From positions 3,611,001-3,675,000 of the forward strand of contig NC_081821.1 in the NCBI RefSeq assembly GCF_030704535.1: 64,000 nucleotides of DNA. The letters are read 5' to 3'. Under the pieces are notes generated by a model. The model was not told the origin of the DNA. It did not search any database and saw only the letters and a list, made by a program, of their open reading frames with translations. Each line of letters starts with the position of its first letter. Positions within the stretch are counted from its first letter, which is position 1. The position numbers and the translations under genes are program-made. The DNA is from Vitis vinifera. Lineage: Eukaryota; Streptophyta; Magnoliopsida; Vitales; Vitaceae. Below, piece by piece: positions 1-64,000 of the stretch.

Positions 1-377
1 ACCAAATCACATCAACTGTTAAACTGCTCAGTCATAGCTGCACAGAAAATCTCTCTGCTCCCCTTCCTACAGGTATAATTTTTTGTGACACGATTTATAC
101 TACAAATATATAAATAATTATCAAATTCGATCTTTGAAGTGATTTTCATTTAAGGATGGTGACTACGTATTCTGAAAATGATCGAGAATAAAGAAATTCA
201 ACGAATAGACTTCTAATTTAAAACTGGCGTCACTTAGAAACATGGAACGCAGTCTGACGAAAGCTTGACGTTGGGAAGATTCTTTGAAAATTATGCATCT
301 TCTTTTGATTTGCCCAAAAATGGGGAAGTGACCCCCCATCCTCTGCAAATTTTCTTCTGATGACAAACTGTTCTCAA
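1..377. other. Left edge, no gene recognised
   Basis: No coding region, RNA gene or repeat could be recognised. The stretch ends just before a relic of an F-type ectodomain exon, so its last part may be that relic's old promoter and 5' leader. Confidence 0.4.
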
Positions 378-757
378 ATGGATGCCAAGCGCTTCCAGTT
401 CTCCATCATCGTCTTCTCCATTGCCTTCCCCACATGTTGCAGCGATGATCAGCAATTCATGGACTGCAGTGCAAGTGCGGACACATAAAAAACATTGGCT
501 ATCCTTTCTGGGGACATGATCGACCCGAGTTCTGAGGCCGTCAAGGGTTCGAGCTTGAGTGCCAAGATGATCTTTACCCTATTATAGATACTGGCTCTTT
601 GGAATTCCGCATTCTTGATATCAATCCGTCCAGTCATATGATGAGGATTGCAAGAATGGATTTCTGGGGTGAGTCATGTCCTAAAAATTTCACCACCACT
701 TCCTCCACTCTCAATCACAGTTTGTCCGATTACGCAGATACCAATAGGGTGGTCTAA
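378..757 (+). pseudogene. Relic of an F-type LRK10L ectodomain exon
   Basis: The reading starts at ATG 378 with a short hydrophobic leader and SDDQQFMDCSA, which matches the mature N-terminus of gene F (20,768). It hits a stop within about 40 codons. In another frame the match continues through CGHIKNIGYPFWGHDRPEF, a TGA where F has the Cys of FCG, then QGFELECQDD and RIARMDFWGESCPKNF. There is thus at least one frameshift plus a nonsense change inside GUB_WAK_bind. Homology stops near 757, where sequence resembling 12,950-13,100 (upstream of gene C) begins. No WAK_assoc part, donor or kinase follows. It is a truncated, dead copy. The identity is clear from the conserved blocks and the breaks are visible directly. 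Confidence 0.8.
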
Positions 758-1033
758 TCCGGTTCTTCTTTTTAGTTAGTGTGCTTTTATTTGGATGAGT
801 TTCTACTTCTGGTACTAAGAACTTAACTCTTAACATAATAAACACAAATGGAAGTCTAAATCTTAAACTACAACATAAAGCTAATAGTCATAATAAAATA
901 GGGTAAGTTTACTGCATTGCAATTGAACACTCCTATTTTTCGATTCTATGATAACTCACTTATAATTCATTTGGGTGCATTAAGTTTAATTCTAGCATCT
1001 TCCTCATCAGACGACTTCCATCAACCCCTCCAG

Positions 1034-1779
1034 ATGCATCTGAATTTTCCCCCACCTCTTCTCTTCTCAGTTTTCATCTTCTTCTTCTCCCATCACTTCC
1101 CAAAATCTGTGTCCGCCGACCATGTTCAATTCTCAAACTTCAACCCTTTATTCCAATGCGGTGGACTGGACAAAATCGAGTACCCTTTCTGGCTAGATGG
1201 CCACCAGCCCATTACTGTGGGCTTCCGGGGATCAGGCTGCATTGCCAGAATGGCGAGGTCACCATTGGGATCATGCACCGTAAGTACAACGTCGAAGTCC
1301 TAAAGATTGGTACAATCAATAATGGGTCGAAAGGGGCTTGTCCTCATCCCAACGCAACCATTGACCCATTTTTCATGAGCTACACTTCAAAGGTTGAGAA
1401 CGCCACCTTCTTATTCGATTGTTAGCTGTATGAAGATCATCCGGATCTTACGAGTTCACCTGTGAGATGGATGACCTTCAACGTCCGTCCTACTTTGTTG
1501 TAAACATATCTATGGCAAATGAGCTTGGAAGCAAATGTGGGGAGAGAGTTGTCATCCCTGTTTTGGGGACTGCTGCTCAAGCCCTTCTGAATCATTCATT
1601 AGATGTGGATGGACTTTGAAGAGAAGGGTTTGAGGTTGAATGGGAAGTAGAGGAGGAAGAAGAATGCGGAGAATGTGTTGAATCTGGAGGTCGATGTGGA
1701 TAGGATTGGAACTTGAACATACCTATTTGTTATTGCCGGGACAAACCTCACTCAACAAACTGTCCAGATCAAGATTCAA
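1034..1779 (+). pseudogene. Relic of a C-type LRK10L ectodomain exon (C'')
   Basis: This is closely similar to gene C at 13,470. The signal peptide MHLNFPPPLLFSVF, the block FQCGGLDKIEYPFWLDGHQP and the C-terminal SGG.CG region are all present. Breaks seen: a one-base deletion just after GHQP; TAG replacing the Trp codon after LFDC; a one-base deletion in the GDHPGSY-like segment; TGA in the GLLREGF block; TAG in place of Tyr after CG. The donor-like end TCAA|GTATGT is kept at 1,779/1,780. Upstream DNA (about 750-1,030) matches the promoter side of gene C and downstream DNA matches to about 2,160, so this is a segmental copy. It keeps the ancestral frame in the YPFW block that genes C and C' have lost. 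Confidence 0.88.
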
Positions 1780-2427
1780 GTATGTATCCTCCTTCCCATG
1801 ATTTCTATGTCAATTTCTTCTTTCTTGGTGCGTTGGAATGTGATTAGGTAAGTCAGAATTTGGGGACGGCTGGTTTAAGTTCAGATATTTGAGTTGATTT
1901 TACATATAAACTTAAAGAATCCTTTGTTCACAGCACTTGAATTTAGACCAGGTTTTGGTTTTATGCAAATTATCCTCTTTTTATCCATATAATTTGCTTT
2001 TGTTGAAATTTTATTAAATTAAGCCTCCGTTTTATTTTATTCTTCTCTCAAAATTCTCTATTTTTTCATTGTCTTTTTTAAGGAATAAACAAATCTTTGT
2101 TGTTTTCCTTTTTCCTTTCTGCTTACCCTCGTGGAATTTGAACTCGTATTCATTTTTTTTTTCTATTGAAATCTTTGATCAACAATAGAATATGATCCAT
2201 TTTACATGATATCTAAGAGATTCCTTGGTTTGGGTCATAAAACCAATGTCATTAGATCATTATCAAATTGATTGCAATCTTTTTATGTCTGTGAGGATCC
2301 CATCAAAGTGCATTCTCTCAATTTTTAAGTTCTATAGTTTTATATTTAGCTTTTAAATTTTTGCATATATTTAATATACATATTTATTTTTAGAATTTGA
2401 TAAATGCAAAATTATATATCTATATAC

Positions 2428-2463
<36 letters not shown>

Positions 2464-2470
2464 GTAATAA
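1780..2470 (+). repeat. 3' flank of C'' joined to a copied promoter block, ending in (AAT)n
   Basis: From 1,780 to about 2,160 the sequence follows the 3' flank of gene C (14,212-14,600). Near 2,160 it switches to sequence matching 10,440-10,680 and, in reverse, about 44,450-44,640. An AAT microsatellite at about 2,430-2,464 is the site into which the copia element went. The block resumes at about 7,381 on the other side of that element. No gene is present. Confidence 0.7.
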
Positions 2471-2845
2471 TATATTATAAAATAAGGACAAATACAATGC
2501 AAATCAAAATAGTAGAGATAAAATATATTTTACTTTGATAATAAGATATAACAGGGAAGAAGAAATCAGAGAAGAGAATTGAGAAAGTTTAGAAAATGAA
2601 AAATAGAGAGAATGAGAGAAAGTAAAAAATTTCTTTCTTACTTAGGGATGCATATTATAGGGGATGGGAAGCCATTTTATAGGCTTTCCAAATGGCTTCC
2701 ATTAATATTCCCATTAATGAATATTAATGGAACTCATAAATAACATTAATGGTTCCATTAATGAGTATTAATGGAAGTCATAAATAATACTTAATTAACA
2801 TTTATTATAATTAATATGGTGACATTAATTATTTCAGTTATAACA
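2471..2845 (-). repeat. 3' LTR of the copia element
   Basis: Direct repeat of 7,011-7,380. The shared core includes TTTCTTTCTTACTTAGGGAT and a distinctive series of ATTAATGG motifs. It ends in TAACA at 2,845 (TGTTA start in element orientation). The outer end near 2,471 is worn and merges with the AAT microsatellite. Confidence 0.85.
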
Positions 2846-2856
2846 CTCCCCCTTGG
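2846..2856 (-). other. Polypurine tract of the copia element
   Basis: Read on the minus strand this is CCAAGGGGGAG, directly abutting the TG start of the 3' LTR. This is the expected place and form of the plus-strand primer of a copia element. Confidence 0.75.
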
Positions 2857-3383
2857 ATGTCCACCACATTGAAGAATATGCCTCATTAAAACCTTGCTAG
2901 TAAAAAACCCTATGGGAAAAATCTAGCGAAGGAAAAAGAGTACAATATTCTTATAATTCTTTAAGTTGCTTTTAGTATGTTAGGATTGTCTCATTAAAAA
3001 CCTTGCCAGTAAAACCCAGTAGGACAAAACCTGGTTGAAGGGAAAAAGAGTACAGTACACTAACACTCTTTTACATGCATACTCCCCCTCATGTCGATAT
3101 CCTTAAGTTGACGCATTCCAATTATATGTATTAACTTATTGCATGTTGAGGTTGACAATGATTTTGTGAATAAATCTGCTAGATTATCACTTGAGCGTAT
3201 TTGTTGCACATCAATTTCATCACTCTTTTAGAGTTCATGTGTATAAAAGAATTTTGGTGAAATGTGTTTAGTTATATCTCCTTTTATATAACCTCATGTT
3301 ATTTGTGCAATGCATGCAACATTATCTTCAAATAATATTATGTCACTTTTGATAGAGGAGAGTCCACATGATTCCCGAATATG

Positions 3384-4700
3384 CTAGATCATAGATCTTA
3401 GCCATATACATTCACGACTTGCTTCATGAATTGCCAATATTTCTGAATGATTTGATGATGTGGCCACCATTGTTTGTTTGATAGATCTCCATGAAATAGC
3501 AGTACCAATGCAATTAAACACATACCCTATTTGTGACCTACCTTTATGTGGATCTGAAAGATATCCTACATTTACATATCCAAGCAATTGTTGCTTTGAT
3601 TCCCTTGAGTAAAATAAACCCATATCAGTAGTTCCACGAAGATAACGCAATATATGTTTGATACCATTCCAATGTTTTCGAGTTGGAGCGGAACTGTATC
3701 TTGCTAATAAATTGACATAAAAAGCAATGTTTGGACGTGTATAATTTGCAAGATACATAAGTGCACAAATAACACTAACATATGGTACTTCAGGATCAAG
3801 TAATTCTTCATTTTTTTTTCACAAGGACGAAATGAGTCATTTTTCATATCAAGTGATCGGACAATCATAGGAGAACTTAAAGGATGCGCTTTATCCATAT
3901 AAAAACACTTCAAAACTTTCTTAATATATGTTGATTGATGTACTAAAACTCCATTTGGAAAATGCTCGATCTGTAGGCCGAGACAAAATTTTGTTTTTCC
4001 AAGATCTTTCATCTCAAATTCCTTTTTCAAGTAATTTGTTGTTCTTGTGAACTCTTTAGGATTTCCAACAAGATTTAAGTCATCAACATATACTACAATA
4101 ATTACAAATTCGGTTCTGATTTCTTAATGAAGATGCATGGGCATATAAGGTTATTCACATATACCCTTCTTTTAGCAAGTATTCGCTAAGACAATTGTAC
4201 CACATGCGTCTAAATTGCTTTAATTCATACGAGGATCGTTGTAATTTGATTGAGTACATGCTACAAGACTTTGTACTATTTGCTTCAGGCAATTTAAATC
4301 CTTAAGGGATTTTCATGTATATATCATTATCCATGGATCTGTATAAATATACTGTAATAACATCAATGAGACGCATATCCAGTTTTTCTGAGACTCCTAA
4401 ATTAATTAAGAAACGAAATGTGATTGAGTCCATGATGGGAGAATATGTTTCCTTATAGTCAATACCAGGTCTCTATGAGAAACCTTGTGCTACTAATCGC
4501 GCTTTATATCTTATGATCTCATTATTCTCATTGCGCTTTCGTACAAATACCCATTTGTACCCAATAGGCTTTATATCTTCAGGTGTTTAGACTACGGGTC
4601 CAAAAACTTTTCGTTTGTTAATGAGTTTAACTCTGCCTGTATAACTTCTTTCCATTTTGGCCAATCATTTCTATGTTGGCATTCTTCCACATTTCGTGGT
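3384..4700 (-). pseudogene. Copia reverse transcriptase and RNase H remnant
   Basis: Minus-strand readings in more than one frame give RT blocks (KPIGYKWVFVRKRN near 4,560; FEMKDLGKTKFCLGLQIE near 3,990) and then RNase H blocks (ARYSSAPTRKHWNGIKHILR near 3,690; YVNVGYLSDPHKGRSQIGYV near 3,570). Several stops and frameshifts interrupt the frame. The catalytic YVDD-type motif region (about 4,080) reads YMLMT and is preceded and followed by stops. This is the 3' half of pol of a dead element and no product is expected. Confidence 0.85.
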
Positions 4701-4799
4701 TCAAGATCTTCATCATTTCTTATGATATCGGAGGCCACTTGGAAAACGAAAATATTGTTAATAACAATATTATTTCGATCCCATTTTTCTTCTATGTGT

Positions 4800-5480
4800 A
4801 CATAACTTACTGAGATCTCACAATTTTCAGGTACTTGTACCTCTTTAGGGGCTTCTAGTTTAATATGTGCCTCTTCATGGACTTCTTATTCAATATGTGC
4901 CTTTTTAGGGGCTTTTTGTTCAATATGTGTCTCTTCAAGGGCTTTCTGCATTGTTTGTGCCTTTTTTGGGGCTATAAATTTATCAATTTTAAACTGATCA
5001 GTCGTTTTGATGATCTCTTTTAGAGTGCCAAGTTTTTCTTGGGTTCTTCTCTTCCGGGGAGTTATGTCCTTCGAGCCGACAGGTCCACCACGTTTCAAGC
5101 GTATCTTAAATTCATTTGTTAACTGTCCTACAGGGACATCAGTCTATGCTGGAGAATTTGCAATCGGGATATATAACTTTGTCATTTTCTTTGTATCAAT
5201 GAATACATCTGGTAATTAATTTGCAAGATTTTTCAAATGAATGATCCTTTGAACTTCTAGTTTACATTGATTTGTACAAGGATTAAGATGGGTCATAGTA
5301 GATGTCTTCCAACTAATTTCTCGTCGTTCTTTAAGAATCGACTTTTCTCCCCCTTGTGAGCAGGCAACACATGAGTATTCATTGGGCGAAAGAATCTTCT
5401 AGTTCTTTAGTGGATGCCCATGTGAGTGTTCGATTATTCGACACATCATTGAAGACCTCGGGGTGACCTAGCCTGTCATG
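4800..5480 (-). pseudogene. Copia integrase tail and linker, catalytic core missing
   Basis: The minus-strand reading contains RIIHLKNLAN, LPDVFIDTKKMTKLYIP and KRGGPVGSKDITPRKRR, which are typical of the segment between integrase and reverse transcriptase in plant copia elements. It also carries a repeated KKAHIE-like tract. Upstream, an LGHPE motif at about 5,470 belongs to the start of integrase, yet only about 250 nt separate it from the linker. The DDE core of roughly 0.8-0.9 kb is therefore absent. Stops are present. Confidence 0.7.
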
Positions 5481-5999
5481 CTAAAGGACAAAAACTTTTG
5501 GGTTGTTGAACTTCCGGTTCATGACAACATATGATTCAATAGGCTTTATAGTTGTATGATACAACCCAGAGAAGAAAGTTGAGAGTTTTTCCATTATAAG
5601 CTTGTGGCCAGATATAATGGAAGTAATGTAAAGATATTCTACATTATCTTCATTCATAGTTTCAATATGATATCCATTTCTGCGGATATCTTTAAAACCG
5701 AGCAAATTCCTTTTGGATTTGCTAGAAAATAAAACATCATTTATATGGAACGTAGTTCCATTTGGTAACGTTATGTTTGTTCTTCCAAAGCCTTCAACTA
5801 AGTTTGTAGTACCAGATATGGTACTTACATTAGCTTTTATTAATGTCAATTCGAGGAAATATCTTTTATCTCGAAGAATTGTGTGCATGGTTGCACAGTC
5901 TGCAAGACATACATCATGCCCATTCATCTTGAGACCAAATAACACATGGATTTTAGATATAAATAATATTAAAAAAACAAGACATAATGTAAATAACAA
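5481..5999 (-). pseudogene. Copia protease / GAG-pre-integrase remnant
   Basis: The minus-strand reading shows a CLADCATMHTIL segment, a weathered form of the aspartic-protease DSGAT(S)H region, followed by NITLPNGTTFHINDVLFSSK and KRNLLGFKDIRRNGYHIET, which are characteristic of the protease-to-pre-integrase stretch. The usual active-site Asp-Ser-Gly is not intact. It is part of the same dead element. Confidence 0.75.
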
Positions 6000-6058
6000 A
6001 AGAAAATCAGATGTAAATATAAGACATAATACTATATTATTTGATATATAAAGTAATA

Positions 6059-6960
6059 TTAATCAATGTTAATTTTCTCATCATTTATTAAATGCTCTAT
6101 TTTTTCATTGAGACCTCTAAAGAAATCAATGTCATAGTAGGTTAGGTCCAATCCATCACAATCGGTAAAGTTCATCTCTATCTCTTTTCCTTTTGCTTTT
6201 GTTGATGCTTGGTAGAGGTCGACCAAATGTTTGGGCGTACAACAGGTATGCGACCAATGCCCCTTCATACCACATCTATAACAATTATTCTCATGGTTCT
6301 TAGGATGTTTATCTTGTAAACACTTCCCATTTTCTTATTTTGTCTCAGTATTGTTCCACTTCTGGTGGTGCAGTGAGACTTTCATTTTCTGAGAATTTGA
6401 TGAGTTATTACCATAAAAATCATGGTATTGAGGATTTTTTCCATGACCACGATCACGTTCTCGCTTTTGTCCACGTCCACGAGTTTGAGACGATATTGTA
6501 TTCACTTCAGAAAATGATTCAAATCTACTTGGACGAGACTAGTGATTTTTCATCAAAAGTTCTTTTTATTTATTTATTTTTAAACCTTCATGGAGATGAT
6601 GACGAAGGAAAATCAGTGTATTTGGGCAATCTTGCAGGGATGCTTGATTTCCTTCTTTGATCATAGCTCCAAGATTCATTACATCAAAATGTATTTTAGC
6701 ATCAAGGATTCAAGATATATAATTCTTTCCTAAAATGTCAAGTATCACAAATTCAAGTTTTATGAGATTCAACATTGTCAAATGACTTCATATATATGAC
6801 AAAACAATATTATTAGAATCAGTTATAATAAATTGATAGCATTAGTATAACTTTGATTATAAACAAAATCAAATAATTTGTTTATAACTTTTAATAATAT
6901 ATAACAAAACAAAATCAATAATAATATAAATATGTAAAATTTTATTTTATCTAAACAACT
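6059..6960 (-). pseudogene. Copia gag remnant with CCHC zinc knuckle
   Basis: Around 6,230-6,290 the minus strand reads CYRCGMKGHWSHTC, a CX2CX4HX4C nucleocapsid knuckle, followed by a short C-terminal part rich in acidic residues. The remainder towards the 5' LTR is too decayed to read in one frame. Confidence 0.7.
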
Positions 6961-7010
6961 TCAAGTTTAAGATACGAGAATTACTTTTAGAGCAATTTGT
7001 GCTGAGAACG

Positions 7011-7380
7011 TGTTGTAAAACAAGGACAAATACAATGCAAATCAAAGTAGTAGAAATGAAATATATCTTATTTTGATAATAATATATAATAGAGAAGAAG
7101 AAATCAGAAAAGAAAGTTGAGATAGTTGAGAGAATGAAAAACAGAGAGAATGAAATAAAGTAAGAAATTTCTTTCTTACTTAGGGATGCATATTACAGGG
7201 ATGAGAAACTCTTTTATAGGCTTTCTAAATGACTTCCATTAATATCCCCATTAATAAATATTAATGGAACTTATAAATAACATTAATGATTTTATTAATG
7301 AGTATTAATAGAAATCATAAATAATACTTAATTAACATTTATTATAATTAATGTAGTGACATTCATTACTTCAATTAATA
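7011..7380 (-). repeat. 5' LTR of the copia element
   Basis: It starts on the + strand with TGTTGTAAAACAAGG (element 3' end CCTTGTTTTACAACA) and matches 2,471-2,845 throughout with many substitutions. Its other edge near 7,375-7,380 merges with AAT-like target sequence. Confidence 0.85.
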
Positions 7381-8393
7381 ATAACAACAATAATATAATT
7401 GGGATAGAGAAGGAGCGGGGAATAGGTCCCACCTCCAACTGGGCTTTGTTTCCCATCCCAAATACAAGCCTCGATCTGTTTTTTATGAGTACTAATCTTT
7501 GATTGGAGGGTCCCGGTTCATGATCAGGTGTAGTAGGTGCATGATTTAATGATAGACTATTTTTTAGTCGACTTTTTTTGCCTCATCAAGTTGATCCAGT
7601 GAAATCAACAATGAATGGGGCAATGTTTGGTTGTTAGCAATTACAAGTCTCCCAAATCCTTTGATCTTCTAACCATGCTTATCCATCTTTCAAATTATTA
7701 AAAAAGAGGTTGTGTTTGAGATCACTCCAAATATTATAATTACAATAATATAATTATTTTATTTATTATTTATAAAGTCATAATCAGGGCTTGTTAAAAA
7801 AATGCCATAATTTATGACCTATATATTTTGATTTATATTTTAAAAGATAATAATATAAGTTAAAAAGAAATTGATTGCATGCTTTATTTATTTATTTATT
7901 TATTTTTTATTATTGGTAAAGTTTGAGTTGCTAAAATAGGGAGCTCAAAACTGGTCAAGACTCAAAACATAATAAGACATGGGAATTTTATCATCTACTG
8001 TACGATGTTGTTAGTTTTAATATCTGATGGTGACGCCTAACAAATGGATTTAAATAAACTTTAAATTAAGGATTGTTTGGTAAAACAATTAATTCTAAGA
8101 ATTCAAGAGTGACTATACGTAACTTGCACTGAACCACTAAGTTGTTTTTCTCTGTTCACACACAGAGGCTGTAAGGCTTAAAAGTAGTGCTTGTGAAATG
8201 AGGGGTAAGGTGTCTTTTCGTGGGGGCAAAAAAGGAAGAAGTCTTTTTTCAGGTTTCCAATTTTGTGGTTCTATGAAAAGCTACTTTAACAGAGGTTATG
8301 TTTGGGCCAAGGCATCCACGTTTTTTCATACAGCAAGTAGTATGAAAGTGCCGTGAGTTTTGTGCTTGTGCCGTGCGTTTTTTCATACAGCAA
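7381..8393 (+). repeat. Copied promoter block (matches 10,680-11,660)
   Basis: The sequence from TAATTGGGATAGAG onwards follows 10,680-11,660 closely and is present once more, reversed, at about 43,500-44,430. Together with 2,160-2,470 it is a direct duplicate of the DNA upstream of gene B, split by the copia element. Near 8,360 it contains a repeated TTTTTTCATACAGCA. No coding region is present. Gene A follows after a further 0.7 kb of a different origin. Confidence 0.75.
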
Positions 8394-8895
8394 AATATAT
8401 TTTTTATATTCTGTCATTTTCCATTCTCTATTATCTTGATCATAATTTTATATTTGATCTCAATTTTTTTTTTTGATCTTTCATAACATTCTTTACATTC
8501 TTTATCATAATATTTGAGTCTAATCAATAGTTTAAACATGTTCAAATAAAATTGGATCCCATACTCGATATGGTCGGATGTCAAAGACTGAACCATCGCT
8601 AGAAGATTTTGAAACAATATATTGGTATTGGAATAACATTTAAGAATAGTGGAGGGAGGGAGGAGGAAGATATTCTTTGTTAGTATCCAACATCCGTTCC
8701 TGTTTCTGCCTTCTGACTTCAAACGTTTACCTGCCGTAAAGACTTCTATAAAATTGAATTATAAAAGACGTATGGCAATGAATTTAAGAGCTTTCCCTGC
8801 AAATTCTAATAAGAGGAAATATTAATTTTAGAATTCAGTCAATCCACAAACATCATTCTCAGTCATTTTGCATTATACACAGAAAGACTTATGAG

Positions 8896-8912
8896 GCGTT
8901 TACCAAGTCAAT
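8896..8912 (+). promoter_or_regulatory. Shared W-box element upstream of exon A
   Basis: GCGTTTACCAAGTCAAT, about 150 nt before the start of A. The reverse strand contains TTGACT, a W-box core. A TATA-like GTATATATCC follows at about 8,980. Confidence 0.6.
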
Positions 8913-9063
8913 CCATAACGTCTAGTGGGGATTGAATGGGACCAGTCATTACGCTGTGTACGCCTTTTTACATTTACTGTATATATCCCTCTCATCACTC
9001 TACTCATATCTCTGCTCACTTCCCCTCCATTAATTCACTTCCCATGAGCTATATCTCCTCAAG

Positions 9064-9957
9064 ATGCATCCCAAGTTCTTCCCATCCACCCACTTCATCT
9101 CAATCCTCATCTTCCTCCTCTCCCATCACTTCCCAATATCGATCCGGTGTGAAGATTCTCCATATGTGAAATGCAATTTTCCCGTCCAATGTGATGATGA
9201 AGTGGGCAAAATTGTGTACCCTTTCTGGGTAGATGGGTACCAACCTGATTACTGTGGTCATCCGGCGTTCAAGCTCGACTGCATGGGATTTAAGGTCACC
9301 ATAGAGATGATGCACGGAAAATATGATGTCATTAACATCAATTATGAGGCTCAAATCCTGACGATTGCCAGAGTCAATGAATTCTTCATTAAAGATATAT
9401 TGTGTCCTGAACAGAATGCAACCATGGATTCCACCCTCTTCAAATACACTTCCAACACCCAGAATGCCACCCTGTTCTACAAGTGTCCCCCAGGGTTTGA
9501 ACATCCCGCGACTTGGAAATTTATCTGTTTGAAATTCGGTGCTCTAGACTGTGCTTTTTTTGTGTTAAATACGTCCCTGGCCACTGAACTCGTAAGCATA
9601 TGCGGGGCTGGTGTGGTCGTTCCGGTTCTTGCAACTGCTGCTCAGGGCTTTATGAATCATTCATTAGCTTTTGATCAAGTTCTGAAGGAAGGGTTTGAGG
9701 TGAAATGGACAGTAGAAGAGGGACAATGTCGAGGTTGTGCTGAGTCTGGAGGTAGATGTGGATATAATTTGAGTTCGAGCCAACCTAGTTGTTATTGTCC
9801 TGACAAACCTTATTCAACAAGCTGTCCAACTCTAAAGGCACCGCCACCGATTGCACCAACTCCAACTGCTTTGAATTCGCCAAAGTCAAGTACGCATCCC
9901 TTTTCTTCTCAAGATATATTTCTATCTCCATTCTTTCTGCACTGCTTCTTTTATTAG
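9064..9957 (+). CDS. LRK10L-type ectodomain exon A (donor at 9,889)
   Basis: Extracellular exon of a leaf-rust-10-like receptor kinase. It has a signal peptide from MHPKFF with a hydrophobic ISILIFLLS core, then GUB_WAK_bind (CNFPVQC, KIVYPFWVDGYQPDYCGHPA), then WAK_assoc ending in CRGCAESGGRCGYN and CYCPDKPYSTSC. A proline-rich linker (APPPIAPTP) follows, unlike its neighbours. The exon probably ends at 9,889 (TCAA|GTACGC, phase 1). If the intron is not removed the frame runs on for 22 hydrophobic codons to the stop at 9,957. No kinase exon lies nearby; the only one of this type and strand is at 23,756-25,059. Its partner A' is about 96% identical in protein. The start was chosen at the M(H/Y)(P/L) conserved across paralogs. 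The family predicts binding of cell-wall-type ligands, but the function here is unknown. Confidence 0.85.
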   Translation: MHPKFFPSTHFISILIFLLSHHFPISIRCEDSPYVKCNFPVQCDDEVGKIVYPFWVDGYQPDYCGHPAFKLDCMGFKVTIEMMHGKYDVININYEAQILTIARVNEFFIKDILCPEQNATMDSTLFKYTSNTQNATLFYKCPPGFEHPATWKFICLKFGALDCAFFVLNTSLATELVSICGAGVVVPVLATAAQGFMNHSLAFDQVLKEGFEVKWTVEEGQCRGCAESGGRCGYNLSSSQPSCYCPDKPYSTSCPTLKAPPPIAPTPTALNSPKSSTHPFSSQDIFLSPFFLHCFFY

Positions 9958-11682
9958 ATCAAAACATCTGCAGCGATGAGCTGATTCAAAGTTATTTGGA
10001 TACCCAGCAATGATTTTCCATGTCAAATATTCAATTTCAATAATTTTAGGAAGATTTTAAAATATTAAATTGTTTTTCAAATGTATTTACTACATTTATA
10101 TATATATATAAAAACAACCTTTTATATGTATTTCATTAGAACAGGTCTAGGGATTGGGATGGCTCGAGGGTTCTTATTGCTATTATAGGTACCATAAGAT
10201 TGTAATCCCCATGTGACGGCCAAGGCACATCCATACTCCATTTCTCGTCTTAAAATAAGTGTTGCTTCATTATTCATTTTAAACTAAATAAAGCGAAAAT
10301 GATGAATCAAAATTAGAAGAGTAAATTTTTCATCTAGCTCATATTTTAAGAGCTCAAACTATGTGATTGAATAAATCCTCCTCTATTTGTTGGGGTTGAG
10401 GACACCTTTTCTTGTCCTTCAAACTCAGAACAAGATCCATTTGACATTATTTCTAAGAAATTCCTTAATTTGGATCATAAAACCAGTGTCACTATATTAT
10501 TATCAATCTGATTGCTATCTTCTTATGTTTGTGAGGATCTCATCAAAACGTCTTCTCTCAATTTTTACATTATTTAATTTTATATTAAGCTTTTAAATAA
10601 ACTAATATATTTAATATACATATTTATTTTAGAATTTGATAAATATAAAATTATATATCTATATACATAATATAATAATATAATTGGGATAGAGGGGGAA
10701 TAGGTCCCACCTCCAACTGGGTTTCGTCTCCCATTCCAATTACTAGTCTCAATTCGTTGTTTATTACTACTAATATTTGATTGGAGGGTTACGATTCATG
10801 ATTACGTGTAGTAGGTGCATGATTTAATGATAGGCTATTTTCTAGTTGACTTTTTTACCTCGTTGATCCAGTGAAATCAACAATGAATGGGGCCGTGTTT
10901 GGCTGTTAGCAATTATATGTCTCCCAAATCCTTTGATCTTCTAACTATGCTTATCCATCCTTCAAATTATTAAAAAGAGAGGTTGTGTTTGGGATCACTC
11001 CAAATATTATAATTACAATAATATAATTATTTTATTTATTATTTATAAAGTCATAATCAGGCTTATTAAAAAAATACCATAATTTATGACCTATATATTT
11101 TGATTTATATTTTAAAAGATAATAATATAAGTTCAAAAGAAAATGATGGCATACTTTTTTTTTAATTTTTTATTTATTTTTTATTATTGGTAAAAGTTTG
11201 AGTTGCTAAAATAGGGAGCTCAAAACTGGTCAAGACTCAAAACATAATAAGACATGGGAATTTTATCATCTACTGTACGATGTTGTAAGTTTTAATATTT
11301 GATGGTGACGCCTAACAAATGGATTTAAATAAACTTTAAATTAAGGATTGTTTGGTAAAACAATTAATTCTAAGAATTCAAGAGTGACTATATATAACTT
11401 GCAGTGAACCACTAAGTTGTTGTTCTCTGTTCACACACAGAGGCTGTAAGGCTTAAAAGTAGTGCTTGTGAAATGAGGGGTAAGGTGTCTTTTCGTGGGT
11501 GGGGGGGGGGGGGGGGGGGGGGGGGAAAGGAAGAAGCCTTTTTTTAGGTTTCCAATTTTGTGGTTCTATGAAAAGCTACTATGTTTGGGCCAAGGCATCC
11601 ACGTCTTTTCATACAGCAAGTAGTATGAAAGTGCCGTGAGTTTTCTGCGCTGTTGTGATTCATGATTTTTCCGCAGAATTAG
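9958..11682 (+). other. Intergenic, promoter-type duplicate block
   Basis: No gene is seen. From about 10,440 to 11,660 it is the intact version of the block found split at 2,160-2,470 plus 7,381-8,393, and reversed at about 43,500-44,640. It holds an AT microsatellite near 10,100 and a poly-G tract at 11,501. Confidence 0.65.
11501..11525 (+). repeat. Poly-G tract (25 G)
   Basis: Twenty-five consecutive G, preceded by GGGT. The sister block at about 8,220 has only five G and the reversed copy near 43,618 has four C. The expansion is private to this copy. Confidence 0.9.
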
Positions 11683-11700
11683 GCGTTTACCAAGTCAATG
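11683..11700 (+). promoter_or_regulatory. Shared W-box element upstream of exon B
   Basis: GCGTTTACCAAGTCAATG, about 125 nt before the start of B and identical to the element of A over 17 bases. The reverse strand contains TTGACT. Confidence 0.6.
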
Positions 11701-11820
11701 AATCAATTATTCAAGTCCAGTGACCGATGAAAGAATGAAGTCATCCTGTTGTTTATATTCCATTCTGATTTCCACTCCTAACTCTCCTTCAATCCACTCC
11801 CATGCGCTTAGCTTCTCAGG

Positions 11821-12699
11821 ATGTATCTTATCAATTTCTTTCCATCTCCACTTATCATCTCAGTCGTCGTCGTCATCTTTCTCCTCTCTCTTAGCTTCCC
11901 AGAATCTGCATGCGCAGAAGATTTCTCCTATTCAAACTGCAAATCCTTATTTGAGTGCGGCAGATTGCGAGATATCGGGTACCCTTTCTGGGGAAATGGC
12001 CGACCTTATCACTGTGGGCGTCCCAAGTTCGAACTCCGTTGCGAGAGAGGTGAGCCCACCATAGAGATCAAGTCCCAGAAATATCATGTCCTCGACATCC
12101 ATCATGAGACTCAAATCCTAAAGATTGCCAGATTCCTTGACTTGTTCGATGGGAATATTGTTTGCCCTGAATCCAATGCAACAATGGATTCCGATTTCTT
12201 CAGATATACTTCCAACGATCAAAATGCCACTTTGTTCTACGAATGTGAACTTGAGTCTGAACCTCCTCAAACTTGTGATCTTTTGTGTGTGAAATATGGA
12301 AAGCAGGAGCATGCTTCTTTTGTCACAGATACAAATCTGGCTAATCAACTTGCAAGCAGATGTGAGTTTAGTGTAGTTGTTCCAGTTCTTGCGACTGCTG
12401 CTCAAGGCCTTGCGGATCATTCTTTACATACAAACGATGTTTTGGGTCAAGGGTTTGAGGTTGAGTGGATTATAGACGAAACACAATGCATAGCATGTGT
12501 TGAGTCTGGTGGTATTTGTAGATATAACTCGACTTTACAGAAGCATTTTTGTCTTTGTGGTGAGTTCCGTGGCCAAGCTTACCCTACCAGTTGTCCAAAT
12601 CCACCGGAGCTTCCACCTGCTTCAAATTTTGCTGAATCAAGTATGTGCCCCTCTTCATCTCATGATTTCTACTTTTATAATTCTTTGACTGTTGCCTGA
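11821..12699 (+). CDS. LRK10L-type ectodomain exon B (donor at 12,640)
   Basis: Extracellular exon. It has a signal peptide with a LIISVVVVIFLLSL core, GUB_WAK_bind (CKSLFECGRLRDIGYPFWG, YHCGRPKFELRC), then WAK_assoc (VVVPVLATAAQG, GQGFEVEW, CVESGGICRYN). The usual CGY is CRY here, and the usual RDKPY stretch is replaced by CGEFRGQAYPTSCPN plus a short proline-rich tail. The exon likely ends at 12,640 (GAATCAA|GTATGT, phase 1). Read-through adds 19 codons with a hydrophobic stretch to the stop at 12,699. It is intact here, while the partner B' (43,325) carries a frameshift and a stop. No own kinase exon. The start was chosen by alignment of MYLINFF with the paralogs' MH(P/L) starts. Confidence 0.85.
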   Translation: MYLINFFPSPLIISVVVVIFLLSLSFPESACAEDFSYSNCKSLFECGRLRDIGYPFWGNGRPYHCGRPKFELRCERGEPTIEIKSQKYHVLDIHHETQILKIARFLDLFDGNIVCPESNATMDSDFFRYTSNDQNATLFYECELESEPPQTCDLLCVKYGKQEHASFVTDTNLANQLASRCEFSVVVPVLATAAQGLADHSLHTNDVLGQGFEVEWIIDETQCIACVESGGICRYNSTLQKHFCLCGEFRGQAYPTSCPNPPELPPASNFAESSMCPSSSHDFYFYNSLTVA

Positions 12700-13469
12700 T
12701 TCATGTGCTTTTTGGCGGGAAGATTCTTGTTCCTAATCATCTATTTCATTATTTTATCCAATTAAAATTAAATTCAAGAACCCCCATCTCAACTAACTAC
12801 TTTATGTAGATTACACCCATTATGATTTCCCACCACTTCAATTTCTTCGGGGAACCATCTTCCACCCTTATGCCACAATACTAAATCCATCCTCATTTGC
12901 TCATCATTGGTTGCAATCGTGGTAACATTTTCTTAGATTTAGTTAGATGATTAGGGTGATCTAATTTGATTATTCTTTTTAGTTAATGTGCTTTTATTTA
13001 GATGAGTTTCTACTTCTAGTAATAAGAAATTAACTCTTAACATAATAAACACAAATAGAAGTCTATAAATCTTATACTACAATATAAAGCTAATAGTCAT
13101 ATTTGAAGTTCTTTTGGGCATCAAAGGTACAATGAAAATTTCACCCTGTTTCCAACTTTGGACATTCTATCACTCTTCTTTTTCTCCCTCTTTCCTTTCT
13201 TATCGAGAAACAATCAGCCCATGGATGCACTCTCTATAAATTAGAGAAAAAAAAGCTCATCCAAGCTCGTATTTTCTATATATGTGTCACCATTGAAGGT
13301 TTTGATTAAATGATTGAATCCAGATTGGAAAGTTTCAATTTGTTGTTGTTGTTCTGCCTATGGTTTCCATCAAAGGCGATTCTATGATAACTCACTTCTA
13401 ATTCATTTGGGTGCATTAATTTTAATTCTAGCATCTTCCTCACCAAACCACTTCCATCACCCTCTCCAG
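12700..13469 (+). other. Intergenic, promoter side of C
   Basis: No gene is seen. Part of it (about 12,950-13,100) is also found at about 750-890 before C''. A TATA-like CTCTATAAATTA lies near 13,232. The W-box element shared by A, B, D, E and G is not evident, so C has a different promoter type. Confidence 0.5.
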
Positions 13470-14327
13470 ATGCATCTCATCTTCTCAGTTTTCATCTTCT
13501 TCCTCTCCCATCGCTTCCCAAAATCCGTGTCCACCGACGACATTCAATTCTCAAACTGCAACCCTTCGTTCCAATGCGGTGGACTGGGCAAAATCGAGTA
13601 CCCTTTTCTGGCTAGATGGCCACCAGCCCCGTCACGGTGGGCGTCCGGGGATCAGCCTGCATTGCCGGAATGGCGAGGCCACCATTGGGATCAGTACCGC
13701 GTCATCGACATCGATTACAACGCCCAAGTCCTAAAGATTGGTACAATCAATAATGGGTCGAAAGGGGCTTGTCCTCATCCCAACGCAACCATTGACCCAT
13801 CTCTCATGAGCTACACTTCAAAGGTTGAGAACACCACCTTCTTATTCGATTGTTGGCAGTATGAAGATCATCCCGGATCTTACGGGTTCACCTGTGAGAT
13901 GGATGACCTTCAACGCCCATCCTACTTTGTTGTAAACACATCTCTGGCAAATGAGCTTGGAAGCAAATGTGGGGAGAGAGTTGTCATCCCTGTTTTGGGA
14001 ACTGCTGCTCAAGCCCTTCTGAATCATTCATTAGGTGTGGATGGACTTTTAAGAGAAGGGTTTGAGGTTGAATGGGAAGTAGAGGAGGAAGAAGAATGCG
14101 GAGAATGTGTTGAATCTGGAGGTGGATGTGGATATGATTGGAACTTGAACATGCTTATTTGTTATTGCCGGGACAAACCTTACTCAACAAGCTGTCCAGA
14201 TCAAGATTCAAGTATGTATCCTCCTTCTTCCCATGATTTCTATGTCAATTTCTTCCTTCTTGGTGCGTTGGAATGTGATTGGGTAGTCAGAATTTGGGGA
14301 CGACTGGATCTAAGTTTAGATATTTGA
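13470..14327 (+). CDS. LRK10L-type ectodomain exon C with scrambled YPFW block (donor at 14,211)
   Basis: Extracellular exon starting at MHLIFSVFIFFLS; upstream in-frame ATGs exist at 13,314 but lie in the leader. The segment after KIEYPF reads LARWPPAPSRWASGD for about 31 codons. An extra T shifts the frame and a small downstream deletion restores it before YRVIDIDYNAQ. In the original frame the DNA still encodes FWLDGHQP and LHCRNGEATIGI. The conserved Trp and the CG and C residues of GUB_WAK_bind are therefore lost. WAK_assoc is normal (VVIPVLGTAAQ, LLREGFEVEW, CGECVESGGGCGYD). The exon ends at 14,211 (TTCAA|GTATGT, phase 1); read-through reaches the stop at 14,327. The same change is present in C'. 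The fold of the first domain is doubtful, though the frame stays open. Confidence 0.8.
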   Translation: MHLIFSVFIFFLSHRFPKSVSTDDIQFSNCNPSFQCGGLGKIEYPFLARWPPAPSRWASGDQPALPEWRGHHWDQYRVIDIDYNAQVLKIGTINNGSKGACPHPNATIDPSLMSYTSKVENTTFLFDCWQYEDHPGSYGFTCEMDDLQRPSYFVVNTSLANELGSKCGERVVIPVLGTAAQALLNHSLGVDGLLREGFEVEWEVEEEEECGECVESGGGCGYDWNLNMLICYCRDKPYSTSCPDQDSSMYPPSSHDFYVNFFLLGALECDWVVRIWGRLDLSLDI

Positions 14328-15140
14328 GTTGATTTTACATATGAACTTAAAAGAATCCTTTGCTCATAGCATTTGAAATTTAGACCAGGTTTTGGTTTTA
14401 TGCATTTTATCCTCTTTCCATCCATATAATTGGCCTTTGTTGAAATTTTATTAGGTTAAGGCTCCATTTTATTTTATTTCTCTCAAATTTTTATCTATTT
14501 TTTCATTGTCTTTTTTAAGAAATGAACAAATCTTTGGTTGCTTTTCTTTTTTCTTTTTCCTTTCCGCTTACCCTTTTTGGGATTTGGACTGGTATTCATT
14601 TCTTTCTTTTCAACTAAAATAATTTTGATATAATATAGATGGTTTTGGTTGTCCCATTAATATAACGTAGCTATATCGCAGCGTCACCATCAAACTATAT
14701 GATTATATCATAGGTTATAAATTTTAAATGCCTAATTGTTCAGTCCATGTCTTCCTTGCAAACTAGTAGCATCACTCTGAAAACACACCCAAATAGTTGG
14801 ACTACCTGATTGTATAACACTGATTAGGGTTGTGGTATTTTTGAAGTTTAGCCCCTTAGGAATTTTACATTTATATATTTTACAATATTACTCTCTAAGT
14901 TTATCGTTTTTGCATTTTTTTTTTTATTCATGCGTTTTGTAATTTTCCGCGTGAAGAGTGTGAATGCTGAGAATCTTAAATACTAAACCTGAACCATTTG
15001 AGAGAGTAGGTTAAGAAAGGTGGTAGAAAGTTTGGATAAGCAACAGTGATTGGAGAGGGAATGAAAAGTCTTTGTTTAAGTCAAGTCGTCCATAAGGAAA
15101 GTGTAATCATCGATTAAACGTGTAGACTTACGGGGTATTT
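14328..15140 (+). other. Intergenic
   Basis: No gene is seen. It is paired, reversed, with about 39,985-40,690 in the right arm, including a stretch around 14,690 (ATAACGTAGCTATA). It is the promoter side of D. Confidence 0.5.
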
Positions 15141-15155
15141 GTTTACCCAGTCAAT
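15141..15155 (+). promoter_or_regulatory. Shared W-box element upstream of exon D
   Basis: GTTTACCCAGTCAAT, with AAACGTGTAG about 25 nt before it, as also before E. A TATA-like CTATATATCCC lies near 15,246. The distance to the start is about 170 nt. Confidence 0.6.
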
Positions 15156-15324
15156 GACTCAATGCATATATTCTATAGAGTAACGGAAATTTGAATGAAT
15201 GAAGAATATGGGGCCGCATTTCACTTTCAATTTTTTTTTCTTTGTCTATATATCCCCTCTCATTCATTGATTTGCTCATGGTATGTGTGATTTTCCCACC
15301 AGTTCAACTTCATCCTTCCTCCCA

Positions 15325-16173
15325 ATGCATCCCAATTTTTCCCAATCTTCCCTTCTCTTCTCCCTCATCCTCTTCTTCCTCTCCCATCACTTCCCATGCT
15401 CTCTATGCCTTGACTCTCACTATTCAAACTGCACTTCTTCGCCTGAGTTTTTTGAGTGCGGGTATGAATTGGGCAAAATTGAGTACCCTTTCTGGGTATC
15501 TGGTCATCAAGCTGAGTATTGTGGTCATCCTTTGTTCAAGCTCTACTGCGAAGACGAACATGCCATCATAGAGATCAAGTCCCGAGAATACAAAGTCCTT
15601 AAAATCAATCCTGAATCTCAAATCATACAGATTGTTACAATGGATGTATTGCCCAAAGAGCATATTGTTTGTCCTCAATCGCCGCTCATGGATTCAACTC
15701 CCTTCAACTATACTCCGGATGTTGAAATGATGGCTGTGGCTCTGACTTACGATTGTTCCTCCGTTGGTGATCATCCTGGAGCTTACCACTTCTCTTGCAC
15801 GATGAATAACAGTCTTCACGAGGCTTACTTAGCAACAAACAAATCTGTGGCATATGAGCTTGAAAGCAGATGCAAAAATAGTTTTGTTATTCCCGACTTT
15901 CCAGTTCTTGTGCGGGAGTTAAAAGGGCTGCTGAATGGTTCATCATATGATGTGGAGGAGGTTCTGAGAGAAGGATTTGAGGTTCAATGGACAGCAGACA
16001 ACGCAATATGCAAAGAATGCGTTGGCTCTGGGGGAACGTGTGGATACGACACTACGTCGAACAAATCATGGTGCCTTTGTCGCGACAAACCTTACCCAAA
16101 TAAATGTTCAAGTATGTATCCCTCTGCTTTTTCTCTTCTCATCAATTTTATGTTGGTTCTTGTGAGAGATTAA
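15325..16173 (+). CDS. LRK10L-type ectodomain exon D (donor at 16,111)
   Basis: Extracellular exon. It starts at MHPNFSQSS with a strong hydrophobic LLFSLILFFLS core; an in-frame upstream ATG at 15,283 is less likely by comparison with paralogs. GUB_WAK_bind blocks: FFECGYELGKIEYPFWVSG, EYCGHPLFKLYC. WAK_assoc blocks: DVEEVLREGFEVQW, CKECVGSGGTCGYD, CLCRDKPYPNKC. The exon ends at 16,111 (TGTTCAA|GTATGT, phase 1); read-through adds 20 codons with LLINFMLVLV to 16,173. Its mirror D' differs at roughly one residue in six, much more than the A or E pairs, and most changes lie in the first 200 residues. No own kinase exon. Confidence 0.87.
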   Translation: MHPNFSQSSLLFSLILFFLSHHFPCSLCLDSHYSNCTSSPEFFECGYELGKIEYPFWVSGHQAEYCGHPLFKLYCEDEHAIIEIKSREYKVLKINPESQIIQIVTMDVLPKEHIVCPQSPLMDSTPFNYTPDVEMMAVALTYDCSSVGDHPGAYHFSCTMNNSLHEAYLATNKSVAYELESRCKNSFVIPDFPVLVRELKGLLNGSSYDVEEVLREGFEVQWTADNAICKECVGSGGTCGYDTTSNKSWCLCRDKPYPNKCSSMYPSAFSLLINFMLVLVRD

Positions 16174-17755
16174 ATTGCTGACCCATACGGCTTTGGTGGG
16201 ATGAGTCTTTACCATGATTTCTTCTTTCAATTTTCTATTTGTTTTTCTCCCTCACCATTTAGTTTTGAATTATTAGTTAGCATGGTATTAAGAAGAATTC
16301 TAGCTTGGAGCAACTTTCTATTCAATAATTTCTAGAGGAAAAAAAAAAAAAAAGGCCCATGATTTTCACCCAAAACTGAATTTTATAGAACTTGTATAAA
16401 ATTCACTAAATGATAATTTAATAATAACTGTATTAGGAAGAGTAAGTATTTAGTATCTTTGCTGAGTACCATCTTCTATTTAATTTATGTCCCCAGTGGT
16501 TTTTTTTTTTTTTCCAGAATGTTTTAAAGATAAAAAAATAGTAAAAGAAAATTTAAAAATAAATATTTAATGATTGAAACTTTTTTTATTACTCGTAATA
16601 TCAAGTAACATCTCTTTTTTTTCCCCTTTATTTTAGTCATATTTCCTTGGAAGACCCTTTTTGAAATATAATTTTAAATTTATTTAATTCTTTTTATCTA
16701 CATTCATAATTTTTCTTAGATTGAATTTCATTTATCTATTAAAAATCATGTATTGATTATATTTATATTTATAATTTTTTTTTTTCACAAAAAGCATTGA
16801 TATTAAAAAATTATTAACATATGAAAAGAAAAAAAAAGGAGAAAATGTAGTAATGCTTCCAATATTTAGTTTTTCACTTTTATATATTCATCAATTTTTT
16901 GTTCAATATATTTTGTTATTTATGGTCACTTAAACTACTTCTTGTCCTACTAAGTGCTTTCATACTCAAATAATAAGAAATTTTCAAATACTAGAAAATT
17001 TCAAAAAAAATTTCAAAAATTTCTATAAGTTTATCTAATTTATCATCTTAACCAACAGCTTTCATACTATCTTCTAAAATCAAGATTTCAAAGTATAGCT
17101 TCAAAGTAAAAGAAATATATTAGAGAAAGAAGTCAATTTGAATAAATATTAATTTCAAAATGGGCCCTTGATGTGTATTTGTATGGTTAGAGCCACTTTG
17201 AATCCAAACCTAAAATTCCAGACATTTTATCATTTGATTATTGTAACTTGTACTTCCTGTTTTTTTTTACCTCATTTCAAAATCAGTTGTTTGATTGTCA
17301 TCTTGTATGTCTATTGGAGGGAAAAGCCAATTGAAAGCCCAACACGTGTTTAAATTATTTATTAAAACAAAATGTCCTCCATAGCTGTCCCGTTCATGGA
17401 GGCACTGTGTGTATGATAACACACCAAATTACTTCAATTCATTAAAGGATCTTTAAGAATTAAAATTTTTTAATGCATTGCAAATGTATCAAAAGATAAT
17501 TTTCGTCCCATGGGAAAATATTATTACAGAAGTTGAAAGTGTTGTACATGAGTGATGATTCTCTTGATAGAGAATAGTCTCACTTCCAAGTCTTTTTTAA
17601 GTCAATATACATATATATTATGTGTCAAAAATTATTTTAACAAAAGTTGTAAGTGTTGAATATGATTGATGATTTTTTGAGAGAGTACTCTCCACGAGTC
17701 TTCTAAGTCAATACACACATATCATTTATTTTTCCTGAAACGTGTAGTATGGGCC
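16174..17755 (+). other. Intergenic, site where the right arm has exon G'
   Basis: No gene is seen. AT-rich, with A and T runs. The last 0.25 kb pairs with about 36,130-36,340 on the right. The equivalent interval on the right is longer and holds exon G'. It contains possible low-complexity decay but no recognisable G remnant. Confidence 0.5.
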
Positions 17756-17771
17756 ATTTACCAAGTCAATG
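17756..17771 (+). promoter_or_regulatory. Shared W-box element upstream of exon E
   Basis: ATTTACCAAGTCAATG, with AAACGTGTAG about 15 nt before it, as seen for D. It lies about 105 nt before the chosen start and is conserved in E' at about 36,114-36,130. Confidence 0.6.
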
Positions 17772-17872
17772 ATGAATGGATGGTTGGGGGCATTGAGTGA
17801 ATGGAGTTTTTATTTAGTTTTATCCTTCCATCCACTCATCACTCTTTCTCATTTTTCCACCACTTCACTTAC

Positions 17873-18877
17873 ATGCATCTCAAAGATTTCTTCCCTTCTT
17901 CCCTTGTCATCTCCCTCTTCATCTCCATCCTCTCCCATGCCTTCCCGAAATATGTCTGCGGAATCGATTTTCGCTATGCAACCTGCAATTCTTCAGTAGA
18001 ATGTGGTAGACTGGGAAAAATTCACTACCCTTTCTGGGTAAACGGCTCCCAACCTTGGTATTGTGGTCATCCCTGGTTCGGTCTGTTCTGTCACAAAGAC
18101 GAGGCCACCATGTTGATCTGGCCTGAACTTTTTCATGTCATCGACATGGATAATAGGACTCAAACCCTGAAGATTGCCAGAATCTATGAGCCCTCAACGG
18201 GGAATTTTTTTTGTCCGATCTTCAACGCAAGCATAAAGTCAACTTCCTTCAGCTATTCTTCCGATGTTGAATTTATCACTTTCTTGCACAATTGTCCTCC
18301 GATCGAAGTTTTATCATCTTATGAGTATCCTTGTGTGGTAGTAAACAAGAAGCAAATCCACAGTTACTTTGTGGCAAATACATCTTTGGCAAATAGATTC
18401 AGAAGCAGATGTGGGTATAGTGCTCTTCTTCCTGTTCTCGGAAGTGCTGTAGAAGGCCTTATGAATGGTTCATTAGATGTGGAAAAGGCTTTGAGCAAAG
18501 GGTTTGAGGTCAAATGGACAGCAAACGAGTCACAGTGCGAAGGGTGCATGGAGTCTGGCGGTAGGTGTGGGTATGACAGGAATTTGAACACGCCTTCTTG
18601 TTTTTGTCGTGACCGGCCTTATCCAGAAAGCTGTTCACGTTCATCAAGTATGTATCCTTCTTCTTTCGATGATTTGTATCTTAGTTTTTTCCTTTGTTGC
18701 TTCTTCTACTATTACATCAAAACATCTGTTTTCTTCTACTCAATCATCTATTCAATTATTTGGATGGCCATAGTTCAATTCCGCAACCCTTTTCTCAACT
18801 ACGCCTTAATGCATCATTACTTCTTTCTTACCACTTTGCTTTATCAAGGACCCATCTTTTGTATTTTATTAGTCTAA
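17873..18877 (+). CDS. LRK10L-type ectodomain exon E (donor at 18,647)
   Basis: Extracellular exon starting at MHLKDFF, the start that E' also has; an in-frame ATG at 17,801 exists only because the leader is open here. Signal peptide, then GUB_WAK_bind (CNSSVECGRLGKIHYPFWV, YCGHPWFGLFC), then WAK_assoc (LLPVLGSAVEGL, LSKGFEVKW, CEGCMESGGRCGYD, CFCRDRPYPESC). The donor is at 18,647/18,648 (TCATCAA|GTATGT, phase 1). Without splicing, 76 further codons follow, with two hydrophobic stretches (LSFFLCCFFYYY and a later one), ending at 18,877. From about 18,335 to 18,852 it is almost identical to E' (one difference seen), whereas the 5' half differs more. No own kinase exon. Confidence 0.87.
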   Translation: MHLKDFFPSSLVISLFISILSHAFPKYVCGIDFRYATCNSSVECGRLGKIHYPFWVNGSQPWYCGHPWFGLFCHKDEATMLIWPELFHVIDMDNRTQTLKIARIYEPSTGNFFCPIFNASIKSTSFSYSSDVEFITFLHNCPPIEVLSSYEYPCVVVNKKQIHSYFVANTSLANRFRSRCGYSALLPVLGSAVEGLMNGSLDVEKALSKGFEVKWTANESQCEGCMESGGRCGYDRNLNTPSCFCRDRPYPESCSRSSSMYPSSFDDLYLSFFLCCFFYYYIKTSVFFYSIIYSIIWMAIVQFRNPFLNYALMHHYFFLTTLLYQGPIFCILLV

Positions 18878-20067
18878 GCTTATGCATAAGAAAGTAAAGG
18901 TAAGCATGAACACGTCACCTCTTGGTCTGTTTTTTTATTTTTTATTTTACTTCTTAGGTGTAGTTCGAGAAATTCAAATTCGAATGATGCATGTTACATT
19001 GTTGAAATAAATATGTGGAATCTTTTCTATATGTTTCCCTGATTTATCATTTTAATCAATAGTTTTAATACCACCTTCTCATTTTTTTAGTCACAAAGGA
19101 ACCCTTTAAATGAATATTATTATGTTATTAAAATTAATAAAAATATCTAATGTATTTAAAACTAGAAGTAGGATTATGGTTACGGGCCGGTCCTTGATGA
19201 AGTGTTCAATGCCGCTCCATTTTGTTCAATTCAAACAGGCCCAGCCCGCCTCCCTCCTTCCTTTTTATCACTAAAGCCCAACTGCCCCTCCCTTTTTATC
19301 ATTAAAAGGGTCAGGCCCAATTAAACGATTTCTATTTAAAATTTTCAAATCTGGACCTCAAAATTAAGACATCACTCGGCTAAATCAACTTCTTGTTTCG
19401 TATAGCAAACAAAAGAAATACATTTTTTTGCTAAAAAATTATAATATTAAATAAAAATAATATAATATTTTTTAAAATTATAAAATTAGTTAAAATTAAA
19501 TAATTTTTTTTTTCATTTTCAATATATTCGCATTTAAATATTATGCATATCTCATTTAATAAAATTTAAAATATTAATACATTCATACTTATGCATAAAA
19601 TAAAAATTAAATACTACTGATTTTTAATTTATTTATATATATATATATATATTTTTAAAATTTATAATTATTTTTAATTTTAATAATATATAATCACATA
19701 TTTATCATATCAGTGGTTTAATCGTGATTTGACCACCGGTCCAACTAACAAACCTTGAATCAGTAACTTTTTCGATTCAATGATAAATTTGGTTTGAAAA
19801 CATTAGTTAGATTACTTGATTTGTGGACCTTTTTATTTAGCATGATTTTATTTATGAACCTTTTCTAGACAAAAATATCCAATGTTTTGGTCAATCAAAT
19901 TAGTGTGGATGAAAAAATTTTGTTTAATATATTTTGCTACTTCATGGTCACTTGAACTACAACATGTCTTAGCAAGTGCTTTCAAACTCCAATAATAAGA
20001 AAGCCCAAATACTTGTAATGCTATTGACCTTCAAGACGTCCATATCGAAGTCAACTAGACTGCTCCC
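18878..20067 (+). other. Intergenic, AT-rich with repeat debris
   Basis: No gene is seen. Around 19,715-19,800 a segment (GATTTGACCACCGGTCCAAC, then TAACTTTTTCGATTCA) resembles the right end of the TIR element at 50,736-51,807, so it is probably a fragment of the same family. It does not pair with the right arm here. Confidence 0.5.
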
Positions 20068-20500
20068 ATGGCAAATTTCTTATCCTTTTCCTCTGAATTT
20101 CACTTCCTTCGAGTGGATGCCCAAAACATCTTCATTTTCAGAAACACTTTGCTTTTATTTATTATTGTTATTATCTTGGGCATTTTAGGTTATAAAACTC
20201 CATCCTATCAGACCCAGAAATTAAGGCCTGCGGGCCTCAGAACAGTGGGACTGGTCCAAATATACGTTACCCCTTTCTGGATTCCTAAAGAACAAGAATC
20301 CAATAGTGATTACCTGAAATTACAATCACTTGCAATGATGAAAAAACAGTGCTTTCTGTGTTTCTGTTATTGATGATTATGTCATTGGAGAGATCTTTTA
20401 CGCAAGCCACTAATTTCTTGTGGCTAACTCTCCTCTCCACATTTCTCGGCTGGCTTCCCCTCATGGGGTTTAAGGAATTAGACAACAATTTCTGCGGTGC
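20068..20500 (+). pseudogene. Relic of an LRK10L1-type ectodomain exon
   Basis: The reading VDAQNIFIFRNTLLLFIIVIILG matches the DAQNIFIWKSTF...IIVVIII start of the LRK10L1-type gene at 29,664. After a frame change, VTPFWIPKEQES matches its SYPFWIPKEQES, and later DNA (about 20,320-20,400) still resembles its DEKPVLTISDDY region in another frame. At least two frameshifts and loss of the C-terminal half are apparent. Nothing similar is seen at the matching place in the right arm. It shows that an LRK10L1-type ectodomain also once lay on this side, just before gene F. Confidence 0.75.
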
Positions 20501-20767
20501 CTAACACTGTGGACTGATAGTCCTGAACATGACTTCAGATATGGTCTTTTTTTCCCTTCCTTTTTTTTTTTTTTTGTTTTGTTTTGTTTTGTTTTTTTAT
20601 TACCTCGAAAGAAAATTAAAAAAAAAAACCCTCAAAGTCAAAGTCAAGAATCAACCGCCATCAATCATACCCAATCATAAAATTCCAAAGTATCCGTCTG
20701 CATTGAACTAGCATACACAAAATCTTCTATATCTTTGATTTGAATACCATGCTCAGTCTTTAATTCC

Positions 20768-23700
20768 ATGCCGATGCTTCTTCTCCATGAGTTCCGCCGA
20801 ATGGGTACCAAGCTCTTTCAATCATTCATCCTACACTCCCCCATCACCTTCTTCTCCATCTTCATCACCAGCTTCTGCGATGATAACCAGCAATATGAGG
20901 AGTGCACAAGTCGTCTGTACGAGTGCGGAGACATGAAAGGCATAGGGTATCCTTTCTGGGGAGATGGTCGACCTCAATTCTGTGGGCAAGGGTTCGAGCT
21001 CAAGTGCCAGGATGATGATTACCCTCTTATAGCTATTGGTTCTTTGGAATTCCGAGTACTCAATATCAGTAATTCCACTTATGCTATGAGAATAGCCCGA
21101 AAGGATTTCTGGGATCAAACTTGTCCTAAAGAATTCCAATCCACGACTCTCAATTACACGTTGTTTGATTATGCTGGTACCGATCGAAACCTCACCTTAT
21201 TTTACGGTTGCCCCGATGAGGTGTTGTCCCAACTCCCGGCTACCTGGAATATTAGTAATAATTTTACAGGCTCAGTTGAAGGTATAAATGATACCACTGT
21301 TTTCTACGCGGATGAAGCGTTTCTGGGGCTTGATCAGCACCTTGCAATCCTAAGGACTTGCAAAATCAACGTCACGCTTCCCGTTCTAGGAGCCGCTATT
21401 GATGAACTCAATGCCAATAGGACAGGGGGCGAAGTTAGTAACGGAGAGGGACTGGAAAAGGCTTTGAATATGGGATTTGATGTGGATTATAGCGTAGTCA
21501 CAGGGTTGTGTGTGCAGTGTAATGCGTCCGGTGGAATATGCGGATCATCCAGCACGTCTCAATTTAGCTGCCTTTGCCGTGATAAATCTTATCCATACTC
21601 GTGTCAAAAATCAGGTATGTTTCCCATCAGATTGCTCTGCATCCATCAAACTGTGAGGCTTGCTAGGGTTCATGGGCTTATGGCAGAATTAATGATTGAG
21701 GACCATAACTTTTGGTCTATCAAAAGCCAGTCCATTTGCTTGTGGGTTTTGGGAGGGTCAGACCCTCTTTCTTGTTCTAGTTTTTAGTGGTAATAAACTA
21801 TTGATTCAAATTCCAATTCAAACATCATCCTAGGAATCCCCCATCTCATCTAGCTAGCTGGAGCCTGGAGACAAATTTTATCTTACCAAATCTTCCCATA
21901 CAATTGGAATGAAGATTATTCCGTGCCATATGCCTCCTACTATTCCTGTTCAATAAGTCCATCTGCAACTTTTCTTTGATTAATTCTTGCCAAGGCCATC
22001 AGTGAACTTATGGCTAGTAAACCTTCAACTCTCGTGTGAATTCAGTGAATAAATCTAGCCATGAAGCTGGCAGGCAGGCTTATTGATAAGTGTGTAAATG
22101 TCCCAAACTATAAGAGTTGGAAATGAAGACTAGATCAAAGCTTTCTAGTCATCTTATCTGAATTTAAAAAGAAAAGAAAAGAAAAACTAAAAGCAAAACA
22201 AAAAGAGGTGAGTGATGAGGAAAATAACATGTTCTATTTAACATTTTTTTCTTATTACCATTTCTTTAAGTAATTAAAAGTTCATTTGATAGATGAAATG
22301 GATGAAATAGGTGTCCGATCCACCTGGATAACACAGGTGTTTGTGTTATTGAGAACATGAAGGTTCGAGTCACAACCAACACGAACCTTCTTTGTTTGTA
22401 ATAGGGAATCTTTTTATTATTCTTCCACCATTGAGGGTAGGTCGCATGTCCCAATCTTCAGTCATGAATTGGAGCCATTTCCTATATAGAGATTTTTTTA
22501 GTGACATAGCAATAGTATTTTAAGAAAATATCTTTAACTATTTTTATAGAAAAAGTATATATTTAGTAAAATTTAGAAAATATTTTTAAAATTTTAAAAA
22601 AAAAATCACTTATAACATTGAAAAATCACTTATAGTAGTGAAAAATTATTTATAGTATTAAAAAATTATTTATAATATTTAAAAAAAAACACTTAGGAGA
22701 TAATTCTCTTATAAACACTTTTACTAAAAATATTGTGAGTAAAAATATTGTTAAACACATTATAACACTTTAATATATCATTCTTAATAAAGATCTTTTG
22801 GGTTTATAAATATCTCAACTAGTCATCTCGTCTAATTAATTTTTCAACTAATTAATTATCACCTAACATTGTCACACATAGGTTTCATTGAATTATCGTT
22901 CATATAATGTTAAATACATTCAAAGACAACTTGACTCTATTGTCACATATTAATAATATATGACTATTTTGGTACTTAAATTATACAAATGTATCAAGAA
23001 ATTTCGAAGGAAACTTTGACAAAAATATTGATGAGATGGAAACTAATCAAAACTCATGAAAATATTAAAAAAAATTAAAAAAATGATATAAAAAGAAAAA
23101 TAATATGCATATTGCAGTTGCTTTGTTGAAGATATATAATGCATGATATTTGAAATATTATGTACAATTTGAAAATATATTTAATATTAAAATAATTTAC
23201 TTTGTATTGAAAGATAATTTATGTGATTATTTTTTCTATTTAAAAATATTTATAATTTTATTTACAAATTTATATTTTATAATGAATTAGACTTACGATT
23301 TTTGTATTTTAATAACAAAATAAATGAAATTTGAAAATAAGATAATTAAAATTAATTAATTAATTAAAATTTTATTTTTTTCATAAAAATATTAAATATT
23401 TAAGTATATATGTATATTAAATTTTATTTTATTTTTTGGTATTTTGTTTTTATCACAAGTAAATAGTTGCTCCACGAACAAAGCTCAACCTTGCACATAA
23501 AGGAGTCAGGTTTGGGACTGCATCTATTGTGCCGGTCGACCAACTATATGTTGACTTTCCTTAACATTTTTATCATTGGTTAAACCATTTGTTCATGAAA
23601 TCCCATATTTGTATGGGATAAATTATAAAAATCACATATATTTTTGTCTATTTCTCAATTTAAATGGATATATTACTTCGCTCACATTAAGATATTTTAG

Positions 23701-25059
23701 GAAATTTTCTTTTCACCTTAGTTAAGATTCTCTAATGCATGGATTTTTGTTGCAGAGTCTGCAAACATTCCAAAGACAATCATGATGGGTAATTCTTCAT
23801 TCCTATCTACTTGCTTGTTTATTCCTCTATATATATGTACCAAAAATTCAAAGCAAAGTGTTTGTGTTTCGAGTTATTGTAGTTGCTATATTTTCTAAAT
23901 TGTCTTACCTCCTCTCTTGTTAATTACAGCCGTTGTTGCAGCAGGAGTTGGGACATTATTCGCCAGCATTCTTATAATCTTTTGCTTCAAAAGAAAAATA
24001 TCAAAACATAGACTAATGTTCATTTGGAGAAAGAGATCTGATGCTGATCAAAACATTGAAGAATTTGTTAGGAATTATGGATCTCAAGCTCCTAAGAGGT
24101 ATAGTTATTCAAATGTTAAGAAAATGACTAATGCATTCAAGGATAAATTAGGCCAAGGAGGCTATGGAGGTGTTTACAAAGGAAAGTTAGGTGATGGTCA
24201 TCTTGTCGCAGTCAAAGTCCTCAACACGTCCAAAGGAAATGGAGATGAATTCATTAATGAAGTTGCAAGCATTAGTCGGACTTCTCATGTCAATATTGTC
24301 AGACTTTTGGGCTTTTGTTTTGAGGGTGGCAAAAAAGCTCTTATATATGAATTTATGAGCAATGGGTCTCTTGAAAACTTCTTAGGCAGTGAAAATCCTT
24401 TGAAAGTCAGTAAACACTTGGGATGGGAGAAGTTGTATCAAATTGCAGTTGGGATAGCAAGAGGACTTGAATACTTGCATTGTGGCTGCAGAACAAAGAT
24501 ATTGCATTTTGATGTGAAACCACACAACATCCTTCTAGACCAAGACTTTTCCCCCAAAATCTCTGATTTTGGGCTTGCTAAATTATGCCCACCAAAAGAG
24601 AGTATTATATCAATGTCAGCAGCTAGAGGAACTATTGGGTATGTTGCTCCAGAAGTGTTCTGTAGAAATTTTGGCCAAGTCTCACACAAATCCGACGTCT
24701 ATAGCTATGGAATGATGGTTCTAGAAATGGTTGGAGGAAGACAAAACGTCAATGGCACAGTGGGTCACACCAGCGAGACATATTTTCCGCATTGGATTTA
24801 TAAGCATCTTGAGCAGCAAGAAGATCTGGGACTAGAAGGCATTGAGAACAAAGAGGAAAATGAAATTACAAGGAAGATGATAGTTGTGGGTTTATGGTGC
24901 ATACAAACAAATCCATCACACAGGCCATGCATGAGTAAGGTGATTGAAATGTTGGAAGGAAGCATAGAAGCCTTACAGATCCCACCAAAGCCTTTCTTAT
25001 CTTCTCCTCCAAGGTTTCCGATAGATTCTTCATCCTTCAAATCAACACTATCACAATAA
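20768..25059 (+). CDS. LRK10L2-type receptor-like kinase, gene F (complete, 3 exons)
   Basis: Predicted exons are 20,768-21,614, 23,756-23,788 and 23,930-25,059 (2,010 nt, 669 residues). Splice signals are TCAG|GTATGT...TTGCAG and ATGG|GTAATT...TTACAG, all in phase 1. Order: signal peptide; GUB_WAK_bind (CTSRLYECGDMKGIGYPFWG); WAK_assoc (CVQCNASGGICGSS, CLCRDKSYPYSC); 11-residue mini-exon (around ANIPKTIMM); transmembrane VVAAGVGTLFASILIIFCF (about 295-313); kinase with GQGGYGG, VAVKV (Lys about 389), HFDVKPHNILL (about 486), DFGLAK (about 506), APE (about 533). HFD in place of HRD makes it a non-RD kinase, a class frequent in immune receptors. Plasma membrane Ser/Thr kinase by family. Start uncertain between 20,768 and 20,774. 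It owns the only kinase exon of this type in the window. Confidence 0.9.
21615..23755 (+). other. Intron 1 of gene F, with inverted-repeat breakpoint
   Basis: A 2,141-nt intron. Up to about 22,120 it pairs with the right arm (about 31,890-32,574). After that it is unique, AT-rich DNA. At 22,305-22,470 a segment has a GGTTCGAGTC box like a polymerase III B box. No other exon is recognised. Confidence 0.7.
23756..23788 (+). other. 33-nt mini-exon of gene F
   Basis: Bounded by TTGCAG and GGTAATTC; encodes the juxtamembrane SANIPKTIMM. The LRK10L1-type gene has a mini-exon of the same length (27,591-27,623) in the same phase. Any upstream + strand exon ending in phase 1 could join it without breaking the frame. 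Confidence 0.85.
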
Positions 25060-26191
25060 TATGTTCCTACATTTATATGTACTCATTGTTTTATCCATCA
25101 GACAAATTAGTACGTAAAATTATTCTACGTGAAGACTTCTAGATGATAATCAAATTTCAACATTATGCGATTTGTTGTACTAGAATACTAAACTTTCAGA
25201 GAGTTTAGATATCACCCATTTGTCTTCCACTTAAATATGTCACTCTTGACAAGGTAGATACACAACTTTTTCCTTTTTCCTGTTTTTTTCCCTTTTTCCA
25301 ACATATATGTATTATGTTTGACTAAATATATGTCTAAATACAATTATAAAGGACCCAGAAATTTAGAAATTGAGTAGCTACTAATAAGGCTACTCAATTG
25401 GTAGAATGCATTTTGAGGAAGAAGGGAATAGGTCATGAAGATCAAAAGAAAAAATTAGGGTATCCAACACCACAAATTAAAGGGCATTGCTCTGTTTTTC
25501 CAAATGGAACAAAAGTCAGCCAAATTAGTAGCCGACAACTATGTTTGTCTAATTACTTCCTCATTCACAAAGATAACATTATATACTAATAACCAAGTAA
25601 TTTGGCCTTTACAAGTTTTTCCCAATTCTAATTGAAACTTGACTTCTGCAAAGATTTGAGTTTACAGAGTGTGTTTTGAGGGAGTGGGTGAGATTTGGGT
25701 GGCTCCAGATTTTGATCCTTATGTGTAATGGTACTGTCTGGAATTTTTATTTTTTTAAGAGAAGGAAAAGGGTATATAGCGGCTATAGAGATTGGGATCA
25801 AACAGTCATCATCCTTGTATTCCATTTGCCTTTACAGGAAACTGAAGCTTCAGTGGAACAGGTCTTCTGTCTTTATACATATACCTAGGAAGGCATCTTA
25901 GCGGAACACATTGCCAATGTAGAATCAAAATAGTAATGCAAAACAAATATTGAACATCATTCTTAATTAGTAGAAGGCAAATACCAATAAAAAAATTTCA
26001 CTACCCTAACGAAGAACTTTGGTTTACCAATGATGACTCCTACTTAACATTTACATCTCATTCAAGACATCAAAATTGAGTAGATGAGAAGAAAATGGCA
26101 TTACCACCCTTTTTTTTCTCTTTTTTCTAGTATATGATCATCATTCTTATTGCCATGTGCTTTGAGAATTCAGTGAGCCCAGAAGGAAAAG
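25060..26191. other. Intergenic between convergent kinase genes
   Basis: It holds the 3' ends of both kinase genes, which face each other tail to tail. No further gene or repeat is recognised. Confidence 0.6.
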
Positions 26192-29100
26192 TCAGCTGCT
26201 GCCATTAGTAGTTGAGGGCCAACTAGTCCAATTTGTAGTCACAGAATCCGGTGAAGCTGGTGGTTGCTTACTCTTCAACAACCCAACACTGTCTGCTGGA
26301 ATCTCCACCTCCTCTGTCTTTACTATATTGCAACCCTCACTCTCAATGCCCATTAGAACCTCAAGCACTTCATCCATAGCAGGTCTCATTTCCTTCTCAT
26401 TTTGCAAACACTGAAATGCCAACTCTGCCACTGCCATTATCATCCTCCTTATGTTCTGGTCTGAATCAAACCCAAGGGAACGGTCAACAAGTTCATGCAA
26501 TGCATGGTTTTGGATCTTGTTGATAGCCATGTTAGACAAGTTAATCTCATGCCGGTGCCTAGTGATATCAACAGCAGGCATGGATGATATAAGCTCAATC
26601 AGGACCACCCCAAAGCTATAGACGTCACTCTTGCTTGTAAGCTGGTAGCATTGGTGATAATCGGGATCAACATATCCAGGAGTTCCTTGTGGAGCAGTTG
26701 AAACATGGGTAACATCTGTCGGGAAGAGACGGGACAGCCCAAAATCTGCAACTTTCACAGAGAAGTTGCTGTCAAGGAGAATATTGTTGGTTTTGACATC
26801 ACGGTGGATGATATCAGAAGCATGGAGATATTTCAATGCACTTGCAGTCTCTATGGCAATTTTCATTCGAGTTGGCCATGTGAGTGATCCAGGTTTAGCT
26901 TGTTCACCGTGAAGATGATCAGCAACAGTACCGTTAGGAACGTATTCATATACAAGGAGGAGCTCTCTGCTGTGGCGAGAGGTGCACCCATATAGGGAGA
27001 CTAGGTTTCGGTGGCGCAAAAGTTGGAGGATCTCAACTTCATTCATGAACTGCTCAACCCTCTTGTAATTGTTTTCATATAAGCGCTTCACAGCAACAAC
27101 ACGACCATCACGGAGTTTGCCTGATAAGATCATACCAGAACACAGGAATATTCCATTAAATGGTGCAAATAGGCAAATTCCAACTACAAGAGAGTAACTC
27201 CTCTTACCATGATATACGGTGCCAAAGCCTCCATCTCCTAGTTCTTTGCTGGAATCAAAATTGTTAGTGGCTTCTTCAAGTTCTTCGTAAGTGAATATAT
27301 GGACTCCGTGTAAGCTGCCCTGGCTCTCAAAAATTGTCTTCGAAGAGGGATCAGAAGAGATATTTCGAGAGAACAAAGGTGGAGGATAGCGCTTCTTGTA
27401 GCGGCGTAGATACATGAGGAAAAAAATGCTTGAAATAAGGAGAGTACCTAATCCAGCACAAACACCTGAAGAGGGGAAATAAACAGGGAGGCATAAAAGC
27501 AGTGTGAGGATTGGACCGGGAAGAAATCTCGCTGTATCTGGTCAAGTAATTAAGTTGACAAAAGAAATTTCCAATTTGGGGGCATATTACCTATAATAAC
27601 CTTCCTGTGATAGTTTAGTCCCTCTGTGATAGCAATAACGAAATACAAAAGAAGTGTTAGTTTAATCATTGATAACTAATCACATACCAATATACACATT
27701 AATGACAAGCTTTATGAACATTGTATCCTCGTACACAACCAATAGGACCTGCAGTTCCAAATTTTCTATATGTTTCACTTTCACATTTTCATGTTCTTGG
27801 TATTCCACTTATCCATTAAAGGGTTTAGGAAGGGGGGAAAAAGCTGAGCTATGTTGATTGAAGACAAGATTGTAGGAGAATGAAACAAAGCCATAAAATC
27901 ATCATATTTACGATTTTGATTACGGATGTTTGGGGTAGCCATGTTAGGGTTCTCGCCCATACTAAAACCTGAAAGGATGCTGTGGTGATTGGTCCACACG
28001 ATGTATCCAGGACTTTACATGAAGAGATGTTAATTAGCATTGAGGGTGTTTCTCTAAGAGGAAGAAAGTGGGGATGCCTAGAGTCTAGAAACATTTACAG
28101 AGGATAGAAAAGCTGGAATAGTAGCAATTTTCAACATCCAATTGGCATGATCTGTGGTTCCATTTTGCCTCATAGCTTGACTGTTGAATCAATACATGTG
28201 CCAAGGCGAAAACATTCATGCAAATTTATATTAAATTAACTTGCCCTTAAAAGAAAAAAATGCAGCAGAAAAATATCTAATCGTCCATGAAAAGGAGTCC
28301 ACAGAGAACTAAATATGTTTCTTCTTGTGATGGTAAGGCCTAAGGTTTACCAGAACTCCTTTCAAGCTTATATAATCATTAACTCTCTTAGAAGTTCCTC
28401 CCAAGGCACACATTTGACTTGGGTGAAAGCAAATAGGCTTATGTATTGCTGATCCCAATCATGTCATCTCCAAGACCAGACTAAAAAGAGAAAAGGAGAA
28501 AAAAAACACAAAAACAAAAACATGACCTTTGATTAACTGGATTGTCTCCTAATGGTAGCAGAAAGGATGTGAATGAAACCTTGGATATAACCAAAACCTA
28601 AACATGTTGAGAAAGCAGCAACTTTTCCTTGCTCTCTCAGCAATCATTGTACAAAATGGCCTAAAAGAAATCAAAGAAAAACCAACACAAAACTGCAAAG
28701 AACATCTTGCTTTCTAGGGGTTTTAAATAATTTAGGACCAGAATTCAAATCATCTAACAATGAAACAATTAAATGATGATTGAAACAGATAGTATCAGAT
28801 AGAATTACCATCATGGCAAGTTCTGAGATGTGGGCGATCCTGGCAAAAACAGATGAATTCATTGTTTTCAAATCCACAACGCCCACCACTTCTCTCACAA
28901 GAGCTACAATTATTTGCAGTCCAACTCAAAACAAACCCCTCCCTCAAAATCTCTGTGAAATTCCAGTTTAACAAATTTCCAAAACCCTCTTCACCATCAA
29001 TATCGACAGGCACATTAACCATAGATTGGCATGACTCTGTAGAAAAATTCATGTACTCCAAAGCTTCCTCATGAAAGCTAGCAAAGGAGTGAAGAGTAGC

Positions 29101-29664
29101 ATTGCTCATGCAATCAATTGGAATTGTTAAGGTCTCAACAGGAACAGAAGTGCAGTTGTAGAACAACAAGAGATCATAATGAGAAGGACTGTAATTGAAT
29201 GGAGTCCTATCAAGACTAAAGTTATGCAGAGGAGTTGGGCATGAATCACCATCATAGACAGCAGAATTAGACATGAGAAACGAGTGGTTGGTGTAAAAGA
29301 TCTCTCTAATGACATAATAATCATCAGAAATAGTGAGCACTGGTTTTTCATCATTGCAAGTGATTGAGAAATTTGGGAAACCACAATAGGATTCTTGTTC
29401 TTTAGGAATCCAAAAGGGGTAGCTTACATTTGGACCTGTCCCACAATTGTGAGGCTTGCAGGCCTCAAACTTTGGATCAGCAGATAGGGTTTCAATAACA
29501 AAGCTGGTGAAGATGATAATGACTACAATTATACAGAAGGTACTTTTCCATATGAAGATGTTCTGGGCATCCATTTGAAGAGGAATGGAGAGAGAGAACA
29601 GAGGAAAACAGAGAAGATGAAGAAAAGTGGGGAGTTGGAGGGGAGCATTTGAAGACAATTTCAA
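26192..29664 (-). CDS. LRK10L1: LRK10L1-type receptor-like kinase (complete, 4 exons)
   Basis: Predicted exons on the minus strand are 29,664-28,809, 27,623-27,591, 27,465-27,208 and 27,120-26,192 (2,076 nt, 691 residues), all GT-AG. Order: leader (an alternative start at MDAQNIF is possible); GUB_WAK_bind (CKPHNCGTGPNVSYPFWIPK, YCGFPNFSITC); WAK_assoc (LREGFVLSW, CSSCERSGGRCGF, CFCQDRPH); mini-exon EGLNYHRKVII; transmembrane GVCAGLGTLLISSIFFLMYL; FTYEELEEATNNF; kinase with GDGGFGTVYHG, VAVKRL, HRDVKTNNILL, DFGLSR, TPGYVDPDY. It is an RD kinase, resembling Arabidopsis At1g18390 as far as I can recall. The 87-nt intron 27,207-27,121 has no stop and a length divisible by three. Located in the spacer of the inverted repeat. 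Confidence 0.92.
27121..27207 (-). other. In-frame 87-nt intron inside the kinase coding sequence
   Basis: Donor CATG|GTAAGAGG and acceptor TTATCAG|GCAAAC. It has 87 nt, exactly 29 codons, and no stop. Retained, it would insert a hydrophobic segment (VVGICLFAPF, then FLCSGMIL) between the glycine loop and the ATP-binding Lys. Confidence 0.85.
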
Positions 29665-31890
29665 TGGAGTTGGCTTGGCTTCTTGTATCTTTGTCTTTTA
29701 AGTCATTAGTCTTACCCCTGTTTTGTTTTGGCTTATAATTGTTGTTTGAAAAGGCTTGCTTGGCGTGGGGAACCCAACTTGTGCTTCAAGTAAATATCAA
29801 CTTTGATTCTCCCCTCCCTTAGGGTTGAAAAATTCATGAACACATAAAATATAACCTTTAAATTAAAAAAAAATATAAGTAAATAAATAAATAACAATGA
29901 TGTTGACCCATTCACTACCTAACAAAATTTCAGAAATAGAACTTTATAAGACCTGTAATAAATGTCAAACTTCAACCAAAAAGTTGGTAATGGGTCCTGA
30001 ATCTGCAATTTGGACAACCACTAGTTTTTTTGGCACAGGAACTCAGCAAACTCATAACTACAAATGAAGACACCATCACCGCCAAGTAAAAATGACATCA
30101 TAAGGTAGATAACAACTAAAGTAGACAAAAGTATGACAATTTGGAGAACGTATCTGCTAGATGAAAGACTAGTATACCCATGGTGTATCCCCTGGAAAGC
30201 ATACTATGAAGGGACATCTTTGGAATGTAAAATTGAGTGATGATGGCATGATTAAGTGGATGACCTTCTGAGTGGGGGTGGTTGGTTGGAAGAAAGTGTG
30301 GAAAGACAGAGAACTTTTTCCCCTCTTTCCACATGCCAGGAAAGTAAACCAAAAGAAAATTGCATTGATGACTCCAAGCCGACGGAGACACACACAAGGG
30401 ACTCAAAATTTTATGACCACAGTGACCATAACACCCTTCATCAAACCATACATGACAAAACAAGGTTCATTCTCAAATCCATCTCTCAGAAAACAACAAG
30501 TTACATATGGGGTTATTCTTAATTCTTAGTTAACGACAGATAGACAAGAATATATGGTTGGTGTATGAAGCGATAATTGGGAAACCTTGACCATGAATGA
30601 CCGGATTATTGCGCCGATTAAGGAGTCAAAGCTGTGTATCACAAGATGAGAATGATTTTTGAATGGCGATGTTCGTTATATGTCTACTAATAGAGGTTAT
30701 AAAGTTTGAGGTTTTATTCAAGCAAGTTCACATGATGAAGTTGCTTAAGTTGAAATTCACCTAAATACAAGCAAGCCCTTGACATCATTGAGCCAATTGA
30801 GTTGACTCCTTCTAACCAAACCATTTCTACAAATCATAGAGAGTACATAGCAATGGGGAGGAGACCTCTATCAATCACAGTTTTGGGTTGGCCTACCCTT
30901 GGCCCAGGATGAAGTTGGAGTGAGCTTGAAGCACAAGCTTTTAGCCCAAGTTGTTCTGGGTAAAGTATAGGAACAGTTCAAATCTATGGGGAGGCTGATC
31001 AATTTGATTAAAAGGAAAGTTATTTGACAATACAAAAAAATCATATAAAGAATTACATGAAAAATATAAATAAACAGTATGCATGATAAATAATTAGCTA
31101 AACAATACTAATAGATTGGATTCATGCACTCCCAAACCCGATGCAAGATTGACCTATTCGCAATCATGTCCAACTTGGACCTGGATCTAACTCGAAACCA
31201 TGATGCTGTATATATCAGAAATGGATATTATTATATTTTGTGATGTAAATCATTTTTTAACTTGAACTTATCTAGATTCACGAAATCTCGACTCAATTCA
31301 TTTACTTTGGCCCAGTTGACAAGTCTGCAGAGAAAATTGACGGTTCTACCAATAAAATACAGTCAAGGAAAAGCTCTGGAGGCCTTATTTTAAATAGGGT
31401 AGTCATATCTGGAAAACATGGTGTTTGGTTTCGAGGAAAATGTTGGGAAGTAATCATACCTCACCAAAGCACAAAGAGAACAGAAAAAGTGTAATTATGC
31501 TTAGGACATGCCTAGGAAACTCATGTTACCTTGGGCCATTTAAGGGGTAACAAGTTGAAGGTTCCTCATCTAGTTTGGGTGGTTGACATGGTCAATGTCA
31601 ACCATGGAACCACCAGCTTGACAGGCACCCCTTCTGGGGCCTACCTTGGAGTCAAAAGTCAAGCAGATATGAGCATCATGACCATTCATCAAGTTTGACT
31701 TTATCATTACAGTCAAAGAAGGGATGTACATGGGGACCATTTAATGTGGATGAATAAACCTTCCGACTGAAAAAATAAATTTCAAGCCAAGAAGCAGAAA
31801 CATCCCAGAAATTAGCCTAAAGGACCTGAGTACGAATTTCAGGGTAGATCAGCCTGCCTCAGCAGGCCTTAGCTTATAAAGGCTCCTAAA
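29665..31890 (-). other. Promoter-side intergenic of the LRK10L1-type gene
   Basis: No gene is seen. Short open frames near 30,270-30,520 on both strands have no recognisable content. It contains an inverted pair of W-boxes at 31,581-31,603. The inner edge of the right repeat arm starts at about 31,890. Confidence 0.6.
31581..31603. promoter_or_regulatory. Inverted W-box pair
   Basis: GGTTGACAT, five bases, then ATGTCAACC. This is a perfect 9-nt inverted repeat with a TTGAC core on each strand. It lies 1.9 kb upstream of the LRK10L1-type start and downstream of the orphan exon F'. Confidence 0.5.
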
Positions 31891-32485
31891 TTTCAAAGTT
31901 TGAGACATCTACACCTTTATTAATAAGCCTGCCTACTGGCTCCATAGCAAATTCTAGATTTATTCATTGAATTCATACAACAGTAGAAGGTTTATTAGCC
32001 ACAGGTTCACTATTGACCTTGTCAAGACTTCATCAAACCGCCACATTGCCAAAGAAATTCTAGAGCTAGACTTATTGAACCCAAAAAGTTGTTCAATGAT
32101 CAGATGTGTTTTCCGGATGTACTGCTCTTTTTTTTTTTGTTCCCAGGGTGAAAAGAGAGGTTTCATAATGGAAAAGTAGGAAGCCTATGGCACGGAAAAA
32201 TCTTCATTCCAATAATATAAGAAGATCTGGTAAGATAAAATTGTCTCCAGCTAGCTAGACAGGTTAATCAAGGGGGAGATTTTAAATTTGGATGCATAAT
32301 CCAGTGAGATTCAATAGTGGTCCATCCAAAATTGAGATGGGTGATTCCTGAGATAACATTTGAATTGGAATTTGTACCAATACTTCATGACCACTGAAAA
32401 TTAGAACAAGGAACAGGGACAACGGTTCTGACCCTCCCAAAACCCACGAGCAACGAGGTTAGCTTTTGATAGACCAAAAGTTATG

Positions 32486-33430
32486 TTACGCAATTATCAA
32501 TTCTGCCATAAGCCCATGAACCCTAGCAAGCCTCACAGTTTGATGGATGTAGAGCAATCTGATGGGAAACATACCTGATTTTTGACACGAATATGGATAA
32601 GATTTATCACGGCAAAGGCAGCTAAATGAAGACGTGCTGGATGATCCGCATATTCCACCGGTCGTATTACAGTGCACACACAACCCTCTGACTACGCTAT
32701 AATCCACATCAAATCCCATATTCATAGCCTTTTCCAGTCTCTCTCCGTTACTAAATTCGCCCCCTGTCCTATTGGCATTGAGTTCATCAATAGCGGCTCC
32801 TAGAACGGGAAGCGTGACGTTGATTTTGCAAGTCCTTAGGATTGCAAGGTGCTGATCAAGCCCCAGAAACGCTTCATCCGCGTAGAAAGCAGTGGTATCA
32901 TTTATATCTTCAACTGAGCATGTAAAATTATTACTAATATTCCAGGTAGCCGGGAGTTGGGACAACACGTCATCGGGGCAACCGTAAAATAAGGTGAGGT
33001 TTCGATCGGTACCAGCATAATCAAACAACGTATAATTGAGAGTCGTGGATTGGAATTCTTTAGGACAAGTTTGATCCCAGAAATCCTTTCGGGCTATTCT
33101 CATAGCATAAGTGGAATTACTGATATTGAGTACTCGGAATTCCAAAGAACCAATATCTATAAGAGGGTAATCATCATTCTGGCACTTGAGCTCGAACCCT
33201 TGTTGCCCACAGAATTTAGGTCGACCATCTCCCCAGAAAGGATACCCTATGCCTTTCATGTCGCCGCACTCGTACAGACTACTTGTGCACTCCTCATATT
33301 GTTGGTTATCAACGCAGAAGCACATAGGAATAGCGATGAAGATGAAGAAGAAGGTGGTGATGGGGGAGTGTAGGATGAATGATTGAAAAAGCTTGGAACC
33401 CATTTGGCAGAACTCATGGAGAAAAAGCAT
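32486..33430 (-). CDS. LRK10L2-type ectodomain exon F' without kinase (donor at 32,575)
   Basis: Mirror copy of the first exon of gene F: CTSSLYECGDMKGIGYPFWG, LPVLGAAIDEL, CVHCNTTGGICGSS, CLCRDKSYPYSC. The frame is intact, with roughly 95% protein identity to F. The donor TCAG|GTATGT is kept at 32,575/32,574 in phase 1. Homology to F's intron 1 ends about 680 nt after the donor (about 31,890), and no F-type mini-exon or kinase follows on this strand. The next kinase on the minus strand is the LRK10L1-type gene, whose mini-exon acceptor (27,624) is in a compatible phase. If unspliced, the reading ends at 32,486. It is either a secreted or truncated protein, an orphan, or the donor of a chimeric transcript. 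Confidence 0.87.
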   Translation of the reverse strand: MLFLHEFCQMGSKLFQSFILHSPITTFFFIFIAIPMCFCVDNQQYEECTSSLYECGDMKGIGYPFWGDGRPKFCGQQGFELKCQNDDYPLIDIGSLEFRVLNISNSTYAMRIARKDFWDQTCPKEFQSTTLNYTLFDYAGTDRNLTLFYGCPDDVLSQLPATWNISNNFTCSVEDINDTTAFYADEAFLGLDQHLAILRTCKINVTLPVLGAAIDELNANRTGGEFSNGERLEKAMNMGFDVDYSVVRGLCVHCNTTGGICGSSSTSSFSCLCRDKSYPYSCQKSGMFPIRLLYIHQTVRLARVHGLMAELIIA

Positions 33431-34947
33431 CGCAATGGAATTAAAGATTGAGCATAGGATTCAAATCAAAGATATAGAAGATTTTTGGTATGTTCGTTCA
33501 ATGTAAAACAGATCAAATTCGCATTGTTGACAAAGAAATTTGGCGGGTCTTGAATTTTATAACAGTGGGATTTGATTAATGGCTGTCGAGTCTTGACTCC
33601 TGACTTGGAGTCATTTTCTTGCATGAGAAACTTGGGTTCGACGCAGCAACAGCGAAGGCGTGCCTGAGGCGTAGCACACTGACCGCACCTGAATTTACAA
33701 CACTACCCCTGTAGTTTCCTTCAAATAACTTCAAATACCGCATGAGAAATATCACGTGTTGGACCTTGTAGTTGTTGGAACTTGGAGCCCGACAACTAGA
33801 TTTGAAATGACACAAACGCCCCCCGCTCGGTGGAATAGTTGTTGAAAACTAGAAATTGTGGGCGCGGGTTGACCAGCTCAAACGTCCAGAGTGTTTGGTT
33901 ACGTAGACATTCGTATTCAAACTCCCAAACGCCGGGCGTATGCGTATTGGGTATAAAAGATAGGGACTAGGGAGCATACTATTCTTTAGAGCCAGCTTGG
34001 CAGCTGAGAAAATAAAATATGGAGGGGGCAGAGATAGGAAATTTTAAGATATTAGAGAGGGAGATGGTACTTGAATCCACGGTTTTCAACGTAGTACACC
34101 CTGGATGATTCAATTTTGAATTTCTTAAACTACACCTAATGAAGAAAAGTAAATAAATGGAAAACAAAAGAGACAAGGAGGGTGACTTGTTCATATTGCA
34201 TCATCTTAGACTATGAGAGACGAAAATAAAATTAATGTTCTTATCAACATCGTATGATACGATACCAAGTTCTATACTTATTAATTTACGATATCTACGA
34301 CATAATAATATTCATTTAAATTCCTAAACTTAAGATTATATAAAGCCTAAATCAAATTCATCTTTTTAATTGTTTCAATATACTTCCTAAATTGACTAAG
34401 TCAACAAGTGTCTTAGAAAGAAAAGTCGATTGGAAAATTCGACTTATCTCAAAGATATTTTCGGGACCATGTGATACGATTAATTACATGTTTGGAATAA
34501 AAATCTAAATTGACTTTGAATATAAATACTGAGATTTGTTGGGTGCTTTATCTGTTTCTTAGTTTTACTTATATTAAGATATGCATAGTGGGTATTAAAT
34601 TAAGTAATAGGAAGAATTATTTTAGATGTGGTCATTTTCATTGGGTGGTGACAAAGCTAATTACTGCCAATATTTCTCTCAAATTAAAATTGATTGACTT
34701 TATTTTTTATATTATTTCAAATATAAAAAAAAAAAAAAAAGGAAAAATTAGTATTTACAAAGAACAGGTCATAATTTAAAAATAAAATAAAAAATTATGT
34801 CAACCTAAATAATCTTCCAAAACAATAGGGGAAAATTGGTCAACCATTGGATTGGTATGAAACATGGGGTTTATAGAAGTTTACTTGTCCATGTTTAGAC
34901 AATATTTTTTCAACAATAAATATATAATTAAATCAAAATAGAAGGCC
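33431..34947 (-). other. Intergenic between E' and F'
   Basis: No gene is seen. The first 0.15 kb (promoter of F') pairs weakly with the left arm; the rest differs from 18.9-20.5 kb on the left. A GC-richer tract around 33,580-33,960 with repeated GAGTC-type motifs marks the F' promoter. Confidence 0.5.
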
Positions 34948-35994
34948 TCACCCATTTGATAAAGCCTGAGAAAGTGAGGTGAAAAGTATAAATGACAGAC
35001 GTGAATGGAAGATGGGTCCTTGATAAAGCAAAGTGATAAGAAAGAAGTAATGATGCATTAAGGCGTAGTTGAGAAAAGGGTTGCGGAATTGAACTATGGC
35101 CATCCAAATAATTGAATAGATGATTGAGTAGAAGAAAACAGATGTTTTGATGTAATAGTAGAAGAAGCAACAAAGGAAAAAACTAAGATACAAATCATCG
35201 AAAGAAGAAGGATACATACTTGATGAACGTGAACAGCTTTCTGGATAAGGCCGGTCACGACAAAAACAAGAAGGCGTGTTCAAATTCCTGTCATACCCAC
35301 ACCTACCGCCAGACTCCATGCACCCTTCGCACTGTGACTCGTTTGCTGTCCATTTGACCTCAAACCCTTTGCTCAAAGCCTTTTCCACATCTAATGAACC
35401 ATTCATAAGGCCTTCTACAGCACTTCCGAGAACAGGAAGAAGAGCACTATACCCACATCTGCTTCTGAATCTATTTGCCAAAGATGTATTTGCCACAAAG
35501 TAACTGTGGATTTGCTTCTTGTTTACTACCACACAATGATACTCATAAGATGATAAACCTTCGATCGGAGGACAATTGTACAAGAAAGTGATAAATTCAA
35601 CATCGGAAGAATAGCTGAAGGAAGTTGACTTTATGCTTGCGTTGAAGACCGGACAAAAAAAATTACCCGTTGAGGGCTCATAGATTCTGGCAATCTTCAG
35701 GGTCTGAGTCCTATTATCCATGTCGATGACATGAAATAATTCAGACAAGATCCACATGGTGGCCTCGTCTTTGTGACAGTACAGACCGAACCAGGGATAA
35801 CCACAATACCAAGGTTGGGAGCCGTTTACCCAGAAAGGGTAGTGAATTTTTCCCAGTCTACCACATTCTGCTGAAGAATTGCAGGTTGCATAGCGAAAAT
35901 CGATTCCGCAGACATATTTCGGGAAGCCATGGGAGAGGATGGAGATGAAGAGGGAGATGACAAGGGAAGAAGGGAAGAAATCTTTGAGATGCAT
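34948..35994 (-). CDS. LRK10L-type ectodomain exon E' (donor at 35,220)
   Basis: Mirror of exon E, intact. It starts at MHLKDFF. GUB_WAK_bind: CNSSAECGRLGKIHYPFWV, YCGYPWFGLYC. WAK_assoc: CEGCMESGGRCGYD, CFCRDRPYPESC. The donor is TCATCAA|GTATGT at 35,220/35,219, phase 1. About ten residues differ from E, all in the first 150 or so. From about 35,520 down to about 35,012 the DNA is essentially identical to E, including about 200 nt of intron, then the match is lost abruptly. Read-through gives a long hydrophobic tail as in E, ending at 34,948. No kinase exon of its type follows. Confidence 0.87.
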   Translation of the reverse strand: MHLKDFFPSSLVISLFISILSHGFPKYVCGIDFRYATCNSSAECGRLGKIHYPFWVNGSQPWYCGYPWFGLYCHKDEATMWILSELFHVIDMDNRTQTLKIARIYEPSTGNFFCPVFNASIKSTSFSYSSDVEFITFLYNCPPIEGLSSYEYHCVVVNKKQIHSYFVANTSLANRFRSRCGYSALLPVLGSAVEGLMNGSLDVEKALSKGFEVKWTANESQCEGCMESGGRCGYDRNLNTPSCFCRDRPYPESCSRSSSMYPSSFDDLYLSFFLCCFFYYYIKTSVFFYSIIYSIIWMAIVQFRNPFLNYALMHHYFFLITLLYQGPIFHSRLSFILFTSLSQALSNG

Positions 35995-36113
35995 GGAAGT
36001 GAAGAGGAGGAAAAAATGATAAAGAGTGATGAGTGGATGGATATATTAGGCCATGGAAGGATAAAACTAAATAAAAACTCCCTTCACTCAATGCCCCCAA
36101 CCATCCATTCATC

Positions 36114-36130
36114 ATTGACTTGGTAAATGG
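36114..36130 (-). promoter_or_regulatory. Shared W-box element upstream of exon E'
   Basis: On this strand CATTTACCAAGTCAAT, about 120 nt before E', with the AAACGTGTAG-type motif just upstream as in E. The + strand shows TTGACTTGG. Confidence 0.6.
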
Positions 36131-36762
36131 CCCATACTACACGTTTCAGGAAAAATAAATGACAACACTAGACACATAATATGTGTGTATTGACTTAGAA
36201 GACTCGTGGAGAGTACTCTCTCAAAAAATCATCAATCATATTCAACACTACAACTTTTGTTAAAATACTTTTACATGTGGAAGAAGATTATTATTTCATA
36301 CATTTTTAATTCTTAAAAATCCTTTAATTAATTGAAGAAATTTGGGGCGTTATCATACTCGCAGAGCCTCTAAGAAAGGGACTGCTATGCAGGATCTGTC
36401 ATTTTATCACGTCATGGAGGAAAAACAGGTGTCAGATGAGATTTCGATTTCGATTGGCTGCTTTTCACTCCTATGGACCAATTGACAGTGAAACAACTTC
36501 TCTTGAAAAGAAGTTGTACGTGTATATTAAAATCTCGTACATTTATTAAAATCTAGTGCATTTATTTGTGTAGAAATTTTGTCATTTAATTTCCTAAAAA
36601 GTCACTCTAATACTCTAGGTTAGTTTTCTACCCAATAGTAAGGCATTATAAATTTTTATTAGAGGGGAAATCATGAGATTTACGAGAAGACTGGTGACTG
36701 AAATGGTAAAAAAAAATCAACACAAAGACTTTATTCAGCTCAATACCCTCCGGAACTTATTC

Positions 36763-36830
36763 CTTGACTAGGCAAATAACCCACACTACACGTTTCATGA
36801 AAGACAAATCAAAACACTAGTCATACTTTG
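36763..36830 (-). promoter_or_regulatory. Second, orphan copy of an E-type promoter
   Basis: The + strand TTGACTAGGCAAATAACCCA followed by CACTACACGTTTCATGAAAG closely matches the E' promoter at 36,115-36,165 (TTGACTTGG, then CATACTACACGTTTCAGG). No exon lies in the expected place downstream. It suggests a lost gene copy or part of the duplication that produced G'. Confidence 0.55.
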
Positions 36831-37017
36831 TTACCTAAAGAAATGAAATGAAATAAAATAAACAACTTTCTAATCCTAATTAGAGTAGCTGGGACAAGGG
36901 CTGTTGAATGTGACGGGGATTCCAAACTTTCCTAGAGCAAAAAGTAAAAGGGGGAAGAAAAAGAGAAGGAACCAAGAAGAGAAAATGAAACAACATCGAT
37001 TGCCGTAGATATGTTGA

Positions 37018-37803
37018 TCAAAGACTGAAAAGCATGGAAAGAGAAGAGGGGTACATACTTGAACGTAGATTTGGACATTTGTTTCGGTAAGGGTTATCAG
37101 GACAAAAACAGCAAGGTTGGTCCAAGGTGCTGTTATATCCACACCTACCCCCAGACCCAACGCATTCATCGCATTCTGTCTTGTTTACCGTCCAGTTCAC
37201 CTTAAACACGGAACTCAATATCTCTTTCACACCGTCTGCTGACTTTGGCACGACCACTGGAACTGAAGCACTGAACTTGCATTCCGATGCGAACTCACTT
37301 GCCGCTGACGTATTCGTAACCAAATAAGCGTGGCTTGGAAAGCTATCGATCACGCAGGAAAAGTTGTAAGATCCTGGGTGTGGATCAGTGGAGGAACAAT
37401 CGTAAAATACGGTGGCGATTTCAACGTCGGAAGTATAGCTGAAGAGAGTTGAATCCATGGTTATGTCGAATTCAGGACAAAAGAATTCATAGAAGGTCGC
37501 CATCTTTAGGATTTGGGTGTCATAATCGATGTCCATGACAAGATAGTCCCGGTGCATGATCTGTATGGTGGGAAAATCACCACGCAGGCAATCCAGCTTG
37601 AACCTGGGATGGCCACAGTAATCAGGCTGGGCGCCGTTTACCCAGAAAGGGTACTCGATTTTGCCCAATCCACCGCATTCCACCGGAGAATTGCAGTTTG
37701 AATAGTGAAATTCGTCACTGCATACAAAGTTTGAGAATTGGTGGGAGAGGAGAAAGATGATGGCAGGGATGACCAAGGAAGAAGGGGACAAATTGGGATG
37801 CAT
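37018..37803 (-). CDS. LRK10L-type ectodomain exon G', right arm only (donor at 37,059)
   Basis: Extracellular exon with no counterpart in the left arm. It starts at MHPNLSPSS with the hydrophobic core LVIPAIIFLLS. GUB_WAK_bind: CNSPVECGGLGKIEYPFWV, DYCGHPRFKLDC. WAK_assoc: FKVNWTVNKTECDECVG, SGGRCGYN, CFCPDNPYRNKC. The segment between VVIP-type and FKV blocks is shorter than in its neighbours (VVVPKSADGVKEILSS), so the whole exon is 745 nt. The donor CGTTCAA|GTATGT at 37,059/37,058 is phase 1. Read-through ends at 37,018. A W-box element lies about 100 nt upstream. The frame is fully open, so it may be active, but no kinase exon of its type follows on this strand. Confidence 0.87.
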   Translation of the reverse strand: MHPNLSPSSLVIPAIIFLLSHQFSNFVCSDEFHYSNCNSPVECGGLGKIEYPFWVNGAQPDYCGHPRFKLDCLRGDFPTIQIMHRDYLVMDIDYDTQILKMATFYEFFCPEFDITMDSTLFSYTSDVEIATVFYDCSSTDPHPGSYNFSCVIDSFPSHAYLVTNTSAASEFASECKFSASVPVVVPKSADGVKEILSSVFKVNWTVNKTECDECVGSGGRCGYNSTLDQPCCFCPDNPYRNKCPNLRSSMYPSSLSMLFSL

Positions 37804-37894
37804 TTTGAGAAGATAACGGGAATGGATTGGTGGAGGAGTGAGAAATATGATGATACAGATGAGGATATATCAGAAAATTCATTGATTGATTCAA

Positions 37895-37910
37895 TTGACT
37901 TTGTAAATGT
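37895..37910 (-). promoter_or_regulatory. Shared W-box element upstream of exon G'
   Basis: On this strand ACATTTACAAAGTCAAT; one base differs from the consensus TTTACCAAGTCAAT. About 95 nt before the G' start. Confidence 0.5.
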
Positions 37911-38994
37911 ATAAACCCATAAGTCTACTCAAGTTTAACGAGTGATGACGCTTTGCTAAGAGTGTATGGTAAAATCCCGAAGGGCCAAACTTAGAGACAC
38001 CACAACCATAATTAATTCTATATGATTATTACTAACAATTAGACAATCAACTCATTGGCTGAGTGATTTGTGAGAGTGGAATTGGTTTGAAAGGAAGGCA
38101 TATTCCAAACAATTACACTTCCAAGTTCCAACTTCCAACACAAATGAATATTTAATAATACCTATTATATCAATATTATTTCAGAGTAAATGAAAATCAA
38201 ATACTTCAATAACAACTAGTAAATTTTTTTTCATTTTAAATTTTATAATTTAAAATATGTTTGATAGTGATTTTAGAAAGTGTTTTTAGTCTTTTTCATG
38301 TTTGAAAGATAAAAAATTTTAAGTATTAAAATATCAAAAATACTTTCTAAAATTATTATTAAATACATTCTTATTTGACCATATAAATTATTTTTAATTT
38401 TTTTTTTACAAAAAGAACCTTTATTTAATAATTGTCTAATAGGGACCAATTAAATATGTTTGTGTACGGAACAATACTATAGTGGGAAGATGAGGGAGGA
38501 AATTCTACCTTTTTAGATGTGGAAGATAGAAAAGGAGAAAGGAGAAATATAATAATGAACACTCATTCCACTAAAACGTACGGTTCAAAATTATAGATGT
38601 AAATTAGAGATGAATGATTATTGATGGATGTGGGTGGCATAAAGATGGAAGATGTGTCAGGGTAAAGCAATTGGTAGAAAAGAATGTATTGGAGATAAAA
38701 GGTTACAAAATTGAAGTGATTTGGACGCCCGTGGGTAGGTGTTCAAATAATTCAGGGCATTCCAACTCTCCTACCTCAAAAAAGTATAAGGTGATGCAGA
38801 AAAAGGCAAAAAGATAAAAAAACAGAGAAAACGAAAATATTCGGAAGATTCATCCTACCAAATACCCATGAATCAGCTAATAGCCCAATTATGCCTGTCC
38901 GTATTTTTGAATCCAACAGAAGAACCAACACAGAGAACAGAGACTTGATATAAAAACGATGGGAATAGAAGAGAACAAGCAGAGGGATACATAC
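37911..38994 (-). other. Intergenic between D' and G'
   Basis: No gene is seen. AT-rich with long A and T runs near 38,220-38,420. A short open frame at 38,614-38,817 has no recognisable content. Confidence 0.45.
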
Positions 38995-39784
38995 TTGAAC
39001 ATTTATTTGGATAAGGTTTGTCGCGACAAAGGCAGCATGATTTGTTCGACGTAGTGTCGTATCCACACCTTCCCCCAGAGCCAACGCATTCTTTGCATAT
39101 TGCGTTGTCTATTGTCCATTGAACCTCAAATCCTTCTCTCAGAACCTCCTCCACATCATATGATGAACCCTTCCGCAGCCCTTCTAACTCCGGCACAAGA
39201 ACTGGAAATTTAGGAATAACAACACCAGATTCGCATCTGCTTCGAAGTTCCTTTGCCACAGATAAGTTTGTTGCTAGGTAAGCCTCGTGAAGACGGTTAT
39301 TCATCGTGCAAGAGAAGTGGTAAGCTCCAGGATGATCACCAATGGTGGAACAATCGTAAGTCAGAGCGAAAGCCACCGTTTCAACATTGGAAGTATAGTT
39401 GAAGAGAGTAAAATTCATGAGCGGCGATTGAGGACAAAAAATATGCCCCATGGACAATACATCCGTAGAAACAATCTTTAGGATTTGAGAGTTATTATCG
39501 ATATGGAGGACTTTATATTTTTGGGACATCATCTCTATGCTGGCATATTCGCCTCCCTCACAGTCGAGCTTGAACAAAGGATGACCACAATACTCAGCTT
39601 GATGACCATATACCCAGAAAGGGTACTCAATTTTGCCCAATTCATGCCCGCACTCAAACTCAAGCAGAGAAGTGCAGTTTGAATAGTGAAAATCGTCAAG
39701 GCATAGAGAGCATGGGAAGTGATGGGAGAGGAGGAAGAGGATGAGGGAGAAGAGAAGGGAAGATTGGGAAAAATTGGGATGCAT
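38995..39784 (-). CDS. LRK10L-type ectodomain exon D' (donor at 38,995)
   Basis: Mirror of exon D, intact. It starts at MHPNFSQSS (in-frame ATG upstream at 39,826). GUB_WAK_bind: FECGHELGKIEYPFWVYG, EYCGHPLFKLDC. WAK_assoc: DVEEVLREGFEVQW, CKECVGSGGRCGYD, CLCRDKPYPNKC. The donor TTCAA|GTATGT at 38,995/38,994 is phase 1; read-through runs to 38,873. About 45 of some 262 residues differ from D, with changes in charge and length around ECGHEL, the SREYKVL and DVLPKEH segments and the RCKNSF region. The C-terminal cysteine part is nearly the same. This is strong for a pair in an otherwise 95% identical repeat. Confidence 0.87.
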
Positions 39785-39956
39785 TGGGCGGAAGGATGAA
39801 GTTGAACTGGTGGGAAAATCACACATACCATGAGCAAATCAATGAATGAGAGGGGATATATAGACACAAAGAAAAAAAAAATTGAAAGTGAAATGCGGCC
39901 CCATATTCTTCTTTCATTCAAATTTCCGTTACTCCATAGAATATATGCATTGAGTC

Positions 39957-39971
39957 ATTGACTGGGTAAAC
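39957..39971 (-). promoter_or_regulatory. Shared W-box element upstream of exon D'
   Basis: On this strand GTTTACCCAGTCAATG, the same C variant as D. TATA-like CTATATATCCC near 39,860. Confidence 0.6.
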
Positions 39972-40866
39972 AAATACCCCGAAGTCTATACACGTTTAAT
40001 CGATGATTACACTTTCCTCATGGAAGACTTGACTTAAACAAAGACTTTTCATTCCCTCTCCAATCACTGTTGCTTATCCAAACTTTCTACCTACCACCTT
40101 TCTTAACCTACTCTCTCAAATGGTTCCAGGTTTAGAATTTAAGAATCTCAGCATTCACACTCTTCACTCCGCGGAAAATTACAAAACACACGAATAAAAA
40201 AAAAGGAAAAAACGATAAACTTAGAGAATAATATTGTAAAATATATAAATGTAAAATTCCTAAGGGGCTAAACTTCAAAAATACCACAACCCTAATCAGT
40301 GTTATACAATCAGGTAGTCCAACTATTTGGGTGTGTTTTCAGAGTGATGCTACTAGTTTGCAAGGAAGACATGGACTGAACAATTAGGCATTTAAAATTT
40401 ATAACCTATGATATAATCATATAGTTTGATGGTGACGCTGCGGTATAGCTACGTTATATTAATGGGACAACCAAAACCATTTATATTATATCAAAATTAT
40501 TTTAATAGAAAAGAAGGAAATGAATAACAGTCCAAATTCCAAAAAGGGTAAGTAGAAAGGAAAAAGGAAAACAACCAAAGATTTGTTTATTTCTTAAAAA
40601 AGACCATGAAAAAATAGAGAAAAATAAAATAAAATGGAGGCTTAACTTTATAAAATTTTAACCAAGAGGATAAAATGCATAAAACCAAAACCTGGTCTAA
40701 ATTTCAAATGCTATGAACAAAGGATTCTTTAAGTTTATACCTATAATCAACTCAAATATCTGAACTTGAACCAGTCGTCCCCAAATTCTGACTACCCAAT
40801 CACATTCCAACGCACTAAGAAGGAAGAAATTGACATAGAAATCATGGGGAGAAGGAGGATACATGC
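39972..40866 (-). other. Intergenic, 3' side of C'
   Basis: No gene is seen. It pairs with 14,212-15,140 on the left, including TATAACGTAGC-type sequence near 40,450. The read-through tail of C' lies in its last part. Confidence 0.5.
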
Positions 40867-41608
40867 TTGAATCTTGATCTGGACAGCTTGTTGAGTAAGG
40901 TTTGTCCCGGCAATAACAAAAAGGTATGTTCAAGTTCCAATCCTATCCACATCCACCTCCAGATTCAACGCATTCTCCGCATTCTTCTTCCTCCTCTACT
41001 TCCCATTCAACCTCAAACCCTTCTCTTAAAAGTCCATCCACACCTAATGAATGATTCAGAAGGGTTTGAGCAGCAGTTCCCAAAACAGGGATGACAACTC
41101 TCTCCCCACATTTGCTTCCAAGCTCATTTGCCAGAGATGTGTTTACAACAAAGTAGGATGGGCGTTGAAGGTCATCCATCTCACAGGTGAACCCGTAAGA
41201 TCCGGGATGATCTTCATACTGCCAACAATCGAATAAGAAGGTGTCGTTCTCAACCTTTGAAGTGTAGCTCATGAGAGATGGGTCAATGGTTGCGTTGGGA
41301 TGAGGACAAGCCCCTTTCGACCCATTATTGATTGTACCAATCTTTGGGACTTGGGCGTTGTAATCGATGTCGATGACGCGGTACTGATCCCAATGGTGGC
41401 CTCGCCATTCCGGCAATGCAGGCTGATCCCCGGACGCCCACCGTGACGGGGCTGGTGGCCATCTAGCCAGAAAAGGGTACTCGATTTTGCCCAGTCCACC
41501 GCATTGGAACGAAGGGTTGCAGTTTGAGAATTGAACATCGTCGGTGGACACGGATTTTGGGAAGCGATGGGAGAGGAAGAAGATGAAAACTGAGAAGATG
41601 AGATGCAT
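40867..41608 (-). pseudogene. LRK10L-type ectodomain exon C', premature stop and GC donor
   Basis: Mirror of exon C, starting at MHLIFSVF. It shares with C the compensated frameshift after KIEYPF (LARWPPAPSRWASGD). WAK_assoc is open up to SGGGCG, where TAG at 40,945-40,943 replaces the Tyr codon seen in C. The rest (NIPFCYCRDKPYSTSC) remains readable after the stop. The donor has changed to TTCAA|GCATGT (GC at 40,866-40,865). The TAG is shared with relic C'' at the same codon. The shortened protein would lack the last six-cysteine block. Probably non-functional, although recently so since no other break is seen. Confidence 0.85.
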
Positions 41609-42488
41609 CTGGAGAGGGTGATGGAAGTGGTTTGGTGAGGAAGATGCTAGAATTAAAATTAATGCACCCAAATGAATTAGAAGTGAGTTATCATAGAATC
41701 GCCTTTGATGGGAACCATAAGCAGAACAACAACAACAAATTGAAACTTTACAATCTGGATTCTAGCATTTAATCAAAACCTTCAATGGTGACACATATAT
41801 GGAAAATACGAGCTTGGATGAGCTTTTTTTCCTCTAATTTATAGAGTGTGCATCCATGGGCTGATTGTTTCTCGACAAGAAAGGAAAGAGGGAGAAAAAG
41901 AAGAGTGATAGAATGTCCAAAGTTGGAAACAGGGTGAAATTTTCATTGTACCTTTGATGCCCAAAAGAACTTCAAATATGACTATAAGCTTTATATTGTA
42001 GTATAAGATTTATAGACTTCTATTTGTGTTTATTATGTTAAGAGTTAATTTCTTATTACTAGAAGTAGAAACTCATCTAAATAAAAGCACACTAACTAAA
42101 AAGAATAATCAAATTAGATCACCCTAATCATCTAACTAAATCTAAGAAAATGTTACCACGATTGCAACCAGTATGAGCAAATGAGGATGGATTTAGTATT
42201 GTGGCATAAGGGTGGAAGATGGTTCCCCGAAGAAATGAAGTGGTGGGAAATCATAATGGATGTAATCTACATAAAGTAGTTAGTTGAGATGGGGGTTCTT
42301 GAATTTAATTTTAATTGGATAAAATAATGGAATAGATGATTAGGAATACTCCATTTGTCCTACCTCAATAGAAAAATAAAAACACCAAAACAAGAATCTT
42401 CCCACCAAAAGCACATGAATCAGGCAACAGTCAAAGAATTATTCAAGTAGAAGTCATGAGAAATCATGAGATGAAGAGGGGCACATAC

Positions 42489-43325
42489 TTGATTCAGCAA
42501 AATTTGAAGCAGTTAGAGATGGTGCAGCAGGTGGAGGCTCCGGTGGATTTGGACAACTGATTGGGTAAGCTTGGTCACCGGACTCACCACAAGCACAAAA
42601 GAACTTATGCGAAGTCCAGTTATATCTACAAATACCGCCAGACACAATACAGGCTCTGCAATGTGTTCCGTCTACAATTCATTCAACCTCAAACCCTTGA
42701 CCCAAAACATCGTTTGTATATAAAGAATGATCGGCAAGGCCTTGAGCAGCAGTCGCAAGAACTGGAACAACTACACTAAACTCACATCTGCTTGCAAGTC
42801 GATTAGCCAGATTTGTATCTGTGACAAAAGAAGCATACTCTGGCTTTCCATTTTTCATACACAAAAGTTCACTAGTTTGAGGAGGTAGAAACTCAGGGTC
42901 ACAATCGTACAACAAAGTGGCGTTTTGATTGTTGAAAGTATATCTGAAGAGAGCGCAATCCATTGTTGTATTGGATTCAGGGCAAACAATACTCTCATTC
43001 AACCAGTCATACAATCCGGCAATTTTTAGGATTGGAGTCTCATGATGCATGTGGAGGACAAGATATTTCTGGACTTGATCTCTATGGTGGGTTTACCTCT
43101 CTCGCAATGGAGTTCGAACTTGGGATGTCCACAGTAATAAGGTTGGCCATTTCCCCAGAAAGGGTAACTGATATGTCGCAATCTGCCACACTCAAATGAA
43201 GACTTGCAGTTTGAATACGATATATCTTCTGAGCATGCAGATTCTGGGAAGCTAAGAGAGAGGAGGAAGATGACGACGACGACTGAGATGATAAGTGGAG
43301 ATGGAAAGAAATTGATAAGATACAT
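42489..43325 (-). pseudogene. LRK10L-type ectodomain exon B', frameshift and stop
   Basis: Mirror of exon B. Signal peptide and the first half (CKSSFECGRLRHISYPFWG, YYCGHPKFELHC) are in frame. A one-base deletion after IEIKS (about 43,070) shifts the frame; the reading resumes at HHETPILKIAGLYD. TGA at 42,681-42,679 replaces the Trp of GFEVEW. Further down CRACIVSGGICRYN and CACGESGDQAYPISC match B. The donor GAATCAA|GTATGT at 42,489 is preserved. B is intact, so this copy decayed after the duplication. Identity to B is clearly lower (about 85%) than that of the A, C or F pairs. Confidence 0.88.
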
Positions 43326-43447
43326 CCTGAGAAGCTAAGCGCATGGGAGTGGATTGAAGGAGAGTTAGGAGTGGAAATCAGAATGGAAATATAAACAACA
43401 GGATGACTTCATTCCTTCATCGGTCACTGGACTTGAATAATTGATTC

Positions 43448-43465
43448 ATTGACTTGGTAAACGCC
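43448..43465 (-). promoter_or_regulatory. Shared W-box element upstream of pseudogene B'
   Basis: On this strand GCGTTTACCAAGTCAATG, identical to that of B, about 125 nt before B'. Confidence 0.6.
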
Positions 43466-45149
43466 TAATTCTGCGGAAAAATCATGAATCACAACAGCGC
43501 ACAAAACTCACGGCACTTTCATACTACTTGCTGTATGAAAAAACGTGGATGCCTTGGCCCAAACTTAACTTCTGTTAAAGTAGCTTTTCATAGAACCACA
43601 AAATTGGAAACCTATCCCCACACGAAAAGACACCTTACCCCTCATTTCACAAGCACTACTTTTAAGCCTTACAGCCATGTGTGTGAACAGAGAACAACAA
43701 CTTAGTGGTTCAGTGCAAGTTACATATAGTCACTCTTGAATTCTTAGAATTAATTGTTTTACCAAACAATCCTTAATTTAAGTTTATTTAAATCCATTTG
43801 TTAGGCGTCACCATCAAATATTAAAACTTACAACATCGTACAGTAGATGATAAAATTCCCATGTCTTATTATGTTTTGACCAGTTTTGAGCTCAACTCAA
43901 ACTTTACCAATAATAAAAAATAAATAAATAAAAAGCATGCAATCATTTTCTTTTTAATTTATATTATTATATTTTAAAATATAAATCAAAATGTATAGGA
44001 CATTAATTATGGTATTTTTTAATAAACCTTGATTATGACTTTATAAATAATAAATAAAATAATTATATTATTGTAATTATAATATTTGGAGTGATCCCAA
44101 ACACAACCTCTCTTTTAATAATTTGAAGGATGGATAAGCATGGTTAGAATATCAAAGGATTGCGGAGACATGTAATTGTTAACAGTCAAACATAACCCCA
44201 TTCATTGTTGATTTCACTGGATCAACCTGATGAGACAAAAAAGTCAACTAGAAAATAGTTTATCATTAAATCATACACCTACTACACGTAATCATGAATC
44301 GTGACCCTCCAATCAAAAATTAGTACTCACAAACAATGGATCGAGACTAGTAATTGGGATGGGAGACGAAGCCCAATTGGAGGTGGGGACCTATTCCCCA
44401 CTCCTTCTCTATCCCAATTATATTATTATTATGATGATGTATATAGATATATAATTTAATATGTAAAAATTTAAAAGCTTAATATAAAATTAAAAAATGT
44501 AAAAATTGAGAAAAGGCATTTTGATGAGATCCTCATGAACATAAAAAGATTGCAATCAGTTTAATAATGATATAGTGACACTGATTTTATGACTCAAACC
44601 AAGGAATTTCTTCGAAATAATACAAAATGGATCTTGTTCTATTATTGATCAATGATTTCTTTCTAAAGAATAAAGAATTGGAGTTTGAAGGATAGGAGAA
44701 GGTGCCCTCAACCCACAATAAATATAAGAGGATTTATTCAATCAGATGGTTTGAGCTCTTAGAAATATGACGTAGATGAAAAATTTACTCTTCTAATTTT
44801 GATTCATTGTTTTCACTTTATTTAATTTAAAATGAATAATGAAGCAATACTTATTTTAAGATGAGAAATGGAGTATGGATGTGCCTTAGCCGTCAGATGG
44901 GGATTACAATCTTATGGTACCTATAATAGCAATAAGAACCCTCGAGCCATCCCAATCCCTAGACCTGTTCTAATGAAATACATATAAAGGGTTTTTTTTT
45001 TCTTTTTATAAATGTAGTAAATACATTTGAAAAACAATATAATATTTTAAAATCTTCCTAAAATTATTGAAATTGAATATTTGACTTGGAAAATCATTGC
45101 TGGGTATCCAAATAACTTTGAATCAGCTCATCGCTGCAGATGTTTTGAT
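43466..45149 (-). other. Intergenic, reversed copy of the promoter block
   Basis: No gene is seen. It pairs with about 10,100-11,680. An AT microsatellite is absent here and the G tract is short. It runs into the tail of A'. Confidence 0.6.
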
Positions 45150-46043
45150 CTAATAAAAGAAGCAGTGCAGAAAGAATGGAGATAGAAATATATCTTGAGA
45201 AGAAAAGGGATGCGTACTTGACTTTGGCGAATTCAAAGCAGTTGGAGCTGGTGCAATCGGTGGCGGCGCCTTTAGAGTTGGACAGCTTGTTGAATAAGGT
45301 TTGTCAGGACAATAACAACTGGGTTGGCTAAAACTCAAATTATATCCACATCTACCTCCAGACTCAGCACAACCTCGACATTGTCCCTCTTCTACTGTCC
45401 ATTGCACCTCAAACCCTTCCTTCAGAACTTGAACAAAAGCTAATGAATGATTCATAAAGCCCTGAGCAGCAGTTGCAAGGACCGGAACGACCACACCAGC
45501 CCCGCATATGCTTACGAGTTCAGTGGCCAGGGACGTATTTAACACAAAAAAAGCACAGTCTAGAGCACCGAATTTCAAACAGATAAATTTCCAAGTCGCG
45601 GGATGTTCAAACCCTGGGGGACAATTGTAGAACAGGGTGGCGTTCTGGGTGTTGGAAGTGTATTTGAAGAGGGTGGAATCCATGGTTGCATTCTGTTCAG
45701 GACACAATATATCTTTAATGAAGAATTCATTGACTCTGGCAATCGTCAGGATTTGAGCCTCATAATTGATGTTAATGACATCATATTTTCGGTTCATTAT
45801 CTCTATGGTGGCCTTAAATCCCATGCAGTCAAGCTTGAACGCCGGATGACCACAGTAATCAGGTTGGTCCCCATCTACCCAGAAAGGGTACTCAATTTTG
45901 CCCACTTCATCATTACATTGGACCGGAAAATTGCATTTCACATATGGAGAATCTTCACACCGGATCGATATTGGGAAGTGATGGGAGAGGAGGAAGATGA
46001 GGATTGAGATGAAGTGGGTAGATGGGAAGAACTTGGGATGCAT
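45150..46043 (-). CDS. LRK10L-type ectodomain exon A' (donor at 45,218)
   Basis: Mirror of exon A, intact. It starts at MHPKFFPST. GUB_WAK_bind: CNFPVQCNDEVGKIEYPFWV, DYCGHPAFKLDC. WAK_assoc: VVVPVLATAAQGF, LKEGFEVQW, CRGCAESGGRCGYN, CYCPDKPYSTSC; proline-rich tail APPPIAPAP. The donor AGTCAA|GTACGC at 45,218/45,217 is phase 1. Read-through adds the same short hydrophobic tail to the stop at 45,150. Only about 11 of 297 residues differ from A. Several of these lie near the YPFW block (V to E, Y to D) and the MMHGK segment. No kinase exon of its type follows on this strand. Confidence 0.87.
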   Translation of the reverse strand: MHPKFFPSTHFISILIFLLSHHFPISIRCEDSPYVKCNFPVQCNDEVGKIEYPFWVDGDQPDYCGHPAFKLDCMGFKATIEIMNRKYDVININYEAQILTIARVNEFFIKDILCPEQNATMDSTLFKYTSNTQNATLFYNCPPGFEHPATWKFICLKFGALDCAFFVLNTSLATELVSICGAGVVVPVLATAAQGFMNHSLAFVQVLKEGFEVQWTVEEGQCRGCAESGGRCGYNLSFSQPSCYCPDKPYSTSCPTLKAPPPIAPAPTALNSPKSSTHPFSSQDIFLSPFFLHCFFY

Positions 46044-46194
46044 CTTGAGGAGATATAGCTCATGGGAAGTGAATTAATGGAGGGGAAGTGAGCAGAGATA
46101 TGAGTAGAGTGATGAGAGGGATATATACAGTAAATGGAAAAATGCGTACACAGCATAATGACTGGTCCGATTCAATCCCCACTAGACGTTATGG

Positions 46195-46212
46195 ATTGAC
46201 TTGGTAAACGCC
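46195..46212 (-). promoter_or_regulatory. Shared W-box element upstream of exon A'
   Basis: On this strand GCGTTTACCAAGTCAATC, as for A. About 155 nt before the start. Confidence 0.6.
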
Positions 46213-46416
46213 TCATAAGTCTTTCTGTGTATAAAGCAAAATGATTGAGAATGATGTTTAGGGATTGACTGAATTCTAAAATTAATATTTCCTCTTATTA
46301 GAATTTGCAGGGAAAGCTCTTAAATTCATTCCCATACGTTTTTTATAATTCAATTTTATAGAAGTCTTTACGGCAGGTAAACGTTTGAAGTCAAAAGGCA
46401 GAAACAGGAACGGATG

Positions 46417-46476
46417 TTGGATACTAACAAAGAATATCTTCCTCCGTTGGATACTAACAAAGAATATCTTCCTCCT
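46417..46476 (+). repeat. 30-nt tandem duplication
   Basis: Two copies of the unit starting TTGGATACTAACAAAGAAT, 46,417-46,446 and 46,447-46,476. The paired site in the left arm (about 8,660-8,695) has one copy, so this arose after the arms formed. Confidence 0.75.
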
Positions 46477-47076
46477 CCCTCCACTATTCTTAAATGCTAT
46501 TCCAATACCAATATCTTGTTTCAAAATCTTCTAGCTATGGTTCAGTCTTTGACATCGGACCATATTGAGTACGGGGTCCAATTTTATTTGAACATGTTTA
46601 AACTATTGGTTAGACTCAAATGTTATCATAAAGAATATAAAGAATGTTATTGAAGATAAAAAAAAATGAGATCAAATATAAAATTATGATCAAGATAATA
46701 GAGTATGGAAAATGACAGAATATAAAACATATTTTTTTCCTCTCACTAATGCTTATGGAATGGACTGTTGACTCAAATTTAATGGCGTGAAGATAGGTAT
46801 AAGGAAAAGCAAGGTTCAAAACCTAAAAGGATTTATGAGATAGCAAACAACCAGACGCGGCATAGTGTCTATTCTCATAGTTGGGTCAACACATCTAATG
46901 GGCCGAACCCATGTTGATTTCACCCAATCACTGGCCTCCCAAAACCATATGAAGCAAAAAGGGTCAACTACAAAATAGCCCATTACATGCGCCCACCGGA
47001 CCATGCGATTGAACCAGCCACGAGTCCTCAAAACCAACGGCTACAAAATCACATCGTCGCTATCTTTAAATTTTAA

Positions 47077-47853
47077 TTAATAGAAGGTAAAGAAGAACAT
47101 ACCTTTACAGTTATCCCTGCTTATGGAGCCATCCTTGCAAAAGCACAAGCCCTCCCCTTGAGCATTATTGTACCCACACAGCCCATCATGTGCCTCACAT
47201 TCACCACAATCTCTAACACTTCGCCAATCAAGTATAAAGCCCTTCTTCATGGCCCCACCAAACTCACCACTCAAGTTCGCAATACTGATCTCCTCCTCCA
47301 TCACCGTCGCCACCACCTTCTCCTCGCAATTTGCCAACCAATCGAAGTTGTCCGTCTCCTCCCCCACTATAAAAACATAAGACTTCATCGCATAGGATGC
47401 TAAGCACTGTATATGTTGTAAAACGGAAGAGGTGGAAGTGCAATTAAAATAAAAGGTAAGGTTCAAATCCAAAGAAGAGTAATACAACGGAAGCGTGGCA
47501 TTGATAGTAAGGTTGTGACGCGCCCTGGGGCACGATTGGTCCAAAATGTCAATATCCACCAGGGTGAGGGTATATTCTTCATAACTGATATTTTTGACGT
47601 AGTATGAATCACTGGGTAGACTCAGTATGGGCTCACCGGAGTCGGAGCAAGTGAGACCGAAGTCACGGTACCCACAAAATTGGGTAGAGGTGGTGTTGTC
47701 TAGGCGCCAGAAAGGGTACCTTATCTGTACACCGTTACCACAGTCATATGTCGGACATGGTGACGATAAGTTTGCAGCGGTGCCGGAGGCGGTGGGGAAG
47801 ATGGAGAGAACCAGGAGGAAGAAGGTGGGGTGTGACATGGCGGTGAAGTTCAT
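47077..47853 (-). CDS. LRK10L-type ectodomain exon H, outside the repeat (donor at 47,103)
   Basis: Extracellular exon of a more distant subtype. Signal peptide SHPTFFLLVLSIFPTASG (start at 47,853, or MSHPTF five codons in). GUB_WAK_bind: CPTYDCGNGVQIRYPFWRLD, FCGYRDFGLTC, LSLPSDSYYVKNISY. WAK_assoc: KKGFILDW, CGECEAHDGLCGYN, CFCKDG. AHDG replaces the ESGG of the other exons. The donor TGTAAAG|GTATGT at 47,103/47,102 is again phase 1; read-through stops almost at once (47,077). It lies beyond the outer edge of the right arm and has no mirror copy. No kinase follows on the minus strand until 27.6 kb. Intact, so potentially expressed as a secreted protein. Confidence 0.85.
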   Translation of the reverse strand: MNFTAMSHPTFFLLVLSIFPTASGTAANLSSPCPTYDCGNGVQIRYPFWRLDNTTSTQFCGYRDFGLTCSDSGEPILSLPSDSYYVKNISYEEYTLTLVDIDILDQSCPRARHNLTINATLPLYYSSLDLNLTFYFNCTSTSSVLQHIQCLASYAMKSYVFIVGEETDNFDWLANCEEKVVATVMEEEISIANLSGEFGGAMKKGFILDWRSVRDCGECEAHDGLCGYNNAQGEGLCFCKDGSISRDNCKGMFFFTFY

Positions 47854-50735
47854 GAAAGAAATGAATTAATTTGTGGGAGCACTACTGGCTTAATATCATA
47901 GATTTGGTTTCCCTTTGTTGTTATGAAGCATTAGTGCTTATATATTAATACTAGGAATCAGTAATGACCTTGGACCGCATGTGAGAAAGGAATCTTTTGA
48001 TATATATATATATATATTAATTCACCACGGTGAAAATGGTACATGGAGATGAATATTTAACTTCTATTTTCATTTCTATTTTAATAAGAATAAATTTGAC
48101 GATTTCAATTCTTGGATATATTTAGGAATGTAAGATGAGAATTATTATTTATTTTTATTTCAATGTTAAAATTTTTATTTTTATTTTTAAAAAAACTTTT
48201 ATACATATTTAAAAAAAAATACTCTTTTACATGTGATTTAAAAACGTATTTGTTTTAAAATTTTATACCACTATTGATTGTTGTTCTTGAAAAACAATTT
48301 TTCAAAAAGGTTTAATAATTTTTTAAAATAATTTAAAATTCAAAGATATATATAATGAATATAAAAATTAATAGATATAATTAATATTTTAAATTCTTTA
48401 ATAAATCTTCTCATTTCTAAGAATAATTTAAAATTCAAAAATTGATTAATTAATTATAGATTAAATAAAAAAATTTAGAGATTAAATAAAAAAAATTAGA
48501 ATATCATATCTTTAGTTGAGTATTAAAGTTATGCATGTAATAAAAATTTTGACTTATTTATAAGTTAAAAAATTAAATTTTGTTTGTTTTAAAATTCATT
48601 TAATATAAAATAGTATTAGCATTTATTAAATTTATATTATTATTATTTATTTATTAAAAATAAATCAATTATGCTTTAATAAGATATTAATATCAATATT
48701 TATAAAAATATGATTATGATTTTATTATAATATTAATATTCATATTTTATTAAAAACTATTTTTATTTTTAATAAGCCTTGAATTAAAGTTAGTTTATAT
48801 TATACAAATGGAATTTATAATTTATTTATTTTTATAAAATCTAAAAAAAATAATTTATCAAAAAAGGTTTCTAATTTTTTTAATTTTTGAAAAAAAAATT
48901 AAAAATAAGTTATACTAAGGAATCAAAATACCTTCTACAAAGAGATAAATTAAAATCACACTTATAAGTGGAATTTTATTTTCTTGCTATCATTATTGAT
49001 TTCATTCCTATCCTCACTTGAATTATCCAAACATGGAAATAGATGAAAAGAGGAAAGGGATTTCCATTCCCACTCCCCATCAAACATGTCCTTAATGCTA
49101 CTAACATATACATTTTTTTTTTCTTTTAATGAATGTATCTAGTATCTTAAAAACACATTTCTTCTATTAGTCACCAATAAATTCTATAAATAAGGGTTCC
49201 CTTGTCCTTTTGGGATTTACAGTCTCATTCATTCATTCTCTCCACTCTTATTATTTTTTAATCGTTTAAACTTTCAAGTTTTTATTAACTTCAAGTTTAT
49301 TATTTTCTTTTTTATACTAAATTTTCTTTGTATTTAAGAAAGTATAAATCACCAAATGATTTTTTGTTTATTGTGATTTAAAGTGCTATCATCACAATAA
49401 ATAAATAAATAAATAATCGTTATATTATGATAAACAATCATCTATACTATAAACACCTAAGTGAAGTGAAATTTGTGTTAAGGACATAAAGTCCAACCCT
49501 AACCTCGATTAACCCAAGAAGACCATCTAATCGATAGTTGGGACAACAAATCCACCTTTTAAATATGCATTTTCATATTCCAGTAAACAAAAATATTTGA
49601 ATATAAAAACCTCGTCTTCATATAATTCAACAATATTATTAGTTATATCAATAGAATATTTGTTAATGATTTTGGGTATAGACCATCTGCAAATTTAATC
49701 TTTAAAAGATATTTTTTTCCCTCAAAGAAATGATCTTGAGTTACCTAACTAGTGTTAAAATTCAGAGGTGAAAAAATAATAATATCGTAGTAGTCTCCAT
49801 CTTCGATCTTTCAATACATATCCATCCATATATAGTTAAATTTCTTGGGAGTTTCCTCGAATTGCTCAGTCAATACGAAATTGACTCACAAGCTTCCCAA
49901 CTTGACAAGTAGCAATATAATATAGAGACGTGTGGCTTCCACGTTCCTTTAATTTTTGAAGGCTTCTTTGTTCAATCTTTCTCTAATCTCTATTTGCTTT
50001 TCTACTTAAATATTATAATTTCCATGGTGGTTGAAAGTAGAAAGGACAGTCCAAGAATTTTTTTAATCAATAATCTCCACTAGTTAACAAAGTTTAATTA
50101 ATTAATAGCCATTCACAGCCCTTAGCTTTTAAGATTCCTCATGGCTTAATATATTAATCCCCAAAACCTTGTGCCCTCATATGCATAAATATGAACAGAT
50201 TTTTTCAAAGATTAATATTCATAATAATTCATATTCTAAACGTCAACCTGTGTCTTCTCTTGGTATAATGACCTTACTGTGTGAGCCCATGGTTTTTGCG
50301 CTGGTTTTGGGCTTAAGAGGCCAAGTCAATGTACATCTCCTCCATGCCCTTATCTCTTTTACACCCTTTTTATCATCTTATAATTGCCAGAATTTAATTT
50401 TCCAGAATTTTCTTTATATCAAAAAAACATCTTTTGGAAATAGACATGAAACTACCTCTCCAACGAGACTTTGAAAAGTTCAACGACAATTAGAGTCTTT
50501 TACGAAAAGCTTCAACGTTGAAAGAATAATTTTTTAGGTTAATTTCATTCAACTTTTATGAGACTTACCACCTATGATATTCATCTAGTCCTACATCAGC
50601 GTAGTTTTTAGAAATATTGGATTGCAATATTTTAGGAATTCATCTTCTTATCATCCCATTTAGAAGTATCGTAAAATGTTTTCTACCACTTAGGGTTTTA
50701 CCATCTAGCCAAACATCAGAGTCAATAACCTCACC
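47854..50735. other. AT-rich intergenic
   Basis: No gene is supported. It contains a TA microsatellite near 48,000-48,018, very AT-rich low-complexity DNA at 48,100-48,930 and an AAAT repeat near 49,399. Small open frames have no recognisable content. Confidence 0.55.
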
Positions 50736-50891
50736 CATGGTTTTAAAAATTGGATTGGACATGGTTTCGGTCCAGTCTAATCAATTGACTCGAAAATATC
50801 TTAAACCGGAATCAAATCGATTGAACCAACGGTCCAATCGGTGAACCAAACAAAGCGATCGATTCCATCAGAACCCAACGATTTGATCATT

Positions 50892-50922
<31 letters not shown>

Positions 50923-51807
50923 TTATTATTATTATTATTTTACAGTATCAAAACGATATCGTTTTGGAGGATATAAAAACACTTTCATCCTCCTTCTACA
51001 TCTGAACCAAAAGTAAAGAAGTTGTCGCCCCCCAACGTGTAGCGATACCCATGCTAGCTCCCATCGGCGACCTCCTTGGCTGTTACACTGCCTGCTCGCC
51101 CGCCCAACCGCCTCGGCTCAAAACCCGTTGCAACCCCCCTCCCCTCTTTTTCCCTCGCACTATACGATCCCCAAACCCCATCAGCGGTCAAAGCGCCCCT
51201 CCAAAAAACCCGATTGTGTGCGGCTTCCGACTTTGCCCAATAGTTGGAAGGTTGATATTTTCAAATTTATTTTTTATGTTTTATATTTAATAATTTTAAT
51301 GTGTTTTTTTTATATTATGATATTATTTTTAATATTCAATTTTTATAAATTTTTTGTTTATTTATTAGTCTTCATAGCAACAGTGTTATGCAAGGGTGGG
51401 AGATTGGGAGTTCAAATTGATGAAGTAAAAAATGTCTTTTATATGGATTTACATGGATTGTATGAAATATGATTTAATGGTAAAATTAAAAACATTATAA
51501 TTTTAAATAAATTTTTTATTTTAAAATAAGTTTTTTATTTAAAAATAAATATTAAATTTTTATATTTTAAATTAAAATTATGATTTTAATTTAAATTTCT
51601 AATTTGAAACTAATTTTCTGATTTTCAAATAAAATTTTAATTTTTAAATAATATATACATAATTTTAGTTTTATTTTTATAACTATTTTAAATTTAAATA
51701 ATTTATAAATTATATATTTATGATGTCACCTACCGTTGGTCTGACAAGTGAACCGCAAATTGGTAACTTTTTCGATTCATTGACCGATCCGATTCTAAAA
51801 ATATTGA
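50736..51807. mobile_element. Non-autonomous TIR DNA element (about 1.07 kb)
   Basis: The ends are inverted: TTTTAAAAATTGGATTGG at the left and, read reversed from the right, TTTTTAGAATCGGATCGG (14 of 18 match). CCTCACC flanks both sides (50,729-50,735 and 51,808-51,814), a likely target duplication of at least 7 and perhaps 8-9 bp. The subterminal parts are also inverted (GGTGAACC against GGTTCAC). Inside are a perfect palindrome at 50,949-50,966, a TTTA microsatellite, and an unusually GC-rich 250-nt piece at about 50,990-51,240. There is no transposase. The duplication size would suit a hAT- or Mutator-type element. Confidence 0.65.
50949..50966. repeat. Perfect 18-nt palindrome
   Basis: CAAAACGATATCGTTTTG, inside the TIR element. 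Confidence 0.85.
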
Positions 51808-51814
51808 CCTCACC

Positions 51815-54204
51815 TTATGGCTTCCTATTTGTTATGGAAGTGGTAGGGAGTTTCAAAATAAAATTGCATTAAACACTTCAAAGATACATGTGTTATCATG
51901 TCCATCCAATGTGCAAAAGTCGAACAATTTATTTAAATTATACAAAAGTGTGCACTTTCATCGGTTACAAAACATATGTCAAGAATTAAATAAGACAAAG
52001 CAATATTTATTTTTACAAACTTGATATAAATCAATGCATTTGTTTGAATAAAAATTTAATATATATCTCATGTTATTAATCAAAATAAACAAATAATATA
52101 TAGCATATGTAGGAAATATCTATTTTAACAAAAATTTAGTAAAATCATGTCCAAAAATTCTCAACAATCAAAATTTACTTATGATGACTGTACAAAGTCT
52201 AGATCCTCTCCTGACAAAAGAAGATTTAAGTAGACTTAAAAACTTCAAAATTTTCTTGTAGGCGCTAACATCGTCCAAATGAAAGGAAAATTATTGATTA
52301 GACTCATCATCGAGTCCACTATTTTCTGGAAATAATTTGGGGTCTTAACATTTTTTCAAAAATCCCATAAATTGAAAGAATCCAAACCAATTAGAATAAC
52401 AAGGTATTCTTCCTTCATGAGAGCCATCTTCTTTTTCATGAAGTTATCTTCCTCAACCCAACACAAACCTATTGCATTAAAGATGATTGAGCTTTGATTT
52501 GGGTCTTTTAATGTTGCAATAACTCAGGAGTTCATCCATATGGGTTGAAAAGACATAGTTAAATTCCCCTTAATCAACATCATAAAAATTCATTCTCATA
52601 TGATTTCAAATAATTATATATGAATTAAAACTTATAATATAATTTTTTTTTTCACTTTCTAAGCTCCCAAATAGCTCATAACCCGAGATAAACAAGGGTC
52701 TTATCTTTACAATTAGGAACATGTATTTAAACGTTAAAAGTTGTTTCTACATCGGTTAAACATTTTCCTTCATTTTCAAAGTAGCTAAACAGTCCAAAAG
52801 GCAAGGGAAAATGATTGGAAGTACCCAATTTTTTTTTACATCCAACACCCCAGTTTTTAACAACACTTTCCCACCACAAGAGGTGAAGAAGTGGAATAAT
52901 ATAAAAATATAGAACAATATTTTGACCTCTAATATTTCCTTTAACCAGAGATGAAAAGTAATCCCTACTTTTTATTTTCATACCCATTTTCCACATCATT
53001 CCTCTCAATAAAATTCTTAAGGAAGAAGAAGAAAAGAAAAGGGAACGACGAAAGAAATTGTGAATTTTCTCTCTAATTTAGCCTTATTTTTTAGTTTACT
53101 ATTCAATTTTTTTTATATTTTTTATTGTTATAAAGTGACAAAAACATGCAAGAATAACAACAATCATGCCCTTAAAATCTTTGCACTTCTCTTAAGTGCG
53201 TTGGATGTGCTTAAAATATTTTTTAAATTAATTAATTATTATTTTTTATTTTTAATTATTTTTAAGTACTTGAATTAATATTAGATCTTTAATATTTTAA
53301 AATTATGAAATTTATTATTTAAGGAAAATTTAATTGACTATAAAAATCAAAGAAGTTCATCAACTTTGTATTTCTTAAAAAAAGAAAAAACTATTGGATT
53401 GTTACAAAAGATATATTCACTCAATGACAATGAAGTGCAAATATTTATAATTTTAAATAAACAAAAGCTAGCTTTTTTTTCCTTAGCTATAATTGATACA
53501 TCTAAGCAAGGGAACCCTTCGGATTCCAATTTTTAGGCTAGAAACTGTTATCAAAAACCAATTAGCTAAATGCGAAGAATCAAGTCTAATAATCCGGAGA
53601 AAACCAAACTTTTTCCCAAACAAAATCATAATCAATGTTTATGTACGTATTTTTTTCAAACACAAAACTTTAAGAACCAATTAATATCCTAGAACTTATA
53701 TATGTTTAACTTTTCTTGGGAGATGGATCTCAAAAACCCCAATTGTGGGGGGTTTGAGGCTGCTGCAGCTGATCTTCTTTGTGAAAATCTGTGTATACCC
53801 AAAATGTAACCAAAAGGGGGAAAAAGGGTCATGTGTCTGACCATGGACTTCACTGACTTCCACTAAACTTTGAACGAATGCATAGGACTCAGGCGTTCGT
53901 GGAATGGTTGCTTAACTCTTCATAAAACTCATAATATCATTGGATTTCCTTAATTTATTGTTCTTTCTTACTGCCTACGCAAGAGCTGTTAGCAACTACT
54001 TTTCCTTTTTTCAGGAACAATAGTAGTACCATACTAGTGTACTACTGCATGTGCCCAGCCAAAAACTAGGAATTATGTTGGATGAAATCTCATCTCCTTG
54101 CACCCCCATAAGCCACAAAACATTTCATCCGGGGGGCAGCGATGGAGAGGATTCAACTACACGTACGTGTTCATATACACCAAATAATGTTGCAAAATCT
54201 TGCT
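51815..54204. other. AT-rich intergenic
   Basis: No gene is supported. Short frames at 52,727-53,008 and 53,060-53,684 lack recognisable domains. The 3' flank of the complete CBP60 gene occupies the last few hundred bases. Confidence 0.5.
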
Positions 54205-56957
54205 TCAGCTCCCATTAAAAGTCCTTGAAGGAGGTGTTATATTGCAGCCTGATGAGGACTCTGTAAGGTAATAACGGACGCCAGTGTCAACTGGTGTGCC
54301 TTGATATGCAGCATTCATCTGCCAATTGCTGCTTCCTACATCTGCATTCCCGACCTCCATACTACTTTTATCAGTAAGGTAGCATCCATGTGGCTGCAGT
54401 GGTGCTCTTGCCATGGTCTCCTGAAGATTGGGATGCTGCTCACCCAGCTCACCTATAGTTTTTCAAGCATAGACATGTTTAATTATTAGTATAGACTTGT
54501 ACCACATATAAGGTTCTTGGAGCTTCCCAATTCAAGAAGGGCAAATTCCTCTTCCAATGAAAGGATAGGTTTGAATTAAATACCTCGTGTTAGTAGGGCA
54601 GTCTCATTCAAACTTCCATCGACCTCTTCTAATGAATTCCAATTTGAATATGCTTGAATAACAAATTTCTCAACGTAGGTCTGCAAATGCCAAATGAATA
54701 TATACATAAGAACATTATGATTAAATGAACAGAGAAAAAAAATGTGTTAAGTTCATACCCTGTCAAGATTTGATAGTTCTTGCCGAGCATAAATCTGTCC
54801 ATTAATATCCATCATCACAATTTGACATATGGCATTCAAGGTAACGGTGAAATTATATCCGCGTAGAATATACAAGTTTTTCCCCAAATCGCAATTCCTG
54901 GCATGCTTAATCACTACTTCCCACATTTTCTCTGACATCCCGGGGCCTAATATCTGTGGCAAAATCATTGAAGAATTACTGGAGTTGTAACAAATAATTT
55001 CATACAAGAAAGGAAATAAGGGGAAAAGAGAAATTAACATACCGTTCTAAGTTTTTGTGGATCGACAATGGACAGCTTCAAAAGGTCCTGTACTGTGTTG
55101 ATGTTCTCGGAGGCCAGCTTCTTGTGGAAAGCCCCATCTTTTCCGATCTTCTCAAGGCGCCATACCTCATCGTTTAACATGGGTGGATGGTGCTTCTTGT
55201 ATACTGTATACGTGGGAAAAAGTAAGTAGATAGTAATTAGCAGATATCTTATAAAGGAAAAGACCAGATGATTGCTCCATGGGATACTTCAATTACTGGG
55301 GCCTATACATTGATGCATCCTTTTCAGACGCATTGTCAAGAAGTAACAAAAGCGAACAGAACAGTAGCCCTTTTTTGACTGGAATTTGAGATCTTTGGGC
55401 TGAGAGGATAAAAGGGAAATGGCCTTTCTGAATGATGTGAGAGGCCTCGGTCCTATTACATTGAAATACAGCCTATTTAATCAAAGACAAGGGACCATGG
55501 TGCAACCAGCTTCAAGCCACAAATCAGTCTCGTATCAATATTTGACCACTATGTGAGCCACACACGTTGTTTAGTAGTACCAAGTTTCTGTACTAGTTTT
55601 TTCAAAATAACACTAAAATGATTGGGAATTAGCTGGTCCTATAAGCATTTAGGGTTTGGTTGCAGCCGATAAGATCAAGCATTTATCACCAACCCCCATT
55701 AAACAAAAAGGTAGAGAGTTAAAAAATCACTGGTGAGCCAATGACCAGTTCATAGTAACAAATAAACCTGCATATATAATATATACTCCATCATGCAGTA
55801 CTTAATTTGATCACATGTGATGCTAAATCTAATGAGCTTAAATAAGACTTTTAAAAAGGTAAATTCTTTTTAAAAGAGTTATCTTTATGTCATTTTAATA
55901 TTGAAGAATCAAAGTTTGGCTGAACAGCTAAATTAAGCCCTTTAAGAAGTGATAAAGAGAGAGACTTACATTCTCCACGGTGGTCTTTAACAGCAAAAGC
56001 TTCTGTAATGGCTTCACGGATACTAACATCATGGCGGCTACCCGGGACAACTCTTGCACCGAGCCTGAACTTCCTGCTTCGTATCCAGCTAGAATTATCG
56101 GTGAATTCGATGTCTCCAATCATTGCTAATCCATCCCTCATGGTGACAATCACGTCTCCAGCTAGCAGTGGTCGCTTGCCGGTTCTCTCCCTCACGATAT
56201 TGTCTTCGAATTCTTTGCTGGACCAGGTGTTGCAGTCCCCTTGGGGGAAGTCGCCGTCAAGAACCACGATCTCTACTTTGATAGAATAAGGTAGAGTTGT
56301 TGGAACCATTTGATCACCACTTGTTTCCACGATATGGAGCTGAAGTGGGCTGTTTTCGGCGTATCCTATCTTGGTCCCCGTGAATATTGGAAGCGAGAGC
56401 CTCTTAGTGAAGATCAGTTGCAAGTTTGATGCTTCCAGGGCTTGAATTCGCAAGGAGGGAGACCTAGTGAAAGTGCATGAACTGCGTATTCCACGCTCCA
56501 CCTCTTCGTTTACCTGCAAACATCAAGAAATAAGAATCCAGAAATCTTTCATAAGAAGAACTATATAAATGAATCGAACCGAGTTCTGTTGATAAATGAA
56601 GTATGTATTGGTTTAATTTCATCAACATACCACTCGTCTAAGCATTGGTTCCAAGGCCGTACAGATGTTCTGAAATGAATTCCCCATAAGAACTTCTCCA
56701 ATTACACTGTCATGAGACAAGACCATTGCCAAGTAAGAGATTTTATTCAAATAGACATTACTGCAATTTAATACCAAAAACCCAAGTTTTATTCTGAACA
56801 TATATCCATTAAAACCAAAAGAAGATCGAAAGAACAAAAAGCATATTGAAGTAATCTGTAACACATACGAAGTGAAAAAAGGTCTAGTTCTAGTCCGTTT
56901 CTCAGTCGGTTGATCCGGGTCGGATCCAAAATCATTCAATAATCGTTTGGCAGCCAT
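54205..56957 (-). CDS. CBP60: Calmodulin-binding protein 60 (CBP60), complete, 7 exons
   Basis: Predicted minus-strand exons: 56,957-56,869; 56,706-56,631; 56,513-55,970; 55,203-55,043; 54,953-54,759; 54,680-54,584; 54,452-54,205 (1,410 nt, 469 residues), all GT-AG. N-terminus [15 protein letters not shown]; then the conserved CBP60 core with [113 protein letters not shown] and [20 protein letters not shown]; short variable C-terminus. This is the nuclear DNA-binding, calmodulin-regulated family that includes SARD1 and CBP60g and acts in salicylate defence. The subgroup cannot be fixed from sequence reading alone, and no calmodulin-binding helix was proven. Length suits the shorter members. 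Confidence 0.92.
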
Positions 56958-58289
56958 AGTCTGAAGAATACTATTTCATAGAAGCAGCTAAACACAGCAA
57001 TAAATAACGAGGGAGAGAGAGTTGTGGAGGAGGGCTAAGAGGGGCCAAAGCCTTTCCCTATTTATGTGAAAGGTATGCGGGGTCCAATATTGGTTGGTCA
57101 ATAAAAAATAAACGTAAAAGAGGCTTCTCGGAATGATGGAGGAAGCATCAGGGTGGGAGAGCAACATGATGACCATAGATGATGTGATGACTTTGACAAT
57201 AAGCCACTCTCAAAGTCAATGACCATCCATGGTGATGAAGCTACCATGCGTGTGACCAAATGACTAAGATGCAAGGTGCAGCCACAGAATATTATTTCTC
57301 TGCAAGTTAGAGGAAATCGTTGAAAAGTTTCGAAGGCAGTTCGGAAAACTTTTTATGATAGGAAACCTGCAGGAAACATCCTGTCTCATCTGAAGTGTCA
57401 TGATCATATGGATTCCAACTTCATTTTTTATAATATGTAAACATGTATACTTTTCAAACTTCTTTCTTTATATATTCTCTTGCGAAAATTTTCCTCATAT
57501 TTCCAAGAAATTTCCTTGTTTCTGGGATATTGATACATGACTAAAATTTTCGTTTATCACGATTTGTAACGTGCAAAAGTTGAATCGTCTTTTACTACGC
57601 TACTTGGTCTTATTATTTATATTTGTATATGTTATTTTAAATATATCTATATTTAAAATTTAATATTAAAATAAAATTTTGATAAATTAATTAATTTTAA
57701 TTGTTTTGTTTTCCAATTTGATTTAATTGATGATTAGAAATGGAGAAGAAACTAACTTTTAGGACCTATTTGACAAAACAAAAATGTAAAAAATCACGTT
57801 TAGCTATTAGAAATTATTTTCTATTTTTTGTCCTTAAGAATATAAAATAGAGTATTTTCAGATAATATTTTTTTTAGTTATTTTCTATTGTTTTCACTTG
57901 TTTTATGATAATTATTTTAAAAAATAATTATACAAACATATAGAATGATTAAAAATAAAGTATTTGCTTTAAAAATTATTTTTAAAACTTATTCAATAAT
58001 ATTAAAAATAGGTTAAAAACATTTCAGGTTCATAAACAAACTTTTATTTTATAAAACATCATAAAACCATTTTCGAAAACAATTATCAAATAAGGTTTTA
58101 GTTTACTGATTTCCATGCTTTTCACCATCCTTTTTCACCCTTCTCACTCTATCCATATATTTATATGTAAAGGAGAATTATTAATAATACTTAAATATAT
58201 GAAGTTAAAAAAATCTAAAAGTTTGGTGTTAAGTATTCATAATCACATAAAATGCAAAAACATTTACACGTCTATTTTTATATTCACCT

Positions 58290-59010
58290 AGGTGCCAAAA
58301 AAATGCTATAAAGATATGTACCAAGGTACCAATGTTGAAGAAATATGACACTAAGATATACAATAAAATAAGAATAAGGTATAAAAAAAATAAAATCAAT
58401 TAATTTGTATCAAAGGTATTAAGAAGTAGAAGCTAGGTATGAATTAACAAGATCAAGGTATAACAAAATAAGAATAAGATATGAAATAAATTGACAAACT
58501 AATTTGTATCTTAGATGTATGACAAAAAAATGGAAGTCATATACAAATTAAAAGGAATTGACTAGCCAAATTTATTGAAATTTTGATCAAGGTACAAGGA
58601 TAAATGAGAGCAATATATGAAAAAATAGGATGAAAGTAAAAACAATGAGATTAAAATATAAATAAACAGCATCAAGTTAAAGTGGAATGAGAAAGAAAAA
58701 AATGAGACAAAAATACAAATTAATAAGACTAAAGTACCAAAAAAAACCTAAGGTATAAAGAAATTAAATGAACTAATTCTCAATCAATTTATTTAGAGTG
58801 TAAGGAAACAGAGTTAAAGATATGATTAAATAGTTGAAGGTACAAAAAAAATGAGAGATAATTTTTTTTATGAAATAAATAGGTAGATTAGATTATAGTA
58901 CATTGAAATGAAACTAAATTGCACATAAATGAGAACCATGAAGTTTTAAGTATAAGTACAGACAAATATGGATGATTTATCTAAAGATAATTAGTATGAA
59001 GGTATAAAAG
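58290..59010. repeat. Degenerate A-rich repeat tract
   Basis: Loose recurrence of AAGGTA(C/T)AA, AATAAGAATAAG and AATGAGA motifs over about 0.7 kb, with AATAAGAATAAGATATGA-type units seen at least twice. The unit length is irregular. Confidence 0.45.
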
Positions 59011-59342
59011 ATTGATAGCAGTCAATTCTTGACTAAGTTATTTATGATAGAAAGAAATGAAAATGAACAAAGAAAGTAAAAAAACAGTGAAATCATCCAA
59101 CTTTTCATGAAAATTTGTCACTAATTTTAACTATTAAGAGGGTATCATTTCGCACCAATCTTACAATCATACCAGGATTGTTCCCTTCCATCATTGAGAG
59201 GCTTGTTGCTTTCCTATTCCAATGTAGATTAAAACCCATAAGCTTCAGAGGATAAGATGTTTTAGCTTGGAGGTTCCATTTCTTTAATGTAACATTAGAA
59301 CTTCCAACAAGATACAGAGAGAGAAAGAAGAACTCCAAAGTA

Positions 59343-59350
<8 letters not shown>

Positions 59351-59392
<42 letters not shown>
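59351..59392. repeat. (AT)n microsatellite
   Basis: About 21 uninterrupted AT units. Confidence 0.9.
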
Positions 59393-59397
<5 letters not shown>

Positions 59398-62293
59398 ATG
59401 AAATGAAATAAATATACAAATAATTAGGATTAAGATGGGCCTTTTCCTCTAATTCATTGAATATACTCTCATGCTCAAGAATCTATTCCCAAAAGCAAAC
59501 TGATTTCATACTAGAGCATTTTTCCATATGACCTCTCTATGAATTATGCTCTGTTTAACTTCAAAGCACTCTTCAAAAGACTTTCATCAATGTAATGTGC
59601 TTTCATATTTTGTAATTTTGCCCCCTTGTTACCTTTTAATGTATTGGTCATTCCATTCCATCACAGAGAGTGTAACTCATGTTTGTGGAGTGTTTTTCTT
59701 CTACTCTTATTTGCATAATAATGCTCCCCATTTTCCTCATAGGGGCCTTTTTCTCCTTTTTATCTACATTGGACAAGAAAAGCAATCTCTCTCCCAAATG
59801 ATCATTTTCTTTCCTTTTCCTCTTCCTACAAAATCTTCTTTCTTTATCCTCGAAATTATTGTTTTTTTTTTTAAAGAACTCTTCTTGTACTATTTACATT
59901 AAAAAAGACATGAAATCCTTTTGAAGGAGTTACCATTAAATTGAAGTTTAAAACATTTAGAGGAAAAAAAATGTTAAAAAGGTTTGTGACTTTAAAATAT
60001 AAATAAGTTTGAATAATATCACTTATTAACAAATTCATCTCTTATAATGTCAGACTAAATAAATTGAAGTAAAATAATAACGGAACCATTTCTTTGTAAA
60101 AAAAGTTACTGGGGATTCCATTTTAATGATAGCGATATTAATGTCAATTTAATACATAGTATCCTACATATAGAACAAAAATTGTTATTTATCTTTTATA
60201 GGTTATAAACAATATTTAATTATATGATATATCAATTCTATAATAATATATGTAAATAATTAACTTACTTGATTTATACTATGATTAAATTACATGGTCA
60301 ATTCATGATTGATATTGGTCAATTGGCTCTATATTTTCATTTTTCAATGAACCCTTATTGATGATAGAAGGGAAAGTCATAATTATTCGACAAGAAATCT
60401 CTAGGAAAAGACAAAAAGTTTGGTACAACCATAAATTTTGCTTTTATTAATGTCGTGGAATGGATTCCATTTGGTATATTCTATTTTAGGAAAAGCGATA
60501 TTAGATAAAAATCAACAAAAATATCTACAATATAATTAATGGAAGGAGAAATTCAGTCCTAGTAGTATTCTTCTAGTGGGGTGTGATCTAAATTAGCTGA
60601 CTTCTTTAAACTGCCAATTAGTTTGGCTACCAGAGTTTGAAAAAAAAGATACTGGGAAAAGGAAAAAAAATGGAAGGAAATTTGAAGCTACTCCCTAAAT
60701 CTTTCTTCTTATGTGTCTCTTCAATATATTTATCCTCTTTACTCTTTAATATAAAGATGAAGAATTTGATAATGAATAAATATTTACCTAAAAAAATTTA
60801 TATTTGATTTTTTTTATTTTTTTTATAATTTAATAGAATAAGGGAATTATGTATCTAGTTATAACACTTGTTGGTAGGTGAATGCTAGATTTTGGAGCCC
60901 CACTGGCGAATTGGATTTAGCGTAGGGGGAAGATGGCTAGAAGGAAGGAGGAAGGCATAACCTCACTGAGGTTTGAAAAATCGTTCCTATGCTCTTCCTT
61001 GCAGGAAGGCTCCTTAGTTATCAGTCTAATATGATGGCCGCCCCAAATTTAGAGAAGTCAATATACTTTCCCCTTAGGTGGGATGTAGGCTTATGTTGGC
61101 TCCATTGGTTCACTAAGTACATATAGTACCCATAACAATATAAAATCATCCTTACCCGTGTATTTCATCACAAAATGTTTCCAGGCTTTCGGTTTATTAA
61201 AATGTTTTAAACATTAGAAACAAAAAACTATTTACCAAGCACAGCCTTTCTGTCTTGGAACACGTGGCTTGGTAAGAGGATGTACATGGTAATATCTACC
61301 TTCACTTTGGCACTCGATTTCGATTTAAGGCTTGGATCCTCAATCCTTTCATAAAAGATGGCAACCCTGTCTTGATGGAAACTAACCATAGGAGAAGAAG
61401 ATAGTTTCTCTGGTGTAGAGAGATTTTGTCCTGTGTGAATATTTAATGGGCCCAGCTGTGCTTGCAAGAAAGTGATAGAACATGTACTTATATGACCTGT
61501 AGACCCCTTTAAGTAGGATAGGGAGGTCCTTCACGTTAATTGAAATCGACAGCAGAGTCGACCATAGCCCAAGTTGGGACTTGGGAGTGCAAGTGAAGGA
61601 AAACAGCTCATTGATAAGGATTTGATTTATTGACACATTCACAAGACTCAGCTTTTAACTGCTTAATCGCCAGAAAGAGTGCTATTTTTTCCCCCAACAA
61701 AATGATTAGTATTTGCAAAATAATATATCAAACAATAATATAAAGGGCAGGCATGTCACATAATAAATGTTATCCTAAAATAGAACCACTGTTCTGGTCA
61801 TGACCCTGTACTCAACCTTCTCTTCAAATTAACCAGTATATAATGGGACGCCAAGATTGACCAAAGAGATTTAAAGGTTTTTCTTTTTCTTTTTCTTTTT
61901 CATTGTTTTCTTCATGTACTTTTATGGGCCCTGACTATTCATATCCAAGCCATACTCTCATCAAGGTGATCTGAATATCACACTGACTTTTACCTGGACC
62001 ACCTGCATCCAAATTTGAAAACCTTTGAAATGGATTAACCTCACCAGTTGCTTTATGTAAATTTATTTATGGACAAAAGAATGTACATGCGCCCATAGAT
62101 TTTTTTATTTTTTTTATAAAGATGGAAAAGATAAGTGCACAAGCCTGGCAGAATGACTAGGAACTATATGCTTGAATTAAGCATATCTCCCTGCCCCAAA
62201 GCCTCAACATTTCACCCTTGTCCAGCAACTGAGACTCAGAATTCTTCATGCATTCATATTCAAGAGATGTCAAGACATAATCTTCCATCAACT

Positions 62294-63308
62294 TCAACAT
62301 GGGAAATGCTTAGAAGGTTCTAAATCACCATCCACCGTTGAGTCCATGATGTAATAGCCGATGCCACTATCAATCAGTGTGCCATGATAAGTAGGATTTG
62401 TTGGCCAATTGCTGCTCCCCACATCTGAATAAATGATGTCCGTAGCTTTATCTGGGAGGTACCCAAGTTGCTGAAAAGGTCTTTCCATGGTCTGATGGTG
62501 ATTGGGACACTGCTCCCGTGGATCACCTATAATTTTTCAAGCACACATACGTTAGCAATTGAAATTACTGAGCCAAGCAAATCAACTACCCCCTGATTGA
62601 CTTGCCTTGTTTTTAAATTGTACATAGTGGCATATACATGAGTTGTAACTAGAATTAAATACCTTGTGTTAGTAGGGCAGTCTCACTCAAAAGTTCATCA
62701 ACCTCTTCTAAAGAATTCCAATTTATATATGCTTCTCTAACCAAACTCTTTACATAGGCCTGCAAATGCCAACACCATGAATGTGATAAATGAATAATAA
62801 CAGAATTAATCTATGCGGCACAGTAGCTGTAAGAAATGTAGTGAAACCAATACCTGGTTAATACTGGATAGTTCTTGATTATTAGCATAAATCTGCCCAT
62901 TGATCACAGCTCTGACGAGCTGACATATTGGATTCAAGGTTACAGTATAGTGTGGTCCATGGAAAATATGCACTTTGTTACCCATTAAGCATGTGCTTGC
63001 ATGCTTTATTACTGCTTCCCACTTCTTGTCTGACATCCCAGCACCTAATATCTGTTGCAGAATTATATAAGAGTAACAAAAATTACTTTTCTGTGAAAAA
63101 CTCATCTGATAATATGTGAAGAATTTTAGCAGGAGGAGGGGGCATACGCGTCTAAGTTTGGCTGGATCAACAATGAACAGCTTCAAGAACTCTTGCACCG
63201 TGTTAATATGCTTGAAGGCTAGCCTCTTGTGGAAAGCTCCATCTTTACTAATATTTTCTAGACGCCAAACATCGTCATTCAGCATAGGTGGATGGTGTTT
63301 TCTGTACA
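62294..63308 (-). CDS. CBP60: CBP60 family gene, 3' part only (5' exons beyond the window)
   Basis: Predicted minus-strand exons: 63,308-63,148; 63,051-62,854; 62,759-62,663; 62,526-62,294. They read [72 protein letters not shown] and a tail containing SDVGSSNWPTNPTYHGT. Exons of 161 and 97 nt have the same lengths as in the complete CBP60 gene, and phases agree; the third-last exon is 198 against 195 nt (extra residue in ANNQEL). The large 5' exon is not in the 692 nt upstream, which fits the 766-nt intron at that place in the paralog. A tandem duplicate in the same orientation. Completeness cannot be judged from this window. Confidence 0.88.
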
Positions 63309-64000
63309 CTGTTTGTATATATAGAAAGCCAAAAGAAAGGTTACTCTATCTATAAGAAAATGTCACTGTGTTTGGTGTTTGAGGTTAAAGCATTAATTTT
63401 ATGAAATAAAGGGCACTGAAATTCTAATCGAACTCCCCAAAAAAAAAAATGCCCAACCTTTACTATAACGAGATTAATGCTTGCAATAATCTAACTAGGC
63501 TAGGTTAGGTATTATTTTAATATTGTAATTGTGTGCCCTAACCCCCAATGTCATTCCTCTGACAGAAAAATGACATCATGTGTAGTGAGGTTTATATTGT
63601 GTGATTTTTATATAGGTAGATAGATAGATAAGGCTCAATTACAGCTGGAACCTACGTATGCTAGGGCATCCTTCTCAAACATTAATAAACAAGAACTAAC
63701 CTAAGCAAACAGTGGAAGGTTTTGTTTTTTCCAACTGGTATATATTAAGATATATGGCATGGGGGGACAAAAGAAAATTGCCTTTCTGAATGAAATGAGA
63801 GCCCTTGATCCCATTACATTGAACTGCAATCAGAGATCCTACCCTTGGTGGTCCTGGTTCACCATGTTTTTTAGGGAGTGAGGATGGGGGTTGCTTTTAA
63901 TTTGTGGCTATAACAGAATTTGTTGTTTAGACTAGTTCCTTTCTTGAAGTAGTTGCTATAGCTTTCTAAAATATGAGTTAAAGAAATACCACTAGACAGA
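63309..64000 (-). other. Probable intron of the partial CBP60 gene
   Basis: No exon is recognised. By comparison with the paralog this should be the intron before the YRKHHPP exon. A stretch near 63,770-63,820 (GCCTTTCTGAATGA, then CCATTACATTGAA) matches the paralog intron near 55,430-55,470. Confidence 0.65.

What the first reader, a model, noticed from the sequence alone, without database searches (positions are those of the whole stretch)
9064..25059. Six phase-matched ectodomain first exons lined up before one kinase module
Exons A, B, C, D, E and F lie in tandem on the + strand, four of them (A, B, D, E) with a recognisable shared promoter element. Each ends with a phase-1 donor, mostly A|GTATGT, and only one mini-exon plus kinase exon of this type exists (23,756-25,059). 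Splicing any of them to 23,756 keeps the frame; A-E would give ...S-K-S-A-N-I-P and F gives ...S-E-S-A-N-I-P. The layout is that of a variable-first-exon locus such as UGT1A, but with receptor ectodomains, so one kinase could be fitted with six ligand-binding heads. I do not know of this described for LRK10L genes. The alternative is that A-E are ectodomain-only genes. The layout is seen; the shared use is inference.
Basis: partly seen in the sequence, partly recalled or inferred. Interest (0 to 1): 0.88.

Follow-up and report, generated by a model that had tools for sequence, protein, structure and literature searches.

The report
Plant receptor heads sharing one kinase
A plant chromosome carries a row of different receptor "heads", several with a shared promoter element and a preserved splice site but no kinase of their own, in front of a single kinase, so one signalling kinase may be fitted with several alternative sensors; a form of this is already reported in Arabidopsis, and here the splicing itself is inferred, not seen.

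Summary
The layout is real, with corrections. Six phase-1 LRK10L-type ectodomain exons (A-F) precede one 33-nt mini-exon and one kinase exon; all six join in silico to open frames of 634-662 aa. Five are full heads; C lost its GUB_WAK_bind domain by frameshift.

Phase match is weak evidence, since it is general in the relatives examined. Better evidence is evolutionary: A, B, D, E and the related G' are old (dS 0.67-0.89), with no kinase relic found between the + strand heads, yet with C they keep a TCAA|GTATGT donor far better than neutral sites (0 of 60 and 10 of 90 pairwise differences against 203 of 479). A 14-nt element lies upstream of A, B, D, E and five - strand heads (9 sites, 0.07 expected). 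I favour a variable-first-exon receptor locus (0.52).

The finding omits an inverted copy of the array that lacks this kinase but points in frame at another LRK10L kinase, so layout alone proves nothing. The mechanism is not new: Arabidopsis LRK10L3 uses alternative first exons with different ectodomains and one kinase (PMC13136898). The number of heads would be new. No transcript data were available.

The parts
9064..9889 (+). Head exon A: hydrophobic N-terminus, GUB_WAK_bind, WAK_assoc; donor CAA|GTACGC (weak), phase 1
11821..12640 (+). Head exon B, both Pfam domains; donor CAA|GTATGT, phase 1
13470..14211 (+). Head exon C, damaged: frameshifted stretch 13604 to about 13694, no GUB_WAK_bind, no promoter element; donor intact
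15325..16111 (+). Head exon D, both Pfam domains; donor CAA|GTATGT, phase 1
17873..18647 (+). Head exon E, both Pfam domains; donor CAA|GTATGT, phase 1
20801..21614 (+). Head exon F, separate branch from A-E, donor CAG|GTATGT (highest score of the six), nearest to the kinase
23756..23788 (+). 33-nt phase-1 mini-exon, no close copy in the window
23930..25059 (+). TM and kinase exon (HFD in place of HRD: non-RD kinase)
   Evidence: motif read from the translation
8899..8912 (+). Promoter element TTTACCAAGTCAAT upstream of A
11686..11699 (+). Promoter element upstream of B
15142..15155 (+). Promoter element (1 mismatch) upstream of D
17757..17770 (+). Promoter element upstream of E
32333..46737 (-). 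Inverted copy of the head array, in blocks; A', D', E', F' open, B' one-nt deletion, C' stop and donor GT>GC; the + strand kinase is not in it
37059..37803 (-). Head G', full length, promoter element at 37894-37907, no + strand partner found
28809..29697 (-). Open frame of head exon ecto2, next to the second kinase; donor ATG|GTAATT, phase 1
27591..27623 (-). Proposed 33-nt phase-1 mini-exon of the second kinase
26192..27465 (-). TM and kinase region of the second LRK10L-type kinase (HRD: RD kinase)
   Evidence: motif read from the translation

Best explanation
A variable-first-exon LRK10L receptor locus. Each intact head (A, B, D, E, F) is a first exon with signal peptide, galacturonan-binding-type ectodomain and phase-1 donor, and A, B, D and E share a promoter element. 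Transcripts started at any of them can splice over the heads in between to the single mini-exon at 23756, so one membrane-anchored non-RD kinase is displayed with alternative ectodomains. F, with the highest-scoring donor and the shortest intron, is probably the main partner; A, B, D and E, with weaker donors, would be used less or conditionally, perhaps under WRKY control through the element. SHOWN: the exons, phases, donors, acceptor, promoter element, lack of a detectable kinase relic between the + strand heads, age and donor conservation. INFERRED: signal peptides (read by eye), that splicing to 23756 happens, which heads are used, and what they bind.
For: All six joins are in frame. A, B, D, E and G' are pairwise dS 0.67-0.89 apart with NG86 omega 0.51-0.66 and no in-frame stop, so they stayed intact long after they split. 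No kinase relic was found in the window beside the two kinase genes (tblastn E 1e-3). Across A, B, C, D, E and G', donor positions -4..-1 differ in 0 of 60 pairwise comparisons and +1..+6 in 10 of 90, against 203 of 479 at fourfold sites of A, B, D, E and G'; +7..+18 differ in 46 of 180 and +19..+40 in 191 of 330. Beyond the donor the would-be codon positions differ alike (20, 15, 21 of 90), so there is no sign of coding. The read-through frames after the donor end at different lengths in each head. Promoter element at 9 sites, all upstream of heads; 6 of the 31 exact genome copies are here, against 4 genome copies of the reversed control. On contig C16, 85 of the 92 listed kinases that have a listed head within reach have one, maximum three (capped listings), so this array is unusual. 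Precedent in the same family: PMC13136898 (passages).
Against: No transcript evidence. Donors of A-E score lower than F's (3.60, and 1.97 for A, against 7.57 on a recalled weight matrix), and introns of 5-14 kb must be read through other promoters. Since the inverted duplication, polarised codon changes in A, D, E and F are 9 synonymous and 40 nonsynonymous on the kinase arm, 9 and 31 on the other arm, 5 and 25 unresolved, so the kinase-linked copies are not visibly better kept; pair omegas are 0.46-1.6. A', D', E' and F' remain open without this kinase. Phase match is general. Bases +7..+18 after the donor are themselves somewhat conserved. An 85-nt block, 85% alike, follows both D (16897-16980) and E (19918-20002) and was not found in the inverted arm; it could be a transposed repeat or a shared element or exon. 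The mini-exon scan would miss a diverged mini-exon.
Confidence: 0.52

Rival explanations
1. A, B, D, E (and the inverted copies) are stand-alone ectodomain-only genes that make secreted or loosely anchored proteins by reading through the donor to a nearby stop.
For: Promoter elements upstream of A, B, D and E; read-through frames of about 14-77 codons exist; the donors are weak on a recalled matrix; A', D', E' and F' keep open frames without this kinase.
Against: The donor is the best-kept stretch while the tail has no codon signature; the tails differ in length and end, and their hydrophobic look is what a T-rich intron start would give (inference).
Confidence: 0.17
2. The heads are remnants of complete receptor genes in birth-and-death turnover: kinases lost, heads decaying, donors not yet eroded.
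For: Decay is seen: C, B' and C', relics at 473-748 and 1165-1763. Recent pair omegas near 1 for B, C, E and F.
Against: Five heads (A, B, D, E, G') dS 0.67-0.89 apart still have full frames, both Pfam domains and nearly invariant donors, and no kinase relic was found between heads.
Confidence: 0.15
3. Only F is wired to the kinase; A-E splice to unrecognised short 3' exons of their own.
For: F groups, with modest support (82/91, long-branch warning), with three C14 heads, two of which are followed by a similar kinase, and has the highest-scoring donor. Donor conservation would also be explained. The 85-nt block shared by the stretches after D and E is a possible candidate, with no clear acceptor seen by eye.
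Against: In the stretches after the heads, most similarity found was between the two arms' own counterparts; no block was found after all the heads. Short unconserved exons cannot be excluded.
Confidence: 0.16

Closest known systems
Arabidopsis LRK10L3 alternative first exons (PMC13136898, passages)
   Same: LRK10L family; alternative first exons give distinct extracellular domains with identical TM and kinase; peptides for both isoforms.
   Different: Two isoforms there, shown by peptides; here up to five intact heads, with no transcript data.
AtLRK10L1 two-promoter gene (AtLRK10L1.1 and 1.2; Shin 2015 as cited in PMC12479429; also PMC10573068; passages)
   Same: LRK10L gene with separate promoters giving two transcripts.
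   Different: The passages read do not say whether the ectodomains differ; only two transcripts.
Vertebrate UGT1A and clustered protocadherin loci (recalled)
   Same: Tandem variable first exons with own promoters and shared constant exons.
   Different: Unrelated proteins; shared splicing there is demonstrated (recalled).
Ordinary one-head LRK10L genes on contig C16 of the same genome
   Same: Head exon followed on the same strand by a kinase exon, median 2.3 kb between their listed starts.
   Different: 85 of the 92 listed kinases with a listed head within reach have a single one (capped listings).

Membership tests
LRK10L receptor-like kinase | GUB_WAK_bind plus WAK_assoc ectodomain | tested here: met
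   A, B, D, E, F, G', ecto2 and ecto3 have both; C has only WAK_assoc
LRK10L receptor-like kinase | Single TM followed by Ser/Thr kinase with conserved catalytic residues | tested here: met
   Pkinase 2.2e-46; TM-like stretch, VAVK, HFDVKPHN and DFG read by eye from the translations; no TM predictor run
Variable-first-exon locus | Several first exons with splice-compatible donors upstream of one constant acceptor | tested here: met
   no close second copy of the mini-exon (insensitive scan)
Variable-first-exon locus | Own promoter for each first exon | tested here: inconclusive
   shared element upstream of A, B, D, E, not C or F; activity not measured
Variable-first-exon locus | Transcripts joining several first exons to the shared exon | not testable with these tools
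Ectodomain-only gene family | Conserved coding C-terminus and stop beyond the donor | tested here: not met
   no codon-position signature over +1..+18 in six heads (a short stretch); tails of differing length

The most novel reading that the evidence does not exclude
A palindromic head library serving two kinases: the + arm heads (A, B, D, E, F) splice to a non-RD LRK10L kinase, and the - arm heads (A', D', G', E', F'), with ecto2, splice to a different RD kinase through another 33-nt phase-1 mini-exon, so an inverted duplication re-used one set of sensors on a second signalling output.
Probability: 0.14. Interest if true: 0.85.

Novelty: new variant of a known kind. Interest (0 to 1): 0.5.

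Why it matters
If the heads share the kinase, a plant receptor gene would gain up to five ligand-binding heads by promoter choice, a plant counterpart of UGT1A or clustered protocadherins and beyond the two isoforms reported for Arabidopsis LRK10L3. It would also mean that receptor counts made by kinase domain understate the sensor repertoire. It is directly testable with long-read RNA data.

Tried and rejected
Phase match as evidence: rejected, since phase 1 is general in the relatives examined. Stronger constraint on the kinase-bearing arm: looked for, not found. Positive selection on head D: omega 1.5-1.6 but Fisher p 0.24, not claimed. A codon-model run in IQ-TREE gave branch lengths, no omega. 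No solved structure resembles head F by sequence at E 0.1 (only F was tried). A downstream exon shared by the heads: none found after all of them, but an 85-nt block follows D and E; a genome search with the D copy listed only itself and missed the E copy, so it is too insensitive to tell a repeat from a local element. An earlier plant survey of alternative first exons (PMC2174465) shows 0 occurrences of words beginning kinase, tandem or duplicat in its main text. Literature searches bearing on multi-head LRK10L loci; most hits were seen as listings only. Of the papers whose passages I read, only PMC13136898 describes the mechanism for this family; PMC9024592 merely says that a maize LRK10L gene is alternatively spliced in endosperm. 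Only open-licence papers are held.
Full report
WHERE. The window is C17:3611001-3675000 of a 495.6 Mb, 21-contig genome. It looks like grapevine: most listed relatives lie on C16 (123 of 150 heads, 99 of 107 kinases), and the grapevine kinome paper reports most LRK10L-2 genes on chromosome 16 (PMC5878832, passages). The species name is inference.

WHAT IS THERE. A-F are single open exons. Last exon bases are 9889, 12640, 14211, 16111, 18647 and 21614, all phase 1. The acceptor at 23756 begins a 33-nt mini-exon, followed by a TM and kinase exon from 23930 to 25059. All six joins are open, 634-662 aa. Pfam gives GUB_WAK_bind and WAK_assoc in A, B, D, E and F, but only WAK_assoc in C, where a 1-nt insertion at 13604 and a net deletion near 13694 shift the frame. 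So the count is five complete heads and one damaged one. The kinase reads HFD where RD kinases read HRD; that class is often linked to immunity (recalled).

WHAT THE FINDING DOES NOT MENTION. The block is duplicated in inverted orientation, in pieces between 8392-21848 and 46737-32333. In the inverted arm A', D', E' and F' are open, B' has a 1-nt deletion, and C' has a stop and a dead donor. An extra head G' (37803-37059) has no + partner. The + kinase was not found in that arm, nor a close copy of its mini-exon. Instead the inverted heads lie upstream of a different LRK10L-type gene (ecto2 and kin2), whose proposed 33-nt mini-exon (27623-27591) is also phase 1, and the five heads tried (A', D', G', E', F') join it in frame. 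Layout and phase alone therefore prove nothing.

WHY I STILL FAVOUR SHARED USE. Matches to head E outside C17 that cover most of it are at most 35% identical; shorter pieces reach 45%, whereas the C17 heads A-D and G' and their copies are 41-49% where they match over most of E (same call; F, F', ecto2 and ecto3 are 25-34%). In the tree A, B, D, E, G' and their copies group with modest support (89/80, under the tool's own mark of 95/80). A, B, D, E and G' are dS 0.67-0.89 apart, with omega 0.51-0.66. No kinase relic was found between heads. Yet across A, B, C, D, E and G' the donor TCAA|GTATGT is nearly invariant: 0 of 60 and 10 of 90 pairwise differences, against 203 of 479 at fourfold sites (A, B, D, E, G'); +7..+18 differ in 46 of 180 and +19..+40 in 191 of 330. 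On a star tree with the fourfold rate, the chance of keeping GT in all five is 0.05, so GT alone says little; the chance of keeping the 10-mer in four and GT in the fifth is about 4e-6. This is a rough model. Beyond the donor there is no codon-position signature (20, 15, 21 of 90). A donor kept this way probably has something to splice to, and the only compatible acceptor with a recognisable coding exon that I found in the + arm is 23756.

PROMOTERS. TTTACCAAGTCAAT with at most one mismatch occurs 9 times in the window, always 90-172 nt upstream of a head start codon (A, B, D, E, A', B', D', E', G'); 30 simulations averaged 0.07, maximum 1. At up to 3 mismatches it is not clearly enriched (24 against 16.6; 7 of 100 shuffles reach 24). 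Genome-wide there are 31 exact copies, 6 of them here, and 4 of the reversed control. It holds the reverse complement of a W-box core (recalled), so WRKY control is a guess. C and F lack it.

HOW UNUSUAL. On C16, of 99 listed kinases, 92 have at least one listed head within 20 kb upstream on the same strand: 85 have one, 6 two and 1 three; 23 of 123 listed heads had no listed kinase in reach. Listings were capped (150 of 256 head candidates, 107 of 2254 kinase candidates scored), so heads per kinase are lower bounds. On C14 two or three heads precede one kinase in places (for example 20534454 and 20536157 before 20541111), but some of those exons carry stops.

AGAINST. No RNA evidence. Donors of A-E score lower than F's (recalled matrix). 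Introns would be 5-14 kb for A-E. Since the inverted duplication the two arms have evolved alike (9 synonymous and 40 nonsynonymous against 9 and 31 codon changes in A, D, E and F, 5 and 25 unresolved), and pair omegas are 0.46-1.6, so recent constraint looks weak in both arms. An 85-nt block, 85% alike, lies after D (16897-16980) and after E (19918-20002), and was not found in the inverted arm or the fetched C14 and C1 stretches; heads D and E are only 62% alike. It may be a moved repeat, a regulatory element or part of a short 3' exon; a genome search with it was too insensitive to decide. The mini-exon scan would miss diverged copies: the two modules' mini-exons agree at 17 of 33 positions. 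B and D exons differ by 9-10% between arms while flanks, except downstream of D, differ by 1-3%, which suggests exchange or fast evolution of the head itself.

KNOWN. PMC13136898 (passages) reports alternative first exon use in Arabidopsis LRK10L3 with distinct ectodomains and an identical TM and kinase, supported by peptides, and suggests recognition of diverse signals with one signalling core. PMC10573068 and PMC12479429 (passages) state that AtLRK10L1 uses distinct promoters for two transcripts. This locus would be a many-headed variant. Searches bearing on a multi-head LRK10L locus found none described (open-licence library, mostly listings).

VERDICT. A real and, by the C16 comparison, unusual arrangement, most likely a variable-first-exon receptor locus (0.52), a new variant of a known kind, unproven until junction reads are seen.

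Noticed in passing
window 8392-21848 and 32333-46737: Large inverted duplication of the head array, head blocks 88-98% alike, with the two kinase genes lying in the centre.
   Followed up: yes
window 16897-16980 and 19918-20002: An 85-nt block, 85% alike, after head D and after head E, not found in the inverted arm. Unexplained.
   Followed up: partly
window 11821-12640 / 42490-43325 and 15325-16111 / 38995-39784: Heads B and D differ by 9-10% between arms although most flanking DNA differs by only 1-3%; in B the divergence spans the mature ectodomain with both exon ends conserved. Gene conversion or fast diversification.
   Followed up: partly
window 473-748 and 941-2172: Broken relics of an F-like and a C-like head upstream of the array.
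   Followed up: partly
window 3384-6062, - strand: Frames that by eye read like a degenerate copia-type retrotransposon.
   Followed up: no
window 47080-47865, - strand: Full-length head (ecto3), both Pfam domains, with a GTATGT donor that I read by eye as phase 1 in the sequence, and no kinase next to it.
   Followed up: partly
L011-L013, C14:20343681-20357299: Three heads in a row before one kin2-type kinase on another contig; a multi-head layout recurs.
   Followed up: partly
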